64,000 nt of DNA from Clostridium beijerinckii (GTDB lineage Bacteria > Bacillota > Clostridia > Clostridiales > Clostridiaceae): positions 5,095,001 to 5,159,000 of the forward strand of contig NZ_CP144906.1 in NCBI RefSeq assembly GCF_036699995.1, read 5' to 3'. Made by a program: the position numbers and the translations under genes. The notes beneath the pieces were generated by a model. That model worked only from the letters and a program-made list of their open reading frames with translations, was not told where the DNA came from and made no database searches. Shown in pieces: positions 1 through 64,000 of this stretch. Each line of letters begins with the position of its first letter. Positions within the stretch are counted from its first letter, which is position 1.

Positions 1-1360
<1,360 letters not shown>

Positions 1361-1535
1361 TTAATATATTTTCAAATAATTTATGTTAGTAAGTCGCCTT
1401 ACCAAAGGCCACTAAAATATTCAACTATCAATCTTCCTATTTATTAATTTAAATTATGATAATTATTATTCAATTTATTAAAAGATTACTAAGTATTGAG
1501 GTGTTTACTACATCTTTTTTAATCATCCTATATGT

Positions 1536-1700
1536 TCAATTTATATAATATGCTAGAATAATTTCACAACCTGCACCAAATAAATATTTATCTAAATCTA
1601 ATGTTTGTAATTCCCATATGATCTTGGTTTTATTTTCATGTGAATTTATTATATTATAAATTTTATCTTTTATATCAAATCTTATTTGTGCTTCATTATG
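1536..1700 (-). pseudogene. Possible coding remnant in the 1349-1715 gap
   Basis: The 367-base gap between the permease gene and the glucosidase gene holds a minus-strand open stretch of about 50 codons ending at a TGA at 1536-1538. It reads protein-like, for example WELQTLDLDKYLFGAGCEI, but has no good start codon or ribosome site. It could be the tail of a lost gene or chance. No family is recognised. The rest of the gap is AT-rich and shows no clear terminator or promoter. Confidence 0.2.
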
Positions 1701-1715
1701 TCACACATTCTTTCT

Positions 1716-2597
1716 CTATTCCTTAACTGATCCCATAACCATCCCTGTAACAAAATACTTTTGTAAGAACGGATAAATAACTAGTAATGGAATAGTTGAT
1801 ACAACAATTTTAGCAGCATTTAATGTTTTATTAGAAATATCAGCAAGACTTTGCAACTGTGCTGGATTTGTCACCTTTGTAATATCCACTGTTAATTGTT
1901 GTATATAAGTTTGCAGTGGATAATTTGCTGCCTTATTTATGTACAATAATCCACCAAAGAAATCATTCCAGTGTCCAACAATGCTAAACAATGAAATTGT
2001 TGCTAATGCAGGAAGCGAGATAGGAATATATATCTTAAATAAAATTTGCCATTTATTACATCCCTCTAATTCTGCCGCTTCTTCCAATGATTTTGGTACA
2101 CTCTTGAAAAAGTTCATTAATAAAATTACATTAAATATAGGCACAGCACCTGGTAAAATTAGAGACCAGATAGTATCTAATAAATGTAGATTTTTTACAG
2201 TAATAAATATTGGTATCATTCCACCTGAAAACAACATTGCAAATATCATAAAATTCATATAAATATTTCTAAAACGAAATTCTCGTTTACTCTTTGATAA
2301 TGGATATGCCATTAAAACTACCAATATTAAATTTAACGCTGTTCCAAGAACAACTCTTAACACGGAAATACCAAAAGAACGCCAAAATTGACCCTCTTGC
2401 AATAATGTTTTATAGGATGATAAAGTAAAATCTATTGGAAGTAATCCCACTAAATTTCCCGCTGCTGCTGACTTATTACTAAAAGAAATAGCTACCATAT
2501 TTATGAGGGGAAACAGGCAGGCAGCTGTAAGTATTATTACAACACCCCATATAATTGCATCAGCTAGCCTGCTTCCAAACTTTTTTGACTTTAACAT
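1716..2597 (-). CDS. Carbohydrate ABC transporter permease, LplC/YtcP type
   Basis: A 293-residue membrane protein with six predicted helices, the usual size for the second permease of CUT1 sugar importers. The EAA loop that contacts the ATPase reads SLEEAAELEGCNKWQILFKIYIPISLPAL (shown from about residue 168). The C-terminal FVTGMVMGSVKE matches LplC/YtcP-like proteins. An AGGAGG-like ribosome site precedes ATG 2597, and the gene starts only 12 bases after the partner permease. It should form the channel with the product of 2610-3500. No ATPase gene is present here; this family commonly borrows a shared MsmK-type ATPase. Substrate is unknown, plausibly an oligosaccharide. Confidence 0.92.
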   Translation of the reverse strand: MLKSKKFGSRLADAIIWGVVIILTAACLFPLINMVAISFSNKSAAAGNLVGLLPIDFTLSSYKTLLQEGQFWRSFGISVLRVVLGTALNLILVVLMAYPLSKSKREFRFRNIYMNFMIFAMLFSGGMIPIFITVKNLHLLDTIWSLILPGAVPIFNVILLMNFFKSVPKSLEEAAELEGCNKWQILFKIYIPISLPALATISLFSIVGHWNDFFGGLLYINKAANYPLQTYIQQLTVDITKVTNPAQLQSLADISNKTLNAAKIVVSTIPLLVIYPFLQKYFVTGMVMGSVKE

Positions 2598-2609
2598 AAT
2601 ACTCCTCCT

Positions 2610-3500
2610 TTAAAATATTTGCATATTAGCAACTCTTTGAGATAATTTGTTAGCAGACAATAATAATATACATCCAACTACTGATTTTAATAGTCCTACT
2701 GCTGTTGCAAAACTATACTGCATTCCTACTAACCCTACACGATAAACATATGTATCAATGATATCTGCTGTTTGATAAACAATCGGATTATATAAATTAA
2801 ATACTTGATCAAAGCCAGCATTTAAAATATTTCCTAAATTCATTGCTGTCATAAGCATAATTATAGGCATTATACCTGGCAGAGTCACATGTATTAGCTG
2901 CTTGAATCTATTTGCTCCATCTATAGCCGCTGCTTCATATAATCCAGAATCAATTCCGGTTAATGCCGCTAAATATACAATTGATCCATAACCGAATTCT
3001 TTCCATACATCTGTTCCTATTAATATAGGCCTAAACCAGGTATTGCTTGCAAGAAATAATGTTGGTTCATATCCAAACAATTTCAAAAATGCATTAACCG
3101 GGCCATCAAAGGAGAAAATATTGGCTACTACTACAGCTAAGACTGCCCATGATAGAAAATGTGGTAAATATACAATAGTTTGAATGGTTTTCTTAGCCCA
3201 TTTTTTTCTTATTTCATTTAAAAGTAATGCAAATATAATTGGTATTATTGTGCTTAAGATAATTTTTCCTATAGCAATAACTAGTGTATTTCTTAAAATA
3301 TTCATGCTATCTGGTATTTGAAGCATATATCTAAAATTATCAAGTCCAACCCACTTAGAACCTAGTATTCCTTTTGCCGGTAAATACTCTTGAAAAGCCA
3401 TTATTATACCAAACATAGGAATAAAACTAAATATGAATAAAAATATCATACCAGGTGCCATCATAAGATGATAACTTAATTGTTTTTTCCCTTTTTTCAT
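2610..3500 (-). CDS. Carbohydrate ABC transporter permease, LplB/YteP type
   Basis: A 296-residue CUT1-family permease with six hydrophobic segments. The N-terminus (HLMMAPGMIFLFIFSFIPM) and the phrase WKEFGYGSIVYLAALTGID are characteristic of LplB/YteP proteins. The EAA loop is LYEAAAIDGANRFKQLIHVTLPGI. A strong AGGAAGG/GGGAG ribosome site precedes ATG 3500. It lies between the binding-protein gene and the second permease gene, giving the canonical lplA-lplB-lplC order. A stem-loop lies between the binding-protein gene and this one (3555-3583). Confidence 0.92.
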   Translation of the reverse strand: MKKGKKQLSYHLMMAPGMIFLFIFSFIPMFGIIMAFQEYLPAKGILGSKWVGLDNFRYMLQIPDSMNILRNTLVIAIGKIILSTIIPIIFALLLNEIRKKWAKKTIQTIVYLPHFLSWAVLAVVVANIFSFDGPVNAFLKLFGYEPTLFLASNTWFRPILIGTDVWKEFGYGSIVYLAALTGIDSGLYEAAAIDGANRFKQLIHVTLPGIMPIIMLMTAMNLGNILNAGFDQVFNLYNPIVYQTADIIDTYVYRVGLVGMQYSFATAVGLLKSVVGCILLLSANKLSQRVANMQIF

Positions 3501-3554
3501 GAATCTCCCTGCCTTCCTTATTTGTAATGTAGAATATTAATTCTTCGATTGTAA

Positions 3555-3583
3555 GTTGGATGCAAATACTACTTGCATCCAAA
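3555..3583 (-). promoter_or_regulatory. Intercistronic stem-loop between binding protein and permease
   Basis: An inverted repeat with 11-base arms (GTTGGATGCAA at 3555-3565 and TTGCATCCAAA at 3573-3583, nearly perfect) sits in the 98-base gap after the binding-protein stop. No T-run follows it on the minus strand, so it is unlikely to be a full terminator. In ABC import operons such hairpins often protect the 3' end of the binding-protein mRNA and skew stoichiometry. That role is inferred here. Confidence 0.55.
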
Positions 3584-3598
3584 CTGTCAAATTAGTAT

Positions 3599-5275
3599 TT
3601 ATTTTTTTATAGCATCTTCAACCTCTTTTGTAATTTCATCTCCACCTGTACTCTTCCAAGTTGAAACAAAGACATCAAAAGAATCTATTGGTGCTTCACC
3701 TGTTACAATTTTTAAGAAGGTTTCATCTTGTAATTTTTGTAAATTGGCCCATTTTAATTTCATACTCTTTGTTTGTCCAAAAAATACTGGATTAACTTCA
3801 TTTATCTTGGTCTCACTCATTAGTTTTGGGGCAACCATTCTTGACGTATAGCCACTCCATGCATCAGCACTTGGAGAATTTGAATTAGCTAAATAATCCT
3901 TACACTTTTCATAGTTTCCCTTATCAGCTCCTAAAGATTCCGGATCTTTTTCTCCTTTAAGTGCTAAATCAATATTTTTATACATATCAATTGTTGCATT
4001 ATAATCATTAATAAGAATACCTACCGGTCTTACACCTGAATCAACACCCTGCTTTATATAATCCATAAGTTCTTGTTTTCCATAGTCTTCATATACCATC
4101 TTGTCATTAATAACACTAGCTATCTTTACTAATAATTCTGGATGCTCAAATCCTTTTTTAACAACATAAAATTCGCTTGCCGGATTTTGTGTATAAGTTG
4201 TATAAGACCCATCTGAATTTGTTGGTATTATATAAGGAACCCATTGTGCATTTGGATTTAGCTTCTTAGCATCATTTAATGGATAATCAGGTGCCCACCA
4301 TGGTCCAAAGAAAGCGCCAGCTTGACCATTAACAATAAGTGAAGTAACATCATCACCTTGTCTTACTGCCATTTGTGGATCAATTAAACCTTTTTTAAAC
4401 ATTTCAGCAACTCTTCCTAATCCCTTTTTCATATTATTAGTTGTAGATCCAAATACAACTTTTCCATCCTCTTCAATCCATTGTCCTGGAAAAGCATTAT
4501 ACATTCCTAGAACGTTATCCATTTGAAATAATCCCCCATAAACTCCTCCTATATTAGAAGAAGCCACAAGACCAATTGTTTTTCCAGCTCCATTATTTCC
4601 TGGATCTTTTGTTACAAACTGCTGTAAAATATTTTCCACATCATCCATTGATTTAGGTGCTTGCAATCCCAATTTATCCATCCAATCTTGTCTAACCCAA
4701 AGCATTGTTGGCGCATTAGCACATTGAGTAGATGGCAATGCCATAAGTTTTCCATCAAATGTAGCACTTTCTAATGCTCTTCCATTATACGAATCATACA
4801 TTTGTTTAATTTTATCTGTGGCACAGTTTTTGTAAGCATCAGTTAAATCTGCTATCATATCGCTATCTACTAATTGCTTTAATGTTGTTGAATCAACTTT
4901 CATAATATCTGGTATATCACCTGTAGCGACTGCCATTGATACCTTTTGATCATATGGATCTCCATTAGCTGCTTCAAATTCATCTTTATTCTGAACATTT
5001 AATACATCTTTTAAATATCTTGTATATGCATTATTTTCATAGGTATCTCCTTCTGGAAGACGCGGACTTCCAGGTGTATTTTTACCTATAGTATAAGTTA
5101 CCAATTCATCGTATTTTCCATAAGGTGTAGTTACTGCCCCTGACTTATCTTTCGTTTCAGTCGTAGTTGCACCATCTTTATTTCCGCACCCCGTAAAGAA
5201 CATAGCAATTGTAATAACTGCCATTCCAAAAGTTGTTATCCTTTTCATTGTTTGCGTTAAATTTCTTTTTAGCAT
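3599..5275 (-). CDS. Extracellular sugar-binding lipoprotein of ABC importer (LplA/YtcQ type)
   Basis: About 558 residues. A lysine/arginine start and hydrophobic stretch lead to the lipobox FFTGC (Cys about residue 30), so the mature protein is lipid-anchored outside the membrane. The large size and motifs such as GKLMALPSTQ and MLWVRQDWMDKLGL are typical of family 1 solute-binding proteins of the LplA/YtcQ group. Two in-frame ATGs lie close together. The AGGAGG is three bases from the first (5281) and nine from the second (5275), so the second is preferred. It captures a carbohydrate and delivers it to the LplB/LplC-type permeases encoded next. A terminator separates it from the upstream sensor kinase gene, so it probably has its own promoter in 5282-5430. 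Confidence 0.92.
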   Translation of the reverse strand: MLKRNLTQTMKRITTFGMAVITIAMFFTGCGNKDGATTTETKDKSGAVTTPYGKYDELVTYTIGKNTPGSPRLPEGDTYENNAYTRYLKDVLNVQNKDEFEAANGDPYDQKVSMAVATGDIPDIMKVDSTTLKQLVDSDMIADLTDAYKNCATDKIKQMYDSYNGRALESATFDGKLMALPSTQCANAPTMLWVRQDWMDKLGLQAPKSMDDVENILQQFVTKDPGNNGAGKTIGLVASSNIGGVYGGLFQMDNVLGMYNAFPGQWIEEDGKVVFGSTTNNMKKGLGRVAEMFKKGLIDPQMAVRQGDDVTSLIVNGQAGAFFGPWWAPDYPLNDAKKLNPNAQWVPYIIPTNSDGSYTTYTQNPASEFYVVKKGFEHPELLVKIASVINDKMVYEDYGKQELMDYIKQGVDSGVRPVGILINDYNATIDMYKNIDLALKGEKDPESLGADKGNYEKCKDYLANSNSPSADAWSGYTSRMVAPKLMSETKINEVNPVFFGQTKSMKLKWANLQKLQDETFLKIVTGEAPIDSFDVFVSTWKSTGGDEITKEVEDAIKK

Positions 5276-5431
5276 CCCCATAAGCCTCCTAATTCATTAA
5301 AAAAATAATACTTTAACTGTAACTAGCTTTGGTTAAGTAATTTATACTGAAATTATAGCATTCAAGTAATTATCCGAATATACTAAAGATTTTTGATTTA
5401 TATCAATTTTTTATGAATATGTAAACAACTA

Positions 5432-5483
5432 CAAAAAGCAAGCTGTTTCAAAATGAAATTCATACCTCCATTTTAAAACAGCT
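5432..5483 (-). terminator. Rho-independent terminator after the sensor kinase gene
   Basis: Inverted repeat 5441-5455/5469-5483 (arms of 15 with one wobble pair) followed on the minus strand by GCTTGCTTTTTG. It lies directly downstream of the kinase stop at 5494 and separates the regulatory pair from the importer operon. Confidence 0.75.
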
Positions 5484-5493
5484 ATTTATCTAG

Positions 5494-7224
5494 TTAATCA
5501 TTAAATTTATTCTTGTCTATTTCTACCGGGATACTCATTATCGCAACAGTTTTTTCATTTGGTATACTTATAAATCTCAAATCACAATTTTCACCATAAG
5601 TAAGTTTAATTCTATCATAAACATTTTTTACTCCATAACCTTTTGTTCTAGTTGTTAAAATTCTTTCGCAAATTTCACTCTTCATCCCCACTCCATTATC
5701 TTCAATTTCAAACACAATATCTGTTCCTTTTTGCTGTGCAGATATTCTTAACTTGCCTCTATTATTTCTTTTTTGATCAATACCATGACATATTGCATTC
5801 TCAACTAATGGCTGTAGTAATAAATTAATCATATAGTATCCCTTAATTTTATTATCAATATCAAAATCCACATCAAAATTATAATTATGCATCATGGATT
5901 GAATCTTAACATATGCTTCTGTATTATTTAATTCATTTTCTACTGTTATGATACTACTTCCTTTATTTAAAGATGTACGATAAAATGTTGATAATAGCTG
6001 AGCCATTTCACTAATTTCATCTTCTCCTGACCTAATTGCCTTCCAATTGATCAAAGACAAGCTATTATATAGAAAATGTGGGTTTATTTGAGCTTGTAAT
6101 GCTTTCATTTCATATTTTCTTTTAGATATTTCGCTCTTATATACTTCTTGTATTAAAGTTTTTATTCTTACTATAAGCTTATCAAAACTATTAATTAAAA
6201 CACCAATTTCATCTTCCGAATTACTTTCTATTGTAACTTCCAAATGATCCATATTCATTTCCTTCATATTTTTAGTTAATTTTTCAATACGGTTTACTAT
6301 TATATATGAAAGCCAATACCCTACAACTAAAATTATTAGAACGCAAATCCCCATCATAAAGAATACAGTATAAATAATATTTTTAGATGATTCCACAATT
6401 AAATGCACGGGTTTGTAAAGATACGCAGTCCATCCAAGATCCTTCATATCCATTTTTATTAAAATATAATTTATATTATCATAAGTTATAGTATCTCCTT
6501 CTATTTTCTTTAATTCAGTACTTGGCAATAAATACTCGTTACCATCATCATAGCTTCTATTCTCAAATACAACTTCATCATTTTTATCTACAATATAAAT
6601 TCCACAATTAGTGCTTGATATATTATATAACGGCTGAAAAAAATTTTTAGAGTTTATTTTTACATATAGAATATTTTGTATATCATTATATCCTTTATTA
6701 ATAAACTGAACCGCTAAAAAAACATTTTTTTCACTATCAATGAACCACTGAGGTTTATATTTTCCTAATACATCTTTATACCAAATGTTATTCTCAATAA
6801 TCTCCATGGGCATTATATAATCGGAATGCTTTACTATATTATTACTAGTATATACAGTTATTTGTTGTATATCATTATGTAAAGCTCTTAGCATGTCAAT
6901 ATATGGATCCAGCATATTATGAAACTTATAATACATTTCATAATAACTTTTATATTCATGATTAATTACCTCTAAAACCATTGGGTTAAATGTAGTATAA
7001 TCCAGTATATTGCTATACACATTAGCTGAGTTTTCGATTCCTATAACTGCTTCTGAAAAAGACTTTCTTAAATTCTCTCTTTCTTGATCCAAAAGTAAAT
7101 TTTTCGTTTGCTGATAACAAAATAAACCTAGAATTATAATCGGAATAATACTAACTAAGAAGTAAGTCAAAATTATTTTATATCGAAATTTTAAATTTAG
7201 AAAAAATCTTTTTAACCTATTCAT
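5494..7224 (-). CDS. YesM-type sensor histidine kinase
   Basis: About 576 residues. TM1 (about 18-37), a large extracytoplasmic sensing region, TM2 (about 285-310), a HAMP segment (IVNRIEKLTKNMKEM) and a His_kinase domain follow. The phosphoacceptor motif QINPHFLYNSL (His about residue 382) and the ATP-site motifs LLQPLVENAICHGI and DNGVGM identify the LytS/YesM class. Two ATGs are possible. The one at 7224 has AAGGAT at proper spacing, while 7233 overlaps the ribosome site. The gene overlaps the stop of the response regulator gene by a few bases, implying translational coupling. It most likely senses sugar outside the cell or the liganded binding protein, and controls the adjacent importer operon. 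Confidence 0.93.
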   Translation of the reverse strand: MNRLKRFFLNLKFRYKIILTYFLVSIIPIIILGLFCYQQTKNLLLDQERENLRKSFSEAVIGIENSANVYSNILDYTTFNPMVLEVINHEYKSYYEMYYKFHNMLDPYIDMLRALHNDIQQITVYTSNNIVKHSDYIMPMEIIENNIWYKDVLGKYKPQWFIDSEKNVFLAVQFINKGYNDIQNILYVKINSKNFFQPLYNISSTNCGIYIVDKNDEVVFENRSYDDGNEYLLPSTELKKIEGDTITYDNINYILIKMDMKDLGWTAYLYKPVHLIVESSKNIIYTVFFMMGICVLIILVVGYWLSYIIVNRIEKLTKNMKEMNMDHLEVTIESNSEDEIGVLINSFDKLIVRIKTLIQEVYKSEISKRKYEMKALQAQINPHFLYNSLSLINWKAIRSGEDEISEMAQLLSTFYRTSLNKGSSIITVENELNNTEAYVKIQSMMHNYNFDVDFDIDNKIKGYYMINLLLQPLVENAICHGIDQKRNNRGKLRISAQQKGTDIVFEIEDNGVGMKSEICERILTTRTKGYGVKNVYDRIKLTYGENCDLRFISIPNEKTVAIMSIPVEIDKNKFND

Positions 7225-8743
7225 TATTTTCATCCTTTTGTCTATATTTTTCAGGTGTTAATCCATAGAATTCTTTAAAACTTTGACAAAAATATGATGT
7301 ATTACTATATCCCACGATATTACCAATATCTTTAATTCTTATATTTGTATTTTCTAACATATCTTTTGCCTTTTCCATCCGATAATTTTTTATAAATACA
7401 TTAATGCCCATGCTTGTCTCTTTCTTAAAGATACTGCTTAAATAGCTTGGTGCCATATACACATATTCTGCCAATATAGCAAGAGATAAATCTTTTCCAT
7501 AATTTTTATAAATATATGACTTAACTAGCTCTATCTCATGCCTATGATTAAAAGATTCCTTGGAAAATTGTTTTTCCATATTATCTATAACATTATTTAA
7601 TATATCTCTTATTTCTTGAATTGTCCTGCTAGAATAAATCTTATCTATTTCTCCATCTAAATCTATTTCATTTGCTTCTTTCATTTCATTACAAATATTT
7701 CTATAAATATTTGTAAGAATAAACTTTACATATATTTGGGAAAAATCACTTTGCGCTGAAAATTTTTTTATTAAAAGATCAACACTAGATTTCAAACTAC
7801 AAAAATCTCTAACTTTTATATGATGTTCTATATTTTTAAGTATAGTACTATCGAACTTTTCATCTGTTGATTCCAATGTCATCTCTACTTTTTTAGAAAA
7901 AATATACTTATCTGGTACAAAAAAACGTTGTTCCATAATATGTTCCATATTAGAATATTCTTCTGATATTATAGAAGGTGATGTAATTAAATTACTAATA
8001 GAAAAATAACAATCGACTCCATATTTTTCTGATATCACATTATGTATTTTCGTACAAGTATTTTCTAATACAGTTTCATCTATAAACTCACACAAAAAAA
8101 ATATTCCCTGATATGGATTTAAATTCAAATAATCTGCTTTATCCTGAAAATCATCAAGAATTTTTTTTATAAATTCTTGATGATTATTAAAGAAATCTTT
8201 ATCGAATTCCATTAAAATCATTCTCTTATACTTATTTATAAAATCTGTATAATTATCTAAAGAAAATCTCTCCCTAATATTCTCTACAGGAATTCCACTT
8301 ATTATTTTTAATAAAACATGTTCTTTTTCAGTGAAATTTCTCCTTTCTTTGTCTCGCTTTTCTTTATTTTCATGTTCTATTTTTTCAATAACACTTTCGA
8401 TTGTTTTTTTAAATTCTGCCTGGTTTATTGGTTTTAATATATAATCATTTACACCAAGGCTTATTGCTCTTTTTGCATACTCGAATTCACCAAAGCCACT
8501 AAAAATTATTATCTTTAGATCTGGATATATTAATTTAGCGTTTTGTGATAATTCAATTCCATCCATAAATGGCATCCTTACATCAGTTAATAAAATATCA
8601 ACTAAATTTTTTTTCAAATATTCTAATGCTTCTTCTCCATCACTACATTCTTTTATATCAAAGTCAAAAGAAAATTTCTTGATTAAAAATATAATACCAT
8701 CTCTCTCAATAAATTCATCATCAACAATTAAGATTTTAAACAT
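7217..8743 (-). CDS. YesN-type response regulator with AraC DNA-binding domain
   Basis: The frame is open to 8920, but the receiver domain begins at MFKILIVDDEF encoded from 8743, which has GGGGG seven bases upstream. The real protein is therefore 508 residues. The receiver has the acidic pair VDDE, phosphoacceptor Asp54 in LLTDVRMPFMDG and the conserved Lys in YILKPI. The last 100 residues are an AraC/XylS double helix-turn-helix (YVYMAPSYLSSIFKKETSMG and IGNIVGYSNTSYFCQSFKEFYGLTPEKYR region). It pairs with the YesM-type kinase encoded immediately downstream and probably activates the sugar importer genes. The region 8744-8996 shows no gene. Confidence 0.94.
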   Translation of the reverse strand: MFKILIVDDEFIERDGIIFLIKKFSFDFDIKECSDGEEALEYLKKNLVDILLTDVRMPFMDGIELSQNAKLIYPDLKIIIFSGFGEFEYAKRAISLGVNDYILKPINQAEFKKTIESVIEKIEHENKEKRDKERRNFTEKEHVLLKIISGIPVENIRERFSLDNYTDFINKYKRMILMEFDKDFFNNHQEFIKKILDDFQDKADYLNLNPYQGIFFLCEFIDETVLENTCTKIHNVISEKYGVDCYFSISNLITSPSIISEEYSNMEHIMEQRFFVPDKYIFSKKVEMTLESTDEKFDSTILKNIEHHIKVRDFCSLKSSVDLLIKKFSAQSDFSQIYVKFILTNIYRNICNEMKEANEIDLDGEIDKIYSSRTIQEIRDILNNVIDNMEKQFSKESFNHRHEIELVKSYIYKNYGKDLSLAILAEYVYMAPSYLSSIFKKETSMGINVFIKNYRMEKAKDMLENTNIRIKDIGNIVGYSNTSYFCQSFKEFYGLTPEKYRQKDENNE

Positions 8744-8996
8744 AAACTTTCCCCCATATCTCCTTTTAAATTTTAATAAACGATTATTTCTATACATACT
8801 AAATAGATGCGAAATGATACTTAGCATTGCATTAATATAATATAACAAAACTTTACGTAATCGTTTAACCACATTGTTAATGTAACATATATACATTTTT
8901 TTGTCCATATCACTATTCAAAGCAGCGGCATTTTAAATAGGATTCTCCTCCACTATATTCTTAAGCTATTTGTGTTGTTATGATTTGAAATCCTGA

Positions 8997-9287
8997 TTAC
9001 TTTGACTTATTTTTAAAAAACGAAAATATCGATTTCTTTATCTTAACTTTTTTTCCAACGAAATTTATAACCTCATTATTAATCAGCTTTTTAGAGCTCT
9101 CTTCAAAGATATTTTTATTTATTATTTCATTATTATTATCATTTAATATATTTATAGCTTTTCTAAGTCCAGTAGTTCTGTTATCTATGTCATGAGCATC
9201 AGAACCAATAAAATTATATATATTATTCTCTAAAAATATATGCGTAGTTTTTCTATAAACTAACATTTGTTCACTATAAATTATCAT
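8997..9287 (-). pseudogene. C-terminal remnant of a CpsB/YwqE-type PHP tyrosine phosphatase
   Basis: About 96 codons are readable on the minus strand. The segment FLENNIYNFIGSDAHDIDNRTTGLRKAINIL matches the last part of the PHP-domain phosphatases CpsB/CapC/YwqE, where the SDAH motif holds metal-binding residues. Full-length enzymes are about 250 residues; here the N-terminal two thirds, including the HCH metal motif, are missing. The open frame runs back into the 3' end of the kinase gene (9274 onward), but that part is only a shadow. Its position next to cpsC/cpsD homologues is where an intact phosphatase gene would be expected. A short independent protein cannot be ruled out, but it would lack most of the active site. 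Confidence 0.72.
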
Positions 9288-10086
9288 TGTCTTCATCATT
9301 TCCATAATAATAAGAATATTTTCCTCTTGTATTCTCCACCGCATGTAATACTGTTCCTATAATATTAGCTCCCACTTTATCCAAAAGATTTTTTGCATCC
9401 ATTACTATATCTCTTTTCGTTTCTCCCGCCCTTATAACTAAAATAGTCCCATCTACCTTTGTTGATAGTATTTGTGCATCTGTAACTGCTTTAAGCGGTG
9501 CTGTATCTAAAACCACTATATTGAATTCTACTTTTAATCTTTCTATTAAATTGCTCATAGCAGAAGATGATAACATTTCTGATGGATTTGGTGGAATCTT
9601 CCCTGATGTTAAAAAATAAAAATTATCATTCCTTTTTTGTACTGCTTCTTCAATGGCGGCCTTTCCAAGAAGAACTTCAGAAAGTCCAATCAAATTTGAG
9701 ACTTTAAAATTTTTATGAACTGAGGGTTTTCGTAAATCGCAATCCACTAGTATCACTTTCTTTTCATTTTGAGCAAAAGATGCAGCAATATTTCCTGCAA
9801 CTGTTGATTTTCCCTCTGCCATTTCTGCACTAGTAACAGCTATTGTTCTTATTTCCTTATCAAAGGAAGAATATTGTATATTAGTTCTCAATGTTCTATA
9901 AGCTTCTGCAACTATAGATTTAGGTTTATCTTCTACTATGAAGCCGGCATGAATTCTATTATCAACTACTGTTTTCTCTAATTTATATCTTTTCATTCTA
10001 TCTGCTTTATAACTCCTCGCTTCTTCTAATTTATATCTTTTCATTATTTCTAGTGTATAGCCTTTTATTTTCTCTAGTAACGACAT
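9274..10086 (-). CDS. CpsD/CapB-family bacterial tyrosine kinase
   Basis: 270 residues if started at ATG 10086, which has AGGAAGG eight bases upstream; an ATG 24 bases earlier is less well placed. Walker A reads SAEMAEGKST (the usual second Gly is Ala), Walker A' reads VILVDCDLRKPS and Walker B IVVLDTAPL. The C-terminal tyrosine cluster YSYYYGN is the autophosphorylation tail. The N-terminus carries a duplicated MKRYKLE motif (about residues 15-21 and 31-37), an extension beyond the usual length. The protein works with the membrane activator encoded at 10277-10969 to control polysaccharide export or chain length. The cognate phosphatase gene downstream is broken. Confidence 0.93.
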   Translation of the reverse strand: MSLLEKIKGYTLEIMKRYKLEEARSYKADRMKRYKLEKTVVDNRIHAGFIVEDKPKSIVAEAYRTLRTNIQYSSFDKEIRTIAVTSAEMAEGKSTVAGNIAASFAQNEKKVILVDCDLRKPSVHKNFKVSNLIGLSEVLLGKAAIEEAVQKRNDNFYFLTSGKIPPNPSEMLSSSAMSNLIERLKVEFNIVVLDTAPLKAVTDAQILSTKVDGTILVIRAGETKRDIVMDAKNLLDKVGANIIGTVLHAVENTRGKYSYYYGNDEDNDNL

Positions 10087-10276
10087 GATTTCACACCTTC
10101 CTAACATCAAAATAAATTTGCTACATTAATAATCAAAAAGTACAACTTGCATTTGTTTACAAATAATTTATTAGCATAAACTTCATTTTTTAAGAGTAGA
10201 TGATTTATTTTAATTATCTAGCGCATTAATTGATAAAAAATAGAATTTCTATCTCCGCTTTTCCTGTCAATTCACA

Positions 10277-10969
10277 TCACTTACCTTCTTTAAATAAGTC
10301 AGGAATAACACCTAAAACTGGCAAACCTAAGATTTCCTCTATTTGCTCCCTAGTTTTAAATGTATTATTTAAGAACTCTAATAAGAAACTTGCTCCAGCA
10401 CTGCCTATCAGACCAAGCAAAAGGCCGACTCCTATATACATCTTTTTATTTGGACTGACTGGTTTTTGAGGTACCTTAACACTTTCTACAACCTTTACGT
10501 TACCATTTGGTATAAACTCTCTGGATGATTTTATAAACTCATTTGTAACTGAATTCACTACATCCCCAGCTAATGCTTGGTTCGCACTCACGTAACTAAT
10601 CTCCAATATTTGTGTATCCGTTCTTGGCGTAACTGATAAATTATCAAGAACATTTTCTGAATTTAAGTTTATATCACTTGAGTCTATGGCCCTTTGTACT
10701 AAATCATTGGTCTTTATTATTTCTGCATAAGTCTTTATTAGTTTTTGATACATCTGCACATCATTAGTGCTATAGTTTTGATCCTGACCAGTAGTATTTT
10801 CTTTTCCTATAAAGACTTTAGTATTTGCTTCATATTTAGGTGGAATTATAAAATAGCTTATAATTAAAGCTAACAATGTCGTTACTAATGTTACTAAGAG
10901 TATCATTTTCCATCTTTTTATTATTGGATTTGCTATTTCATCAATTCTTATAATATCGTTACTCATCAT
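10277..10969 (-). CDS. Wzz/CpsC-family polysaccharide chain-length and kinase-activator protein
   Basis: 230 residues with two membrane helices (about 20-40 and 175-197) and an extracytoplasmic loop, the standard Wzz/CpsC topology. The N-terminal IDEIANPIIKRWKMILLVTLV and the C-terminal PVLGVIPD match Gram-positive CpsC/YwqC proteins. The Pro-rich VPQKPVSPNKK before TM2 is also a family hallmark. GGAG lies eight bases before the ATG. Its cytoplasmic C-terminus should activate the CpsD-type kinase, encoded 190 bases downstream on the same strand. Confidence 0.93.
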   Translation of the reverse strand: MMSNDIIRIDEIANPIIKRWKMILLVTLVTTLLALIISYFIIPPKYEANTKVFIGKENTTGQDQNYSTNDVQMYQKLIKTYAEIIKTNDLVQRAIDSSDINLNSENVLDNLSVTPRTDTQILEISYVSANQALAGDVVNSVTNEFIKSSREFIPNGNVKVVESVKVPQKPVSPNKKMYIGVGLLLGLIGSAGASFLLEFLNNTFKTREQIEEILGLPVLGVIPDLFKEGK

Positions 10970-11058
10970 TTAAACTTCTCCATATACAATAAATTTTTCA
11001 ATAGTCCTAAATACAATAATTATATTTTTAGTAATTTCCTTCTCTTTCATTCATATTT

Positions 11059-11099
11059 TTAAAATAAAAAAATCCTAATGGAAAATTTCCACTAGAATT
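11059..11099 (-). terminator. Second of two tandem terminators after the AI-2E family gene
   Basis: Imperfect hairpin 11071-11099 (arms around TGGAAA/TTTCCA) followed on the minus strand by a T-rich run. It lies about 15 bases beyond the terminator at 11106-11147. Confidence 0.55.
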
Positions 11100-11105
11100 A
11101 CTTTT

Positions 11106-11147
11106 AAAAATAAAAACTAGGCTGAAACCAATAGTTTTAACCTAGCT
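11106..11147 (-). terminator. Rho-independent terminator after the AI-2E family gene
   Basis: On the minus strand CTAGGTTAAAAC pairs with GTTTCAGCCTAG and is followed by TTTTTATTTTT, 35 bases past the stop at 11182. Confidence 0.75.
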
Positions 11148-11181
11148 AAGATATTTCCTTCTAAATTTTTAGGGAGTAATT

Positions 11182-12273
11182 TTACTCATCAATGCGTTTT
11201 TTCTTAAGTGTCACAAGTTTTCTATGCTTTCTATTTTTAGATCTTGGTTTGATATTCAACAAATCTAATACAAACATTAAAAGAGGCACTCCAAGTAATA
11301 ACCCCCAAACTCCCATAAAATGCTCTGATACTAAAAGTGTAATAAATACGACAAAGACTGGTAATTCAGTCTTATCTGCCATAAACCTAGGGTTCAATAC
11401 ATAACTCTCAAGTGCATGTAAAACTGCGATAATTATAAGAATATATAAAATCATTTTAAAACCGCCAACTGTGTATGCTATTATACTTAAAGGTATTAAC
11501 GATGCAATTGTTCCTGCAACTGGGACTAAGCTAAATAAGAAAATCATAACTCCAAGGCCTAAAACCTGCGGAAATCCCAATGCAAAAAGAGATATAACAG
11601 ATAAAATACTATTAACAAATGCAATAATTATTTGAGCTTGAATTACTTTTCCAAATGAATTCAAAAAATTTATTCCAAAATCTTTTGTATACCTATATAA
11701 TATGGCAATCTTACTATCTTGAAACTCTGAGAAAAATTCTTTGATTTTCTCTCTTTCAACCATAAAAAAGAGGCTTAATATTAAAGACACAAATATATTA
11801 AAACTCCAAGTACCTATATTTGAAGCATATTTCAAAAATTGATCAAATTTCAATAAATCATTTATTTCAGAATTCTTAAAAAATGACATGAAATCAACCT
11901 TTCCAAAGTATGGTACAATGTACGTAGATAAAACTTCCCCACCAATATCTCTAAAATCAAATCTAGATATTTTCATCCCAATCTCTGTAAGCTGTCTAAT
12001 AATTATTGGTATATACCTATAACTTGCAAAGATAATAATAGATGTCATGAATATGTATAAAAATAATGTTACTATTATCGGTTTCACCTTTATAAACTTA
12101 TCTAACCGTTTCGTAATTCCTACTTGTAGACTGTATGCAATATATGTAAAGAAAAATGTAAGTAAAAATAGATTAAGCATTGATCTTAATATATACATAA
12201 AAAATACAATAATAAGAAGAACGCAAATTCTTCTGACTATATCTTTTTTAAATAGTTCTCTTAAGAAATTCAC
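11182..12273 (-). CDS. AI-2E family (UPF0118/PerM-like) membrane protein
   Basis: 363 residues with about seven to eight hydrophobic helices and a GTG start at 12273 preceded by GGGGGAATAAG. The pattern FFMVEREKIKEFF, the ALGFPQVLGLGVMIFLFSLVPVAGT segment (starting near residue 231) and the C-terminal GVWGLLLGVPLLMFVLDLL segment define the AI-2E transporter superfamily. Members export autoinducer-2 or act as ion/proton exchangers; which applies here cannot be told. Terminators follow it, and it is divergent from the NlpC/P60 gene, so it is likely a single-gene unit. Confidence 0.9.
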   Translation of the reverse strand: MNFLRELFKKDIVRRICVLLIIVFFMYILRSMLNLFLLTFFFTYIAYSLQVGITKRLDKFIKVKPIIVTLFLYIFMTSIIIFASYRYIPIIIRQLTEIGMKISRFDFRDIGGEVLSTYIVPYFGKVDFMSFFKNSEINDLLKFDQFLKYASNIGTWSFNIFVSLILSLFFMVEREKIKEFFSEFQDSKIAILYRYTKDFGINFLNSFGKVIQAQIIIAFVNSILSVISLFALGFPQVLGLGVMIFLFSLVPVAGTIASLIPLSIIAYTVGGFKMILYILIIIAVLHALESYVLNPRFMADKTELPVFVVFITLLVSEHFMGVWGLLLGVPLLMFVLDLLNIKPRSKNRKHRKLVTLKKKRIDE

Positions 12274-12538
12274 ATCTTATTCCCCCTTCTAGTAATTATT
12301 ATATCCTATAAATCATATGCTTAAAACAAGAAATTCCAATAAACCTTTCCATATTAATAAATTTAAATAAAATAATTATGCTCTGGAACCATTTACCTTA
12401 ACATTTTAATAAAATCTTAATAAATTGCAATTATTTTGTAAGTTGTTTGTAGTATAATATAAGTTATCGGATAATATTAAATAATCTATTCTACTTTACA
12501 AAAACCATATCTATAGAGTAGGCATAAAGGAGGATAAG

Positions 12539-13543
12539 ATGAAAAAAAATAATAGAATTGGGGCGATAGTGGCTTCAGCGCTACTTATTACGTCAATATG
12601 CAACTCAGTACCAGCATTTGCGGACCCTAATGATAGCAACTTAACACTTGAACAAGCTATACAAAACATACAGGAATACGATAATGAAATTGAATATAAC
12701 ATGGATAAGTTAAATCAACTAAAAGAGCAAATTCTTGAAAAAGAAAATGATATAAAAGATAACCAAGTTAAGCTTGATTTAACCCAAACACAATTTACTG
12801 AAAGAGAAAACCAGTTATCTGAACGATTAAAGGGCATTCAATTCAATGGAGGCTTTGAAGCTACACCATTACAATATTTAGACGCCTTATTTTCTTCAGG
12901 TGATATTTTAGATGCATTAAAAAGAGTGTCATTGATTTCTCAAATTTGTACAAGCGATAAAGATTTAATTTTAGAAACAAAAAAATCAGAAGACAATCTT
13001 TTAAACATTAAAACCACTATAGAAAAAGAAAATCAAGAATTACAAACTGATAAAGATGATGTTGAAAAACAAATTAAGGACTTGGAAGATAAAAAAGATA
13101 CTCTCTTAAAATATGTACAAGATAATAACGCACTATTAACAGGGGATATAGGAATCACTATTCCTGTAACATTACCTTCTGACATTACAGATCAGGCTAA
13201 AGGAGTTATAGAAGAAGCAGAGAAATATTTGAAAGTTCCATATTTGTGGGGAGGGGAATCTCCTGAAGGGTTTGATTGCTCCGGACTTATGCAGTATGTC
13301 TTTAATTCTAAAGGAATCACTATACCAAGAACATCACAAGAACAGCAAAGTTTTGCCAAGCCTATTAGCATGGCAGAAATTAAACCTGGGGATTTAGTCT
13401 TCAATAAAGTTTCAGATTCAACTCATGTAGGTATGTACATAGGATATGATATGTATATTCAAGCTCCCCATACTGGAGACGTTGTTAAAATAAGTAAGTT
13501 AAGTACCTCAAATATGAAATATGTTGGTAGAGTTTTAAACTAA
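12539..13543 (+). CDS. Secreted NlpC/P60 peptidoglycan endopeptidase with coiled-coil N-terminus
   Basis: 334 residues. A signal peptide ends at AFA-DP (about residue 28). A long coiled coil (about 35-195) resembles PcsB/CwlO-type regulatory helices. The C-terminal NlpC/P60 domain (about 215-334) keeps the catalytic Cys247 in GFDCSGL, His296 in STHVGMY and a third residue His311. AAAGGAGG lies just upstream of the ATG and a TATAAT box is present at 12453-12458. It should cut the stem peptide of peptidoglycan during growth or separation. In PcsB/CwlO proteins the coiled coil is a docking and inhibition element, often controlled by FtsEX; that is not shown here. Confidence 0.93.
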   Translation: MKKNNRIGAIVASALLITSICNSVPAFADPNDSNLTLEQAIQNIQEYDNEIEYNMDKLNQLKEQILEKENDIKDNQVKLDLTQTQFTERENQLSERLKGIQFNGGFEATPLQYLDALFSSGDILDALKRVSLISQICTSDKDLILETKKSEDNLLNIKTTIEKENQELQTDKDDVEKQIKDLEDKKDTLLKYVQDNNALLTGDIGITIPVTLPSDITDQAKGVIEEAEKYLKVPYLWGGESPEGFDCSGLMQYVFNSKGITIPRTSQEQQSFAKPISMAEIKPGDLVFNKVSDSTHVGMYIGYDMYIQAPHTGDVVKISKLSTSNMKYVGRVLN

Positions 13544-13643
13544 TATTAACTTAAAACTCTAGTAATCCAAGTGCTAAATTAATACTTGGATGTATAAGAT
13601 TAATTTCAACATATATCAAAAAATAAAATTATATACTATAAGC

Positions 13644-13686
13644 AAAGCAGCTAGTTTAATTAAAGAAACTAGCTGCTTTAATTTAG
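13644..13686 (+). terminator. Rho-independent terminator after the NlpC/P60 gene
   Basis: Perfect 14-base arms (13644-13657 and 13666-13679, core GCAGCTAG/CTAGCTGC) with an eight-base loop, followed by AATTT. It is about 100 bases past the stop. It could act in both directions. Confidence 0.8.
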
Positions 13687-13696
13687 AGACATTCAA

Positions 13697-13831
13697 AAAA
13701 TAACAAGTCAATCTGCCAAGCCTATTTTTCATCATACTGCTTCAGCAGATTGTTCTAATAGACCCGCTATGAGATCAATCTGCTTTATTGTCTGATGAAA
13801 AATAATCATTGCATTTTTAACTCGTTATTTT
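13697..13831. repeat. Long imperfect hairpin (MITE-like or structured element)
   Basis: Nested inverted repeats span 135 bases: AAAATAACAAGT (13697-13708) with ACTCGTTATTTT (13820-13831), ATTTTTCATCA (13724-13734) with TGATGAAAAAT (13793-13803), and AGCAGATTG (13744-13752) with CAATCTGCT (13776-13784). There is no coding potential. It could be a small mobile repeat, a structured RNA or a processing signal. Confidence 0.55.
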
Positions 13832-13884
13832 CTTTCATGTCCCTTATAAATTTTCATAAGATAATATATTGTAATATTTTAGTA

Positions 13885-13913
13885 TTTATAGAATATATAT
13901 AAAATGGTATAAT
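13885..13913 (+). promoter_or_regulatory. Predicted vegetative promoter
   Basis: TTTATA (13885-13890), 17 bases, TATAAT (13908-13913), 38 bases before the ATG at 13951. Confidence 0.5.
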
Positions 13914-13950
13914 TTAATCGAATACATAATTATTGTGGAGGCGATTTATC

Positions 13951-15084
13951 ATGAACAAAAATGTAAAAAAAATTATTATATTTACCGTTATAAGTACAGC
14001 TTTTTATACATGGATGCCATCAACTATGAGCATAGGAGAAAAATGCGCTTATGCATACTCTGGAGATGAAATAACATCTTTAGATCTAACGTCAGAAGGT
14101 TCTATTTTGTCAATATACAATAGTATAACTCGCAAAGGAGATTATAGAGTAAAAAAAGGCGACAAAATTCCAGTAGTTATATATTCAAAAATTCCTTCTA
14201 ATAAAACTAGCTTTAACTTGAGCACCATTGAAACTAAGGCCGCTGATATAAGAGTCTTTGTTGGAAATGAAAATATAAAGCTAAGTGATATCTATGGTAA
14301 AATAAATATCGCGGAAGGTCAAAGCAAGACTATTTATATAAGACTTTATGATTCTAAAAACGCCTCTGATAGCAATTATTCCCTAGAATATGAACTTGTT
14401 GTAGAAAGAGAAATGACTGATGAAGATAGTGTTATTGATGGCGATACCCAAGAAACTATAGATGATAATACAATAACTCTAAAAAACTATGATGATATTT
14501 ACTTAAATCGACTAGTTTTATTTGATCCTAACAGTAATAAAATCGATTTCTCTTTTGATAAGACAGAGCCCGTACAGAATATAAATGTTGATGAAAACAT
14601 ATCCTATATTAACGTTAAAGCTGTTCCAGAACAACAAAGCTATAAATTATCAATTAATGACAAAGATTTAGATCCTAGTGATGATAAAGATACTAGACTC
14701 GTATCTTTAGATGAAGGAAAAAATATTATAAAAATTAGAATTATAAATTCTAATCGTAAAACTAGAGAATATTATTTAGTTGTTACAAGAGGAAGTAGCT
14801 CGCAAGTAGCTTCAAATAATAACACTACTGCAACTAATCAGAACTCTCAAGCTGTACAAGCAGAAGCCTGCTGGCAATATAGAAAAGCTGATGGAACTAT
14901 AGCTGTTGGATGGACATTAATCGGAAATGACTGGTATTACTTTGATGCAAGTGGCGCAATGAAAACGGGTTGGATAAAGGACTCTTCTGGAAAATGGTAT
15001 TACCTAAGAGAATCAGGAATTATGGCTAAAAATACTACAATTGATGGATATAAACTAGGTTCTGACGGAACCTATACTAAATAA
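13951..15084 (+). CDS. Secreted cadherin-like/cell-wall-binding repeat protein (outlying paralogue)
   Basis: 377 residues from ATG 13951, chosen because GGAGG lies eight bases upstream; the frame extends 18 bases further without a ribosome site. A signal peptide ends near AYAYS. An N-terminal beta domain (about 35-160) is followed by a cadherin-like beta-sandwich (about 178-287, beginning IYLNRLVLFD and ending REYYLVVTRG). The last 65 residues hold three aromatic cell-wall repeats (for example GWTLIGNDWYYFDASGAMKTGW). The architecture and signal peptide match the six-gene array at 37992-47613, over 20 kb away. A non-enzymatic wall-attached protein is most likely. Confidence 0.85.
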   Translation: MNKNVKKIIIFTVISTAFYTWMPSTMSIGEKCAYAYSGDEITSLDLTSEGSILSIYNSITRKGDYRVKKGDKIPVVIYSKIPSNKTSFNLSTIETKAADIRVFVGNENIKLSDIYGKINIAEGQSKTIYIRLYDSKNASDSNYSLEYELVVEREMTDEDSVIDGDTQETIDDNTITLKNYDDIYLNRLVLFDPNSNKIDFSFDKTEPVQNINVDENISYINVKAVPEQQSYKLSINDKDLDPSDDKDTRLVSLDEGKNIIKIRIINSNRKTREYYLVVTRGSSSQVASNNNTTATNQNSQAVQAEACWQYRKADGTIAVGWTLIGNDWYYFDASGAMKTGWIKDSSGKWYYLRESGIMAKNTTIDGYKLGSDGTYTK

Positions 15085-15116
15085 TTCCAAATGATCCTTT
15101 TAAAATAAAAAACTAG

Positions 15117-15151
15117 CAGCTAATCTTGTGTACAATACAAGAATTAGCTGC
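15117..15151. terminator. Bidirectional terminator between convergent units
   Basis: GCAGCTAATCTTG (15117-15129) pairs with CAAGAATTAGCTGC (15138-15151). T-rich runs flank it on both strands, so it can end both the gene at 13951-15084 and the leftward unit. Confidence 0.8.
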
Positions 15152-15160
15152 CTTATTTTT

Positions 15161-15720
15161 TTAAATAACTTGTTTACTCACTTCTGATGGAGTTGATGCA
15201 TAGATATATTCATCAATGCAATTAACTACCCAATCTTTAATAAGTTCCTCTGGATCATTCCTTAACAATCCATTTCTTATCTTATTATATTGAATTGGCA
15301 TAAATTGATTTATTAAAGTCAACGGTATCTCCACAGACTTCATATTTTTTATTAAAATGTTTTGTGCGTATATTACTTCTTCTGTTGGAAAATAGTATCT
15401 TGATCTATCAGAGTAGCTATATTTTCTAGCATATTTAATTTTACTTCCTGCTCCATGATAATGTTTCCTCCAATTGCTTGGATTTTTGATCATTGCTTTA
15501 TCAAGTACTTCAATAAAATTTGAAATTTCTACATCTGCAGCATATTTAAATAATTCATTTTCCATATAACTCAAAGCGAAAAGTCCCTCTCTAAGTGCAA
15601 ACGTTAAAGCTGGTCCAACTTCTAGTATTGCGATTCCATCTTCAACCATTCTCTTCAAACTATCAGCTGTCTGATAATCTGTAGAATATCCTTTAAATAC
15701 AATATTATTATAAGATGCTT
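15161..15720 (-). pseudogene. 3' remnant of a gatZ/kbaZ-type tagatose-bisphosphate aldolase subunit gene
   Basis: Reading the minus strand from about 15720 gives a continuous frame with the hallmark GatZ/KbaZ sequence STDYQT, then ILEVGPALTFALREGLFAL, SYSDRSRYYFPTEEV and LTLINQFMPIQY. This is only the last 185 or so of about 420 residues. The open frame starts at an internal ATG at 15658, but homology continues upstream to the stop codon of the giant glycosyltransferase gene (15720), where it ends abruptly. The missing N-terminal half and lack of a ribosome site indicate a truncated relic. GatZ helps the GatY aldolase in galactitol/tagatose use; no gatY is present here. The junction marks a past recombination edge of the polysaccharide locus. 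Confidence 0.82.
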
Positions 15721-18700
15721 TACTGAAGATTTATTTTTTTATCTGTTATGATAAATTTTTTCTTATGCAACAATTTATTTTCTAAAAGCAATCCCACCTT
15801 ATACGTTTTTTTTGTCAATAATGATGAATCTATTGTACAAGAAAATCCACTTAAATTTAAATTTCCTTGTTTTTTCATAACACTTGTAACATCTTTTCTA
15901 ATTACAACATCTGTAGAAAATATACTATTATTACTTTCTTCATCAATTAATACAATTTTCTTAGAATTAAGATTATTAACTCTAATTCCTTCAATAAACG
16001 CCCATCCTTCAATTCGTATGTTGCTACCTACATTTATTGAATCTATACATGCTTTACAAGCATTACTAACCCACTTATTCTTTATTTCTATATTAATCTC
16101 CAACATTTTGTTAAACTCAGGTTTGTACTTAATATCATAATCAACTTTACATTCAGTCAAATTTGTATTATAGAACGGGTCCCATCCTTTAAATTGCTTG
16201 TGCTTATCGAACAAAATTTTACGTTCTTTCAATAACCTTGTCATTTTTTCTTTATTAATATCATCTATTCCTCTACTTATTGATTCATGATGATATAACG
16301 AAACATCATTCCTAACAACATTATAGTATTTATGCTCTACTAATTTAAAACAAAGATCCACATCATTATAAGCCACACTTAAGTTTTCATCAAATCCACT
16401 TATTTCTTCAAACTTATGCCTTTCAATCATTAGGCAAGCGCCTGTTACGGCAATAAAATTATACTCCATCCTATTTCTTCCATAATAATAAACTATTCTA
16501 TCATCAAATCCTATCTGACTATGTGATGGTCCAATTTTCAAATTAGTGATCCCAATATGTTGTATAATATTGCTATTAGGATATAATAACTTTGCACCGA
16601 CTGCTCCAACATGCTTAAGACTAGCTTGTCCCAACATAATTTCCAACCATTCTTCTTGAAAAATTTCAATATCATCATTTAAAAATAAATAGAATTTCCC
16701 TTTTGCTATTCTACTACCTATATTGCACATCTTTGAAAAATTAAAGTTCATTTTTTCATAATGGTATCTACAATTATATTTCTTACAAATATCTTCATAT
16801 TTGTTTTTATTTTCGTTATTACTTCCATTATCAACCACCACAATTTCATAATTGTAGTATGAAGTATATTTCTTAACTGATTCAATACAATTATTCAATA
16901 TTTTGAAATTATCTTTTGAAGGTATAATTATACTTACAAGTGGTTTCTCATCATTTGTATACTTAACTCTATACTGAAACATATCATTTACATATTCAAC
17001 AGTACCTTTAAGTCCACGTCTTTCCAGTGCCTCTTCTTTGCATCTTTTAACTGCTTGCAACGCATATGGCTTTGCTTCTGGATTTGATGCAATAGATTCT
17101 TCTCTTTCTCTCCAGTGATATAATATTTTATCAATATGTCCGATTTTTTTCGCCTTCTCAGTAAATCTTAGTGTAAAGTCATAATCCTGAGCCCCATTAA
17201 ACTCTGTACGTAATCCATCTATTTCATCTATGATGCTCTTTCTATAAACAGAAAAATGACATGTATACATTAATGACATAAAAGTATCTGGAGACCAATC
17301 TGGCTTAAAGAAAGGAGAATGCCTATGTTTACCGTCAGCAGTCAGCTTATCTTCATCACTATAAATAAAATCATACTCAGAATCTTCGTTTAATTTTTTA
17401 GCTACTTCGTATACCGCATTAGGAGCTAGTACATCATCACAATCTAAAAATGCAATAAACTCTCCATTAGCAATGCTTATCCCATCATTAGTTGCACGTG
17501 AAATATGTCCATTCTCTTTTCTATAAACAATATTAATTTTAGTATTCTTTTCATACTTATTAAGTACCTTTACAACACTATTCCATGTTGATGCATCATC
17601 AACTAAACATAATTGCCAATTATCGTATGTTTGATTTATAACAGACTCTATACATTCCACTAGTTGCTCGTCTAAAACATTATATACAGGAACAACTATA
17701 GATATCAATGGATTAAAACTTAATTCTCTCTTTTCGAATATATCCGATTCATTATCCTTAATCCATTTATAATATTCATTGTTATCAGTATTCTTTCTGT
17801 TTTTCAACTTCCTATATAACTTATAAAGAAAAGTTATTATACCTTCATCTTTCAAAATGCTTAGGCCTTTTTTAATATGTGGCATTTTGTTATATAATCT
17901 CATACTCCTAACCTTTCTTTCAGATTTTATTTTCTTTAAGTGGAATTTTTTTTTCACAAAATACTTAACTATAGGGTTAATATCTTTTCTAGCAATAAGT
18001 GCTTGAGGCCAATATATCTCAGTTCTAATATTTTTAAATAAAGTACCCAACTTTAATTTCGCTATGTACTTCATTTCATTCTTTTGTGCTACAAAGCCAT
18101 CCACATTTGGTAGATTTCCAATCTTAACTGCTTCTTCTTCTGTTGGTTCTTCTATTAATTTAAAAATTCCTCTTAATGCATCTTCTGGTTTTATTTCTAT
18201 ATTATATTTTTTAGCAAATCCATAGATTTCTTTTACATACGATAGTATCCCCTCGAATATATCTTGTTTATGATCATGGCTTGGTTCAATTTCCTCTAGT
18301 TCAGGACCATTTTCTCCATATCTCCAAACAGAGCTATGTGGTGCGCCAAAGAAAAGCTCTAATAATACAATTGAAGTCACTACTCTCTGTTCTAAATTGT
18401 AGTTAAATTCATGACCAAACAAATAACTCTCAAAACTCTTATTTCTCAATTGGCGTTTACTTTTATCATTATTCATTATCCCAGCATAAATAAATTTGTT
18501 TTTTTTATGGTACTCACATTTGTCCAAAAGCTTATCTAATAAATATTGAGAACTTCCATTCCATCCACAATCAAATATTACTGAATTACTTGAAAGAAAA
18601 TTTAAATTTTCAAAATATTTAATTGCATTTTCTCTTTCTTCTTTACAATTTTTCAATATACTTTTCTCATTTAAAGAAAATAACCTCTTCATCTTATCAA

Positions 18701-19808
18701 AGTCAGCTCTAGTACTTATAATATCATTAACACTATTGAATCCGGCATCTCGTAAAGTATTTTGTTCTATATCTTCTATATTCAAATATTCCAAAATATC
18801 CTTAACTTGCTGCCCATAAGTATATGGTGGAAGATTGTTTAGTGATTCCTCATCTAATTTATCAATCCCTGCTAATAATAATGCCCTTCTTGATGCATAC
18901 ATATAGTGAATATTATCGAAATTAAGTTCTTTAAAAATATTATGTAAAATGTAACCGTCTCTTGATAAAAAGTATATATTATCATATTCTTCTTTTTCTA
19001 AACACTTTTCCATCCAGTTTAATAAGCCAATGTATAAAGGCCCACCAACTCTTGCACCAAGATAATACCAAAAGCTCTTATTATTATTGTTATTTTTAAC
19101 GACATTCAAAACACCATGATTTATAAGATTAAATAAATTTAGACTATCTGAAGACATTTTAACCTCATCAAATTGATTACACTTGTAGTGTATTGCCTTA
19201 ATTCCTTTGCTACTGGAATTAGTAAAATCAGAGTTAAAGTTATCACCAATATGCAACATTTGATTTGGCTTAATTTTTTCAATATTCAATATTTCATCAA
19301 ATATATCTCCAACATACTTAGTTTTCCTTAAATCTGCCGAAACATATATCTCATCAAAGTCACTGAATCCACACTTATCCAAAAAACGCTTAACATCCTT
19401 TGATTTTATATACATATCACTTGTAGCAATTACTCTTTTATTAGAATTCTTAGCAAACTTGTAAACCTCAAGTATTTCTTTGTTGCAAACTAGTGAATCT
19501 AACTCCATTTCTAGCTCATAATTTTTAACATATTCCCAATCAACCTTCATATCAGATGTCTGCTTAATGTATTCATATATTTCATCTATATCAGCATGCG
19601 GAAATCCATATTCTCTTTCAACTTTCATACTCGCCATTTGCTGACCTTTTTGCCGAATTTCTTTAAAATCCTTTATATTTAAAATATAGCCTATTAATGT
19701 AAATATATCTTCCGGTTCATTGACTATTCTAAAAATTAATGTATCGAATATATCAAATGATACCACGTCTGCCGCAGCTATACTTTCTTTTATCAGCTCT
19801 ATATTCAT
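15720..19808 (-). CDS. Giant multidomain glycosyltransferase: HAD-like domain plus two GT2 domains
   Basis: 1362 residues. Residues 1-240 form a HAD-like domain (SFDIFDTLIFR with Asp19 and Asp22, VIATSDMYIKS, MLHIGDNFNSDF). A helical region (about 245-640) follows. The first GT2 domain starts near 699 (PLISIVVPVYNV, acidic motif FLDCDD) and a second near 958 (PLVSIIIPSKDN, FLNDDIEIF). A C-terminal beta domain (about 1255-1362, IRIEGWAFIEGI) may bind sugar. Similar large GT2 tandems build rhamnan or O-antigen-like chains. It is the last intact gene of the rml-wzm-wzt operon and lies 66 bases after the kinase/coiled-coil gene. Two GT2 domains suggest two linkages or a polymerising enzyme; the HAD domain's role is unknown. 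Confidence 0.88.
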   Translation of the reverse strand: MNIELIKESIAAADVVSFDIFDTLIFRIVNEPEDIFTLIGYILNIKDFKEIRQKGQQMASMKVEREYGFPHADIDEIYEYIKQTSDMKVDWEYVKNYELEMELDSLVCNKEILEVYKFAKNSNKRVIATSDMYIKSKDVKRFLDKCGFSDFDEIYVSADLRKTKYVGDIFDEILNIEKIKPNQMLHIGDNFNSDFTNSSSKGIKAIHYKCNQFDEVKMSSDSLNLFNLINHGVLNVVKNNNNNKSFWYYLGARVGGPLYIGLLNWMEKCLEKEEYDNIYFLSRDGYILHNIFKELNFDNIHYMYASRRALLLAGIDKLDEESLNNLPPYTYGQQVKDILEYLNIEDIEQNTLRDAGFNSVNDIISTRADFDKMKRLFSLNEKSILKNCKEERENAIKYFENLNFLSSNSVIFDCGWNGSSQYLLDKLLDKCEYHKKNKFIYAGIMNNDKSKRQLRNKSFESYLFGHEFNYNLEQRVVTSIVLLELFFGAPHSSVWRYGENGPELEEIEPSHDHKQDIFEGILSYVKEIYGFAKKYNIEIKPEDALRGIFKLIEEPTEEEAVKIGNLPNVDGFVAQKNEMKYIAKLKLGTLFKNIRTEIYWPQALIARKDINPIVKYFVKKKFHLKKIKSERKVRSMRLYNKMPHIKKGLSILKDEGIITFLYKLYRKLKNRKNTDNNEYYKWIKDNESDIFEKRELSFNPLISIVVPVYNVLDEQLVECIESVINQTYDNWQLCLVDDASTWNSVVKVLNKYEKNTKINIVYRKENGHISRATNDGISIANGEFIAFLDCDDVLAPNAVYEVAKKLNEDSEYDFIYSDEDKLTADGKHRHSPFFKPDWSPDTFMSLMYTCHFSVYRKSIIDEIDGLRTEFNGAQDYDFTLRFTEKAKKIGHIDKILYHWREREESIASNPEAKPYALQAVKRCKEEALERRGLKGTVEYVNDMFQYRVKYTNDEKPLVSIIIPSKDNFKILNNCIESVKKYTSYYNYEIVVVDNGSNNENKNKYEDICKKYNCRYHYEKMNFNFSKMCNIGSRIAKGKFYLFLNDDIEIFQEEWLEIMLGQASLKHVGAVGAKLLYPNSNIIQHIGITNLKIGPSHSQIGFDDRIVYYYGRNRMEYNFIAVTGACLMIERHKFEEISGFDENLSVAYNDVDLCFKLVEHKYYNVVRNDVSLYHHESISRGIDDINKEKMTRLLKERKILFDKHKQFKGWDPFYNTNLTECKVDYDIKYKPEFNKMLEINIEIKNKWVSNACKACIDSINVGSNIRIEGWAFIEGIRVNNLNSKKIVLIDEESNNSIFSTDVVIRKDVTSVMKKQGNLNLSGFSCTIDSSLLTKKTYKVGLLLENKLLHKKKFIITDKKINLQ

Positions 19809-19873
19809 GTTTCTACCCTTCCATTTTCATATAATTACAATTCAAAGATTTTACTTTATACTTATGTAACATT

Positions 19874-21301
19874 CTATCTACCTAATAACTTTTTGGTCAT
19901 ACACAAAGCTTTCCATCCTTTACTAGCATGAATTTCATTAATATATTGTTCCTTATTTTTTAATTGTTCTTCTTTATTCTTTAGTTGTTCTTCTTTATTC
20001 CTTAGTTGTTCTTCTTTATTCCTTAATTGTTCTTCCATAATGCTTATTTGCTCTTTTAATTCATGTATTTCTTCTACTTCTTTTGTTAGCCCTTCAATTT
20101 TATAATACTCATGTTTTAATTGATCTTCTTTTTCTTGCAAAAGGCTATATAATCTCACTACAATTTCTTTAGATATCATTTGTACTTCTAGTTGAACCTC
20201 TATCCTACTTGTGTTTAATTTTATATCAGATAATACTATCTGCGGGTCATCAGTTGAAAACAATATGAATTTTTCTCTTAAACTTAATCCATTTGTAATT
20301 GCATCTAAAGAATAATAATTTTCATTGTATCCTAATATACTATCAATATTTACTATACACACATAATTAGAAGGATCAATTCTAATTTGCTTTGTATTAG
20401 ATGCTAATGGAATTTCAATTTTCACTTTATTATTAGAATCTATCTCTGGAATAAACTTATATGATTGAGATTCAGTAAATCCATTGCCATAATCATAAAA
20501 TACTTGCATAGTTTTTTTATAGGAATTTTTTCGCTCTCGTTCAATAACATTTTGAACATTGATATTCATTTCTGCGATTGTAGTATATAAATCTCTTGTT
20601 GGAATTAAGGTTCCCAAAACGTAAGATTGAAAGTTCCTTTCCATAATGTCATATTGTACTATTTCGTCATCCGTAATCCCCATTAATTTATACAACCCTA
20701 GATTTATTACTTCGTGGCGTTTAGCTGAACCGTACATATAGTAATGTAGAGCCCTATAAATAATAAAATTAAAAGGTATAGAAAAATTAAAAGACCACTC
20801 ATAATCTATAATATTCCACTTTTCCCCTACTATAATATTACTAAAAACTAAATCAATATCATTGATATCACCAGCTCTTAATGATGATGGTAAATTAACA
20901 TCTCCAAATATCTTTATGAAATCCTTTGTTTTTTTAAATTTTCCTGTTCCAATTCCAGTCTCTATAGTAGATACATATTCCTGTATTTTATTTACTAATT
21001 CATTATATCTTTTCTTCTTCAATAGTTCATCTAATTCTTCTTCTAGCGTACTACCCTCTATATATTCAAATTCTACTCCATCATCTATTCTGTGGCACTT
21101 ATTTATACATATCTTTGATCCTTTATACGCTTCTGATAATAATTTATAATTTTCATAAATACCATCAATATGAGTATCAGCTTCTTGCGTAAGTGCTTTC
21201 TTACGAACAAATCTATTTTCTAAGTCCTCTACAATATCAGTTCTAATTTTAAATTTGTCAGCCCTATCATTAGAATACTTAGAGTATATAACATTCTTCA
21301 C
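19874..21301 (-). CDS. Kinase-like protein with beta module and C-terminal coiled coil (WbdD kinase/ruler-like)
   Basis: 475 residues, starting three bases after the methyltransferase stop. Residues 1-235 look like a small-molecule/protein-kinase fold: a Lys candidate in VRKKAL (34-35), a catalytic-loop-like D150-LVFS-N155, and a DFG-equivalent Asp166 in NIIDYEW. A beta-rich module follows (about 264-375, beginning QVFYDYGNGFTE). Residues 385-460 form a coiled coil with four near-perfect EEQLxNK heptads. In E. coli O8/O9a, WbdD joins a methyltransferase, a kinase and a coiled-coil ruler that stops chain growth; here the same order is split over two genes beside Wzm/Wzt. Activity is inferred. 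It could instead be a glycosyl-kinase of another type or a pseudokinase. Confidence 0.68.
   Translation of the reverse strand: MKNVIYSKYSNDRADKFKIRTDIVEDLENRFVRKKALTQEADTHIDGIYENYKLLSEAYKGSKICINKCHRIDDGVEFEYIEGSTLEEELDELLKKKRYNELVNKIQEYVSTIETGIGTGKFKKTKDFIKIFGDVNLPSSLRAGDINDIDLVFSNIIVGEKWNIIDYEWSFNFSIPFNFIIYRALHYYMYGSAKRHEVINLGLYKLMGITDDEIVQYDIMERNFQSYVLGTLIPTRDLYTTIAEMNINVQNVIERERKNSYKKTMQVFYDYGNGFTESQSYKFIPEIDSNNKVKIEIPLASNTKQIRIDPSNYVCIVNIDSILGYNENYYSLDAITNGLSLREKFILFSTDDPQIVLSDIKLNTSRIEVQLEVQMISKEIVVRLYSLLQEKEDQLKHEYYKIEGLTKEVEEIHELKEQISIMEEQLRNKEEQLRNKEEQLKNKEEQLKNKEQYINEIHASKGWKALCMTKKLLGR
19952..20035 (-). repeat. Four tandem 21-bp repeats encoding coiled-coil heptads
   Basis: Four adjacent 21-bp units (19952-19972, 19973-19993, 19994-20014, 20015-20035) differ by only a few bases. 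Each encodes one heptad of the form EEQL(R/K)NK. Loss or gain of a unit keeps both frame and coiled-coil register. Confidence 0.9.
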
Positions 21302-21304
21302 GTA

Positions 21305-22231
21305 TTAATTCCTCCCTTTTTCCAAAACTACTAAGTATGAATTCGAATATATAGGAAATAGATTTTCTTTTATAATCATATCGTACACTCTAGTTTCATC
21401 AAATGTAATAATACGTTCTCTATCAAAATTCCTCATGTTATTATTAAGTTCACCTTTTTTAGGCAAATACTTATCTGAGTAGATAGTTGTTGGTAATTTA
21501 TAATCTGGATATGGATAATAAAACTTATAATTAAAGAATCCACTATTCTTTATAATTTCCTCTAATTCTTTTTTAGAAAATGTTTTTACTCCGTTTGTAA
21601 TTGGGTAATCTTCTATACTTTCAAAGTACTTCCCTACATGGTCCTCTTGACAACCAGCCCAATATTTTAGACCTAATTTATTTTCTATAGCAATTATAAT
21701 TTTTCCGTTTTCATTTAAGTGTTTACCTATTATAGTTAAAAAGTTTTCATAAGGTTTTTCAGTAGAAATATACTTTTCTCCATATTCAAATACACCTATA
21801 AGTGTTATATAGTCGTATTTTTCTACAATATCTTTTTCACTCTCCTCAAAATTGCCTAACCAAATTTCTATATTATCTTTTTCCTTATTCCTATAGGCGT
21901 TAATAAGGCTTCTTTTTTCAGATAGTTCAATGCATGTAACTTTTTTAGCTTTACTTGCTAAAGTTCCAGTAATCGCTCCACATCCAGAACCTATTTCTAA
22001 TATAGTATCTTGCTTTGTAATAGGTAACCATTCTACTATATTAGCTCTCAAATGAGATAAATGATACATTATCGCCCACTTATTACTTTGAGCAATTATC
22101 TTATTATATTCCTTTTCCTCGTGATTTTTAACAATTCCCAAAAGTTCATCTTCAACTTCACCATCACTGTATAAATCAACACCTGAGTAATGCTTATAAT
22201 TCAAAGTTAAGTTTCCAATTTTCTCATTCAT
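21305..22231 (-). CDS. Class I SAM-dependent methyltransferase of the glycan locus
   Basis: 308 residues. The SAM-binding motif I is ILEIGSGCGAIT (around residue 75), followed by TCIELSEKR (motif II acidic residue) and YDYITLIGVFEY. The N-terminal 60 residues are an extra segment seen in glycan-linked methyltransferases. The gene lies between wzt and the kinase/coiled-coil gene, with gaps of 18 and 3 bases, so the three are probably coupled. In WbdD-type systems the methyltransferase caps the non-reducing end of the chain, alone or on a phosphate added by the kinase. In Geobacillus S-layer glycans a methylated rhamnose ends the chain. A cap-forming role is inferred here. Confidence 0.85.
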   Translation of the reverse strand: MNEKIGNLTLNYKHYSGVDLYSDGEVEDELLGIVKNHEEKEYNKIIAQSNKWAIMYHLSHLRANIVEWLPITKQDTILEIGSGCGAITGTLASKAKKVTCIELSEKRSLINAYRNKEKDNIEIWLGNFEESEKDIVEKYDYITLIGVFEYGEKYISTEKPYENFLTIIGKHLNENGKIIIAIENKLGLKYWAGCQEDHVGKYFESIEDYPITNGVKTFSKKELEEIIKNSGFFNYKFYYPYPDYKLPTTIYSDKYLPKKGELNNNMRNFDRERIITFDETRVYDMIIKENLFPIYSNSYLVVLEKGRN

Positions 22232-22249
22232 AGTATGCCTTCCTTAATT

Positions 22250-23512
22250 CTACTTTATTTTTACTTCTGAATTCATATCATAGTAGCCAATCGAATTTTT
22301 ATGTGAAACTACAGTGATATTGCATACATCATAAAGTCTATGATATACGGTAAAATCCCCATCTCTATAGCCAGTGCATCCTAAGGATAAAAGATATTGT
22401 CCACCCTGTATATTCATATTTTGCGTAAAACTTATCTCTTTTATGTCTCCCTGCTCTATAACTGAAATATCTTCTTTCTCTATCATTGTATTAGTTCCTG
22501 TAATTTCTGTACCCTTTAAATCTTTAATCGTGAATGCAAAAATAGGATTTTGAATTTTTTTATTAAATAAGACTTTCATTTTGATCATAAATATAGTTCC
22601 TTTGGTTATATTATTTGTTATAATACCTGTATTATCAACGATACCAAAGTCTATTATCTCCGCAAATTTATTCCCATACTCTAGTGTATCGGGATTAACT
22701 GTCAATGACCTTTTCCATTGACCTTTTTCGATATATTTATTTTGCGAAATATGATTTATATCATAACTATCATCCTGCTGATTCACCAACACTTTTTTAT
22801 ACATATCAATAGATTCCTTGGGATTTCCTTCACAAATTTTTCTTCCTCTATTTAGCAAAATTACCCTATCACAATACTTACTAATGCTTCCCAAATCATG
22901 GCTTACAAATAAAATTGTTTTTCCTTCTGATTTAAATTCCTCAAATTTCCTATAACATTTATTTTGAAAGAAAACATCCCCTACTGAAAGTGCTTCATCA
23001 ACGATTAAGATCTCAGGCTCAATATTAATAGCTACTGCAAAAGCTAATCTAACAAACATACCACTAGAGTAAGTTTTTACAGGTTGATTAATAAATCCAC
23101 CTATATCTGCAAATTCAATAATATTATTCACTTTTCTATCGATTTCTTCCTTTGTGAACCCCATCATAGTTCCATTAAGATAAATATTTTGAATTCCAGT
23201 ATATTCTTGATTAAAACCCGCTCCCAATTCTAGTAAAGCCGATATTCTTCCATTTACTTCAACCCTCCCAAGTGTTGGATTTAATACCCCTGTAATAATT
23301 TTTAATATCGTAGACTTTCCTGAGCCATTAGTACCAATAATACCCAGAGTTTCTCCTTTTTTTATTTCGAAATTTATATCATTTAATGCATAATGTTCAT
23401 GATATAAAACCTTCCTTGTAAAAAAAAGAGACTCTTTTAATCTATCTATTGGCTTATCATACAACTTATATATTTTACTTAAGTGTTCCACGTTTATGGC
23501 TATATCATTCAT
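22250..23512 (-). CDS. wzt: Polysaccharide ABC exporter ATPase with C-terminal domain (Wzt/TagH type)
   Basis: 420 residues. The ATPase half (1-240) has Walker A GTNGSGKST, signature YSSGMFVRLAFAVA, Walker B ILIVDEALSVGD and switch His in FVSHDLGSISKYC. A beta-rich C-terminal extension (about 260-420, from TVNPDTLEYGNKFAEI) matches the Wzt C-terminal domain. In E. coli O8/O9a that domain recognises the methylated or phosphorylated chain end before export. It pairs with the permease encoded 12 bases upstream, and the neighbouring methyltransferase and kinase genes would supply the recognised cap. Confidence 0.92.
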   Translation of the reverse strand: MNDIAINVEHLSKIYKLYDKPIDRLKESLFFTRKVLYHEHYALNDINFEIKKGETLGIIGTNGSGKSTILKIITGVLNPTLGRVEVNGRISALLELGAGFNQEYTGIQNIYLNGTMMGFTKEEIDRKVNNIIEFADIGGFINQPVKTYSSGMFVRLAFAVAINIEPEILIVDEALSVGDVFFQNKCYRKFEEFKSEGKTILFVSHDLGSISKYCDRVILLNRGRKICEGNPKESIDMYKKVLVNQQDDSYDINHISQNKYIEKGQWKRSLTVNPDTLEYGNKFAEIIDFGIVDNTGIITNNITKGTIFMIKMKVLFNKKIQNPIFAFTIKDLKGTEITGTNTMIEKEDISVIEQGDIKEISFTQNMNIQGGQYLLSLGCTGYRDGDFTVYHRLYDVCNITVVSHKNSIGYYDMNSEVKIK

Positions 23513-23524
23513 TTAAAATCTCTC

Positions 23525-24901
23525 CTATAATACATCTGCAAAATGAGGCTTTAATTTTTTAAACACAACTGCTCCAATTGCAAATACTCCTAATGTTACT
23601 ACCCAAAAATATATTGTTTGAAAATACCTTTCATAAAACCAAACATGATTTATAAATGTATCTCTATATCCTTCAACTATGTAATACATAGGACTTAATT
23701 TTAATATCCACTGATATTGTTGAGGTACCATTGTATAACTCCACATTATTGGTGTTAACCACATTCCTACTTGTAAGAATATATTTATTATTTGTCCAAG
23801 ATCTTTAAAGAATATTACTATTGCTGATGTAGCATATGATATTCCAAGTACAATACAAAATGTACAGAATGAGTAATATATCAATTGCGTTGTATATAGA
23901 GATGGATAAAATCTATATATCGCTGCAACAAAAAACAAGAATACTATAAACACTAAATGTACAAATAGTGCTGATAATATTTTTACTATTGGCAGTATAC
24001 TAATCTTAAAAACAACCTTCTTAACCAAATAAGTATACTCTAACATACAATTTGTAGCATTTAAAAGCGCTTCCTGAAAGAAGAACCATGGTACGAGACC
24101 TGACATAAACCATACTATAAATGGTACTCCTTTAATAGGAGAACCTGATTTCAATCCATATTCGAAAACGAACCAATAAACCAATATAGTTACTATTGGC
24201 TGAATAAATGCCCAAATTATTCCTAAGTATGATCCCGCATACTTAGTTTTAAAATCATTTTTTGATAAACTCCATATTAATGTCTTGTTATTTTTTAATT
24301 CTTGGATTAATATCAAAACACTTCTTGATTTTCTTAAGACAATCGCTGCTAATATATCTATTAAAATACAACTTCCTAATTTAATTGCATTATTTATGGA
24401 ATCCTCATATTCAATAAGACCGGATATTAAAGTTGAATCCATTTTATATACTACATATGGATCATTACCTATAGTCTCTATATTTAAAGAATTGTTTATT
24501 TCTTGCACTTCTCCAATTTGATTTTCGTTATTCTCATTTAATATTTCATTCAAATCTATATTTATACTTTTTCCCCAGCATGACAACTTAATCTCTGATA
24601 CATTTATATTTGCTGGGTGTTCACCAAAATCAAATCTTAAATTTGTTATATCTTTTGGAATTGAAAATTTGAGTGTTTCTTGTCTATTTATATTTGTATA
24701 ACTATTTCTTTGCGACTGTTCTTCACTCCATAGCATGTCAGTTCCATAAAATACTTGATAGCTATCTTGTTCATTCGATACTATTTTATAACTTAATGTT
24801 ATATTTTTATCATCTATGTTACAAAATTTAAATATTAATATATTTGTTATAAAAATTAATGATACTAATATTGTTAATTTAATAAACTTTCTCTTATTCA
24901 T
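23525..24901 (-). CDS. wzm: Polysaccharide ABC exporter permease (Wzm/TagG type) with N-terminal extracytoplasmic domain
   Basis: 458 residues, much longer than the usual 260. Residues 195-458 are a typical ABC-2/Wzm permease (FKTKYAGSYLGIIWAFIQP, LVPWFFFQEAL, SPMYYIVEGYRDTFI). The first 190 residues add a membrane helix (about 8-26), an extracytoplasmic beta-rich domain (about 45-110, with YQVFYGTDMLWSEEQSQ and LRFDFGEHP) and a second helix (about 170-190). That domain resembles the beta module in the kinase/coiled-coil protein. It forms the membrane channel with the Wzt-type ATPase. The start ATG at 24901 follows AGAGGAAAT. Confidence 0.88.
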   Translation of the reverse strand: MNKRKFIKLTILVSLIFITNILIFKFCNIDDKNITLSYKIVSNEQDSYQVFYGTDMLWSEEQSQRNSYTNINRQETLKFSIPKDITNLRFDFGEHPANINVSEIKLSCWGKSINIDLNEILNENNENQIGEVQEINNSLNIETIGNDPYVVYKMDSTLISGLIEYEDSINNAIKLGSCILIDILAAIVLRKSRSVLILIQELKNNKTLIWSLSKNDFKTKYAGSYLGIIWAFIQPIVTILVYWFVFEYGLKSGSPIKGVPFIVWFMSGLVPWFFFQEALLNATNCMLEYTYLVKKVVFKISILPIVKILSALFVHLVFIVFLFFVAAIYRFYPSLYTTQLIYYSFCTFCIVLGISYATSAIVIFFKDLGQIINIFLQVGMWLTPIMWSYTMVPQQYQWILKLSPMYYIVEGYRDTFINHVWFYERYFQTIYFWVVTLGVFAIGAVVFKKLKPHFADVL

Positions 24902-24916
24902 ATTATATATTTCCTC

Positions 24917-25756
24917 TTATTTCAATTCTATTAAGTATCTATCCAATGCGTTTTCCCAATTAGGTAATAACCCGAAACCATTATCCACAAGACTTTTCTT
25001 TGAAAGCCTTGAATTAAAAGGTCTTTGTGCTTTTGCTGGATATTCACTTGTAGGAATAGGATTTACTTTACAACTTAGTCCAGCTTCTTTCATAATTTCC
25101 CCAGCAAATTCAGCCCAAGAGCAAAATCCTTCATTAGTAGCATGGTACACGCCATACTTCTCTGAAACTGCCATATCACATAAAAGTGGTGCTAAATCTG
25201 CTGTATATGTTGGGCTTCCTATTTGATCACAAACAACATTTAAACTTTCTTTTTCACTTCCTAATCTAAGCATTGTTTTAATGAAGTTATTTCCATTAAC
25301 TCCAAACACCCACGAAATTCTAACAATAAAGTACTTATCTAAAACTTCCTTAACCTTTAATTCACCTTCATATTTAGTCTTTCCGTAAACTGAATGCGGT
25401 TCAATTTTATCCTCAACTTCAAACGGAGTATTTCCTTTCCCATCAAATACATAATCAGTAGATATGTAAATCATCTTAGCGCCTATTTCCTTACAAGCCT
25501 TTGCTATATTCTCTGTACCATATACATTTACTTTAGCGCAGACTTCTTCCTCATCCTCCGCTCTATCAACAGCTGTATAAGCTGCGCAATGTATAACACA
25601 ATCAGGTTTTAATTTTCCAATGCAATCCTTAACTGCATTCTTATCTGTAATATCTAATTCTGCTCTATCAATTCCTAGGCATTCAATATTTCTTCTATTT
25701 AATTCTTTAACTACATCATAACCTAATTGACCGTTTACTCCTGTAACTAAAATCAT
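24917..25756 (-). CDS. rmlD: dTDP-4-dehydrorhamnose reductase
   Basis: 279 residues of the extended SDR fold. The N-terminal NAD(P) motif is TGVNGQLGYDV, followed by DRAELDITD, CAAYTAVDRAEDEE and the catalytic YxxxK in SVYGKTKYEGE. It catalyses the last step to dTDP-L-rhamnose. It is encoded 15 bases after the GT2 gene and 15 bases before wzm, in one operon with rmlA, rmlC and rmlB. Confidence 0.96.
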   Translation of the reverse strand: MILVTGVNGQLGYDVVKELNRRNIECLGIDRAELDITDKNAVKDCIGKLKPDCVIHCAAYTAVDRAEDEEEVCAKVNVYGTENIAKACKEIGAKMIYISTDYVFDGKGNTPFEVEDKIEPHSVYGKTKYEGELKVKEVLDKYFIVRISWVFGVNGNNFIKTMLRLGSEKESLNVVCDQIGSPTYTADLAPLLCDMAVSEKYGVYHATNEGFCSWAEFAGEIMKEAGLSCKVNPIPTSEYPAKAQRPFNSRLSKKSLVDNGFGLLPNWENALDRYLIELK

Positions 25757-25770
25757 ATATATACGCTCCT

Positions 25771-26772
25771 TTATAATATCCCCTTTTTAGTTAGTCTAAT
25801 TATATACTTAAAAACAAATTCAGGCATAATAGGTAGAAATATTTCTAACACAATTGATGCTTTGTAATATTTACTATATTTTATAATAATCTTCAATTCT
25901 TTTAATGAAGGCTTCAAGAAATAGCTTCTTCTAGCCCTGAGAGATGTTATGCAATAATTTAGATGCCCTTGCAACTCTCCAATATATCCCAATCTGTTTT
26001 TTAATGAAATATACCTTTCCAAAACATCTTCGATTTTAAATTTACAGTAAGTATTTTTATCGTATATTCCTTTTAAAATACCAGTTTGATTTGAATTATG
26101 TTGTCTATATCTAACTAATGGTTTATTAACAAACTCTATTTTTCCATTTATTGATGCTATAATTGCAATCCAATTATCATGGACCAATGAATCAACAAAT
26201 GGTATTGCTTTCTTAGCAATATTGCTTCTTACAATCATTGCACAACCTGTAACAAAATTTCTTTCTAACAAACCCTCGGTCAAATCATATCCTGATTTAT
26301 ATATTATTCTTTTTCTAATTTCAGTTATACTATTTGCTGTTTTCGTTCCATTTTCATCAATTATCGAAAGATCGCTGCATACTAAAGTTACATCATCTTC
26401 CTTAAATTCATCCATAATTATAGATATCTTATCTTTTTCCCAAATATCATCTTGGTCACAATATGCAAAAAACTCTCCATTCCCAATTTTCGTAAGTTCC
26501 TCAAAAGCTTTATTAGAGCCTTCATTTGTCTTTCCTCTTATAACTGTGTAATTAAAATTTGTTATGCACTTCTTTAAAAAATCTTCACTTGTTGGAAAAT
26601 CAGGACAATCATCATAAACAAATAGCTCTAGATTATTATAAGTTTGCTCGTTTAATGAAATCAACTGTTCTATAAACCAGTTTTCATTTGGTTTATAGAC
26701 AGCTAGTAATATAGATACTAATGGCTTATCTACTTCCATACATCTTGTCATAGTAATTCTGATATTCTCCAC
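25771..26772 (-). CDS. GT2-family glycosyltransferase, rhamnosyltransferase-like
   Basis: Up to 333 residues. A GT-A fold begins at PLVSILLAVYKPN, with acidic motifs VYDDCPDF and YCDQDDIWEKDK (the latter typical of RfbF/RgpB-type rhamnosyltransferases), then RSNIAKKAIPF and VRYRQHNSNQTG. The gene overlaps the end of rmlB. The longest frame starts at GTG 26772, with ATG alternatives at 26751 and 26739; none has an ideally spaced ribosome site, so translation may be coupled to rmlB. It probably transfers rhamnose from dTDP-L-rhamnose to the lipid-linked glycan in the cytoplasm. Confidence 0.88.
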   Translation of the reverse strand: MENIRITMTRCMEVDKPLVSILLAVYKPNENWFIEQLISLNEQTYNNLELFVYDDCPDFPTSEDFLKKCITNFNYTVIRGKTNEGSNKAFEELTKIGNGEFFAYCDQDDIWEKDKISIIMDEFKEDDVTLVCSDLSIIDENGTKTANSITEIRKRIIYKSGYDLTEGLLERNFVTGCAMIVRSNIAKKAIPFVDSLVHDNWIAIIASINGKIEFVNKPLVRYRQHNSNQTGILKGIYDKNTYCKFKIEDVLERYISLKNRLGYIGELQGHLNYCITSLRARRSYFLKPSLKELKIIIKYSKYYKASIVLEIFLPIMPEFVFKYIIRLTKKGIL

Positions 26773-27745
26773 TAATAATATTTTCCCACCAAGCTTTATT
26801 ATCTAAATACCATTCGATAGTCTTTTTGATGCCTTCATCAAAAGTTGTTGTTGGAAGCCATCCAAGCTCATTATGAATCTTTGCAGGATCTATTGCATAA
26901 CGCATATCATGCCCTTTACGATCTGTTACATATTTTATTAATGTTTCTGGTTTTCCAAGTTCATGAAGTACAGTTTTTACTACTTGTAAATTTGTACGTT
27001 CATTATGTCCACCAATATTATATACTTCTCCAACTTTTCCTTCATGAATAATTAGATCAATTGCTCTGCAATGATCTTCAACATAGAGCCAATCACGTAC
27101 ATTTTCTCCAGTTCCATATACAGGCAATTCCTTATCATTTAACGCATTTGCTATCATAAGCGGAATTAACTTTTCTGGAAAATGATATGGCCCATAGTTA
27201 TTTGAGCATCTTGAAATTGTAACTGGTAGTTCATAAGTTCTATGATATGCACCCACTAAAAGATCCGCAGACGCTTTACTTGATGAATACGGACTTGAAG
27301 TGTGTATAGGAGTTTCCTCTGTAAAGAAAAGATCTGGTCTATCAATAGGTAAATCTCCATAAACTTCATCTGTTGATACTTGATGGTATCTCTTTATTCC
27401 ATATTTTCTACAAGCATCCATAAGAACAGCCGTACCAATAATATTTGTTTTTAAAAATATTTCTGGATTTTCAATTGAACGATCCACGTGACTTTCAGCT
27501 GCAAAATTAACTACCATGTCAGGATGTTCTTTTTCAAACATGTCATATACTGCATCTCTATCAGCTATATCTATTTTATAAAGGCTAAAATTAGAATTAT
27601 CCTTAACTGATACGAGTGTTTCCATATTTCCAGCATAAGTTAACGCATCTACGCAGATAATTTTATAATCTTTATATTTATTAAGCATATAGTGAACAAA
27701 GTTACCACCTATAAACCCTGCTCCACCTGTTACAACTATTTTCAT
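26726..27745 (-). CDS. rmlB: dTDP-glucose 4,6-dehydratase
   Basis: 339 residues of the extended SDR family. NAD motif TGGAGFIGGNFV, the AAESHVDRS segment, VSTDEVYGD carrying the catalytic Thr-Asp-Glu, and YSSSKASAD with the YxxxK pair are all present. It converts dTDP-glucose to the 4-keto-6-deoxy intermediate for rhamnose. The 165-base gap upstream (to rmlC) contains an intergenic repeat. Its 3' end overlaps the next glycosyltransferase gene. Confidence 0.97.
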   Translation of the reverse strand: MKIVVTGGAGFIGGNFVHYMLNKYKDYKIICVDALTYAGNMETLVSVKDNSNFSLYKIDIADRDAVYDMFEKEHPDMVVNFAAESHVDRSIENPEIFLKTNIIGTAVLMDACRKYGIKRYHQVSTDEVYGDLPIDRPDLFFTEETPIHTSSPYSSSKASADLLVGAYHRTYELPVTISRCSNNYGPYHFPEKLIPLMIANALNDKELPVYGTGENVRDWLYVEDHCRAIDLIIHEGKVGEVYNIGGHNERTNLQVVKTVLHELGKPETLIKYVTDRKGHDMRYAIDPAKIHNELGWLPTTTFDEGIKKTIEWYLDNKAWWENIISGEYQNYYDKMYGSR

Positions 27746-27762
27746 TTTTCACACTCCGTTTT

Positions 27763-27897
27763 CAATGTACAATTAAAAATTGACAATCGACAATTTAGGA
27801 TTAAATCCCATTGAACTTCTTAAATTTAATTCTTCAGAAAGACTACAAACTTTTCATCCTTCATTGCCAATTGTACATTGTCAACTGTCAATTCTTT
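27763..27897. repeat. Intergenic inverted repeat inside the rml operon
   Basis: CAATGTACAATT (27763-27774) and AATTGTACATTG (27869-27880) are a perfect 12-base inverted pair flanking about 95 bases. TTGACAATCGACAATT and TTGTCAACTGTCAATT motifs lie nearby. Such ACAATTGACAATT-like sequence occurs as an intergenic repeat in several clostridia. It separates rmlC from rmlB without a T-run terminator. Confidence 0.5.
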
Positions 27898-27910
27898 AAG
27901 TCCATTATTA

Positions 27911-28462
27911 TTATTTATTATATATAAATGTACAATCGCTATCTTTAAGTAATGGTGCTTTTTTATCTTTTTCAGAAAGGATAGGATTTTCTATTCCCCA
28001 TTCAACACCAATTTCAGGATCATCAAATTTTATACTTCTATCACTTTCGTAATTATAATAATTATCAGTTTTATAAACAAACTCAACATCATCAGTTAAT
28101 GTTAAAAATCCATGTCCAAAGCCTCTAGGTATAAATAATTGTTTTTTATTTTCTGCTGAAAGTTCCACAGCTACCCATTCCTTATATGTAGGTGATCCTT
28201 TTCTTAAATCTACAGCTACATCTAAGACAGCTCCTTTTACACATCTCACTAACTTAGCTTGAGCATTTTCACCATTTTGAAAATGAATTCCTCTAAGTAT
28301 TCCTTTTCCCTTAGAATATGATTGATTATCTTGGCAAAAGTCACAAGCAATTTCTGGTGTTTTTATTCTAGAGTAAGTTTCCATAAACCATCCTCTTTCA
28401 TCTCCAAAAACTTGTGGTTCTACTATGTAAACACCTTCTAATTTAGTTTTTATCAAATTCAT
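27911..28462 (-). CDS. rmlC: dTDP-4-dehydrorhamnose 3,5-epimerase
   Basis: 183 residues from ATG 28462, which has AGAGAGG eight bases upstream; the frame extends 24 bases more. Cupin fold with the family phrases VFGDERGWFMETYS, LRGIHFQNGENAQAKLVRC (active-site His), LDVAVDLRKGSPTY and FIPRGFGHGFLTL. It epimerises C3 and C5 of the 4-keto sugar. It is encoded after rmlA with a short gap. Confidence 0.96.
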   Translation of the reverse strand: MNLIKTKLEGVYIVEPQVFGDERGWFMETYSRIKTPEIACDFCQDNQSYSKGKGILRGIHFQNGENAQAKLVRCVKGAVLDVAVDLRKGSPTYKEWVAVELSAENKKQLFIPRGFGHGFLTLTDDVEFVYKTDNYYNYESDRSIKFDDPEIGVEWGIENPILSEKDKKAPLLKDSDCTFIYNK

Positions 28463-28496
28463 TATAGATACCTCTCTTTGATTCATTATTTAGAAA

Positions 28497-29378
28497 TTAA
28501 TAAATAACTTTCCCTTCAGCAACATTTTTTAAATGTTGTCCATAAGGACTCTTTCCATATTGCTCTGCGCTTTCAAGTAATGTTTTCTTATCTATCCAGC
28601 CATTCTTATAAGAAATCTCTTCCAAACAAGCTATCTTAAGACCATGCCTAGTTTCAATTACTTTTACATATTCTGAAGCTTCTGTTAAACTATCTACTGT
28701 TCCAGTGTCAAGCCATCCATATCCTCTTCCAAGTGTTATTACATCTAAGTTTCCTTGTTCAAGGTAAATTTTATTTAAATCTGTAATCTCTAATTCTCCT
28801 CTTTGGGATGGCTTTAGCCTCTTAGCGTATTCACATACTTTATTATCATAAAAATAAAGCCCTGTTACAGCATAATTAGATTTTGGATTCTCTGGTTTCT
28901 CTTCCAACGATACAGCTTTTCCATTAACATCAAATTCTACTACTCCAAAACGTTCTGGATCATCTACATAGTATCCAAAAACTGTTGCACGGCCTTTATT
29001 TTCTACTGCTTTTTTCAAATGATTTTTAAGTCCATTTCCGTGAAATATATTATCTCCAAGAATCATTGCACAATTATCATTTCCTATAAATTCTTCTCCC
29101 AAAATAAATGCTTGAGCTAGTCCATCTGGAGAGGGCTGCACTTTATAAGATAAATTTATTCCATATCTAGATCCATCACCTAGTAACTTTTCAAAATTAG
29201 GTAGATCATTAGGTGTTGAAATTATTAATATATCCTTGATTCCTGCTAACATTAAGGTTGATAATGGATAATAAATCATAGGCTTATCATATACTGGCAA
29301 TAGTTGTTTTGAAGTTACCATAGTCAGTGGATAAAGCCTTGTCCCACTTCCACCCGCAAGTATTATACCTTTTGTCAA
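28497..29378 (-). CDS. rmlA: Glucose-1-phosphate thymidylyltransferase
   Basis: About 293 residues. The nucleotide-binding signature [16 protein letters not shown] opens the protein, followed by [18 protein letters not shown] and LGDNIFHG, as in all RmlA enzymes. No ATG is available: candidates are GTG 29387 and TTG 29378. The TTG lies ten bases after AGGAAG and gives the usual N-terminus, so it is preferred. It makes dTDP-glucose and is the first gene of the leftward glycan operon, whose promoter should lie in 29388-29806. Confidence 0.94.
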
Positions 29379-29387
29379 AATAATCAC

Positions 29388-29806
29388 TTCTTCCTATATA
29401 CTTTTACTTACTAAAATTTCAATATATCGCAATTCTATAGAATTTTGATTATCTAAAATATTGTTCAATCATTCTAGATAAATGTGCTTAACTAAACACT
29501 TAAAAATTTTCAAGCCTCTTATTAATAGAAAAGACTTTAAATTTGAAATATATGCACTTTATTCAACTTCTATACTAAATTTTATCATATTATAAAGAAT
29601 AAATAAATGACTACTCCTATAATTATACATTGGTAGTTAGTCCAATTTATTGAAACCCTTTATTTATTGCAAACTTTTATGTAAAATGATATTATACACC
29701 TAAAATATGTATATGTTTTTTTGTTATTTAGTAAATATTTAGACATTTAAAACACAATGACACGATAATGAAGCAGTTTAAATTTGAACTATAAAGGATG
29801 ATATAG
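29388..29806. promoter_or_regulatory. Divergent promoter region between the two glycan units
   Basis: 419 bases without a gene separate rmlA (leftward) from the phosphotransferase gene (rightward). For the rightward unit, TTGCAA (29667-29672), 17 bases, TATTAT (29690-29695) is a good vegetative promoter with a leader of about 100 bases. The leftward promoter is not clear; several TATAAT-like words lie near 29590 on the minus strand. Confidence 0.5.
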
Positions 29807-31225
29807 ATGATAAAGGAAAATCAAAACCTATTGAATAAATTTAATGCTATTTCAGATATTATAATTTTATTTATTTCAATTACACTAGCATACTTAATTC
29901 GTTTTTATATTTTTTCACCTGACACTTATTACATAACTTTAACTACATACATTGAATTTTCTGTTATAATAATTCCAATAAATCTAATTTTGTTTAATTT
30001 TTTTAACCTCTATCACTCTTTTAGAACAAGATCGTTTGTAAAAGAATGTAGCGCAATAATTAAGTCCAACACAATTCTTACTGCTGTTCTTCTATCATTG
30101 TTATTTGTTCTAAAATTGGTACACATTTCAAGGTTAGTTATTATCATTTTTTATTTTGTGAATATTATGTTAATAATGGCCAAAAGACTGATTTTAAGAA
30201 AAATATTATCAAGAATGAGAACTAAAGGGTTAAATTTAAAACATGTAGTAATTGTTGGTGCCGGAGAGGTTGCAAATGAATACTTAGACGTTCTTAAAAA
30301 TAATAAAAGCTTTGGATATAATTATTCTGGATATGTATCAGATGTTTCTAATTTCCAGGGCAGAAAGCTTGGAAACTATTCTGATTTATATAATGTTTTA
30401 AATGAATATAAACCTGATGAAGTTGTTTGTGCTCTTGATCTATCAGATGCAAAATATTTAGAAAATATAGTTTCAGATTGCGAAAAAAGTGGTACAAAAA
30501 TTTCCATAATACCATTTTGCTATAAATATATTCCAAGCCAACCATATATTGACCAACTCGGAAGCATTCCTCTAATTAATATAAGAAGAATTCCATTAGA
30601 TAACTTAGGAAATGCCTTTATAAAAAGATCCTTAGACATACTAGGTTCACTTTTTTTAATATTATGTACAAGTCCTATAATGATTATCACTGCTGTGATT
30701 ATTAAATTCACTTCAAATGGTCCTATAATATTTAAGCAAAAACGTGTTGGATTAAACAAAAATTTATTTGTTATGTATAAATTTAGGTCCATGAAAATTA
30801 ATTCACAAGAGGAAACAGGCTGGAGTACCGATAATGATCCTAGAAAAACTAAATTTGGTTCCTTTATTCGTAAATTTTCCATAGATGAATTACCTCAATT
30901 CTTTAATGTATTAAAAGGTGATATGAGCTTAGTAGGTCCTAGACCTGAGCTCCCACATTTTGTTGAAAACTTTAAAAATGAAATTCCTCTTTACATGGTA
31001 AAACATCAAGTAAAACCTGGAATAACTGGATTAGCCCAGGTAAATGGCTATAGAGGTGATACTTCTATAAAAAAAAGAATTGAATTTGATATTCACTATA
31101 TAGAAAACTGGAATATCTTAATGGATATCAGTATATTGTTTAAAACTGCCTTCAAAGGGTTTAAAAATAATGAAAAAATCAGGATAAATAGCACTAAGTC
31201 GACAAATAATGAAGTTAATTTATAA
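29807..31225 (+). CDS. Undecaprenyl-phosphate sugar phosphotransferase (WbaP/CpsE type)
   Basis: 472 residues. The N-terminal half has four to five membrane helices and a CoA-binding-like region (VVIVGAGEVANEYL). A further helix near residue 275 precedes the C-terminal catalytic domain with KRSLDILGS, FKQKRVGLNKNLFVMYKFRSM, SIDELPQFFNVLKGDMSLVGPRPE and KPGITGLAQVNGYRG, the complete polyprenyl glycosylphosphotransferase signature. It transfers a sugar-1-phosphate to undecaprenyl phosphate and so primes the repeat unit or chain. GGATGATATAG precedes the ATG. It starts the rightward glycan unit. Confidence 0.95.
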   Translation: MIKENQNLLNKFNAISDIIILFISITLAYLIRFYIFSPDTYYITLTTYIEFSVIIIPINLILFNFFNLYHSFRTRSFVKECSAIIKSNTILTAVLLSLLFVLKLVHISRLVIIIFYFVNIMLIMAKRLILRKILSRMRTKGLNLKHVVIVGAGEVANEYLDVLKNNKSFGYNYSGYVSDVSNFQGRKLGNYSDLYNVLNEYKPDEVVCALDLSDAKYLENIVSDCEKSGTKISIIPFCYKYIPSQPYIDQLGSIPLINIRRIPLDNLGNAFIKRSLDILGSLFLILCTSPIMIITAVIIKFTSNGPIIFKQKRVGLNKNLFVMYKFRSMKINSQEETGWSTDNDPRKTKFGSFIRKFSIDELPQFFNVLKGDMSLVGPRPELPHFVENFKNEIPLYMVKHQVKPGITGLAQVNGYRGDTSIKKRIEFDIHYIENWNILMDISILFKTAFKGFKNNEKIRINSTKSTNNEVNL

Positions 31226-31300
31226 CGAAACTTCAATTTCTATTTATTCTTATCAGGAATTTTTATGTACTTAACAAAAACTATCAAGGGAGAAAAAAAC

Positions 31301-32170
31301 GTGAAATTATCTATTATCATTGTAAACTACAATACCTATGATCTCACTAAACAAACAATAGAGTCCGTAATTAAAGAACATCATAACTTTAATTATGAAG
31401 TCATACTTGTAGATAATGCATCTAGCGATGGTAGCATCAATAAATTGCAAGATAAATTCAGAAATATCTTAACAACAAAAAAACTCCATATAATCATAAA
31501 TAAAGATAATTTAGGCTTTGCAAAAGCAAATAATATAGGAATTAAATTTGCTAGAGGAAAATATATACTATTATTAAATTCTGACACTGTGCTTAAAGAA
31601 AATTGTTTAGAAAAATGTATAGCCAAAATGGAAAAAGATAAAAACATTGGTGCATTAGGTTGTAAAGTAGTTTTAGCCAATGGTGAGCTAGATCATGCTT
31701 GCAAACGTGGTTTTCCAACTCCTAAAGCCTCTTTATATTATTTTTTGAAACTACATGAAAAAAATCCATCAAAGTATGGACAATATAATGCACTTCATCT
31801 AAGGGAAGATGATATTGGAGAAGTTGATTGCCTTACTGGAGCATTTATGCTTATGCCAAAACTTATTTTTTACAAAGTAGGTGGCCTTGATGAAGATTTT
31901 TTTATGTATGGTGAAGATATAGATTTGTGCTATAAAATTAAAGAATTGGGATATAAGATACTCTACTACCCCGAAGCACAAATCATCCATTATAAAGGTG
32001 GCAGTTCTAAAAAGAAAAGATCTAAAGTCATATATGATTTTCATCAAGCAATGTGGATTTTTTACAAAAAACATTATTATAAAAAGTACAATTTTGCTGT
32101 AACATTTCTTGTATTTATAGGAATTTGGTTGAAATACTTAGTTCAAATCATAAAGAATTCTTTTAAATAA
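31301..32170 (+). CDS. GT2-family glycosyltransferase, rhamnosyltransferase-like (WbbL type)
   Basis: About 289 residues from GTG 31301, which has AAGGGAG eight bases upstream; an ATG at 31265 extends the frame without a ribosome site. The GT-A domain starts KLSIIIVNYNTYD, with LVDNASSDGS, LLLNSDTVLKEN as metal-binding motif, and LTGAFMLMPK and GEDIDLCYKIKELGY typical of WbbL-like dTDP-rhamnosyl transferases. A C-terminal hydrophobic helix may tether it to the membrane. It follows the priming enzyme and may add the second sugar. Confidence 0.9.
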   Translation: MKLSIIIVNYNTYDLTKQTIESVIKEHHNFNYEVILVDNASSDGSINKLQDKFRNILTTKKLHIIINKDNLGFAKANNIGIKFARGKYILLLNSDTVLKENCLEKCIAKMEKDKNIGALGCKVVLANGELDHACKRGFPTPKASLYYFLKLHEKNPSKYGQYNALHLREDDIGEVDCLTGAFMLMPKLIFYKVGGLDEDFFMYGEDIDLCYKIKELGYKILYYPEAQIIHYKGGSSKKKRSKVIYDFHQAMWIFYKKHYYKKYNFAVTFLVFIGIWLKYLVQIIKNSFK

Positions 32171-32376
32171 AGTCAGCATTATTATAAATTCTAAAAATAA
32201 AGTACTTTAGATATGGTACTTTATTTTTTAGAACAAAATCGTTTTTACTCTGTCATTCAATTCTTACGCGAATTTATAGATATATGCATACATTGCAATA
32301 GCTTATTCTCAATGCTATAATATTACATATTAACATTTGTAAATTACAAAAATAAAAATATTAGGATGTGTAGAAA

Positions 32377-34209
32377 ATGACAAATTCCAGAAACAATTCT
32401 AATGAAAAGTCTTTTAACTTTTTTTTGCCTATTGCATTTATATTAAGTATTGTACCTTTAATTGTAAGAATGGCAGCGGTTAAACTTGATGAAAATCTAA
32501 TTAAGATATGGGGAACAACAGTTAAAACAGATTTATTTTCACAAAGAAAAGCTCTTCTTTTAATAATATTTTCCGTTATATTAATTATCACTTGCGTTAT
32601 TTTCTTCAAGAAAATATTTAGTAGAAAAGATAAGTTGGTTAATTATATTTTAATCGCATGTGGTGTATTTACACTTTTCACGTTTTTATCTGCAATATTT
32701 TCAAAATATAAACAAGTATCCTTTTGGGGAATGTTTGATAGAGCTGAAGGATTTATAATAATTGCGTGTTACATAGTACTTTTTTTATACTCACTCTATA
32801 CTTTTAAAACTACTAATAATTATAAGTATATTATTACTCCACTTTTAATTTTAGTATTTATTAATGCCTTTTTAGGCCTTTTCCAATATATTGGACAAGA
32901 TCTAATTAAAACTTCTTTAGGTGCTTCTATTGCAGGTGCTAGTTCCAATTCAGGTATAGATTTACTTAATGAAAAAGGAACTATTTATGGTACTTTGGCT
33001 AGTTATAATTACATGGGAAGTTTTGTATCAATTGCTCTACCTATTTTATTTTGCTATACAATTTTCGAAGATGAAGTTATGTACAAAATTCTATCATTTA
33101 TTGGTACTCTTCTTTCATTTTGGCTCTTATTTGGAAGTACTGCACGTTCAGGGATTATTGGTGTATTAGGTGCTTTAATATTTGGTATTATAATATTCTA
33201 TAAACCTCTTATTAAACGTTGGAAAGGTATCTTGATTGGTGTTATTACCTTAATTATATTGTTTGTTGGCGCAAACTTCGCATCTAAAGGAAGTCTTTTC
33301 AAAAGAATCCCTAGCTTAGCATCGGATGCTTTCAGTATTTTTAAAGATACTAGTGATTTAGATTATACAAATTATACTCCTGTGAAAGATATTAAGTATA
33401 TAGACTCAACGACAGAAGTTGTACTACCTAATGATACTTTAAAAATAACTTACGAAAGTGGTAATCCTGTATTTAAAAATTCAAATGGTGAAGTTGTTCC
33501 ATATGCTTTAAATGGCAAAGTATTATCAACAAATATTGAAACTTTTAAAAATATCACATTTGCTTTTGGAAAGCTTGATAAGAAGTCAGTTATCAGTGAC
33601 TCACTTCTCTTAAATATAAACAATCAACCAACTTTCCTATTTAAGTTAAATGACAACAAAATATTTCACTTAATAGATATGAGCACAAAGAATTATATTG
33701 ATTTACAAACTCCCGAAACCTTTGGATTTAAAGGTAAAGAAAAATTAGGATCTTCTAGAGGTTACATTTGGTCTAGATCTCTTCCTCTCATAAAAAATAC
33801 TATGATACTTGGAACTGGTCCTGACACTTTTGTGTTTGACTTTCCACAAGGTGATTTAATAGGTAAATATTATGCTTATGATACTCCAAATATAGTTGTA
33901 GATAAGGCTCATAATCTTTATTTGCAAATAGCAATAAATTATGGTGTAATTGCATTAGTTGGATTTATAGCAATGCTTCTTATTTACATTATTGATAGCA
34001 TAAAGCTTTATGCTCTTAAAAACAACTTTGAAGATAGAAATCAAGCTTTAGGCGCTATTACTTGCCTAGGTATTATAGGATATTTATTTGCTGGGATATT
34101 TAACGATTCAGTTGTAGGTGTAGCTCCAATATTTTGGATAATTTTCGGGGTTGGTATTGCAATTAACTTTATGAATAGGGAAAATCTTCGTAAGAAAAGT
34201 AATAAATAA
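32377..34209 (+). CDS. O-antigen ligase/polymerase-family membrane protein
   Basis: 610 residues with about 11-12 membrane helices. The Wzy_C/WaaL signature region GSTARSGIIGVLGALIFGI is present near residue 252. A large soluble loop (about 315-500) contains a beta-rich insert and then SSRGYIWSRSLPLIKNTMILGTGPDTF and DKAHNLYLQIAINYGVIA, the conserved ligase loop with its His. Such proteins either polymerise repeat units or transfer a finished glycan to an acceptor. Since the neighbouring locus exports through Wzm/Wzt and no Wzx flippase is seen, a ligase role is plausible but unproven. Confidence 0.85.
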   Translation: MTNSRNNSNEKSFNFFLPIAFILSIVPLIVRMAAVKLDENLIKIWGTTVKTDLFSQRKALLLIIFSVILIITCVIFFKKIFSRKDKLVNYILIACGVFTLFTFLSAIFSKYKQVSFWGMFDRAEGFIIIACYIVLFLYSLYTFKTTNNYKYIITPLLILVFINAFLGLFQYIGQDLIKTSLGASIAGASSNSGIDLLNEKGTIYGTLASYNYMGSFVSIALPILFCYTIFEDEVMYKILSFIGTLLSFWLLFGSTARSGIIGVLGALIFGIIIFYKPLIKRWKGILIGVITLIILFVGANFASKGSLFKRIPSLASDAFSIFKDTSDLDYTNYTPVKDIKYIDSTTEVVLPNDTLKITYESGNPVFKNSNGEVVPYALNGKVLSTNIETFKNITFAFGKLDKKSVISDSLLLNINNQPTFLFKLNDNKIFHLIDMSTKNYIDLQTPETFGFKGKEKLGSSRGYIWSRSLPLIKNTMILGTGPDTFVFDFPQGDLIGKYYAYDTPNIVVDKAHNLYLQIAINYGVIALVGFIAMLLIYIIDSIKLYALKNNFEDRNQALGAITCLGIIGYLFAGIFNDSVVGVAPIFWIIFGVGIAINFMNRENLRKKSNK

Positions 34210-34238
34210 TAATTGTATCTTAATAAATTAATATTAAA

Positions 34239-34279
34239 TAACCAAGAAGTAATCTGTATTCCCTCTTGGTTATTTTTTC
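34239..34279 (+). terminator. Rho-independent terminator after the ligase-like gene
   Basis: AACCAAGA (34240-34247) pairs with TCTTGGTT (34264-34271), followed by ATTTTTT, 30 bases past the stop. Confidence 0.8.
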
Positions 34280-35283
34280 ATCTTATTTGAGAATAGTACT
34301 TAAATAAAAGAAACATATTTCTATCATTATTCGCTTTAGAGATAAATTATTGAATGCAAATTATATATAGTAGATGTAATTCTCCCAGCAAATAATACTT
34401 TAAAGAGAATATATTAAAATGTATCTTACCAATACTCGATCACTATTTACAAAATCATTAATACAGTCTTTTTTCATAAATTAAAACCCTTAGCTCCTAA
34501 GGCATAAGAAATTTATCAATTGAATTTAATGAAAATAACACACAACTTCACCCATTCTCTAATTTACAGCATTAGTTATTAACTTAAAGCTGATAGGTTC
34601 CATCATACTACGGCGTTTGTATTATAACCTTATGCAATCATACTCACCATAGCTTATTAGATATTAAAATACTCGCTTGCCAATAGAATTACATAAAAAT
34701 ACAAAAATACTAACAATAAAGAAAGGATAAAAAACTTAATAAGAACATTTATATAAAATAAACTAACACAAATGATTGCAATAAAATTTTATTATTACGA
34801 AATAATAAATATTATTGATAGGAAATCTAAGAATGGTTTTATAACTTGAAAGTAAAGCTAAAAATGGTTCTCGTATAATTCACTACTAAGGCCTATTAAT
34901 TTATTCAAGTTAACTATAATATAGTTGGATTTCTTAAATAAATTACCCGATAATAGCGACTCTGGATTTACAACGTTGCAAACAAGGCTGATACTAATAT
35001 AAATATAGACAAAATATATATCCTAATTCTAAAACTCTAAAGAAGCTATTTTAATATATCTAGATGGTGATTCATGCACACACAATATAAGTGAATTAAA
35101 TTATCTATTCTCTAAACAGGAATTCCCCCTATTTGTTATCATATCTTACTTTGTGTTTATTGTCATAAAATCCTTTTATTCTATCTAATATGTCTCAATT
35201 AATTTTCTACTTTCTAACCTTAATTGAGACTTAACCCATTAGAGTTTCAAATGTGAATTCATTATATAATATATGTTATTGAT
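34280..35283. other. 1-kb AT-rich gap without a gene
   Basis: No open frame of note, promoter or repeat is convincing here. A plus-strand stretch near 35044-35200 reads protein-like for about 50 codons but has no start and is flanked by stops, so it may be a decayed gene. The region separates the glycan cluster from the surface-protein array. Confidence 0.5.
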
Positions 35284-35310
35284 AAAAAAAGAACAAGGCT
35301 AAGCCTTGTC
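35284..35310 (-). terminator. Rho-independent terminator after the acidic surface-protein gene
   Basis: GAACAAGGCT/AAGCCTTGTC hairpin (35291-35310) followed on the minus strand by a seven-T run (35284-35290). Confidence 0.85.
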
Positions 35311-35344
35311 CTTTTCTATTCGTCTAATAAGTTCAGATTAAAAA

Positions 35345-37147
35345 CTATTTAACCCAAGCTCCATTAGCTCCTACATAGTATCCATCAGGAGTTGTTGTGT
35401 TAGCTAACATAGCGCCTGATCCATTTAAGTAGTACCAAGTTCCGTTGTCATTTAACCAACCAGTTTGCATAGCACCTGATCCGTTTAAGTAGTACCAAGT
35501 TGCTCCATCTTGAACCCAACCTGTAGCCATTGTACCATCAGCTTTTAAGTAGTACCAAGCACCACCGTCTTGTAACCATCCAGTAGCTTTAGTTCCATCA
35601 GCTTTAGTGTAAGTCCAACCTGCTGCAGTTTGAGTCCAACCTGCTGTAGTTACAGGAGTTGTTGTTTCTCCACCATTGTTCTCGTCAGCTGATTTTCCTC
35701 CGATTAATGAATATACATCATCATCTTCGCTCCAAGCAACCATGTTATCTTTGTCATAAACTGATAATTCATCGAAAGATCCGTCTACTTTGAAAACTTT
35801 ATCCCAGTCATCAGTACCATCGAATTTATAGATGTATCCGCCATCTAATCTCCAAAGGTTTCCATCAACGTCTGTTTGAACAGCTGATGTTTTATCATCT
35901 TGAGCACTTACTTCACAATCTTCTTTAGTTTGGTCTTCTGAATCAGCATAGTAGTAAGAAGACTTTGATTTTAATGTATATGCTCTTGCAAGAACTTTAG
36001 CTCCTTCTGAACTTGCTCCAGTATAAGATTTATCTGTAGTATAAGCTACTAATTTAGTACCTACTACAGTATAATGTGCATCAATATCATCTGTAAATAA
36101 TCCTGCATCATCTAATGTTTCTGCCGAATCATTTGAAAGTGCATAAGTAGTTACAGATTTAGCATATTTAGCTCCATCTACTTCATCAGAGTTTTGTGCT
36201 TTTGATATTTTTTGAATAGCTGGGAATGTCACTGATTGCTTAGTTGCACCATATTCAAGTACACCAGTACCTGCAGCTAAACCATTAATTTCACTAATTA
36301 TAGCATCTCCCTTTGTAACTTTTACAGTTACATTTACAAGTCTATAAATATAATCTTTATCTTGTGTCAACACTTTTACTTGATCAACACTTGCTTTAAG
36401 TCCATCATCTGCTCCAGCAGCATCATATTTATCATTTGTATTTTCTATAGTATCTTCTTTAGTTATTTTCTTACCATCTGCAGCAACAGCTGTTGTTTCA
36501 ACTTTAACTTTTCCTAAATTATAATCAGCATCAATGTAGTTACCTTTTGTATCTGTAAATACATTTAATTTAGAACCTGATCCTTTATTAGCATCTGCAT
36601 CTGAACTTGCATATGCTGTATAATACCAAGGTTCAGCATATTTTGCTCCTGGAACTATATTTAATTTAGATAAATCTGGAGTATCACCGTCATTTTCATC
36701 TTTAATGTCATCTGTAGAATAACCAGTAGTACCATTTTCTACATATCTGTCATCTGTATCATCTTTAATTTTCTTTCTTAAAGCTGATGCAGCGTCATCT
36801 GCAGTATCACCCTTAACGTCATCATCAGTTACACTACCTTTATCTAAATCAACAGTGTAGTCTCCATCTGATACATCTAAGTATTTTTCTCCAAATAGAT
36901 CTGCGTCATCTCCTGAATCAACATCTTCTAATTTGTTGAACTTTCCGTCAGCTACATAGTAAGCTTCTTCATCATCGTTGATTTCACCATCAACATAGAA
37001 TTTACCGTCTTTGTATGCTACTGCATCGTATACAGTACCGTCTTCTGAATCAATTTTCTTTACGTCTGCAGCATAAGCAGGCACTAAAGCCATAACTGAA
37101 GCAGCAGCTACTAATAAAGATGTAATTTTGTTTGCTCTTTTAAACAT
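35345..37147 (-). CDS. Acidic secreted surface protein with C-terminal cell-wall-binding repeats
   Basis: 600 residues. Signal peptide ends at AYA-AD (about residue 27). Residues 28-480 are very acidic, rich in Asp, Lys, Ala and Tyr, and have no recognised domain; the N-terminal part repeats short DGKFYVDGE/VADGKFNKL-like strands. After a Thr-rich linker, the last 100 residues hold five aromatic repeats (GWLQDGGAWYYLKADGTMAT type) that normally bind choline or other wall polymers. Strong promoter and AGGAGG, plus Ala/Thr/Asp-biased codons unlike the neighbours, suggest high expression. It is a candidate major surface or S-layer-like protein and possible glycan acceptor. Confidence 0.8.
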   Translation of the reverse strand: MFKRANKITSLLVAAASVMALVPAYAADVKKIDSEDGTVYDAVAYKDGKFYVDGEINDDEEAYYVADGKFNKLEDVDSGDDADLFGEKYLDVSDGDYTVDLDKGSVTDDDVKGDTADDAASALRKKIKDDTDDRYVENGTTGYSTDDIKDENDGDTPDLSKLNIVPGAKYAEPWYYTAYASSDADANKGSGSKLNVFTDTKGNYIDADYNLGKVKVETTAVAADGKKITKEDTIENTNDKYDAAGADDGLKASVDQVKVLTQDKDYIYRLVNVTVKVTKGDAIISEINGLAAGTGVLEYGATKQSVTFPAIQKISKAQNSDEVDGAKYAKSVTTYALSNDSAETLDDAGLFTDDIDAHYTVVGTKLVAYTTDKSYTGASSEGAKVLARAYTLKSKSSYYYADSEDQTKEDCEVSAQDDKTSAVQTDVDGNLWRLDGGYIYKFDGTDDWDKVFKVDGSFDELSVYDKDNMVAWSEDDDVYSLIGGKSADENNGGETTTPVTTAGWTQTAAGWTYTKADGTKATGWLQDGGAWYYLKADGTMATGWVQDGATWYYLNGSGAMQTGWLNDNGTWYYLNGSGAMLANTTTPDGYYVGANGAWVK

Positions 37148-37183
37148 AATTTCTTTTCCTCCTAAATTTTAAAATTCAGATAA

Positions 37184-37212
37184 ATTATAGCATTATTGTA
37201 CAACTATGTAAA
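37184..37212 (-). promoter_or_regulatory. Strong predicted promoter of the acidic surface-protein gene
   Basis: On the minus strand TTTACA (37207-37212), 17 bases, TATAAT (37184-37189), followed by a 36-base leader with TAGGAGGAAAAG before the ATG at 37147. Confidence 0.7.
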
Positions 37213-37751
37213 GTTATATAATAACTACTAATGTATATTCCTGTATAAATTTCTTAGTAATTAAATAAATCACATGTAATTTATTACACATTTACATTAA
37301 CTATAACATGATACCACATTACATAATGCTTGTACATAAAATGCTATTAACTTTCATAATTTACTGTTCTTCCTAGTATTTACTGTAATATCACTAAATA
37401 ATACAATGCCAAAATTCACTTTGGGTACTTTTTTTAAAAAATATATAAATATATTTTTTTAGTTAATATTAGAAAATAAATTTATTAAATTCTAAGTTAA
37501 CTAATATATACAAGTAAAATTGTATTATTGAGCTTTATATAGTTCTATTTTTATAATTTTGATCTACTTGGATATAATTCATTTTAAATGAATACCTTCT
37601 ATAACTATCCAAATAAACTTTCATTATACAATACAACTATTTAAATTCATTTTGGTACCTTTTTTCTTATAAATTTAATTTTTTCATTATTAATTACATA
37701 CCGTTTATCCATATAATGTTCAATATTGAGAATTTGAAATATCACAACAGA
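37213..37751. other. AT-rich intergenic stretch
   Basis: About 540 bases upstream of the acidic surface-protein promoter. No gene, clear hairpin or promoter was found. It contains oligo-A/T runs that could bend DNA, which is not diagnostic. Confidence 0.5.
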
Positions 37752-37937
37752 GAAATTGGATACATATTTGTAAAATAGGCATTTGAAAATAAGCTGCTTA
37801 GGTTCTTAATGGGAGATTGTTCCATTCAATGCTTGTCACACTGAAAGTGGGAACATGCAGTAATGGGCACAACCTGCCATTTAGAACCTTTCAGCGAAAT
37901 TTTCATAGTCCTATGGAACAAATATGTATCCAATTTC
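37752..37937. repeat. 186-bp long-hairpin element with perfect 20-bp terminal inverted repeats
   Basis: GAAATTGGATACATATTTGT (37752-37771) is the exact reverse complement of 37918-37937. Between them, TTGAAAAT..GCTG..AGGTTCTTAATGG pairs with CCATTTAGAACC..CAGC..ATTTTCATA, so almost the whole element can fold into one hairpin with a loop near 37836-37850. It has no coding potential. It looks like a MITE or a structured RNA element. No clear target-site duplication is visible. Confidence 0.75.
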
Positions 37938-37991
37938 GGCTAGAATTCTCACTACGCAACACTATCTACTAATTTAAAATTTTCTTCCTGA

Positions 37992-39206
37992 TTATCTATT
38001 ATACCAAGCTCCATCTGATCCTAATTTATATTCACCAACTGTTGTGTTATAAGCCATAGATCCATCATTATTTAAATAATAATATTTTCCATTATTTATG
38101 TCTTTAATCCATCCAACCTGCATTGTTCCTTGTGAATCTAAGTAGTACCAATTTCCATTTACTAACTGCCACCCTGTTTTTCTAGCTCCATCATCACCTA
38201 GATAGTACCAACTTCCATTATTATTCAGCCAACCTGTCGCCATATTCCCATCGGCTTGTACAAAATAGTTTTGCACCCAAGTATTCTTTACTGAGTTACC
38301 TGTAGAATCTTTATATTGCCATTTCCCATTAACTTGAACCCATTGACTTGTTTTAACTTCTGCTTGTTCATTGCTTTTAGAATTATTATTTGAATTATCT
38401 TTACCTCTAGTAATATTTAAAGTGTATACTCTTTCATTATCATCATCATCTTCAACTTTTATATCTATTACATTCTTCCCTTTATTTAATGATACATCAT
38501 CCTTAAATTTATCATCTTTATCAACTTTCACTCCATTTATTTTTACCTTATAATCATCATATTTACCGCTATCGCAATCAGGCCTTGCACGTATTGTAAT
38601 TTTACTTAAATCTTCTGGAACTTGCACATCATAATTATAAACTTTTTTTGAGAAGTCTATATTCCCTCCCATTAACGTAATACTGCTTAAGTATACATTA
38701 TCTGAATCTTCATCGTCATCATCATTTGATCCAGAATATTTTACTCTAATCTTATATTCATTTACATAAGAATTATCACTATATTTTACTGTTCCCGGAT
38801 CTCCGTTATATACTCTTACAGTAATAACATTTGTTCCAGATGATAAGTCAACATCCTCTCCAATATCTTTTCCTTCAGTATCTGATGATGTTTTTCCAAA
38901 TACCCTTATATTATCTGAATCCACCCCATCTGCATCTATATTTATTTCATCTGCCGAAGTCTTTCTAGTATAGTAAGTCTTTCCAGGTTGTACATCATCA
39001 CTGTCTACCCTATGCTTATCTGTACAATCACTCTCACTATAAAGAGACATATTATCTCCGTTTGAATCTTCTACTGTTAAATTAGTTATTTTATTAGCTG
39101 CATAAGCTTTAGTAGTTAGTAGACCCAAATTAGCCACTGGTGCAATTGTACTAACAGTATTTACAGCTAATATTATGGCTATTATTTTTTTCAAATTTTT
39201 GTTCAT
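37992..39206 (-). CDS. Cadherin-like/cell-wall-binding repeat surface protein, array member 1
   Basis: 404 residues. Signal peptide ends near TTKAYA-A (36). An N-terminal beta domain (about 40-156) contains the family phrase YYTRKTSADEINID. An Asp-rich linker leads to a cadherin-like beta-sandwich (about 170-268, YLSSITLMGGNIDFS to YTLNITRG). Five to six wall-binding repeats (about 286-404) finish the protein. It has two cysteines (61 and 211), unlike most members. It has no catalytic motif. An inverted repeat lies between its ribosome site and the upstream terminator. It is likely a wall-anchored adhesin or structural protein. Confidence 0.85.
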   Translation of the reverse strand: MNKNLKKIIAIILAVNTVSTIAPVANLGLLTTKAYAANKITNLTVEDSNGDNMSLYSESDCTDKHRVDSDDVQPGKTYYTRKTSADEINIDADGVDSDNIRVFGKTSSDTEGKDIGEDVDLSSGTNVITVRVYNGDPGTVKYSDNSYVNEYKIRVKYSGSNDDDDEDSDNVYLSSITLMGGNIDFSKKVYNYDVQVPEDLSKITIRARPDCDSGKYDDYKVKINGVKVDKDDKFKDDVSLNKGKNVIDIKVEDDDDNERVYTLNITRGKDNSNNNSKSNEQAEVKTSQWVQVNGKWQYKDSTGNSVKNTWVQNYFVQADGNMATGWLNNNGSWYYLGDDGARKTGWQLVNGNWYYLDSQGTMQVGWIKDINNGKYYYLNNDGSMAYNTTVGEYKLGSDGAWYNR

Positions 39207-39223
39207 ATATTCTCTCTCCTTTT

Positions 39224-39281
39224 AGGCATATGAAATAAAATAACAAGTTCAAAATACCATGGTTATTTTTTTATTATGCCT
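39224..39281. promoter_or_regulatory. Inverted repeat in the leader of array member 1
   Basis: AGGCATATGAAATAAAATAAC (39224-39244) pairs with GTTATTTTTTTATTATGCCT (39262-39281). It sits directly upstream of the ribosome site. Similar A/T-rich inverted repeats lie at the same place before 43698 and 47613. It may be an operator or mRNA-stabilising leader hairpin. Confidence 0.45.
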
Positions 39282-39296
39282 TATATAAAATAATAC

Positions 39297-39332
39297 AAAG
39301 AACGCCTATTTCATAAGCGTTCTTTATTTTTA
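39297..39332. terminator. Terminator after array member 2
   Basis: AAAGAACGC (39297-39305) pairs with GCGTTCTTT (39317-39325). T-rich sequence flanks it on both strands; it ends the leftward unit stopping at 39351. Confidence 0.75.
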
Positions 39333-39350
39333 ACCTGATTAAAATTAAAT

Positions 39351-40595
39351 TTATTTAATCCAAGCCCCATCAGCGCCTAATCTATATACACCAATTTTAG
39401 TGTTATAAGCCATAGACCCATCACTATTTAAATAATAATATTTTCCGTTCCTATCTTTTACCCATCCAGTCTGCATTCTTCCTTCTGAATCTAGATAATA
39501 CCATTTCCCACTTGATTGTTGCCATCCAACTTTCTTAGCTCCATCTGTTCCAAAGTAATACCAGCTTCCATTAAGATTTAACCATCCTGTAACCATATTT
39601 CCATCAGAGTTTAAATAATAATTTTGTATCCAACTATTCTTTACTACTTTTCCTTCTGCATCATTATACTGCCATATTCCATTTGTTTGTACCCATTGAT
39701 TAGCTTTAACATCTTTACTTCCTGTATTTGTATCAGTATTAGTTGAACCATTGTTTGTATTACTTGAAGAAACATTTCCTCTATTTATAATTAAAGTATA
39801 TACTCTATCTTTATTATTATGTTCAATTTCTACTTTTATGATATTTTGACCTTTTTCCAAGTTAACATTTCTCTTATAATTATCATCATAATCAGCATCT
39901 TCACCATCAATAGTAACATCGTAATTATCATTTTCTGGTGTTGCTTTAATTACCACTGTATTTACATTACTATCTACATTATAAGTATACTTAGTTATTG
40001 AGTTTGATAAATTTATAGTACTTCCAGCTATGCTAAGTCTCTCCAAATAAATGTCATCAAAATCTGTTTTATCTGAATCATCTTCGTCTATATGTCTTAC
40101 TTTTACTTCATATGTATTTAGCAGATCATACTCATCGTCATCATGTTCATTATTTCTTACAGTCTCACCATCTAGATCTTTCCCATATACCTTTATAATA
40201 AGATCAGTAACGACTGATTTATCTGTTAACTGAATATCATCTCCTACTTCTTTACCTTTAGTAGAATCTGAACTATCTCTAAATACTCTGACAAATCTAT
40301 CATCTGGCCCGCTTATATCTACACTCACAGTTCTTGAGGAAGTTTTAGCATAATATATTTCATCTTCATGAACGTCTTCTTCTTTAATTCTATTCTTATA
40401 ATCATTATCATCATAAAGTTTTACATTATTACCATCACTATCATCTAATGATAAGCTATCCAATGTACTCTCATCATTAGTAGTCGAAGCATAAGCCCTT
40501 GTAGTTAATAGATTTATCTTCGAAACTGGTGTTGCCGCTGAAATTGTTCCTATAGCTAGTACAATTGCAATCACTCTCTTTATATTTTTATTCAT
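39351..40595 (-). CDS. Cadherin-like/cell-wall-binding repeat surface protein, array member 2
   Basis: 414 residues. Signal peptide ends near TTRAYA-S. The N-terminal beta domain (about 45-165) contains YYAKTSSRTVSVDISGPD. One cadherin-like domain (about 180-275, IYLERLSIAGSTINLS to YTLIINRG) is followed by an Asn/Thr-rich linker and about six wall-binding repeats. The gene starts 50 bases after the stop of member 3 with no terminator between, so both are probably on one transcript. GGAGGGA precedes the ATG. Close paralogue of its neighbours; likely wall-attached, non-enzymatic. Confidence 0.85.
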   Translation of the reverse strand: MNKNIKRVIAIVLAIGTISAATPVSKINLLTTRAYASTTNDESTLDSLSLDDSDGNNVKLYDDNDYKNRIKEEDVHEDEIYYAKTSSRTVSVDISGPDDRFVRVFRDSSDSTKGKEVGDDIQLTDKSVVTDLIIKVYGKDLDGETVRNNEHDDDEYDLLNTYEVKVRHIDEDDSDKTDFDDIYLERLSIAGSTINLSNSITKYTYNVDSNVNTVVIKATPENDNYDVTIDGEDADYDDNYKRNVNLEKGQNIIKVEIEHNNKDRVYTLIINRGNVSSSNTNNGSTNTDTNTGSKDVKANQWVQTNGIWQYNDAEGKVVKNSWIQNYYLNSDGNMVTGWLNLNGSWYYFGTDGAKKVGWQQSSGKWYYLDSEGRMQTGWVKDRNGKYYYLNSDGSMAYNTKIGVYRLGADGAWIK

Positions 40596-40645
40596 AGTCT
40601 ATCCCTCCACTTTTATTATGCATTCTCATTCTAATCTGGTGATTT

Positions 40646-42193
40646 CTATTTTTGTATCCAAGCACCATCATACCCTAATTTATATCCGCCTACTGTTGTA
40701 TTATATGCCATGGCACCATTGCTATTTAAGTAATAATACTTTCCATTTGAATCTTTAATCCATCCTGTTTGTATCTTACCTTGTGAATCTAGATAATACC
40801 AAGCTCCATCTACTGATTGCCATCCTGTTTTTCTAGCTCCATCACTGCCTAAATAGTACCAGCCTCCGTTATAATTTAACCATCCAGTGGCCATATCTCC
40901 GCTGTCAAGTAAGTAATAATTTCCTACCCAAGTATTCTTAACAAAATTTCCTGATGCATCATTATACTTCCATGATCCATTTACTTGTACCCATTTATTA
41001 TAATTAGTTTCTCCTCCAGTGGTATTATTTTGTGTTGAAGTGACACTTCCTCTGATCACTGTCAAAGTGTAAACTCTTTCTTCACCACTATTTTCATTTT
41101 TAACGTCTACTTTAATTTTATTCTCGCCATCTTTTAGATTAACTGTTGTTTTATAATCATCATCTTCAAATACTTCATCACCGTTAACCTTAACTGTATA
41201 AAAATCTTTTTCTGGTTCCGCTTTAATTGTAACTTTATTTACATCGCTAGGGACATTAGAACTATAATTCACTTGTGATTGTGATAATGAGAAAAGTCTG
41301 CCATCAATGCTTAGTTTATCTAGATAAATGCTATCTTGATGCTCTGGTTCTGCTGTATCTTGCGAGCTTGTACCATTTGATGAAGGATTTCCTCTATTTA
41401 TTATCAAAGTATATACTCTATCTTTATCACCATCTTCAAGTTCTATTTCAAACTCATTTGTGCCTTCATCTAAATCTACTTCTTTTTTATAGTTATCTGC
41501 ACTTTGAACATTTTTATTATCAATAGTAACATCATAATCGTCATCTTCTGGTGTTGCTTTAATTGTTACTCTCTTTACATCACTGGCAACATTATAAGTA
41601 TACGTTAATTCAGATTTTGACAACTGAACCTTATTATTATTTACACTGAGCCTTTCTAAATAAATATTATCATTATCCTTATTTTGATTATAATCTGGGT
41701 TCTCTACTTTAATCCTATATGTACTTAAGACATTATAATCATCATTATCTTTGTATCTCATATCATCATCTGGTTCTTTGCCATATACCTTTATTGTAAG
41801 AGTAGTAGTTGAAGAATCATCTGATAAATCAACGTCCTCCCCTACCTCTTTTCCTTTTGAAGAAGATGATGTTCCATTAAATACTCTAACATATTTTTCA
41901 TCAGGCCCATCAATATCAATACTTACAGTATCTGATGAAGTTTTTGCGTAATAAGTTTCTCCCTCTTCTACATCACTGGCATTTACTTTGCTGTCATAAT
42001 CACTATCACTATATAGTTTTATGTTGTTTCCATCTTCATCATTTAATTCTAGACGATCCAAATAATCATCATCGTTATCATTTGCTGCATAAGCTTTTAT
42101 AGTCAATACATTTATATTTGTAGCAGGCGCTGCTGCTGAAACGATTCCAAGAGCTAACGCTATTGAAACTATTTTAATCATATTTTTCTTCAT
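40646..42193 (-). CDS. Cadherin-like/cell-wall-binding repeat surface protein, array member 3 (two cadherin-like domains)
   Basis: 515 residues from ATG 42193, chosen because GGGGG lies seven bases upstream; the frame continues 45 bases further without one. After the signal peptide (to about IKAYA-A) and N-terminal beta domain, two cadherin-like domains follow in tandem (about 185-285, IYLERLSVNNNKVQLS; about 300-395, IYLDKLSIDGRLFSLS). Each ends in a YTL-x-RG motif. Six wall-binding repeats close the protein. The second cadherin-like domain distinguishes it from members 1, 2, 4 and 5 and suggests domain duplication. Confidence 0.85.
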   Translation of the reverse strand: MKKNMIKIVSIALALGIVSAAAPATNINVLTIKAYAANDNDDDYLDRLELNDEDGNNIKLYSDSDYDSKVNASDVEEGETYYAKTSSDTVSIDIDGPDEKYVRVFNGTSSSSKGKEVGEDVDLSDDSSTTTLTIKVYGKEPDDDMRYKDNDDYNVLSTYRIKVENPDYNQNKDNDNIYLERLSVNNNKVQLSKSELTYTYNVASDVKRVTIKATPEDDDYDVTIDNKNVQSADNYKKEVDLDEGTNEFEIELEDGDKDRVYTLIINRGNPSSNGTSSQDTAEPEHQDSIYLDKLSIDGRLFSLSQSQVNYSSNVPSDVNKVTIKAEPEKDFYTVKVNGDEVFEDDDYKTTVNLKDGENKIKVDVKNENSGEERVYTLTVIRGSVTSTQNNTTGGETNYNKWVQVNGSWKYNDASGNFVKNTWVGNYYLLDSGDMATGWLNYNGGWYYLGSDGARKTGWQSVDGAWYYLDSQGKIQTGWIKDSNGKYYYLNSNGAMAYNTTVGGYKLGYDGAWIQK

Positions 42194-42354
42194 TTTATTT
42201 CCCCCGTTTCTACTTATATATTTAATTAGTAAATACATCCTTAATTAATTATATATCAGGATTAACAATTAAAGTAGACTTTTTGAGTTTTTTAGTAATA
42301 TTACCAACAATATAAAATATTGTAAATAAACTTGCAACTTCTAAATATATTTAT

Positions 42355-42396
42355 TTAAAGCAAAAGAAACGTCTATTAAATAAACGTTCTTTTGCT
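42355..42396 (-). terminator. Terminator after array member 4
   Basis: CAAAAGAAACGT (42361-42372) pairs with AACGTTCTTTTG (42383-42394), followed by TTTAAATA on the minus strand. Confidence 0.65.
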
Positions 42397-42423
42397 TTTT
42401 TAGTTATTATACTATTTATATTC

Positions 42424-43698
42424 TTAGTTAATCCAAGCTCCATCTGATCCAAGCTTGTATTTACCAATCATTGTATTATAAGCCATAGATCCATCGCTAT
42501 TTAAATAGTAATACTTTCCACTACCTAAATCTCTAACCCATCCAGTTTGCATTGCACCTTCTGAGTCTAGGTAGTACCATTTTCCACCTGCTTGTTGCCA
42601 TCCTGTTTTTCTTGCTCCATCAGAACCTAGATAGTACCACTTTCCACTATAATTCAACCACCCAGTAGCCATATTTCCATCAGCTTGTACAAAGTAATTT
42701 TGAACCCATGTATTTTTCACTGTATTTCCTGTTGCATCTTTATATTGCCAGTTTCCGCCAACTTGTACCCATTTATTTGTAACAGTTGCTACAACATCAG
42801 TTGCACTGCTTGGTGAACCAGAAGCTGTATTTGTTGTACTTCCTGTAGTCGATGATGTGCCGCCTCTGTTTATAATTAATGTATATACTCTTTCATCATC
42901 ACCATCTTCAAGTTCAATTTTGATTTTATTTTCACCTTTATCCAAATCTACATCTGATTTGTACTTATCATCTTCATCTACACTGTCACCATCGATTGTA
43001 ACATCATAATCATCTTCATCTGGAGTTGCTTTAATTGTTACTTCATCTGTATCACTACTTACATTATAAGTATATTCAACTTTTGATTTTGATAAACTAA
43101 TAGTTTGACCATCTACACTAAGTCTATCTAGGTAGATATCATCGTAATCATCTGAACTATCATCAGAATCTTCATCATCTGAATCCGAAGAATCAGCTGT
43201 ACATTTAACCTTTATTGTATATTCACTTGAATAATCGTCATCTTCTAATCTTACATCATCATCTGGTTCTTCATCATATACTCTTACAGTAAGAGTAGTA
43301 GTTGAATCTTTGTCTAAGCTTATATCACTACTTATTTTTTTACCTTTAGTAGAATCTGAAGTTCCCTTAAAAACTCTAACATATTTTGAACTTGGTCCAT
43401 CTATATCTATATTTATAGTATCTGATGAAGTCTTAGCAAAATATTTCTCGCCAGCCTCTACCTGATCTGCATCAACTTTATCATCACTATCATAGCTACT
43501 GCTTTCGTAAAGCTTTATTTTACTACCACTTTCAGTAAGCAATTGTAAGCTTTCAAGTTCAGTTTCATCATTTGAATCGTCATCAGATGATGCATAAGCT
43601 TTTGTAGTTAAGAAATTTATATTTGTTGCAGGCGCTACTGCTGAGATAGTTCCTATTGCTAATGCAATTGCAACTATTTTTTTCAAATTTTTATTCAT
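42424..43698 (-). CDS. Cadherin-like/cell-wall-binding repeat surface protein, array member 4 with Ser-Asp linker
   Basis: 424 residues. Signal peptide ends near TTKAYA-S (37). The N-terminal beta domain (about 47-165, YFAKTSSDTINIDIDGPSS) is joined by a 20-residue Ser/Asp-only-like linker (168-187, with SDSDDEDSDD) to one cadherin-like domain (about 188-285, IYLDRLSVDGQTISLS to YTLIINRG). A Ser/Thr-rich linker and six wall-binding repeats follow. The Ser-Asp linker recalls the stalks of MSCRAMM adhesins, though far shorter. It has its own terminator and an upstream inverted repeat. Confidence 0.86.
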   Translation of the reverse strand: MNKNLKKIVAIALAIGTISAVAPATNINFLTTKAYASSDDDSNDETELESLQLLTESGSKIKLYESSSYDSDDKVDADQVEAGEKYFAKTSSDTINIDIDGPSSKYVRVFKGTSDSTKGKKISSDISLDKDSTTTLTVRVYDEEPDDDVRLEDDDYSSEYTIKVKCTADSSDSDDEDSDDSSDDYDDIYLDRLSVDGQTISLSKSKVEYTYNVSSDTDEVTIKATPDEDDYDVTIDGDSVDEDDKYKSDVDLDKGENKIKIELEDGDDERVYTLIINRGGTSSTTGSTTNTASGSPSSATDVVATVTNKWVQVGGNWQYKDATGNTVKNTWVQNYFVQADGNMATGWLNYSGKWYYLGSDGARKTGWQQAGGKWYYLDSEGAMQTGWVRDLGSGKYYYLNSDGSMAYNTMIGKYKLGSDGAWIN

Positions 43699-43717
43699 AA
43701 TGTTCTCCCTCCACTTT

Positions 43718-43775
43718 AAGCATGCGAAATAAATAATAGGTATGCATACTGGTCTATTATTTTTCGATTGTGCTT
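43718..43775. promoter_or_regulatory. Inverted repeat upstream of array member 4
   Basis: AAGCATGCGAAATAAATAATAG (43718-43739) largely pairs with 43754-43775 (CTATTATTTTTCGATTGTGC). It sits between the ribosome site of member 4 and the stop of member 5, so it could be a leader hairpin, operator or terminator of member 5. Confidence 0.45.
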
Positions 43776-43862
43776 TAATTACATATTATAATTATTTTAC
43801 CACTTAATTCATTATTGTGCGCTTAACACATTTAAGTTTACAATTTATTTACAGAAGTATTA

Positions 43863-45164
43863 TTATTCTAATTCTCCATCCGTGCCTAATTTATATGCAC
43901 CTATTGCAGAATCTTTTATCATTTTACCTGTAGAATCTAAGTAATACCATTTCCCGCTTGAATCTTCAATCCAGCCTGTCTCCATAGCTCCACTACCATC
44001 AAGGTAGTACCAGTTTCCAGTTGAATCTTCTAACCATCCCATTTGCATGGCTCCACTTTTATTTAGATAATACCAATTTTTATTTGTATTTACCCATCCT
44101 GTCTGCATTTCACCATTTTCGTTGAAATAATACCAGTTGTTATTATCACTAAACCATCCTGTAGTCCTAAAGCCATCTTGTCCTAAATAATAATTCTTTC
44201 CAGTATCCTTATCAAACCACCACTTATTTTTTAAAACTGAGCCTGTACCATCTACATATCTCCATTTTCCATCTACTCTTTGCCATGCATTAAGGCTGCC
44301 TTCTTGAGTTTGAATTGCAAAGTTTTGGCCGTTTGAAGAATCAGTTTTATTTGCTGATTTACCCCTATATACATTCAAAGTATAAGTTGTATCTTCATCC
44401 TCATGCTCAACATATATTGTTATAGTATTATTTCCTTTATCTAAATTAACTGTCTTTTCGAAATTATCATCTTTATATACTGAGTTTCCATTGATTTCTA
44501 TATAATCATCATCATCGTCAGGATTAGCTCTAACAGTTAATTTTTCAACATCTTCACCAACATTAACATCATAAGAAGTTTTATTTTTTGAAAAATCAAC
44601 ACTTCCATCACTTAAATTAATTCCATCTAAATAAGCATATTCTCTATCTTCTTCTGCTTCTGATGTACTACTTTCTTTTCTTGCATGAATAATATAAGTC
44701 TTTTCACAATCACTTACATCTCCATTATTATAAGCTTCCTTATATGCTTCTTCGCTCTTATATGTTCTTAGATAGATATCTTTATAGCCTGAGCCAATGT
44801 TAACATCTTGTCCAACATCTTCACCTTTTTCAGATCTGCTTGATGAAGTAAACATCTTAACTACATATCCGCTTCCTTTTACTTCTGCAGCTATATTAAA
44901 GTCACTTACACCTTTAAGCTGTACATAATAGTCAGTATCGCTTGATAAATCTACTTCATCTCCAGAATAACTATCAAGCAATTTAATTTTGCTTCCGCTA
45001 CCCCAAGTCAAATCTAGCGATTTTAATTCTCCATTACTAGCATCATTATATGTTGATGCATAAGCTTCAACGCTTCCTAATAGAAAATTGTTGCTTGGTG
45101 CAAATCCAGAAACAGCTGCAACCACAAGAGTTGCTGCAATTATATATTTAATTTTTTTATGCAT
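43863..45164 (-). CDS. Cadherin-like/cell-wall-binding repeat surface protein, array member 5
   Basis: 433 residues. Signal peptide ends near VEAYA-S. The N-terminal beta domain (about 45-165) is more divergent (YYVQLKGVSDFNIAAEVKG) and resembles that of member 6. One cadherin-like domain (about 177-270, AYLDGINLSDGSVDFS to YTLNVYRG) precedes about seven wall-binding repeats, the C-terminal ones containing TGWIEDSSGKWYYLDSTG. The protein ends sooner after the last repeat than other members. AGGAGG-like sequence precedes the ATG. The 5' region up to 45885 holds a tandem repeat rather than a gene. Confidence 0.85.
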   Translation of the reverse strand: MHKKIKYIIAATLVVAAVSGFAPSNNFLLGSVEAYASTYNDASNGELKSLDLTWGSGSKIKLLDSYSGDEVDLSSDTDYYVQLKGVSDFNIAAEVKGSGYVVKMFTSSSRSEKGEDVGQDVNIGSGYKDIYLRTYKSEEAYKEAYNNGDVSDCEKTYIIHARKESSTSEAEEDREYAYLDGINLSDGSVDFSKNKTSYDVNVGEDVEKLTVRANPDDDDDYIEINGNSVYKDDNFEKTVNLDKGNNTITIYVEHEDEDTTYTLNVYRGKSANKTDSSNGQNFAIQTQEGSLNAWQRVDGKWRYVDGTGSVLKNKWWFDKDTGKNYYLGQDGFRTTGWFSDNNNWYYFNENGEMQTGWVNTNKNWYYLNKSGAMQMGWLEDSTGNWYYLDGSGAMETGWIEDSSGKWYYLDSTGKMIKDSAIGAYKLGTDGELE

Positions 45165-45370
45165 AAACTTCCTCCTTACTTTTATTTATAAAATTAATCT
45201 ATTTACTTTTACATAACTTACTTATTATATAAATAAACATTATATAGTTATAATAACATAACTTAATTTAATTATAAATATAGAACTATAATCCTATACT
45301 ATTCCAAGTGTACTACATAGTTCTAAAAATTCTATTATATAAATATTAATTTTTTATAAATAATTAATTT

Positions 45371-45722
45371 ATCATATCATCAAAATATACAAAGCAATTT
45401 TTATCTCATAGTATAATATGTAGACATTTCACATGAATAATCCATAATATATATGTTCCAATTCACAATGCACATTTCACAATTCTAACTAAAATTATTG
45501 CAATATTTTTAGAATTATAATGAAGAATTGTTTTTTAATGTATATATCATATCATCAAAAGATATAAAATAATTTTTATATCATAATATATGTAGTTATT
45601 TCGCATGAACAATCTATAATTAATAATCTACAATATTGTTGAAATTCATAATGCACAATTCCAGCTATAATCATTGCAATATTTTTAGAATTATGATGAA
45701 GAATTATTTTTGCAATATATGT
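45371..45722. repeat. Tandem direct repeat of about 175 bp in a 720-bp gene-free gap
   Basis: Copy 1 (45371-45545) and copy 2 (45546 to about 45722) both begin ATCATATCATCAAAA and share AATGCACA-type and ATTGCAATATTTTTAGAATTAT motifs, with scattered differences. The gap 45165-45885 otherwise shows only the terminator at 45775-45820. This is an old duplication without coding potential. Confidence 0.65.
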
Positions 45723-45774
45723 GTTAGTGATTGAAAACTTAATTTTATCTCCTGATTAGTAATCATTTGATTGA

Positions 45775-45820
45775 TTAAAACAAGAACTCACTTATAAGAA
45801 TAAAGCGAGTTCTTGTTTCA
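45775..45820 (-). terminator. Terminator after array member 6
   Basis: CAAGAACTC (45781-45789) pairs with GAGTTCTTG (45807-45815), followed by TTTTAATC on the minus strand. Confidence 0.75.
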
Positions 45821-45885
45821 TTATTAGTAACTTAATCTAAAAACTAAATTAAATGTACAATTAAATTAATGTTCATAATATTTTC

Positions 45886-47613
45886 CTAAAGTATTAAAGC
45901 TCCACTATTATTGAATTTATACTCTTTTCCATTAATAGTTCTTGTTCCAGTTGCCATGCTACCATCTTCAGTTAAATAGTATTTTGAATTATAGTCAATT
46001 AACCATCCTTTTTGCATTGTTCCATCTGCATTAAAGAAGTACCACTTTCCACCATCTGATAACCAGCCTGTCCTCATTGAGCCATCTTGATTTAAATAAT
46101 ACCAATTGTCAACTTTTTTAGTATCATTATCTCCTGAATTAGTTGATGCATCAGTGTTCTTATTTTGATCATCTACTGTTTCTTTATGCCAGCCTGTAAC
46201 CATTGCTCCATCCGACCCCAATAAATACCACTTTTCATTATCTTTTTGCCAACCTGTAAGCATTGCACCTTTACTATCTAACAAGTACCATTTTTCATTA
46301 TCTTTATGCCAGCCTGTAACTCTTAAACCATCTTTATCTAAGTAACAGTATACTTTTTGATCTTTATCATAAAGCCATGAACTTTTTAATACTTTTCCAT
46401 TTTCATCATAATACTTCCAACCATCATTAGTTTGAACCCATTGAGATTTCTTATCTGATGTATCCTCAGTATTATTGTCCTTGCTATCATCTGCTTCCTT
46501 ACCTCTATTTATAGTCAAAGTATAAGTTCTCTTTTTATCATTTAACTCATCTTCAACATTTACCTTTATGACATTTTTTCCTTTATCTAATGATACTTTT
46601 TTTTCATAGTCATCACTTGATCTTACTTCATCTCCATCAATTGTAACTGAATAATCGCTATCTTCTGGCTCTGCACCTATAGTTATTTTACTTACAGACT
46701 CATCTAAATCAACATTGTATGAATTATCATCTTTAGAAAAGTCAATATCGCCTTCACTTAAAGTTATATGATCTAAATATATATCATCTTCGTTATCAGA
46801 ATCGTCTCCTCTAGTAACATTTAATGTATATGTTCTTTGATTATCCTTACTATCTGTAACTTTTATTTTAATCTCATTTTTACCTTTATCTAAAGATACA
46901 GTTTTTTTATAATTATCGCTAGAATCTACTAAAGATCCATCTACTCTGACTCTGTCGCTATTACTCTCAGGAATTGCTTTAATCCACATGCTCTCAACAT
47001 TTTCATCAACCTTTATATCATAGCTTGTTTTTCCTTTTATGAAATCTATATCTCCTTTGCTTAAGTCAATATTATCTAAATATATCGAATCTTGAGAATC
47101 ATCCTCATAAGAACTTTCTTTAGTCTTTCTTACATTTAGCGTATATTCTTCTTTACAATTTGATACATTATTCTTTACTTTATTAAATTCTGATTTAGAC
47201 TTATAAGTTCTTATATATAAAGTTGTATCACCTTTTCCAAGTAAGATTTCGTCCCCTGGATCATAAGCTGTAGCATTTTCTGCATCAGATGTAAAAATCT
47301 TAACTACATAGTCATCACCTTCAGCGTCAGCCGTTATCTTAATTCCATCACTATCATCAGTAAGCTTTGTATAGTATTCTGTTTCATCACTTAATTTTAC
47401 TGTATCTCCATTATATCCATCACGCAAATCAAGAGTTTCTCCATCTAAAGATTTTATCTTTAGAGTTTTTAATTGTTCATCATCTGGAGAATATGAAGAT
47501 GCATAAACAGGTTTTGCTCCTACAAAATATGTATTTAATGTCGTAGGTGAAATTGTTGAAATTGTATTGACAGCAACTGTGATCGCAATTATTCTTTTTA
47601 TATTTTTATTCAT
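45886..47613 (-). CDS. Cadherin-like/cell-wall-binding repeat surface protein, array member 6 (two cadherin-like domains)
   Basis: 575 residues from ATG 47613, which has GGGGAGG six bases upstream; a further 15 bases of frame lack one. Signal peptide ends near VYA-S. The N-terminal beta domain (about 45-170) is followed by two cadherin-like domains (about 183-275, IYLDNIDLSKGDIDF; about 280-375, IYLDHITLSEGDIDF). About seven wall-binding repeats follow, interrupted by a Asp/Asn/Thr-rich spacer (TVDDQNKNTDASTN). It is the largest of the array and the first in transcription direction. Its likely promoter overlaps an inverted repeat (47637-47673). Confidence 0.85.
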   Translation of the reverse strand: MNKNIKRIIAITVAVNTISTISPTTLNTYFVGAKPVYASSYSPDDEQLKTLKIKSLDGETLDLRDGYNGDTVKLSDETEYYTKLTDDSDGIKITADAEGDDYVVKIFTSDAENATAYDPGDEILLGKGDTTLYIRTYKSKSEFNKVKNNVSNCKEEYTLNVRKTKESSYEDDSQDSIYLDNIDLSKGDIDFIKGKTSYDIKVDENVESMWIKAIPESNSDRVRVDGSLVDSSDNYKKTVSLDKGKNEIKIKVTDSKDNQRTYTLNVTRGDDSDNEDDIYLDHITLSEGDIDFSKDDNSYNVDLDESVSKITIGAEPEDSDYSVTIDGDEVRSSDDYEKKVSLDKGKNVIKVNVEDELNDKKRTYTLTINRGKEADDSKDNNTEDTSDKKSQWVQTNDGWKYYDENGKVLKSSWLYDKDQKVYCYLDKDGLRVTGWHKDNEKWYLLDSKGAMLTGWQKDNEKWYLLGSDGAMVTGWHKETVDDQNKNTDASTNSGDNDTKKVDNWYYLNQDGSMRTGWLSDGGKWYFFNADGTMQKGWLIDYNSKYYLTEDGSMATGTRTINGKEYKFNNSGALIL

Positions 47614-47636
47614 AAAATTCCTCCCCATCCATTATA

Positions 47637-47673
47637 AAGTGAATTTTTTAAAAATAACAAAAAAAAATCACTT
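47637..47673. promoter_or_regulatory. Inverted repeat upstream of array member 6
   Basis: AAGTGA (47637-47642) and TCACTT (47668-47673) enclose A/T runs that can pair. A TATAAT-like word on the minus strand touches its gene-proximal end, so a repressor or leader role is possible. Confidence 0.35.
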
Positions 47674-47846
47674 AACATAATTTTACCATGTTTTTTATAT
47701 AAAATCTAAATATTTCTAGCATTAATACGACTCTTTTTTCAGATAATAAGATATAACTAAGTTTTATTTACTTTAGTTATCGCAAAATTTTAGATATTAT
47801 GTACTATAAATAAATTTCAAAAATTAATATGTGAGGAGTGATTACA

Positions 47847-48104
47847 ATGAGCAAAGAAAGAACACCATATAATCCTACTCCAGGAGATTATGATGTTGAG
47901 AAGTTATCTGGTACAAGACCCGAATCTTCTAATAGGCAAGAAGGACGAGATAACATTGCACCAACTAGAAGTTTAAATCCCCTTTCGACTGACGGCCCTA
48001 ATAAAAATATAACGAGTTCAACATCTTCTAAACCCCATCCAGTAACAGGACCTGTTGCTATGAATCATGAAGATGCTTTTGAATATAAAAATCATAATAT
48101 TTGA
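47847..48104 (+). CDS. Small hydrophilic protein of unknown function, type A copy 1
   Basis: 85 residues from ATG 47847, preceded by GAGGAGTGATT. No signal peptide, helix or cysteine; rich in Pro, Ser, Asn and charged residues, so probably disordered. The N-terminal MSKERTPYNPTPGDY resembles MSQSKIPFSINPGDD of the third gene, making them paralogues. It opens a four-gene array in which every gene carries the same AGGAGTGATT ribosome site. The family is not recognised; small spore-associated or cytosolic stress proteins look like this, but nothing proves it. Confidence 0.7.
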   Translation: MSKERTPYNPTPGDYDVEKLSGTRPESSNRQEGRDNIAPTRSLNPLSTDGPNKNITSSTSSKPHPVTGPVAMNHEDAFEYKNHNI

Positions 48105-48124
48105 GAAGTTAGGAGTGATTATTA

Positions 48125-48346
48125 ATGAGTAAAGAAAAAATGTCATCTAATGAAAATGAAAAATATTATTCTGGAGAAGAATTAACTGATTCACATCCAT
48201 CAGACCCAAATGATTCTGAACTAAAAAAAATAAAAAGTATGTATCTTCCAGATTCGAAAGCTGACCATGCTCCAAGTGAAAAAAGCATTGAAGATGCTAA
48301 TGGATTGGAGCATCCTGAGCCAGTCAAACCAAAATCACTAATATAA
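48125..48346 (+). CDS. Small hydrophilic protein of unknown function, type B copy 1
   Basis: 73 residues, ATG 48125 after TTAGGAGTGATTATTA, 20 bases past the preceding stop. Charged and lacking cysteine or hydrophobic segments. The stretch YLPDSKADHAPSEKSIEDANG aligns with YLP..HPS..DVESATG of the fourth gene, so the two are paralogues. No domain recognised. A long hairpin follows at 48380-48454. Confidence 0.68.
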   Translation: MSKEKMSSNENEKYYSGEELTDSHPSDPNDSELKKIKSMYLPDSKADHAPSEKSIEDANGLEHPEPVKPKSLI

Positions 48347-48379
48347 ATAGCATGAATATAACTTTATCTATATAGATAA

Positions 48380-48454
48380 CCCAACTAAGACCTGAACTTA
48401 TGCATATAACTCGCCGAAATGAATAATATACTTTTGTTCCAGTTTCTAGTTGGG
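48380..48454 (+). other. Long stem-loop between the two small-gene pairs
   Basis: CCCAACTAAGACCTGAAC pairs imperfectly with GTTCCAGTTTCTAGTTGGG around a loop of about 38 bases. No T-run follows, so it may be an attenuator, a weak terminator or an RNA-stabilising element. Confidence 0.45.
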
Positions 48455-48571
48455 ATATATTTCATAGTATAAATCCAGCTTATAATTGGCTTATCTATAA
48501 CAAGTCAAAATCTGTTCTAAATCTATATTTATATTGTAAATAATATTGAGCAAAAGATAGGAGTGATTTTT

Positions 48572-48823
48572 ATGAGTCAATCAAAAATTCCATTTAGTAT
48601 AAACCCTGGCGATGATTATCCAATGGAAGAGTATAGTAAGGAAAATTCATCAAAATCAAGGGCTTCTGATTCTAAAAATGTACGAAAGACTGCTGATTCA
48701 GGTGAAAGAAATGCTAAAAGTTTAAATAATGCAAATATATCTAGAACTAATCTAGATACAGAGCTTATTGATCTAAATGCTGACGGCGACTCTGATGAAT
48801 CTAAATATAGTGATTTAATATGA
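48572..48823 (+). CDS. Small hydrophilic protein of unknown function, type A copy 2
   Basis: 83 residues from ATG 48572, preceded by ATAGGAGTGATT; a GTG three codons earlier lies inside the ribosome site. Rich in Ser, Asn, Asp and Lys, no cysteine or membrane segment. N-terminal (I/T)P-x4-PGD motif is shared with the first gene. Ends DLNADGDSDESKYSDLI, giving an acidic tail. Function unknown. Confidence 0.68.
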   Translation: MSQSKIPFSINPGDDYPMEEYSKENSSKSRASDSKNVRKTADSGERNAKSLNNANISRTNLDTELIDLNADGDSDESKYSDLI

Positions 48824-48867
48824 AGAGCTTAATAAAAATAATTTAATAAAATTAGGAGTGATTTTAT

Positions 48868-49134
48868 ATGAGTAAAGAAAAGAAAGTATCTCATACTTCC
48901 GAGGTGAGAGATGGTAGTAAAAAAGACTTTACTAATTCCTACTTGCCAAAAATGAGAACTAATTATCATCCAAGCAGAGATGATGTTGAAAGTGCAACTG
49001 GCGTGGATTTTCCTGTAAATATGCCTAATCCAGCAGTTGACCCTATTGTTGTAAATAATATAGCTAGTCAAGAATTTGATTACACACAAGATATGCTTTC
49101 TCCCGATAATTATGAAATAGATGGAGATGATTAG
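48868..49134 (+). CDS. Small hydrophilic protein of unknown function, type B copy 2
   Basis: 88 residues, ATG 48868 after TTAGGAGTGATT. Paralogue of the second gene through YLP-x5-HPS-x3-(V/I)E-x-A-x-G-x2-(F/H)P. It has a longer C-terminal part (VDPIVVNNIAS, then an acidic end). No signal or membrane segment, no known domain. It closes the array; terminator hairpins follow at 49222-49300. Confidence 0.68.
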   Translation: MSKEKKVSHTSEVRDGSKKDFTNSYLPKMRTNYHPSRDDVESATGVDFPVNMPNPAVDPIVVNNIASQEFDYTQDMLSPDNYEIDGDD

Positions 49135-49221
49135 TTATATAAGGACTGCAAAAAATTCAATATATTTTTGAATAATTTTCCCGCTGTTGGTAAGAATAAT
49201 ATTCGTACCCCATAATACTCA

Positions 49222-49252
49222 GGCACTAAAGTTTATCATTTTAATTTAGTGC
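49222..49252 (+). terminator. Terminator after the small-gene array
   Basis: GGCACTAAA/TTTAGTGC-type hairpin (49222-49252) followed by TTATTTCC, about 90 bases past the last small gene. Confidence 0.6.
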
Positions 49253-49262
49253 TTATTTCCAA

Positions 49263-49300
49263 AAAGTCCACCATAAATTAAATTTTTATGGTGGACTTTT
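49263..49300. terminator. Bidirectional terminator between small genes and yitT-like gene
   Basis: AAAGTCCACCATAAA (49263-49277) pairs with TTTATGGTGGACTTT, flanked by T-rich runs on both strands. On the minus strand it ends the gene stopping at 49317. Confidence 0.85.
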
Positions 49301-49316
49301 ATATTTTTAACCTATT

Positions 49317-50177
49317 TTAAATTGTCAAAAAGCCCTTACCTCTAACCTCAGATATATCAATAATTGTTATAAAAGCTCCTGGATCTATCTGATGCACAAT
49401 ACTTTTTAGTTCAACCATTTGGTGTGAGCTTACAATACAGTAAAGCATTTTCTTTTTATCATGAGTATACTCACCTTCCGCGAACAAAGATGTAACTCCA
49501 CGGTTAAGATCTTTTATTACATAATCAATAATTTCTTTTTCTTTTCTTGTTAGAATCAGAAGAAGTTTTTTACTGCTAAATCCTTTTAATACTCTGTCAA
49601 GAACTGTACTTTGAATAAACAAAGAAATAAGAGTATACAATGCTTGTGGAATACCAAATATTAATGCTCCTATAATAACTATTATCAAGTTTAGAGAAAA
49701 TCCCAAACTTCCTATATTAAAATTCGAATATTTTTTTCTAATAAGCATGGTTATAATATCTGTTCCTCCTGTGGAACCATGTCTTAAAAATACCATTCCA
49801 TAGCCAATACCACATAAAACCCCACCATATATACAAAAGATAAGTAAATCACCATTCATATCAATTAGGCGTGAAAGTGGTTTTGTTATAAGCAGAGAAG
49901 CTGAAAGACTAAGCATCCCTATTGTTGTATAAATCGTAAATGATCTATCGAGTTTTTTATAACTCAATACAAGTAGTGGTAAATTAATTATTAAGATTAC
50001 TACTCCAGATGGAACTTTAAGAGTGTACTCTAAAATCAGTGCAATACCAGTGGCACCACCACTTAAAAGTTTTGCATGTACTAAAAATAGATTTACCCCT
50101 AACGATGCAATCATGCAGCCTAAAAATATGAAAAACACATCAACTATATTATGCTTCAACTTATAATATAAACTCAT
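49317..50177 (-). CDS. YitT-family membrane protein (DUF161/DUF2179)
   Basis: 286 residues with five to six membrane helices (1-200) and a soluble DUF2179 domain at the C-terminus (about 205-286, SKKLLLILTRKEKEIIDYV, GVTSLFAEGEYTHDKKKMLYC, IDPGAFITIIDISEVRGKGF). The helix pair ALLYTL/GSTGGTDII region fits YitT proteins; GSTGGTDI is a family hallmark. Function of the family is not established, possibly transport of small molecules. Isolated gene with a terminator downstream; GGAG precedes the ATG. Confidence 0.92.
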   Translation of the reverse strand: MSLYYKLKHNIVDVFFIFLGCMIASLGVNLFLVHAKLLSGGATGIALILEYTLKVPSGVVILIINLPLLVLSYKKLDRSFTIYTTIGMLSLSASLLITKPLSRLIDMNGDLLIFCIYGGVLCGIGYGMVFLRHGSTGGTDIITMLIRKKYSNFNIGSLGFSLNLIIVIIGALIFGIPQALYTLISLFIQSTVLDRVLKGFSSKKLLLILTRKEKEIIDYVIKDLNRGVTSLFAEGEYTHDKKKMLYCIVSSHQMVELKSIVHQIDPGAFITIIDISEVRGKGFLTI

Positions 50178-50394
50178 TTGTATACTCCTTGCAAAATGGT
50201 TATTTGGGTTTCATTTCATTTTTCAGATATTATTCTATATTCAATCTTTAGTATTTTCAACAGATTTTTTACAGTTTCTACAAAAAGTTTTTACTATTTA
50301 TCAAGTAATTATTAATAATTCATGTGATATAGCAAATAAATATCAATATTACTACCAGAATAGTAACATGATATCTATTTACATTGAGAATTTA

Positions 50395-52512
50395 TTAAAT
50401 TTTGAACTTATCAACTTCCATTTCTAAACGCTCAGCTTTTTCTTTCAGTTTTTCCACTTCTTGTGATACTTCTAAAATAGCTTCCGTTTGAGTTTGAATT
50501 GATGCCGTTACTTCCTGTGAACATGCTGCTGTTTCTTCTGATATTGCCGCAATATTATTTATTGAATTAACTACTTGTTCATTTTTGTCATTCATTTCTT
50601 CAACAAAGCTTCCCATATAATCTATTGCAGTTGTTATTGTGTCAGTCGCCTGTGTAATATTATTAAAGGCTTCATTCACTTCATTTACTGAAACGAATTG
50701 ATCCATAGATACTTCTTTTACTTTTTTCATATCACTTACACTGCTTAATATATCTTGCTTTATATTTAAAATTATCTCTGCTATATTTTTAGTTGATACT
50801 GCTGAATTTTGTGATAATTTTTGAATCTCTGTTGCAACTACTGCAAAACCTTTGCCAGCTTCCCCTGCTCTTGCCGCTTCTATAGATGCATTTAGTGCAA
50901 GTAACTGAGTCTGCTCTGCGATCCCCTTTAAAACTCCAAGTATATTTTCTATATTCTTAGATTTATCACTTAAGCTTTCTATATTTCCTTGAGTTTTTTC
51001 TACAATGGAAATTGTTGTTTGTGCCTTTTCTTTTAAATCTTGAACCTTGTTAATTCCATTTGCAATTGCTTTAGATGAATTGATTGATTCATTAATCATT
51101 AGATTAGTCTTTTCCTCTAACTGATTAAATTCTCCCCTCATGTCCTCTCCAAGCCTTGCACTCTCTTCTGCTCCGCTAGCTTGATTAGATGCTCCTTGCG
51201 CTATTTCTTGTGATGTAATATTTATATCCCTTGCCACATTAGTTGTTTCCTGAGACTTTTCAGCTAAAATTGCAGAGCTCTCTTTCATATCATGAGTCAA
51301 ATCTTTTGTTTTGATTAATAAAGCAGAAACCTTACTCATCATCTCATTGAAGCTTTCACCTAATAATTTAATTTCATTTTTCGCTCTAGTAGAAGATTTT
51401 ACTGTAAAATCACCAGTTGATGCTATAGATAATAAGTTTGATATTTCTATTATAGGCATTGAAATTCTTTTCGATACATACATGATTACTGCAGCTGCTG
51501 CAAGTAATATTATTAAGCCTGCAATTAATGAAATTTTTGTTATTTTATTTATAATAGCTTTTGCACTGGATTCCTTTTGAACTGTTATGACTGACCAATT
51601 AAATGAATTCCCATCTAATTTTATGTTCGTATAAGATGCATAGTAATTTTGACCATTTTCTTTATACTTAAGGCTACCATCATTCCCAGCCATCAACTGA
51701 GCTATAATTTCTTTTAACCCATCCGACACTTCTATCGGTTCTTCCTTAGGATTTCCCTCTTTGACTCCAGTTGTTCTAGTTTGGTTTTTATAATTATATA
51801 ATTCTTCAATCACTTCGGTATTAGGATGTGCAACAACAACACCCTCTCCATCTATTATGAAAGAATATCTTCCTGATGCTTCATCTGAATATTCACTTAC
51901 TACTTCCTGCAATTTTTCTAAATTAATATCAGACCCCATTACTCCAACAAACTTATTATCTTCAACCAAAGGAACAAATATTGAAGTTACTGGATTCTTA
52001 GAAGAAACTGAATAATATGACTTTGATACAAATGATGATAAAGAACTTTTTGCTTGCGCAAACCACCATCTGTCTGATCTGTCAGCAAGATCCCCTGATG
52101 ATCTCCCAGTCTGCATTCCTTTTTCATCCTGCATATACAATAATTCAAAATATGGATTTCTGTCTTTAGTTTCTTTAAGTACTTTTTCCTTTGTATCTTT
52201 ACTTCCTTCTCTTACTTCTGAATTATATGCCAGATCTTCTGTCACTTTATATGCCGTATCCATAAAAGAAGAAACATTTTTTGATATAAGCTTAGATAAC
52301 ATTTCATTCTTACTATTTATTTCATTATCATAATATTTCGATAAAATAGTGCTTACACATAAAATAATTCCAAGAGTCAGTACAACGGATATTGATAACA
52401 TTGTGATTAGGAGTTCGCTTTTTATGCTCTTTATTTTCACAGAGCTATTTTTATCTTTATTATTTGTTTGCTTGTCCATTGTCTTTTCATATTGTTTTCT
52501 AATCAATCCCAT
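50395..52512 (-). CDS. Methyl-accepting chemotaxis protein with dCache-type sensor
   Basis: 705 residues. TM1 (about 36-56), an extracytoplasmic dCache-type sensor (about 60-320, with [12 protein letters not shown] and [10 protein letters not shown]), TM2 (about 328-348), HAMP (about 350-400), and a signalling domain with the hairpin-tip sequence [31 protein letters not shown] (about residues 535-565). A 30-residue charged N-terminal tail precedes TM1, which is unusual. GGGGAG lies seven bases before ATG 52512. It controls CheA at the cell pole in response to an unknown, probably small organic, ligand. Confidence 0.94.
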
Positions 52513-52711
52513 TTATTTTCTCCCCTTATCAATATTTCTTATAAAATAAGTAGTAGTTTTAGAATTATTTTTTACACTATAAAAATTATGTTTATTACAA
52601 TAAATATACTTATTCTTTTACAAGTTATGCTTATTTTTCATGCATTATTGATAAATTATAACATATAATTACATTTAATCAATGTAAATTGCAAAGATAA
52701 TTATACTATTC

Positions 52712-52762
52712 AACTGAAAAGCCCATACATTTCTGTGAAACAAAAATATATAGGCTTTCGGT
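52712..52762 (-). terminator. Probable terminator after the second chemoreceptor gene
   Basis: AACTGAAAAGCCCATA pairs with TATAGGCTTTCGGTT around a large loop, 30 bases past the stop at 52791. The T-run is weak. Confidence 0.5.
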
Positions 52763-52790
52763 TAGACTTTTAAATTTCTAATTTTAGACT

Positions 52791-54788
52791 CTAAACTTTA
52801 AATTTATCAATTTCTTTTTTTAATTTTTCAGATAAATGTTGTAATTCTTCTGTATGATGGCTAAATCTATCCATTGTAGCTGTTACTTCTTCTGCTGATG
52901 CAGTAACTTCTTCTGTTGATGAAGCTGTTTCTTCAGAAATGGAAGAACTATTTTCTATTTGACTAACAAAAATCTGCTTCTGAATTTGCATATCATCTAC
53001 TGAATGTTTAACATCAATAACTTTTTCTGTTAAAGTTGTGATCGAAAATAATATATCATTAAATATTGACTCTGTTTTTGTTACAGCTTCGTTTTGCTCT
53101 GAATTAATTTTTTTAGTGTTTTCCATTGCTTTAGCTGCAACTTCTGCCTTTGATTGGATTGCTCCTGTTATTGACTTAATCTGTTCTGTAGAATTTTGGG
53201 ATTCTTCAGCAAGTTTTCTTATTTCTTCAGCTACTACAGCAAATCCTTTACCAGCTTCTCCTGCACGTGCAGCTTCAATAGATGCATTTAATGCTAGTAA
53301 ATTTGTCTGTTCTGTTATTTCAGATATAGTATCGGACATTGAAATAATCATTTTTACACTTTCATTCATATCTGAGAATATATTTGATACTTTTTCTGTT
53401 GCTTCCATTGTTTCACTATTTTTATCTATTAATGTACTTACAGTAATTATTCCTTGTTTGCTAAACCCCTTCGTTTCTTCTGATACTTTATTCATATCCC
53501 TTGTGGCATCTGCAATATTATCTAATTTTTTTGATAATTCTCCTACACCAGTAGCAGTATCTTGAGAGCTTTCAGCTAAATTTACAGCTCCCTGTGATAT
53601 CTCTGAAACAGCTAGCGAAACCTGTGACATAGACGCTGTCGTTTCTTCAGCCATACTTGAAAGGTTAGCTGTAGTCTCAAACACTATGTTAGAAGTTTCT
53701 TTTGCACTTTCTAATAATTTACCTATATTTTTTATCATAGAATTATAGTCATTTGCAAGCTGACCAACTTCATCTTTTGATTTAATTTCTATAAATGTTG
53801 ATAAATCTCCATCTGAAGCCTTGGCAAATACTTCTTTTAATTTTTTAATATTAGTTGCAATTCCTTTACTTAATATCAACGATACAATGACTGAAATTAT
53901 TAACATTATTAATATTATTATAGAAGTAGTTAATATTATCGATTTTGTGTCGCTTGACAATTCACTTTGTTCTAATGATGCGATTAACTTCCACCCTGTT
54001 ATTTTATTAGTTGTATATGCCCCAAACTTTTCTGTTCCATTGTAATTATACGTAATAAAGCCGCTATCTCCTGTTTTTGCTTCATTCCAATATGATAATT
54101 TTGTAACATCATCTTTTCCAATACTACTTTCATCAGGATGTGCTAACATTATACCATCTGCATCTGTAATAAATAATATTCCTGAATTACCTACCTTTTT
54201 TGCTGATATGTGCTCTGAAAGTGCAGTCAATGTTAAATCCATTCCAACAACGCCAACAATTTGATTATCTTTCACAACTGCTTGTACAATTCCTACAACT
54301 GTCTTTCCAGTGGCGGCATCTTGATAAGGCTTAGTTATTACAGGCTTCCCTTTTGCTTTTATAGCTTCTTGATACCAAGGTCTTTTAGTTGCATCATAAC
54401 CTTCTGGCATCTTTGTGTCTGGATATATTGCAAATTTACCTGAAGCAGTACCGTAATATGTATCGAAAATATCCTTATTACTTTCTTTTAAGTTTTTCAA
54501 TAAATCAGGTATGTAATCAAAATTACTTCCATAATCAACATTCACTAAATTATAATTGTTTGATAACATTGTTACTCTTTCTGTAAATCCAGCAAAATAA
54601 TTATCTAGTCCACTATTCACTTCAGAAAGCGTTTGCTTGCTTGTTAAATTTAATTTTTGGCTAAGTATTGATTTTGACTGGTTATAAGAAAAAACTCCCG
54701 CTACAATGAGAGGAATAAAGCAAATTAAAACTAAGCTAATAATTAGTTTTATTCTAATACTATGAAAATTTAATTTTTTGAATAACAT
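52791..54788 (-). CDS. Methyl-accepting chemotaxis protein with dCache sensor
   Basis: 665 residues from ATG 54788, which has GGAGG nine bases upstream; a GTG start three codons earlier is within the ribosome site. TM1 (about 14-34), a dCache_1 sensor (about 35-280, with the [17 protein letters not shown] and [15 protein letters not shown] motifs that form the ligand pocket wall), TM2 (about 285-308), HAMP and a signalling domain with [31 protein letters not shown]. dCache_1 receptors commonly bind amino acids, amines or purines; the ligand here is not known. It shares family but not sensor sequence with the neighbouring receptor. Confidence 0.95.
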
Positions 54789-55146
54789 TTTTCTCACCCT
54801 CCATCTCTTTTTATTAATACAAATAATAAAACCCTTATATAAACTAAAATATTTAGCTTATTATTTTTTACAAAAACAATAAGTTTTTACACATTATTAA
54901 TTATATCATAATATTTCGAAGAATTATTCGTGTTTTTCACTAAAACTTAATGATAATAGGAGGAGTTTGATCATCTTATCTACAAAACTACATTCTTCAT
55001 CATATACCTCTTAGAAATATAATTTAAAATTTGCTATAAACTAAAACTCTTAATTGAATTAAAGTTCCTAAATAATAAAATTTACTGTATAATATAAGAT
55101 CAACAAACAGTATATTATTAGTAATAACTTCAGATGTATAAAATTA
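54789..55146. other. Gene-free AT-rich gap
   Basis: About 360 bases upstream of the chemoreceptor. It should contain its promoter, but no strongly matching -35/-10 pair stood out. No repeat or RNA feature was seen. Confidence 0.45.
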
Positions 55147-55182
55147 AGCAGCATAGGATAATTTCACATATCTTATGCCGCT
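55147..55182 (-). terminator. Probable terminator after the cyclic-glucan-synthase-like gene
   Basis: AGCAGCATAGGATA (55147-55160) pairs imperfectly with TCTTATGCCGCT (55171-55182), with TTAATTTTAT after it on the minus strand, 15 bases past the stop at 55197. Confidence 0.6.
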
Positions 55183-55196
55183 CAAAATTTATTGTA

Positions 55197-58100
55197 CTAA
55201 AAATACACAAACACATCTAATTTTCCGCGATTTCTCGGAATGATATTATCCTTTATATTCTCACCATTTATAATCACCTTCATATTATTAGTATTTACTA
55301 TATTCCTTCCTTGCTTGCTAATTCTACTTTCACAATTAATCTCCTCATTTTTATTTCTAATAACTTCACTATTGTTAACTTTATTTTTACTGTTATTCAT
55401 TTGATTATTATTAACTTCATTAATATTTTCTTGATTTAATCTAGATACTTTTATAGTGTAATCTTCTCTTTCATTTGTAATCTTTATTTCAAATTCGTTC
55501 CAAGATTTTGGTATACAAGGATTTATAGCATATCCCTTGTCTTGAACCTTTCTAAGTCCCAAGATATTTTCAACGCCAACTCTGTACATCCATCCTGAAG
55601 CTCCTGTATACCAACTCCAGCCTCCTCTTCCTGCATGAGGCTCTTTTATATACACGTCCGCTGCCATTACATAAGGTTCTACTTTATATGTCATACACTC
55701 TAACTCTGTCTTTGCATGATTTATAGGATTTATCATATTAAAGTAGCTTACTGCTTTATCACCTAGCCCAAGTTTAGTTAAAGCAAGTATAACCCAAACC
55801 GCAGCATGAGTATATTGGCCTCCATTTTCTCTTACACCTGGCACATATCCTTTTATATAACCTGGTTCTAACTTAGAATTACTAAATGGTGGTGCAAGCA
55901 ATAGGATCATTCCCTTATCTTTCTTTACAAGGTTATTATCCACGGCTTCCATTGCTTCAATGCTACGTTCCTTCTGTCCTGCGCCTGATATAATTGCCCA
56001 ACTCTGAGCTAATGAGTCAATTCTACATTCTGGATTTTCTCTTGAGCCAAGAGGTGTACCATCATCAAAGTATGCTCTTCTATACCAGCCGCCATCCCAA
56101 GCGTTCTTCTCTAGGTTTTCTCGTATAAACTCTCTTCTTTCTTCAAAATGTTCTTTTGTTTTCTTATCGTTTTGTTTATCTGCAATTTGAATAAAGCTTT
56201 CTAATATTGAATATAGGAACCAGCCAAGCCATACGCTTTCTCCTTTTCCTTCGTTTCCAACAGTACTCATTCCATCGTTCCAGTCTCCACTACCCATTAA
56301 AGGAATATTATGAATACCAAACTTCAAGCTTTTTTCTATAGCTTTTAAACAATGTTCATATATAGTTCCTTCTTTTGATGATTGATTTACTATCGTATAT
56401 CTTTCATCCTCACCTTCTCTTAAAGGTTCATCTTCTAAGTACGGAGCAGTAGCATTTAAAATATCGTAATCTCCTGTTGAATTAATATACTCAGCAGTTA
56501 CATAAGGCAGCCATAATAAATCATCGCTAAATCTAGTTCTTATTCCCGAATTAACAACAGGATGCCACCAATGTTGAACATCACCTTCTACATACTGTCT
56601 TGAAGCACTTCTTAGTATTTGCGCCTTTGTTATTTCTGGACTTACAAAGCCAAGTGACATAGAATCTTGAAGCTGATCTCTGAATCCATAAGCACCACCA
56701 CTTTGGTAAAATGCACTTCTACTTAAATATCTACAACTTAAAGTTTGATATAAAAGCCATCCATTCAAAAGATAATCTAATGACTTATCTGGTGTCTTAA
56801 CTTGTATATTTCCTAGGAAATTGCTCCAATATTGTTTTACTTTATCTAATTCACTTTCTGCATTTCCAAAAATCTTGTATTTACTTATTAATTCATCTAT
56901 TTTTTCTTTTTCATCTTGACCAAATAGGATTAGCAGCTCCTTTTTCTCACCTTTTCTTAACACAATGCTTGTTTGTGCTGCTAAACAAGGGTCATAGATC
57001 CCACCAGACCTATTACTTAACCTATTATGTTTTAGAGCCTCAGGGCTAAAGGTTTCTCCTCCAATACCTAAAAACTCTTTATTGTCTCCAGTGAAACTCA
57101 ATTCTTTCCCACCTATAATGGTTAAGTAAGCATTTAACTTTCCAAAGTATTCACTGTATGGATTATGAGCACCTATAAATTTATTTTTGAATGTGAAATC
57201 TTCATTACTATTTTTAATGCTGCTTCCATTTACTATATCTACTGTTTCTTTATATTTTGATTCATCTCCACCTATATATGTTGAGATATATCTGGAACTA
57301 TCATACTCATAAACACCCAAAACAAGTTTTGCATAGTAGAATAGTGAAATACTTCTATCCTCATTACTTAAGTTTTCTAGCGTAACCCTCTGAATTTTTA
57401 ATCTTTCATTTTTAGGAGCAAAAATTTCTAATTTTCCTTTTATATTATATGCTGTATGTCTGTATTCAGAGTATCCAAAGCTATGTTTTATTAAGTAATC
57501 ACCTGAATCTCTTACAGGTTTTGGTGTTATTGAAAAATACTCACCTGAGTCATTATCTTTAATATATAATGCTTCTCCTATAGGATCTCTAATATAGTCA
57601 TTACTCCAAGGTGTTATTTTATTTTCTCTAGAATTTCCACACCAAGTATATCCTGATCCTACTTCTGATATATGAAATCCGAAGTCATCATTTGAAATAA
57701 CATTAATCCACGGTGCTGGCGTATTTCTGTAATTAGATAGTTTTATTATATAACTATTATCTTTCTTGCAAAATCCACCATAACCATTAAAGAAATCTAA
57801 ATCTCTTACATCAGGATCTTCATCCGCATTTTTACCATAATTATTAGAATCTTTTGATACATCCAAATCTAAATCAACTAAACTTGAAATTTCTGAATTA
57901 TAAACTAACTCTCTTTCCTTCTTACTTTGATTAGATTTCTTATCTATTTCTAATTCATCAATATCATCTTGATCTTCTGGCTCATTAATATTCTTTATTA
58001 AATCATGAATATTAATTACTTCTTCATCATTATCATATACTTCATAAGGTATGTTTTCGCCATCTGTATCTTGGTTAGTATTTTCATTCTTATATTTATC

Positions 58101-61100
58101 CTTGAACCTTGAATTATTTCTTAAAGCTATACGTGAATCTAATCCCTCATCATCTAAGTCCATATATCTATTAAAATTCTTTTCATTATATGCATATGAA
58201 CTTAACGGATTATTATTATCTACATATATTCTAGAAATTCCTATTAGTAAATTCTTGATTTCAACATCCATGGTTGCCTTATTGTGAATAAATATTCCAC
58301 CTGCTTTATTAAGGTAATTACCTACATTGGATGACCTTATTACTTCCATTATATTTTTTTGAAGTGGTTCATCATAAGAAACTTCTTCATTATTATATAT
58401 AATTAAATCTAGCTTAACTCCCTTAATTCTTAAGTAATTGTGGAATTTTACCATAGTATATACTAAATTTATGTCTTCTTCATTTTCTATAGATAGCATT
58501 ATAATAGGTAAATCTCCTGAGATTCCATATGCCCATAAATCCTTTTGATGTCTTGAAATATTCCTAATATATTCTTCTCTATTTTTTCTAGTATTAGTTA
58601 GAAAGAAAATTGAGCTTGCAGCGCTTTGGAATATATTAGCTATGGCACTTCTTATTCCTAAAGTCTTTAGTTCAAGCTGTGCACTTATGCTATAATTTTT
58701 GAATACTCTTTCTAGTTTACTGTTGTCATTGTTATTTCTGCATATTTCAAGTATTTGCTCCTTTGATTCACATATTCCAGTTATATAATAAATTTCCTTC
58801 TTGGAGTTAGGCTCTAATCTAATTCTCGTTCTTATACTCATTATAGGATCTAAAACTGTTCCCACAGTATTATCTAAAGCTTTATCATTATCCATAGCTT
58901 TTGGATTCTTCAATTCTCTATTTCTTCCTATAAAGTTTATTCTTGAAGTTTCATATGAAATACTTCCTTCTAAGTCTCCATTAACAACCGCCTTATGGAA
59001 AATATATGGAATTTTTGCATTCTTAACTCTACCTCTTCTACTTCCTATAAGAACACTTTCCTTTTCATCATATTCTGTTTGAACAAATAAATTAGAGAAT
59101 GTTGGGTGAACTACGTCAGCACTGAATGTAGCTAAAGTCACTTCCATGTAACTTGTTATTTCAATACTTCTTCCATTATCTCCTTTGTTATTTAAAGTTA
59201 ATTTTCTAACTTCAAAGTTTTCTTCTGATGATATTGAAACTTCCATCGAAGTTTCAATGTTGCCATCTTTTCTACTAAACTTCGCTTTATCTAGATTAAA
59301 CTCAACTGAATACTTATCTCCAGGATCCTTACAAGGCTCAAAGGTTGAACTCCAATATTCATTTGAATTTAAGTTCTTTATATAGAAGAACATTCCACTA
59401 TCATCACTTGTAGAATTTCCCTTCCATCTATAGAGCATAGTATCATTCTTTTTTGAATATCCATTTCCGTTTACTGTTAACATAGATGAATATTCACCAT
59501 TGCTTAATAGTAATACTTGTGGACTGTCCTGATTTACTTTTTCAAATACTCTTGGAATTAAAACCTCTCCCTCAAAATATCTATTCTTAACAGAAAAATC
59601 CTCATTTCTTTCAAAGACAACATTTTGTGGAATTTTCTCTTTTAGTAAAAGTTCTGTAGATTTTATCTCAGGAAGATCATGAAATCTATTTATCAAAATA
59701 TCATTGCATAGAATATTATCTAAAGCCATAAGTGACATTCCTAAATGGTGTACCATATAAGTTGCAACTTTATTGACCTTCTGTGGATAACTTGAGTTAT
59801 CATAATTACTATCATCGTCATTATTCATGTGAATCCTACTGATTTCATCATTCTTATCCACATTATTCACATTATCAACATGCTTATCATTCATATAACT
59901 TGTATTTTTATCCTGTGTATTATCCACTATTTTTTCGTAGTTATCCACATAATCCTCATACTTATCCACATTTTGTGTATAATTTTTTCCATTTGTTGAA
60001 ATATTCTGCTCAAGAAGATCACTTTTAGAAAGTGTCATTATGTACTTATCTTTCCTAGCTTTAGTATAATCTAAAGCTTCTATGAAACCATATCTTCCTA
60101 ATGCTCCTAACTTTTCAAGTTCTTTAAGATTCTTAATTCCAGAATCTTTATCAAAAGAAATAGCCATTAATGTTGAATATGGAGATATTACAAGATCATC
60201 TTCAAGTCCTCTTTTAAGACCAAGTCCAGGTACTCCAAATGCCTTGTATTGATAATTTTCCGCTGCATCAAATTCATAAAATGCAGATTCTGATATTCCC
60301 CAAGGAGCTTTCTTTTGCTTAGCAAAGCTTTTTTGTGCCTTTATGACAGACTTATAAGTTTGACTGAGTAAAGTCTTAGGATAATTCCTCATTATTAATG
60401 ATGGCATAAAATACTCAAACATAGTTCCACTCCAAGATACTAGTGAATGAGTATGGAATGCATTAGTCATGGAACGTCCTAGCTTAAACCAATGAGAATA
60501 AGGCACATCATTTTTAGCTATCGCGACAAAAGATGCTATTCTTGACTCAGATGCAAGCAAATCATAATAGGAGTTTCCAAGAGAATTTTCCTCTACATTA
60601 TATCCAATGGAGAATAGTCCTCTAGTTTTATCATACAGAAAAGTAAAATCCATTTCTTCTGTTATTTTATCAATATCTTGTATTATATTATCTATTTTAT
60701 CTATATAATTTTTGAAATTATTTATCTTTTCTCTAAATTTGCCTCTGAAACTATCCCCATTTTTTCTTCTATAATTCTCGCATCTGTGGATTAATTCAAC
60801 AATATCTGGTACTCCTTCGAAAAACTCCTTACTATATAACTTTTCTATACCTTCAAAAATAAAGCTATAATAGTTAATCTTTTTTCTAACCTCACCTATA
60901 AGCTTATCAATCCAGTATCTTGCTTCTTCACTCTCAATTTTTAATTCACCTATACTATTTTGTTCTTCATCACTTAAGTTGTTTTCATTATTCATATTAT
61001 CTTTTTCTGACTTAAGTTTCTGCTTTAAGCTAATTATCTGATCTGTTTCCTTTAAATCTTGAATTTTAAATAAAATTTCATTTAATACCTTTATATATTC

Positions 61101-64000
61101 TCCAATGTTGATATGGGAAGAAAATTTAAGTTTCAGATTAGGAGCTTCATCTTCAATTATTTTATAAATATCATTTAAAGATGTAACTTCCTTTACCCTT
61201 ATAACTTTATTATGCTTAAGTTCTTCCATAGCCCTCTTTAGCACCCACAAATTACCTAGTAGATTTCCACTATCAACTGTTGATACATATCTAGGCCATA
61301 AAGGTTCTTTTGTTTTGGTATCATACCAATTTAGATAATGCCCATTCACCTTTTGAAGAGTTTTCATACTATTTAATACGAGTTCTATTCTATCAACAAA
61401 CTCTGCCATGGTTATATACCCTAGGTCATATGCAGCAATGCTCGAAGTAATTCCCATACCTATATTAGTTGGAGATGTTCTATGTGCAACTCCCTTAAAC
61501 GGCTTCTCTTGATAGTTATCTGGCGCTAGGTAGTTGTTTTCTTCATTAACAAAATCCTCATAATAAGCATATATTCTTCTAGAAATTTTTCTTAAGTATG
61601 TTTTTTCTTCATTCCTTAAAGTATTCTTCTTGTGCTCTTGACGTTTAATGCTTATGCTATAAGCGAGGTAAGGACTAACTATCCACAATGCAGCAACCAC
61701 TACACTATAGGTAACTACTCCTAATGAACTATAAAATGATAAGTATAGTACAAGGAGACCCATTATAGGAGCGATCCACATTCTCTTTAAATAATTAATA
61801 AAATTATTCCTTGAGTTTTTTTCTACAAGTTCTGCTGACTGCCATTCTAAAAGGTTTTTCTTAGAAATCATCACTCTATATAGTGTTACTATTATAGCGT
61901 CAAGCATCAAAAAAGCTTGATAAGGAATGAAACTTACTATCAGCACTATCTGCTCTAGCGTTTTAAATGCTCCCATTAATTTATTTTTAGGTGTTACAAC
62001 AAAATCTGTTACTACAAATACTAATGGAGTTATTAAAGCTAAGAAGGCAAGAAGTGCAACCTGACTTCTTCCAAATAGCACAGTTAGAGATAATATAAGA
62101 GCAAGAAGTAAATTAGGTGCTAATAAACTTCTTCTTAGATTATCAAATATCTTCCACTTATATAATAAATTTATTTTATTTGAAAATAACCATCCTATTA
62201 GCTGCCAGTCACCTCTAACCCATCTATGCAATCTTTTGCAGCTAGATTCATAAAATGCTGGATATCCATCAATAAATTCCACATCACTTAATAATCCGCA
62301 TCTTGCAATGCCACCCTCAAGCAAATCATGACTTAAGACTGTATCATCTTTTATAGAATTACTTAACACTTTATAAAATTCATCTATACATATTATTCCT
62401 TTACCAGTAAAGGACCCTTCTCCAAATAAATCTTGATAAGTGTCAGAATAAGCAACGGAATATCCATCAACTCCTTCTTCTCCTCCAAATACTTTTGAAA
62501 AATAAGTTTGATTCTTAGCTTCTAGGCTAATGCTCACCTTAGGCTGCATTATTCCATATCCTCTTGCGACTCTATTGCCTTTTATATGAGGAATATTAAG
62601 AATATGGCTCATAGCCCCTACAAGTTTAAAAGCACTTTCCCTAGGCATGAAAGTATCTTCATCTAATGTAATTAGATACTTAACTTGTTTTAGTTCTTGA
62701 ATATCCGAGCTAAAAACATTATAAGTATGATTCTTACCACCTCTAATAAGAGCCATAAATTCCAGTAACTTTCCACGTTTTCTTTCTCTGCCCATGAATA
62801 CATTTTGTTTTTTATTATAAATTCTCTTTCTACTAAAGAAAAAGAATCTATTTTCACTAACTCCTTGGTCGTTTTTAAAGTCATCGGAATATTTCTCATT
62901 TAAATCTCTAGCATATTGAACTCCTGATTTAATTATCTCAACATCTTCTTGAGCAGTCTCATGCTCAAAATCATGAAAATCACTTAGCAAAGCAAAATAA
63001 ATATTCTTATCCTTATTTCCGCAATATGCTACTTCTAATTTTTTCATAAGTTCTTTAACTTTCTCTTTAGAATTTACTATAGCCGGTATTACAACTACAG
63101 TTTTATTTTCTTTAGGAATTCCTGAACTAAAATTTAATTTTGGGATTAATCTAATATCAACAACTTTACCCACAGTATAATTCGTAAGTCCAATTATTAT
63201 TTCGTTAACTGGAATTAATATTATAAGGAACGAAATCACGTATTGTACTAAAGTGTATCTAACTCCTAATAAACTGCTTATTAATAAAATAAGAAAACTT
63301 ATCAAAAGTGTTCCAAAAATATTGCATGCTACATAAGTATTCGCAGATATAGTTGTTTTTATATTATTTCCATATTTCTTTAGCTCGTTTATTCCCTCAT
63401 CAATTAAGTAATATCCAATATGGCATTTATAATTTTCTTCTTTATTACTTTTACTATTTCTTGCAAGTTCTAAAATATTACTAGCTAAAGTAATTTCGTC
63501 TGCGTTTGATATTCTAGCCATCTTTTCGAGCTTATGCCTATAATAATCCTTAGATTCAAAATCCATGCTATTATAAATATTCGCCGGATCATTTTTAAGT
63601 ATTTTTTCAACAAAAGAAGTTTCTTCAAAGAATCTTCTCCAGCTTATTCCTTCAATTTTTCTAATAAAGGTTATGTATTCTCCAATATTTCTTTCTAAAA
63701 CTTCTTCTCTTAAATCACTTCTAATATTATTTTTATCTAAATCAGAATTCACTTTCCATTTAGATTCTACAAGATCATTTATTCTTTGATCTTCTATAGA
63801 ATTATCTCTTAATACACTAAAAAATTCTCTTAAAAATAAAGGTCCAATATTTTTTCCAACATTAATATTTCCCATTTTTTCTTCAAATTTATTGTTGTTA
63901 ATTGCATCTATTATCTTTTCAGCTATATCTCTTCCTCTTATGATTTCTTTTTGAATATCAACAAGTTCATTAGTATACTTAGATAAATTTATTATTATAG
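55197..64000 (-). CDS. Cyclic beta-1,2-glucan synthase-like giant protein (GT84 plus GH94), 5' end outside window
   Basis: At least 2930 residues. An internal ATG at 63875 begins 2892 residues, but the frame stays open to the window edge with no ribosome site at that ATG, so the start lies outside. Numbering from 63875: a lead domain (IRKIEGISWRRFF, NSMDFESKDYYRHKLE); helices near 190-235; a GT84 domain with LDEDTF (about 403) and RLHRWVRGDWQ (about 558); more helices (580-780); a glycoamylase-like domain (about 790-1390); a GH94 phosphorylase-like part ending with GSGDWNDGM (about 2530). Known Cgs/NdvB proteins use these domains to build, size and cyclise beta-1,2-glucan at the membrane. Asn/Asp-rich inserts interrupt it at about 1290-1350, 1930-2010 and 2810-2860. 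Confidence 0.9.
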   Translation of the reverse strand, partial: IIINLSKYTNELVDIQKEIIRGRDIAEKIIDAINNNKFEEKMGNINVGKNIGPLFLREFFSVLRDNSIEDQRINDLVESKWKVNSDLDKNNIRSDLREEVLERNIGEYITFIRKIEGISWRRFFEETSFVEKILKNDPANIYNSMDFESKDYYRHKLEKMARISNADEITLASNILELARNSKSNKEENYKCHIGYYLIDEGINELKKYGNNIKTTISANTYVACNIFGTLLISFLILLISSLLGVRYTLVQYVISFLIILIPVNEIIIGLTNYTVGKVVDIRLIPKLNFSSGIPKENKTVVVIPAIVNSKEKVKELMKKLEVAYCGNKDKNIYFALLSDFHDFEHETAQEDVEIIKSGVQYARDLNEKYSDDFKNDQGVSENRFFFFSRKRIYNKKQNVFMGRERKRGKLLEFMALIRGGKNHTYNVFSSDIQELKQVKYLITLDEDTFMPRESAFKLVGAMSHILNIPHIKGNRVARGYGIMQPKVSISLEAKNQTYFSKVFGGEEGVDGYSVAYSDTYQDLFGEGSFTGKGIICIDEFYKVLSNSIKDDTVLSHDLLEGGIARCGLLSDVEFIDGYPAFYESSCKRLHRWVRGDWQLIGWLFSNKINLLYKWKIFDNLRRSLLAPNLLLALILSLTVLFGRSQVALLAFLALITPLVFVVTDFVVTPKNKLMGAFKTLEQIVLIVSFIPYQAFLMLDAIIVTLYRVMISKKNLLEWQSAELVEKNSRNNFINYLKRMWIAPIMGLLVLYLSFYSSLGVVTYSVVVAALWIVSPYLAYSISIKRQEHKKNTLRNEEKTYLRKISRRIYAYYEDFVNEENNYLAPDNYQEKPFKGVAHRTSPTNIGMGITSSIAAYDLGYITMAEFVDRIELVLNSMKTLQKVNGHYLNWYDTKTKEPLWPRYVSTVDSGNLLGNLWVLKRAMEELKHNKVIRVKEVTSLNDIYKIIEDEAPNLKLKFSSHINIGEYIKVLNEILFKIQDLKETDQIISLKQKLKSEKDNMNNENNLSDEEQNSIGELKIESEEARYWIDKLIGEVRKKINYYSFIFEGIEKLYSKEFFEGVPDIVELIHRCENYRRKNGDSFRGKFREKINNFKNYIDKIDNIIQDIDKITEEMDFTFLYDKTRGLFSIGYNVEENSLGNSYYDLLASESRIASFVAIAKNDVPYSHWFKLGRSMTNAFHTHSLVSWSGTMFEYFMPSLIMRNYPKTLLSQTYKSVIKAQKSFAKQKKAPWGISESAFYEFDAAENYQYKAFGVPGLGLKRGLEDDLVISPYSTLMAISFDKDSGIKNLKELEKLGALGRYGFIEALDYTKARKDKYIMTLSKSDLLEQNISTNGKNYTQNVDKYEDYVDNYEKIVDNTQDKNTSYMNDKHVDNVNNVDKNDEISRIHMNNDDDSNYDNSSYPQKVNKVATYMVHHLGMSLMALDNILCNDILINRFHDLPEIKSTELLLKEKIPQNVVFERNEDFSVKNRYFEGEVLIPRVFEKVNQDSPQVLLLSNGEYSSMLTVNGNGYSKKNDTMLYRWKGNSTSDDSGMFFYIKNLNSNEYWSSTFEPCKDPGDKYSVEFNLDKAKFSRKDGNIETSMEVSISSEENFEVRKLTLNNKGDNGRSIEITSYMEVTLATFSADVVHPTFSNLFVQTEYDEKESVLIGSRRGRVKNAKIPYIFHKAVVNGDLEGSISYETSRINFIGRNRELKNPKAMDNDKALDNTVGTVLDPIMSIRTRIRLEPNSKKEIYYITGICESKEQILEICRNNNDNSKLERVFKNYSISAQLELKTLGIRSAIANIFQSAASSIFFLTNTRKNREEYIRNISRHQKDLWAYGISGDLPIIMLSIENEEDINLVYTMVKFHNYLRIKGVKLDLIIYNNEEVSYDEPLQKNIMEVIRSSNVGNYLNKAGGIFIHNKATMDVEIKNLLIGISRIYVDNNNPLSSYAYNEKNFNRYMDLDDEGLDSRIALRNNSRFKDKYKNENTNQDTDGENIPYEVYDNDEEVINIHDLIKNINEPEDQDDIDELEIDKKSNQSKKERELVYNSEISSLVDLDLDVSKDSNNYGKNADEDPDVRDLDFFNGYGGFCKKDNSYIIKLSNYRNTPAPWINVISNDDFGFHISEVGSGYTWCGNSRENKITPWSNDYIRDPIGEALYIKDNDSGEYFSITPKPVRDSGDYLIKHSFGYSEYRHTAYNIKGKLEIFAPKNERLKIQRVTLENLSNEDRSISLFYYAKLVLGVYEYDSSRYISTYIGGDESKYKETVDIVNGSSIKNSNEDFTFKNKFIGAHNPYSEYFGKLNAYLTIIGGKELSFTGDNKEFLGIGGETFSPEALKHNRLSNRSGGIYDPCLAAQTSIVLRKGEKKELLILFGQDEKEKIDELISKYKIFGNAESELDKVKQYWSNFLGNIQVKTPDKSLDYLLNGWLLYQTLSCRYLSRSAFYQSGGAYGFRDQLQDSMSLGFVSPEITKAQILRSASRQYVEGDVQHWWHPVVNSGIRTRFSDDLLWLPYVTAEYINSTGDYDILNATAPYLEDEPLREGEDERYTIVNQSSKEGTIYEHCLKAIEKSLKFGIHNIPLMGSGDWNDGMSTVGNEGKGESVWLGWFLYSILESFIQIADKQNDKKTKEHFEERREFIRENLEKNAWDGGWYRRAYFDDGTPLGSRENPECRIDSLAQSWAIISGAGQKERSIEAMEAVDNNLVKKDKGMILLLAPPFSNSKLEPGYIKGYVPGVRENGGQYTHAAVWVILALTKLGLGDKAVSYFNMINPINHAKTELECMTYKVEPYVMAADVYIKEPHAGRGGWSWYTGASGWMYRVGVENILGLRKVQDKGYAINPCIPKSWNEFEIKITNEREDYTIKVSRLNQENINEVNNNQMNNSKNKVNNSEVIRNKNEEINCESRISKQGRNIVNTNNMKVIINGENIKDNIIPRNRGKLDVFVYF

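What the first reader, a model, noticed from the sequence alone, without database searches (positions are those of the whole stretch)
19874..24901. Split WbdD-like chain terminator and ruler beside Wzm/Wzt in a Gram-positive locus
The sequence shows four adjacent genes in order: ABC permease, ATPase with Wzt-like C-terminal domain, methyltransferase, and a kinase-like protein (D150/N155/D166 pattern) ending in a coiled coil. In E. coli O8/O9a, WbdD fuses exactly methyltransferase, kinase and coiled coil; it caps the chain, sets its length, and Wzt's C-terminal domain reads the cap. The same functions in the same order but on two separate polypeptides, spaced three bases apart, would be a clostridial counterpart not usually described in Gram-positives.
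Basis: partly seen in the sequence, partly recalled or inferred. Interest (0 to 1): 0.85.

Follow-up and report, generated by a model that had tools for sequence, protein, structure and literature searches.

The report
Clostridial sugar-chain capping enzyme pair
A Clostridium carries, next to a sugar-chain exporter, a methyltransferase gene and a kinase gene that most likely put a methyl-phosphate cap on a finished rhamnose-containing surface chain, and the rod-like tail of the kinase differs from that of its closest relatives in seven-residue steps, so the length of a surface sugar chain may be set and changed by a simple DNA repeat.

Summary
In detail: permease, ATPase with Wzt_C domain, methyltransferase (MT) and a kinase-like protein with a rod-like tail lie in that order, MT and kinase three bases apart. 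Chain capping by kinase plus MT is well supported, but WbdD is not the relative. The MT, the kinase domain and the next gene's GT2 modules are homologous to a Pseudomonas protein that carries the published residue signature of Klebsiella pneumoniae O7 ORF6, an MT-kinase-CBM-coiled-coil-GT protein shown by others to put methyl-phosphate on O-3 of terminal rhamnose. Here that protein is spread over three genes. The arrangement is not rare: 73 of 80 named loci have all four functions, with MT fused to kinase in 37. In 391 Clostridia genomes, 22 of 23 with the kinase also have Wzt_C (48 of 368 without it). Two unexpected features: part of the rod is coded by 21-bp repeats, and its length differs by 7 or 14 residues from the three closest relatives; and the domain between kinase and rod recurs, predicted outside the membrane, on the permease. 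Catalysis, cap chemistry and ruler function were not tested, and no structure could be predicted.

The parts
23525..24901 (-). Wzm-like ABC-2 permease, 458 aa, with an extra N-terminal segment (TM helix, about 140-residue domain, TM helix) before the ABC-2 core
   Evidence: ORF; PF01061 at 208-416; hydropathy: 5-30, 169-199, then the core helices
24398..24826 (-). permease residues about 26-168: predicted extracytoplasmic domain, homologous to the domain between kinase and rod
   Evidence: hhalign probability 92.7%, E 4.3e-7, 95 columns; six control profiles at most 0.6%; present in 10 of 75 permease-bearing named loci
22250..23512 (-). Wzt-like ATPase, 420 aa
   Evidence: best PDB match 8dku, E 3.3e-86
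22274..22684 (-). Wzt_C carbohydrate-binding domain (PF14524), residues 277-413; the only one in the genome
21305..22231 (-). class-I SAM methyltransferase, 308 aa; Y21, Y56, G81, G83, E102, Y150 correspond to the SAM-site residues reported for O7 ORF6
19874..21301 (-). kinase - beta-type domain - rod - C-terminal SKxWK motif protein, 475 aa
20516..21301 (-). APH-like kinase domain, residues 1-262 (K34, G83, D150, N155, D166, E168, W169 invariant in the 87-protein alignment)
20132..20515 (-). domain of residues 263-390 (beta-type by inference), in the place of the CBM reported for O7 ORF6
   Evidence: match to the Pseudomonas protein at this place is weak: E 0.0072, probability 5.4%
19934..20131 (-). 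rod (proposed ruler), residues about 391-456
19934..20035 (-). 21-bp tandem array coding the last part of the rod (4.8 copies, 87% matches)
15720..19808 (-). next gene: HAD-type phosphatase domain plus two GT2 modules, 1362 aa; residues 673-1230 are 36.5% identical to the GT part of the Pseudomonas O7-type protein
24917..25756 (-). rmlD
   Evidence: TIGR01214 over cut-off
25771..26772 (-). GT2 glycosyltransferase
26726..27745 (-). rmlB
   Evidence: TIGR01181 over cut-off
27911..28486 (-). rmlC
   Evidence: TIGR01221 over cut-off
28497..29387 (-). rmlA
   Evidence: TIGR01207 over cut-off
29807..31225 (+). initiating undecaprenyl-phosphate sugar phosphotransferase (WcaJ type)
   Evidence: TIGR03023 over cut-off
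32377..34209 (+). O-antigen-ligase/polymerase-type membrane protein (Wzy_C), possible glycan ligase
   Evidence: PF04932

Best explanation
A chain-termination and export-licensing module for a rhamnose-containing surface glycan, made of separate polypeptides. Polymerisation on undecaprenyl pyrophosphate goes on (GT2 modules of the 1362-aa protein and neighbours; dTDP-rhamnose from RmlA-D) until the non-reducing end reaches the kinase, which is held off the membrane by its rod. The kinase phosphorylates the terminal rhamnose (O-3 by analogy with K. pneumoniae O7); the separate MT methylates the phosphate; extension stops; Wzt_C binds the capped end and Wzm/Wzt exports the chain. Shown here: the gene set and its conservation, an APH-like kinase domain (by profile alignment) with all catalytic residues, homology of MT, kinase and GT modules to an O7-type protein, and rod length differing by whole heptads from the closest relatives. 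Inferred: substrate, cap chemistry, contact between MT and kinase, ruler function, and that Wzt_C reads this cap.
For: Gene set and order. Catalytic residues invariant in 87 aligned proteins and aligned with APH. MT against the Pseudomonas 1457-aa protein 31.8% over 296 aa, E 5.6e-43; GT modules 36.5% over 573 aa, E 1.2e-107; kinase profile against the Pseudomonas/Citrobacter kinase regions probability 96.8%, E 2.3e-10, 200 columns. That Pseudomonas protein has Y28, Y66, G91, G93, E112, Y158, the very residues and numbers given for O7 ORF6, and Asp 443 near the place of the catalytic D441. ORF6 phosphorylates and methylates O-3 of terminal Rha, and D441A loses the kinase and export (PMC11231755, first part of section 11 and passages read). 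Kinase and Wzt_C co-occur: 22 of 23 against 48 of 368 genomes (Fisher p 3e-17); with two more kinase genomes recognised later (G060, G261) 23 of 25 against 47 of 366 (p 5e-17). 18 of 18 genomes with a strong MT match (E at most 1e-60) also encode the kinase (G060).
Against: No structure could be predicted. No Pfam kinase model is among the matches listed for 50 members (25 of 64 families shown). The O7 ORF6 sequence itself was not fetched; the link runs through a plasmid-borne Pseudomonas relative. The two-sequence gammaproteobacterial kinase profile does not itself match APH (0.2%). The domain after the kinase matches that relative only weakly (E 0.0072) and was found in 13 of 25 unnamed loci (80 of 80 named ones). 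The last heptads of the rod carry one leucine each, so the rod may be a single helix or a weak coil. Exceptions: L028 has fused MT-kinase without transporter in 9 kb upstream; G344 has a kinase without MT or Wzt_C; G364 has no MT beside it; G166 has Wzt_C on another contig; G060 has none listed, its contig being 3.8 kb. The Citrobacter relative lacks the second catalytic Asp. Tails under 40 residues are found in 17 of 37 fused and 10 of 30 separate proteins of the named loci, so a rod is not a feature of the whole family.
Confidence: 0.8

Rival explanations
1. Cap without methyl-phosphate: the MT methylates a sugar hydroxyl directly (as reported for Geobacillus WsaE) and the kinase makes a separate phosphate group, for instance one that ends up as a 2,3-cyclic phosphate on rhamnose like the end group found on a C. 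difficile S-layer glycan.
For: PMC6254364 (abstract, section 12 and passages): the ABC-exported, rhamnose-containing SLCT-11 glycan ends in 2,3-cyclophosphoryl-rhamnose. C. difficile proteins homologous to MT (P0223, P0193) and kinase (P0238) exist. WsaE: PMC2943079 (passages).
Against: The nearest relatives with a tested function (O7 ORF6) make methyl-phosphate. That the C. difficile proteins lie in the SLCT-11 locus was not shown: none of the 8 held genomes of the genus taken for Clostridioides has the kinase.
Confidence: 0.15
2. A true WbdD homologue that has been split in two.
For: Same gene order as E. coli HS (O9) wzm-wzt-MT/wbdD-wbdA; shared end-of-rod motif; both have Wzt_C.
Against: Kinase profile against WbdD probability 0.2%, while APH and Ser/Thr-kinase profiles find it; WbdD matches APH and Pkinase models in Pfam, no such match is listed for this family; the MT shares only the SAM motif with WbdD. 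Only one WbdD sequence was used.
Confidence: 0.04
3. Capping is right, but the tail is only a tether or recruiting helix; the 21-bp repeats vary neutrally and glycan length is set otherwise.
For: Of 12 distinct pairs with at least 85% domain identity and tails of 40 or more residues that differ in tail length, 5 differ by 1, 1, 4, 4 or 8 residues; 30 of 80 named kinases have tails under 40 residues after the middle domain or, if fused to more protein, no separate rod was shown (27 under 40); the heptads are poor in hydrophobic residues.
Against: The other 7 of 12 pairs differ by 7, 14 or 21, although 6 of the 7 come from one group of four proteins. All five distinct arrays with score over 100 among 107 kinase ORFs have periods divisible by 21 and lie after the kinase domain. 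In E. coli WbdD and the K. pneumoniae terminators coil length is said to set chain length (PMC5082667, PMC11231755, passages).
Confidence: 0.4

Closest known systems
Klebsiella pneumoniae O7 ORF6 (MT-kinase-CBM-coiled coil-GT2-GT2 chain terminator/polymerase; PMC11231755)
   Same: Order of modules, MT SAM-site residues, APH-like kinase with equivalent catalytic Asp, domain before the rod, GT2 modules, rhamnose pathway, Wzt with a carbohydrate-binding domain (in the Pseudomonas and Citrobacter relatives)
   Different: Gram-positive host; three polypeptides instead of one; HAD domain on the GT protein; homologous extra domain on the permease; 21-bp-repeat rod. Compared through a Pseudomonas relative, not with the ORF6 sequence
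E. coli O9/O9a WbdD
   Same: Kinase + MT + rod next to wzm-wzt with Wzt_C; end-of-rod S(K/R)xW(K/R) motif; presumably the same kind of cap
   Different: Kinase not detectably homologous, MT only at the SAM motif; WbdD is one polypeptide, its coil follows the kinase directly (PMC3482155, passages)
Geobacillus stearothermophilus WsaE (S-layer glycan 2-O-methyl cap; PMC2943079)
   Same: Gram-positive, rhamnan, MT-based termination, Wzm/Wzt export
   Different: MT fused to two GTs, no kinase named; that review says an additional length-determining factor is possibly required (passages)
C. difficile SLCT-11 S-layer glycan locus (PMC6254364)
   Same: ABC-exported rhamnose-containing glycan with a phosphate end group in a species that has MT and kinase homologues
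   Different: Capping enzyme not identified in what I read; presence of the homologues in that locus not shown here

Membership tests
O7 ORF6-type MT-kinase terminator | MT homologous over its length with the SAM-site residues Y28, Y66, G91, G93, E112, Y158 | tested here: met
   31.8% over 296 aa, E 5.6e-43 to the Pseudomonas protein with identical numbering; window Y21, Y56, G81, G83, E102, Y150. ORF6 itself not aligned
O7 ORF6-type MT-kinase terminator | APH/AmiN-like kinase with the catalytic Asp (D441 in ORF6) | tested here: met
   APH register, D150 aligned with Pseudomonas D443; invariant in 87 aligned proteins
O7 ORF6-type MT-kinase terminator | CBM-like domain after the kinase | tested here: inconclusive
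   colinear, but E 0.0072, probability 5.4%
O7 ORF6-type MT-kinase terminator | coiled coil between catalytic part and membrane/GT part | tested here: inconclusive
   heptad rod present, but its last part is poor in hydrophobic residues; GT modules on the next gene, 36.5% identical
O7 ORF6-type MT-kinase terminator | partner Wzt with carbohydrate-binding C-terminal domain | tested here: met
   PF14524 in the window and in the Pseudomonas and Citrobacter loci
O7 ORF6-type MT-kinase terminator | adds methyl-phosphate to O-3 of terminal rhamnose | not testable with these tools
   needs purified proteins and NMR
WbdD (E. coli O9a) | WbdD-type kinase domain | tested here: not met
   probability 0.2%
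WbdD (E. coli O9a) | WbdD-type MT domain | tested here: not met
   only the SAM-motif stretch aligns
WbdD (E. coli O9a) | MT, kinase and coil on one polypeptide next to wzm-wzt | tested here: not met
   two polypeptides here; one 708-aa protein in E. coli HS
WsaE | MT fused to rhamnosyltransferases, no kinase | tested here: not met
   separate MT with an adjacent kinase; WsaE's own sequence not compared

The most novel reading that the evidence does not exclude
A surface-glycan ruler that can be retuned by DNA slippage: in-frame 21-bp repeats lengthen or shorten the terminator's rod in whole heptads (about 1 nm each), so sister strains make chains of different modal length. The same enzyme pair makes the phosphate end group of clostridial S-layer glycans, whose reported 2,3-cyclophosphoryl-rhamnose could arise from a 3-O-methylphosphate by attack of the cis 2-OH with loss of methanol.
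Probability: 0.3. Interest if true: 0.82.

Novelty: new variant of a known kind. Interest (0 to 1): 0.68.

Why it matters
It brings phosphate-type chain capping with export control into Gram-positives, where review PMC2943079 (passages) leaves the length-determining factor of an S-layer glycan open. It offers an enzyme candidate for phosphate end groups such as the one on a C. difficile S-layer glycan. Close natural relatives whose rods differ by one to three heptads make a ruler experiment almost ready-made. The shared domain on terminator and permease points to a second contact with the glycan, beyond Wzt_C.

Tried and rejected
WbdD kinship: tested by BLASTP, HMMER and hhalign and rejected for kinase and MT.

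Single-sequence and profile searches of PDB sequences with the kinase gave only weak hits in the coiled-coil part (E 0.2 or more); Pfam and NCBIfam listed no kinase.

Kinase profile against Ser/Thr kinases: probability 32% over 40 columns only; a forced global alignment gave nothing.

C. difficile context: viral-contig scans with P0238 and P0223 gave no relative; the plasmid search gave two gammaproteobacterial loci instead, which turned out to be the key relatives, and no more when repeated with the Pseudomonas protein; none of 8 held genomes of the genus taken for Clostridioides has the kinase, while G492 (Romboutsia) and G494 of that family carry the same operon. The 2013 paper on the locus was not held; passages of PMC5225093 and PMC6814731 did not list its genes. 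E. coli genomes hold no close copy of the Citrobacter gene.

A claim that all rod-length differences are heptads was rejected: 7 of 12 close pairs fit, 5 do not. A first count that most fused proteins have short tails was wrong and was mended: 17 of 37 have tails under 40.
Full report
WHAT IS THERE. On the minus strand the window (G000:C1:5095001-5159000 of a 5.55-Mb single-contig genome) encodes, in transcription order, rmlA, rmlC, rmlB, a GT2, rmlD (all four rml over an NCBIfam cut-off), a Wzm-like permease, a Wzt-like ATPase with Wzt_C, a class-I methyltransferase (MT), a 475-aa protein and a 1362-aa HAD + GT2 + GT2 protein. On the other strand lie an initiating sugar phosphotransferase and a Wzy_C-type ligase/polymerase. 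The genus is Clostridium: G005, marked same genus, is C. weizhouense by its contig.

IS THE 475-AA PROTEIN A KINASE? Pfam, NCBIfam and PDB sequence searches list no kinase. A search of the protein collection gave 116 homologues, many of 680-830 residues with MT domains. In an alignment of the window protein with 86 of them ten columns never vary, among them K34, G83, D150, N155, D166, E168 and W169. A profile of the first 268 residues (201 sequences) aligns with a profile of 29 APH-type kinases from related genomes at probability 79%, E 1.6e-5, over 161 columns, with the invariant residues on the APH beta-3, hinge and catalytic residues (the names of those APH positions are recalled). Seven control families gave at most 1.3%, and 100 column shuffles reached score 19.0 at most against 38.4 for the real profile trimmed in the same way.

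WHICH FAMILY? WbdD from E. coli HS (O9) has the same gene order around it, but neither kinase nor MT is related to it beyond the SAM motif, although APH and Ser/Thr-kinase profiles do find that WbdD sequence (82.6% and 94.8%). Only the end of the rod with its S(K/R)xW(K/R) motif aligns. A tblastn search of plasmids with a C. difficile MT homologue found two gammaproteobacterial loci with permease, ATPase with Wzt_C and then a 1457-aa protein (Pseudomonas asturiensis) or a 649-aa protein (Citrobacter braakii). The Pseudomonas protein carries Y28, Y66, G91, G93, E112 and Y158, the residues and numbers given for the MT of K. pneumoniae O7 ORF6, and Asp 443 near the place of catalytic D441. The window MT matches it at E 5.6e-43, the GT2 modules of the next gene at E 1.2e-107 (36.5%), and the kinase profile matches the kinase regions of both gammaproteobacterial proteins at probability 96.8%, E 2.3e-10, over 200 columns; those two sequences alone do not match APH (0.2%). 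So MT, kinase protein and GT protein of the window together correspond to one O7-type polypeptide. ORF6 was shown to phosphorylate and methylate O-3 of terminal rhamnose, and D441A abolished the kinase and left unexported polymer (PMC11231755; first part of section 11 and passages read). That paper names orthologues from alpha- and gammaproteobacteria and cyanobacteria; the words Gram-positive and Firmicutes do not occur in its main text.

HOW COMMON? A scan of genome contigs found 449 relatives, of which the best 80 were kept. In those 80, the MT is fused to the kinase in 37, separate beside a kinase under 880 aa in 30, and the kinase is part of a longer protein (over 880 aa, partner not domain-tested) without MT in 13; MT present in 79, Wzt_C within 6 kb in 75, permease in 75, all four functions in 73. 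Six of the seven incomplete loci are cut by a contig end within about 3 kb upstream; L028 is a true exception. This set is biased to near relatives. An even draw of 391 Clostridia genomes gave 30 with a profile match; I dropped seven whose match did not cover the kinase domain (G114, G121, G169, G199, G232, G259, G288), leaving 23. Of these 22 have Wzt_C against 48 of 368 others (Fisher p 3e-17), 21 of the 22 on the same contig within about 6 kb (places). Two further genomes of the draw, looked at because of their MT or Wzt_C match, also have a fused MT-kinase (G060, G261; G190 and G380, looked at likewise, do not); with them it is 23 of 25 against 47 of 366. In the loci of the 23 (the window itself for G000) 14 have the MT fused, 7 separate and adjacent, and 2 lack it (G344, G364). 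Fused and separate states change at least 24 times on a 222-row FastTree tree, 12 times if only well-supported branches count, so the split is an easily reversed detail. Presence among relatives is patchy: 4 of 59 genomes match, the window's own included, and one of them (G033) only in the tail.

THE ROD. The window kinase has 475 residues; its nearest database relatives P0001, P0002 and P0003 have 482, 468 and 461. In kinase plus middle domain they are 98.7, 90.5 and 92.6% identical to it, and the tails are 90, 76 and 69 residues against 83: steps of 7 made of 'NKEEQLK'-type heptads. The window DNA has a 21-bp tandem array at 19934-20035. Among 107 kinase ORFs scanned, 27 have some array; all five distinct arrays with score over 100 (window, C. 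puniceum, C. weizhouense, G031, G060; the last ends at a contig end) have periods of 21, 42, 63, 105 or 126 bp and lie after the kinase domain; weaker arrays with other periods exist, for example 22, 24 and 30 bp. Counting all distinct pairs with at least 85% domain identity and tails of 40 or more residues that differ in tail length, 7 of 12 differ by a multiple of 7, six of the seven within the window's group; the other five differ by 1, 1, 4, 4 and 8. At lower identity two more groups step by heptads (tails 88/74/67 in P0018, P0015, P0020; 75/54/47 in C. puniceum, P0013, P0008). Whole-heptad steps keep the helix register, which is what a ruler would need; WbdD coil length is reported to set chain length (PMC5082667, passages). 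Against it: the repeated heptads have one leucine each, and 27 of the 67 fused or separate named kinases have tails under 40 residues.

THE EXTRA DOMAIN. Residues 263-390 form a domain that recurs in the N-terminal, predicted extracytoplasmic part of the 458-aa permease (hhalign probability 92.7%, E 4.3e-7; six controls at most 0.6%; profile of 11 permeases). The permease extension is a minority feature: 10 of 75 named loci with a permease. On the kinase the domain is found in 80 of 80 named and 13 of 25 unnamed loci. It is not related to Wzt_C by the same test (0.2%). Its place fits the CBM of ORF6, but the direct match to the Pseudomonas protein is weak. I read it as a glycan-contacting domain; that is inference.

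LINK TO A KNOWN GLYCAN. C. difficile strains of S-layer cassette type 11 make an ABC-exported rhamnose-containing S-layer glycan ending in 2,3-cyclophosphoryl-rhamnose; the authors speculate that it serves like the phosphate of E. coli O9a (PMC6254364; abstract, section 12 and passages). C. difficile has homologues of the MT (P0223, reported on 1000 contigs; P0193) and the kinase (P0238). In the same bacterial family the operon rmlACB-wzm-wzt-MT-kinase is present in G492, whose contig length equals that given for Romboutsia lituseburensis P0062, and in G494. Whether the C. difficile proteins lie in that cassette could not be shown.

NOVELTY. Searches for WbdD with Clostridium, chain termination in Gram-positives, WsaE, SLCT-11, rulers, Wzt/Wzm with Clostridium, and tandem repeats with rulers (open-licence PMC papers only; listings, with passages of some) showed no description of a kinase-MT terminator in a Gram-positive or of a repeat-tuned ruler. 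A bioinformatic paper on other kinase-MT families mentions Clostridium among hosts of one of them, Lani_1194, and likens another, Lcin_0519, to WbdD (PMC9758233, passages); I did not compare those families by sequence. I file this as a new variant of the O7-type terminator.

Noticed in passing
window 19227-19769 (1362-aa protein, N-terminal HAD domain): The GT2-GT2 polymerase protein begins with an intact-looking HAD phosphatase domain (PF00702 E 8.1e-7; motif SFDIFDTL by eye); a phosphatase on the polymerase beside a kinase on the terminator is odd and unexplained. HAD matches also occur in L069, L060 and L023.
   Followed up: partly
window 24398-24826 and 20132-20515: The same domain sits, by prediction, outside the membrane on the permease and inside the cell on the kinase protein.
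   Followed up: yes
window 13933-15084 and 35345-47628: About eight secreted proteins with choline-binding-type repeats by eye, three Pfam-checked (two of them with cadherin-like domains), flank the glycan locus; possible glycoproteins or users of a choline-bearing wall polymer.
   Followed up: no
window 15161-15658: 165-aa ORF matching only the C-terminal third of GatZ/KbaZ (profile 269-419 of 420): a gene remnant.
   Followed up: no
window 55197-63875: 2892-aa ORF, by its look a cyclic beta-glucan synthase type protein (name recalled); no NCBIfam match at E 1e-10.
   Followed up: no
P0086 and close copies (604 aa): Kinase domain followed by what look like three tandem copies of the middle domain and no rod or MT (by eye).
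   Followed up: no
L223:6923-8872: The Citrobacter plasmid relative has Glu where the second catalytic Asp of the kinase should be (FEREW for IDVEW); possibly an altered or inactive kinase.
   Followed up: no
L203 (G140), 9556: An 803-aa neighbour of a kinase also carries the middle domain (residues 359-470).
   Followed up: no
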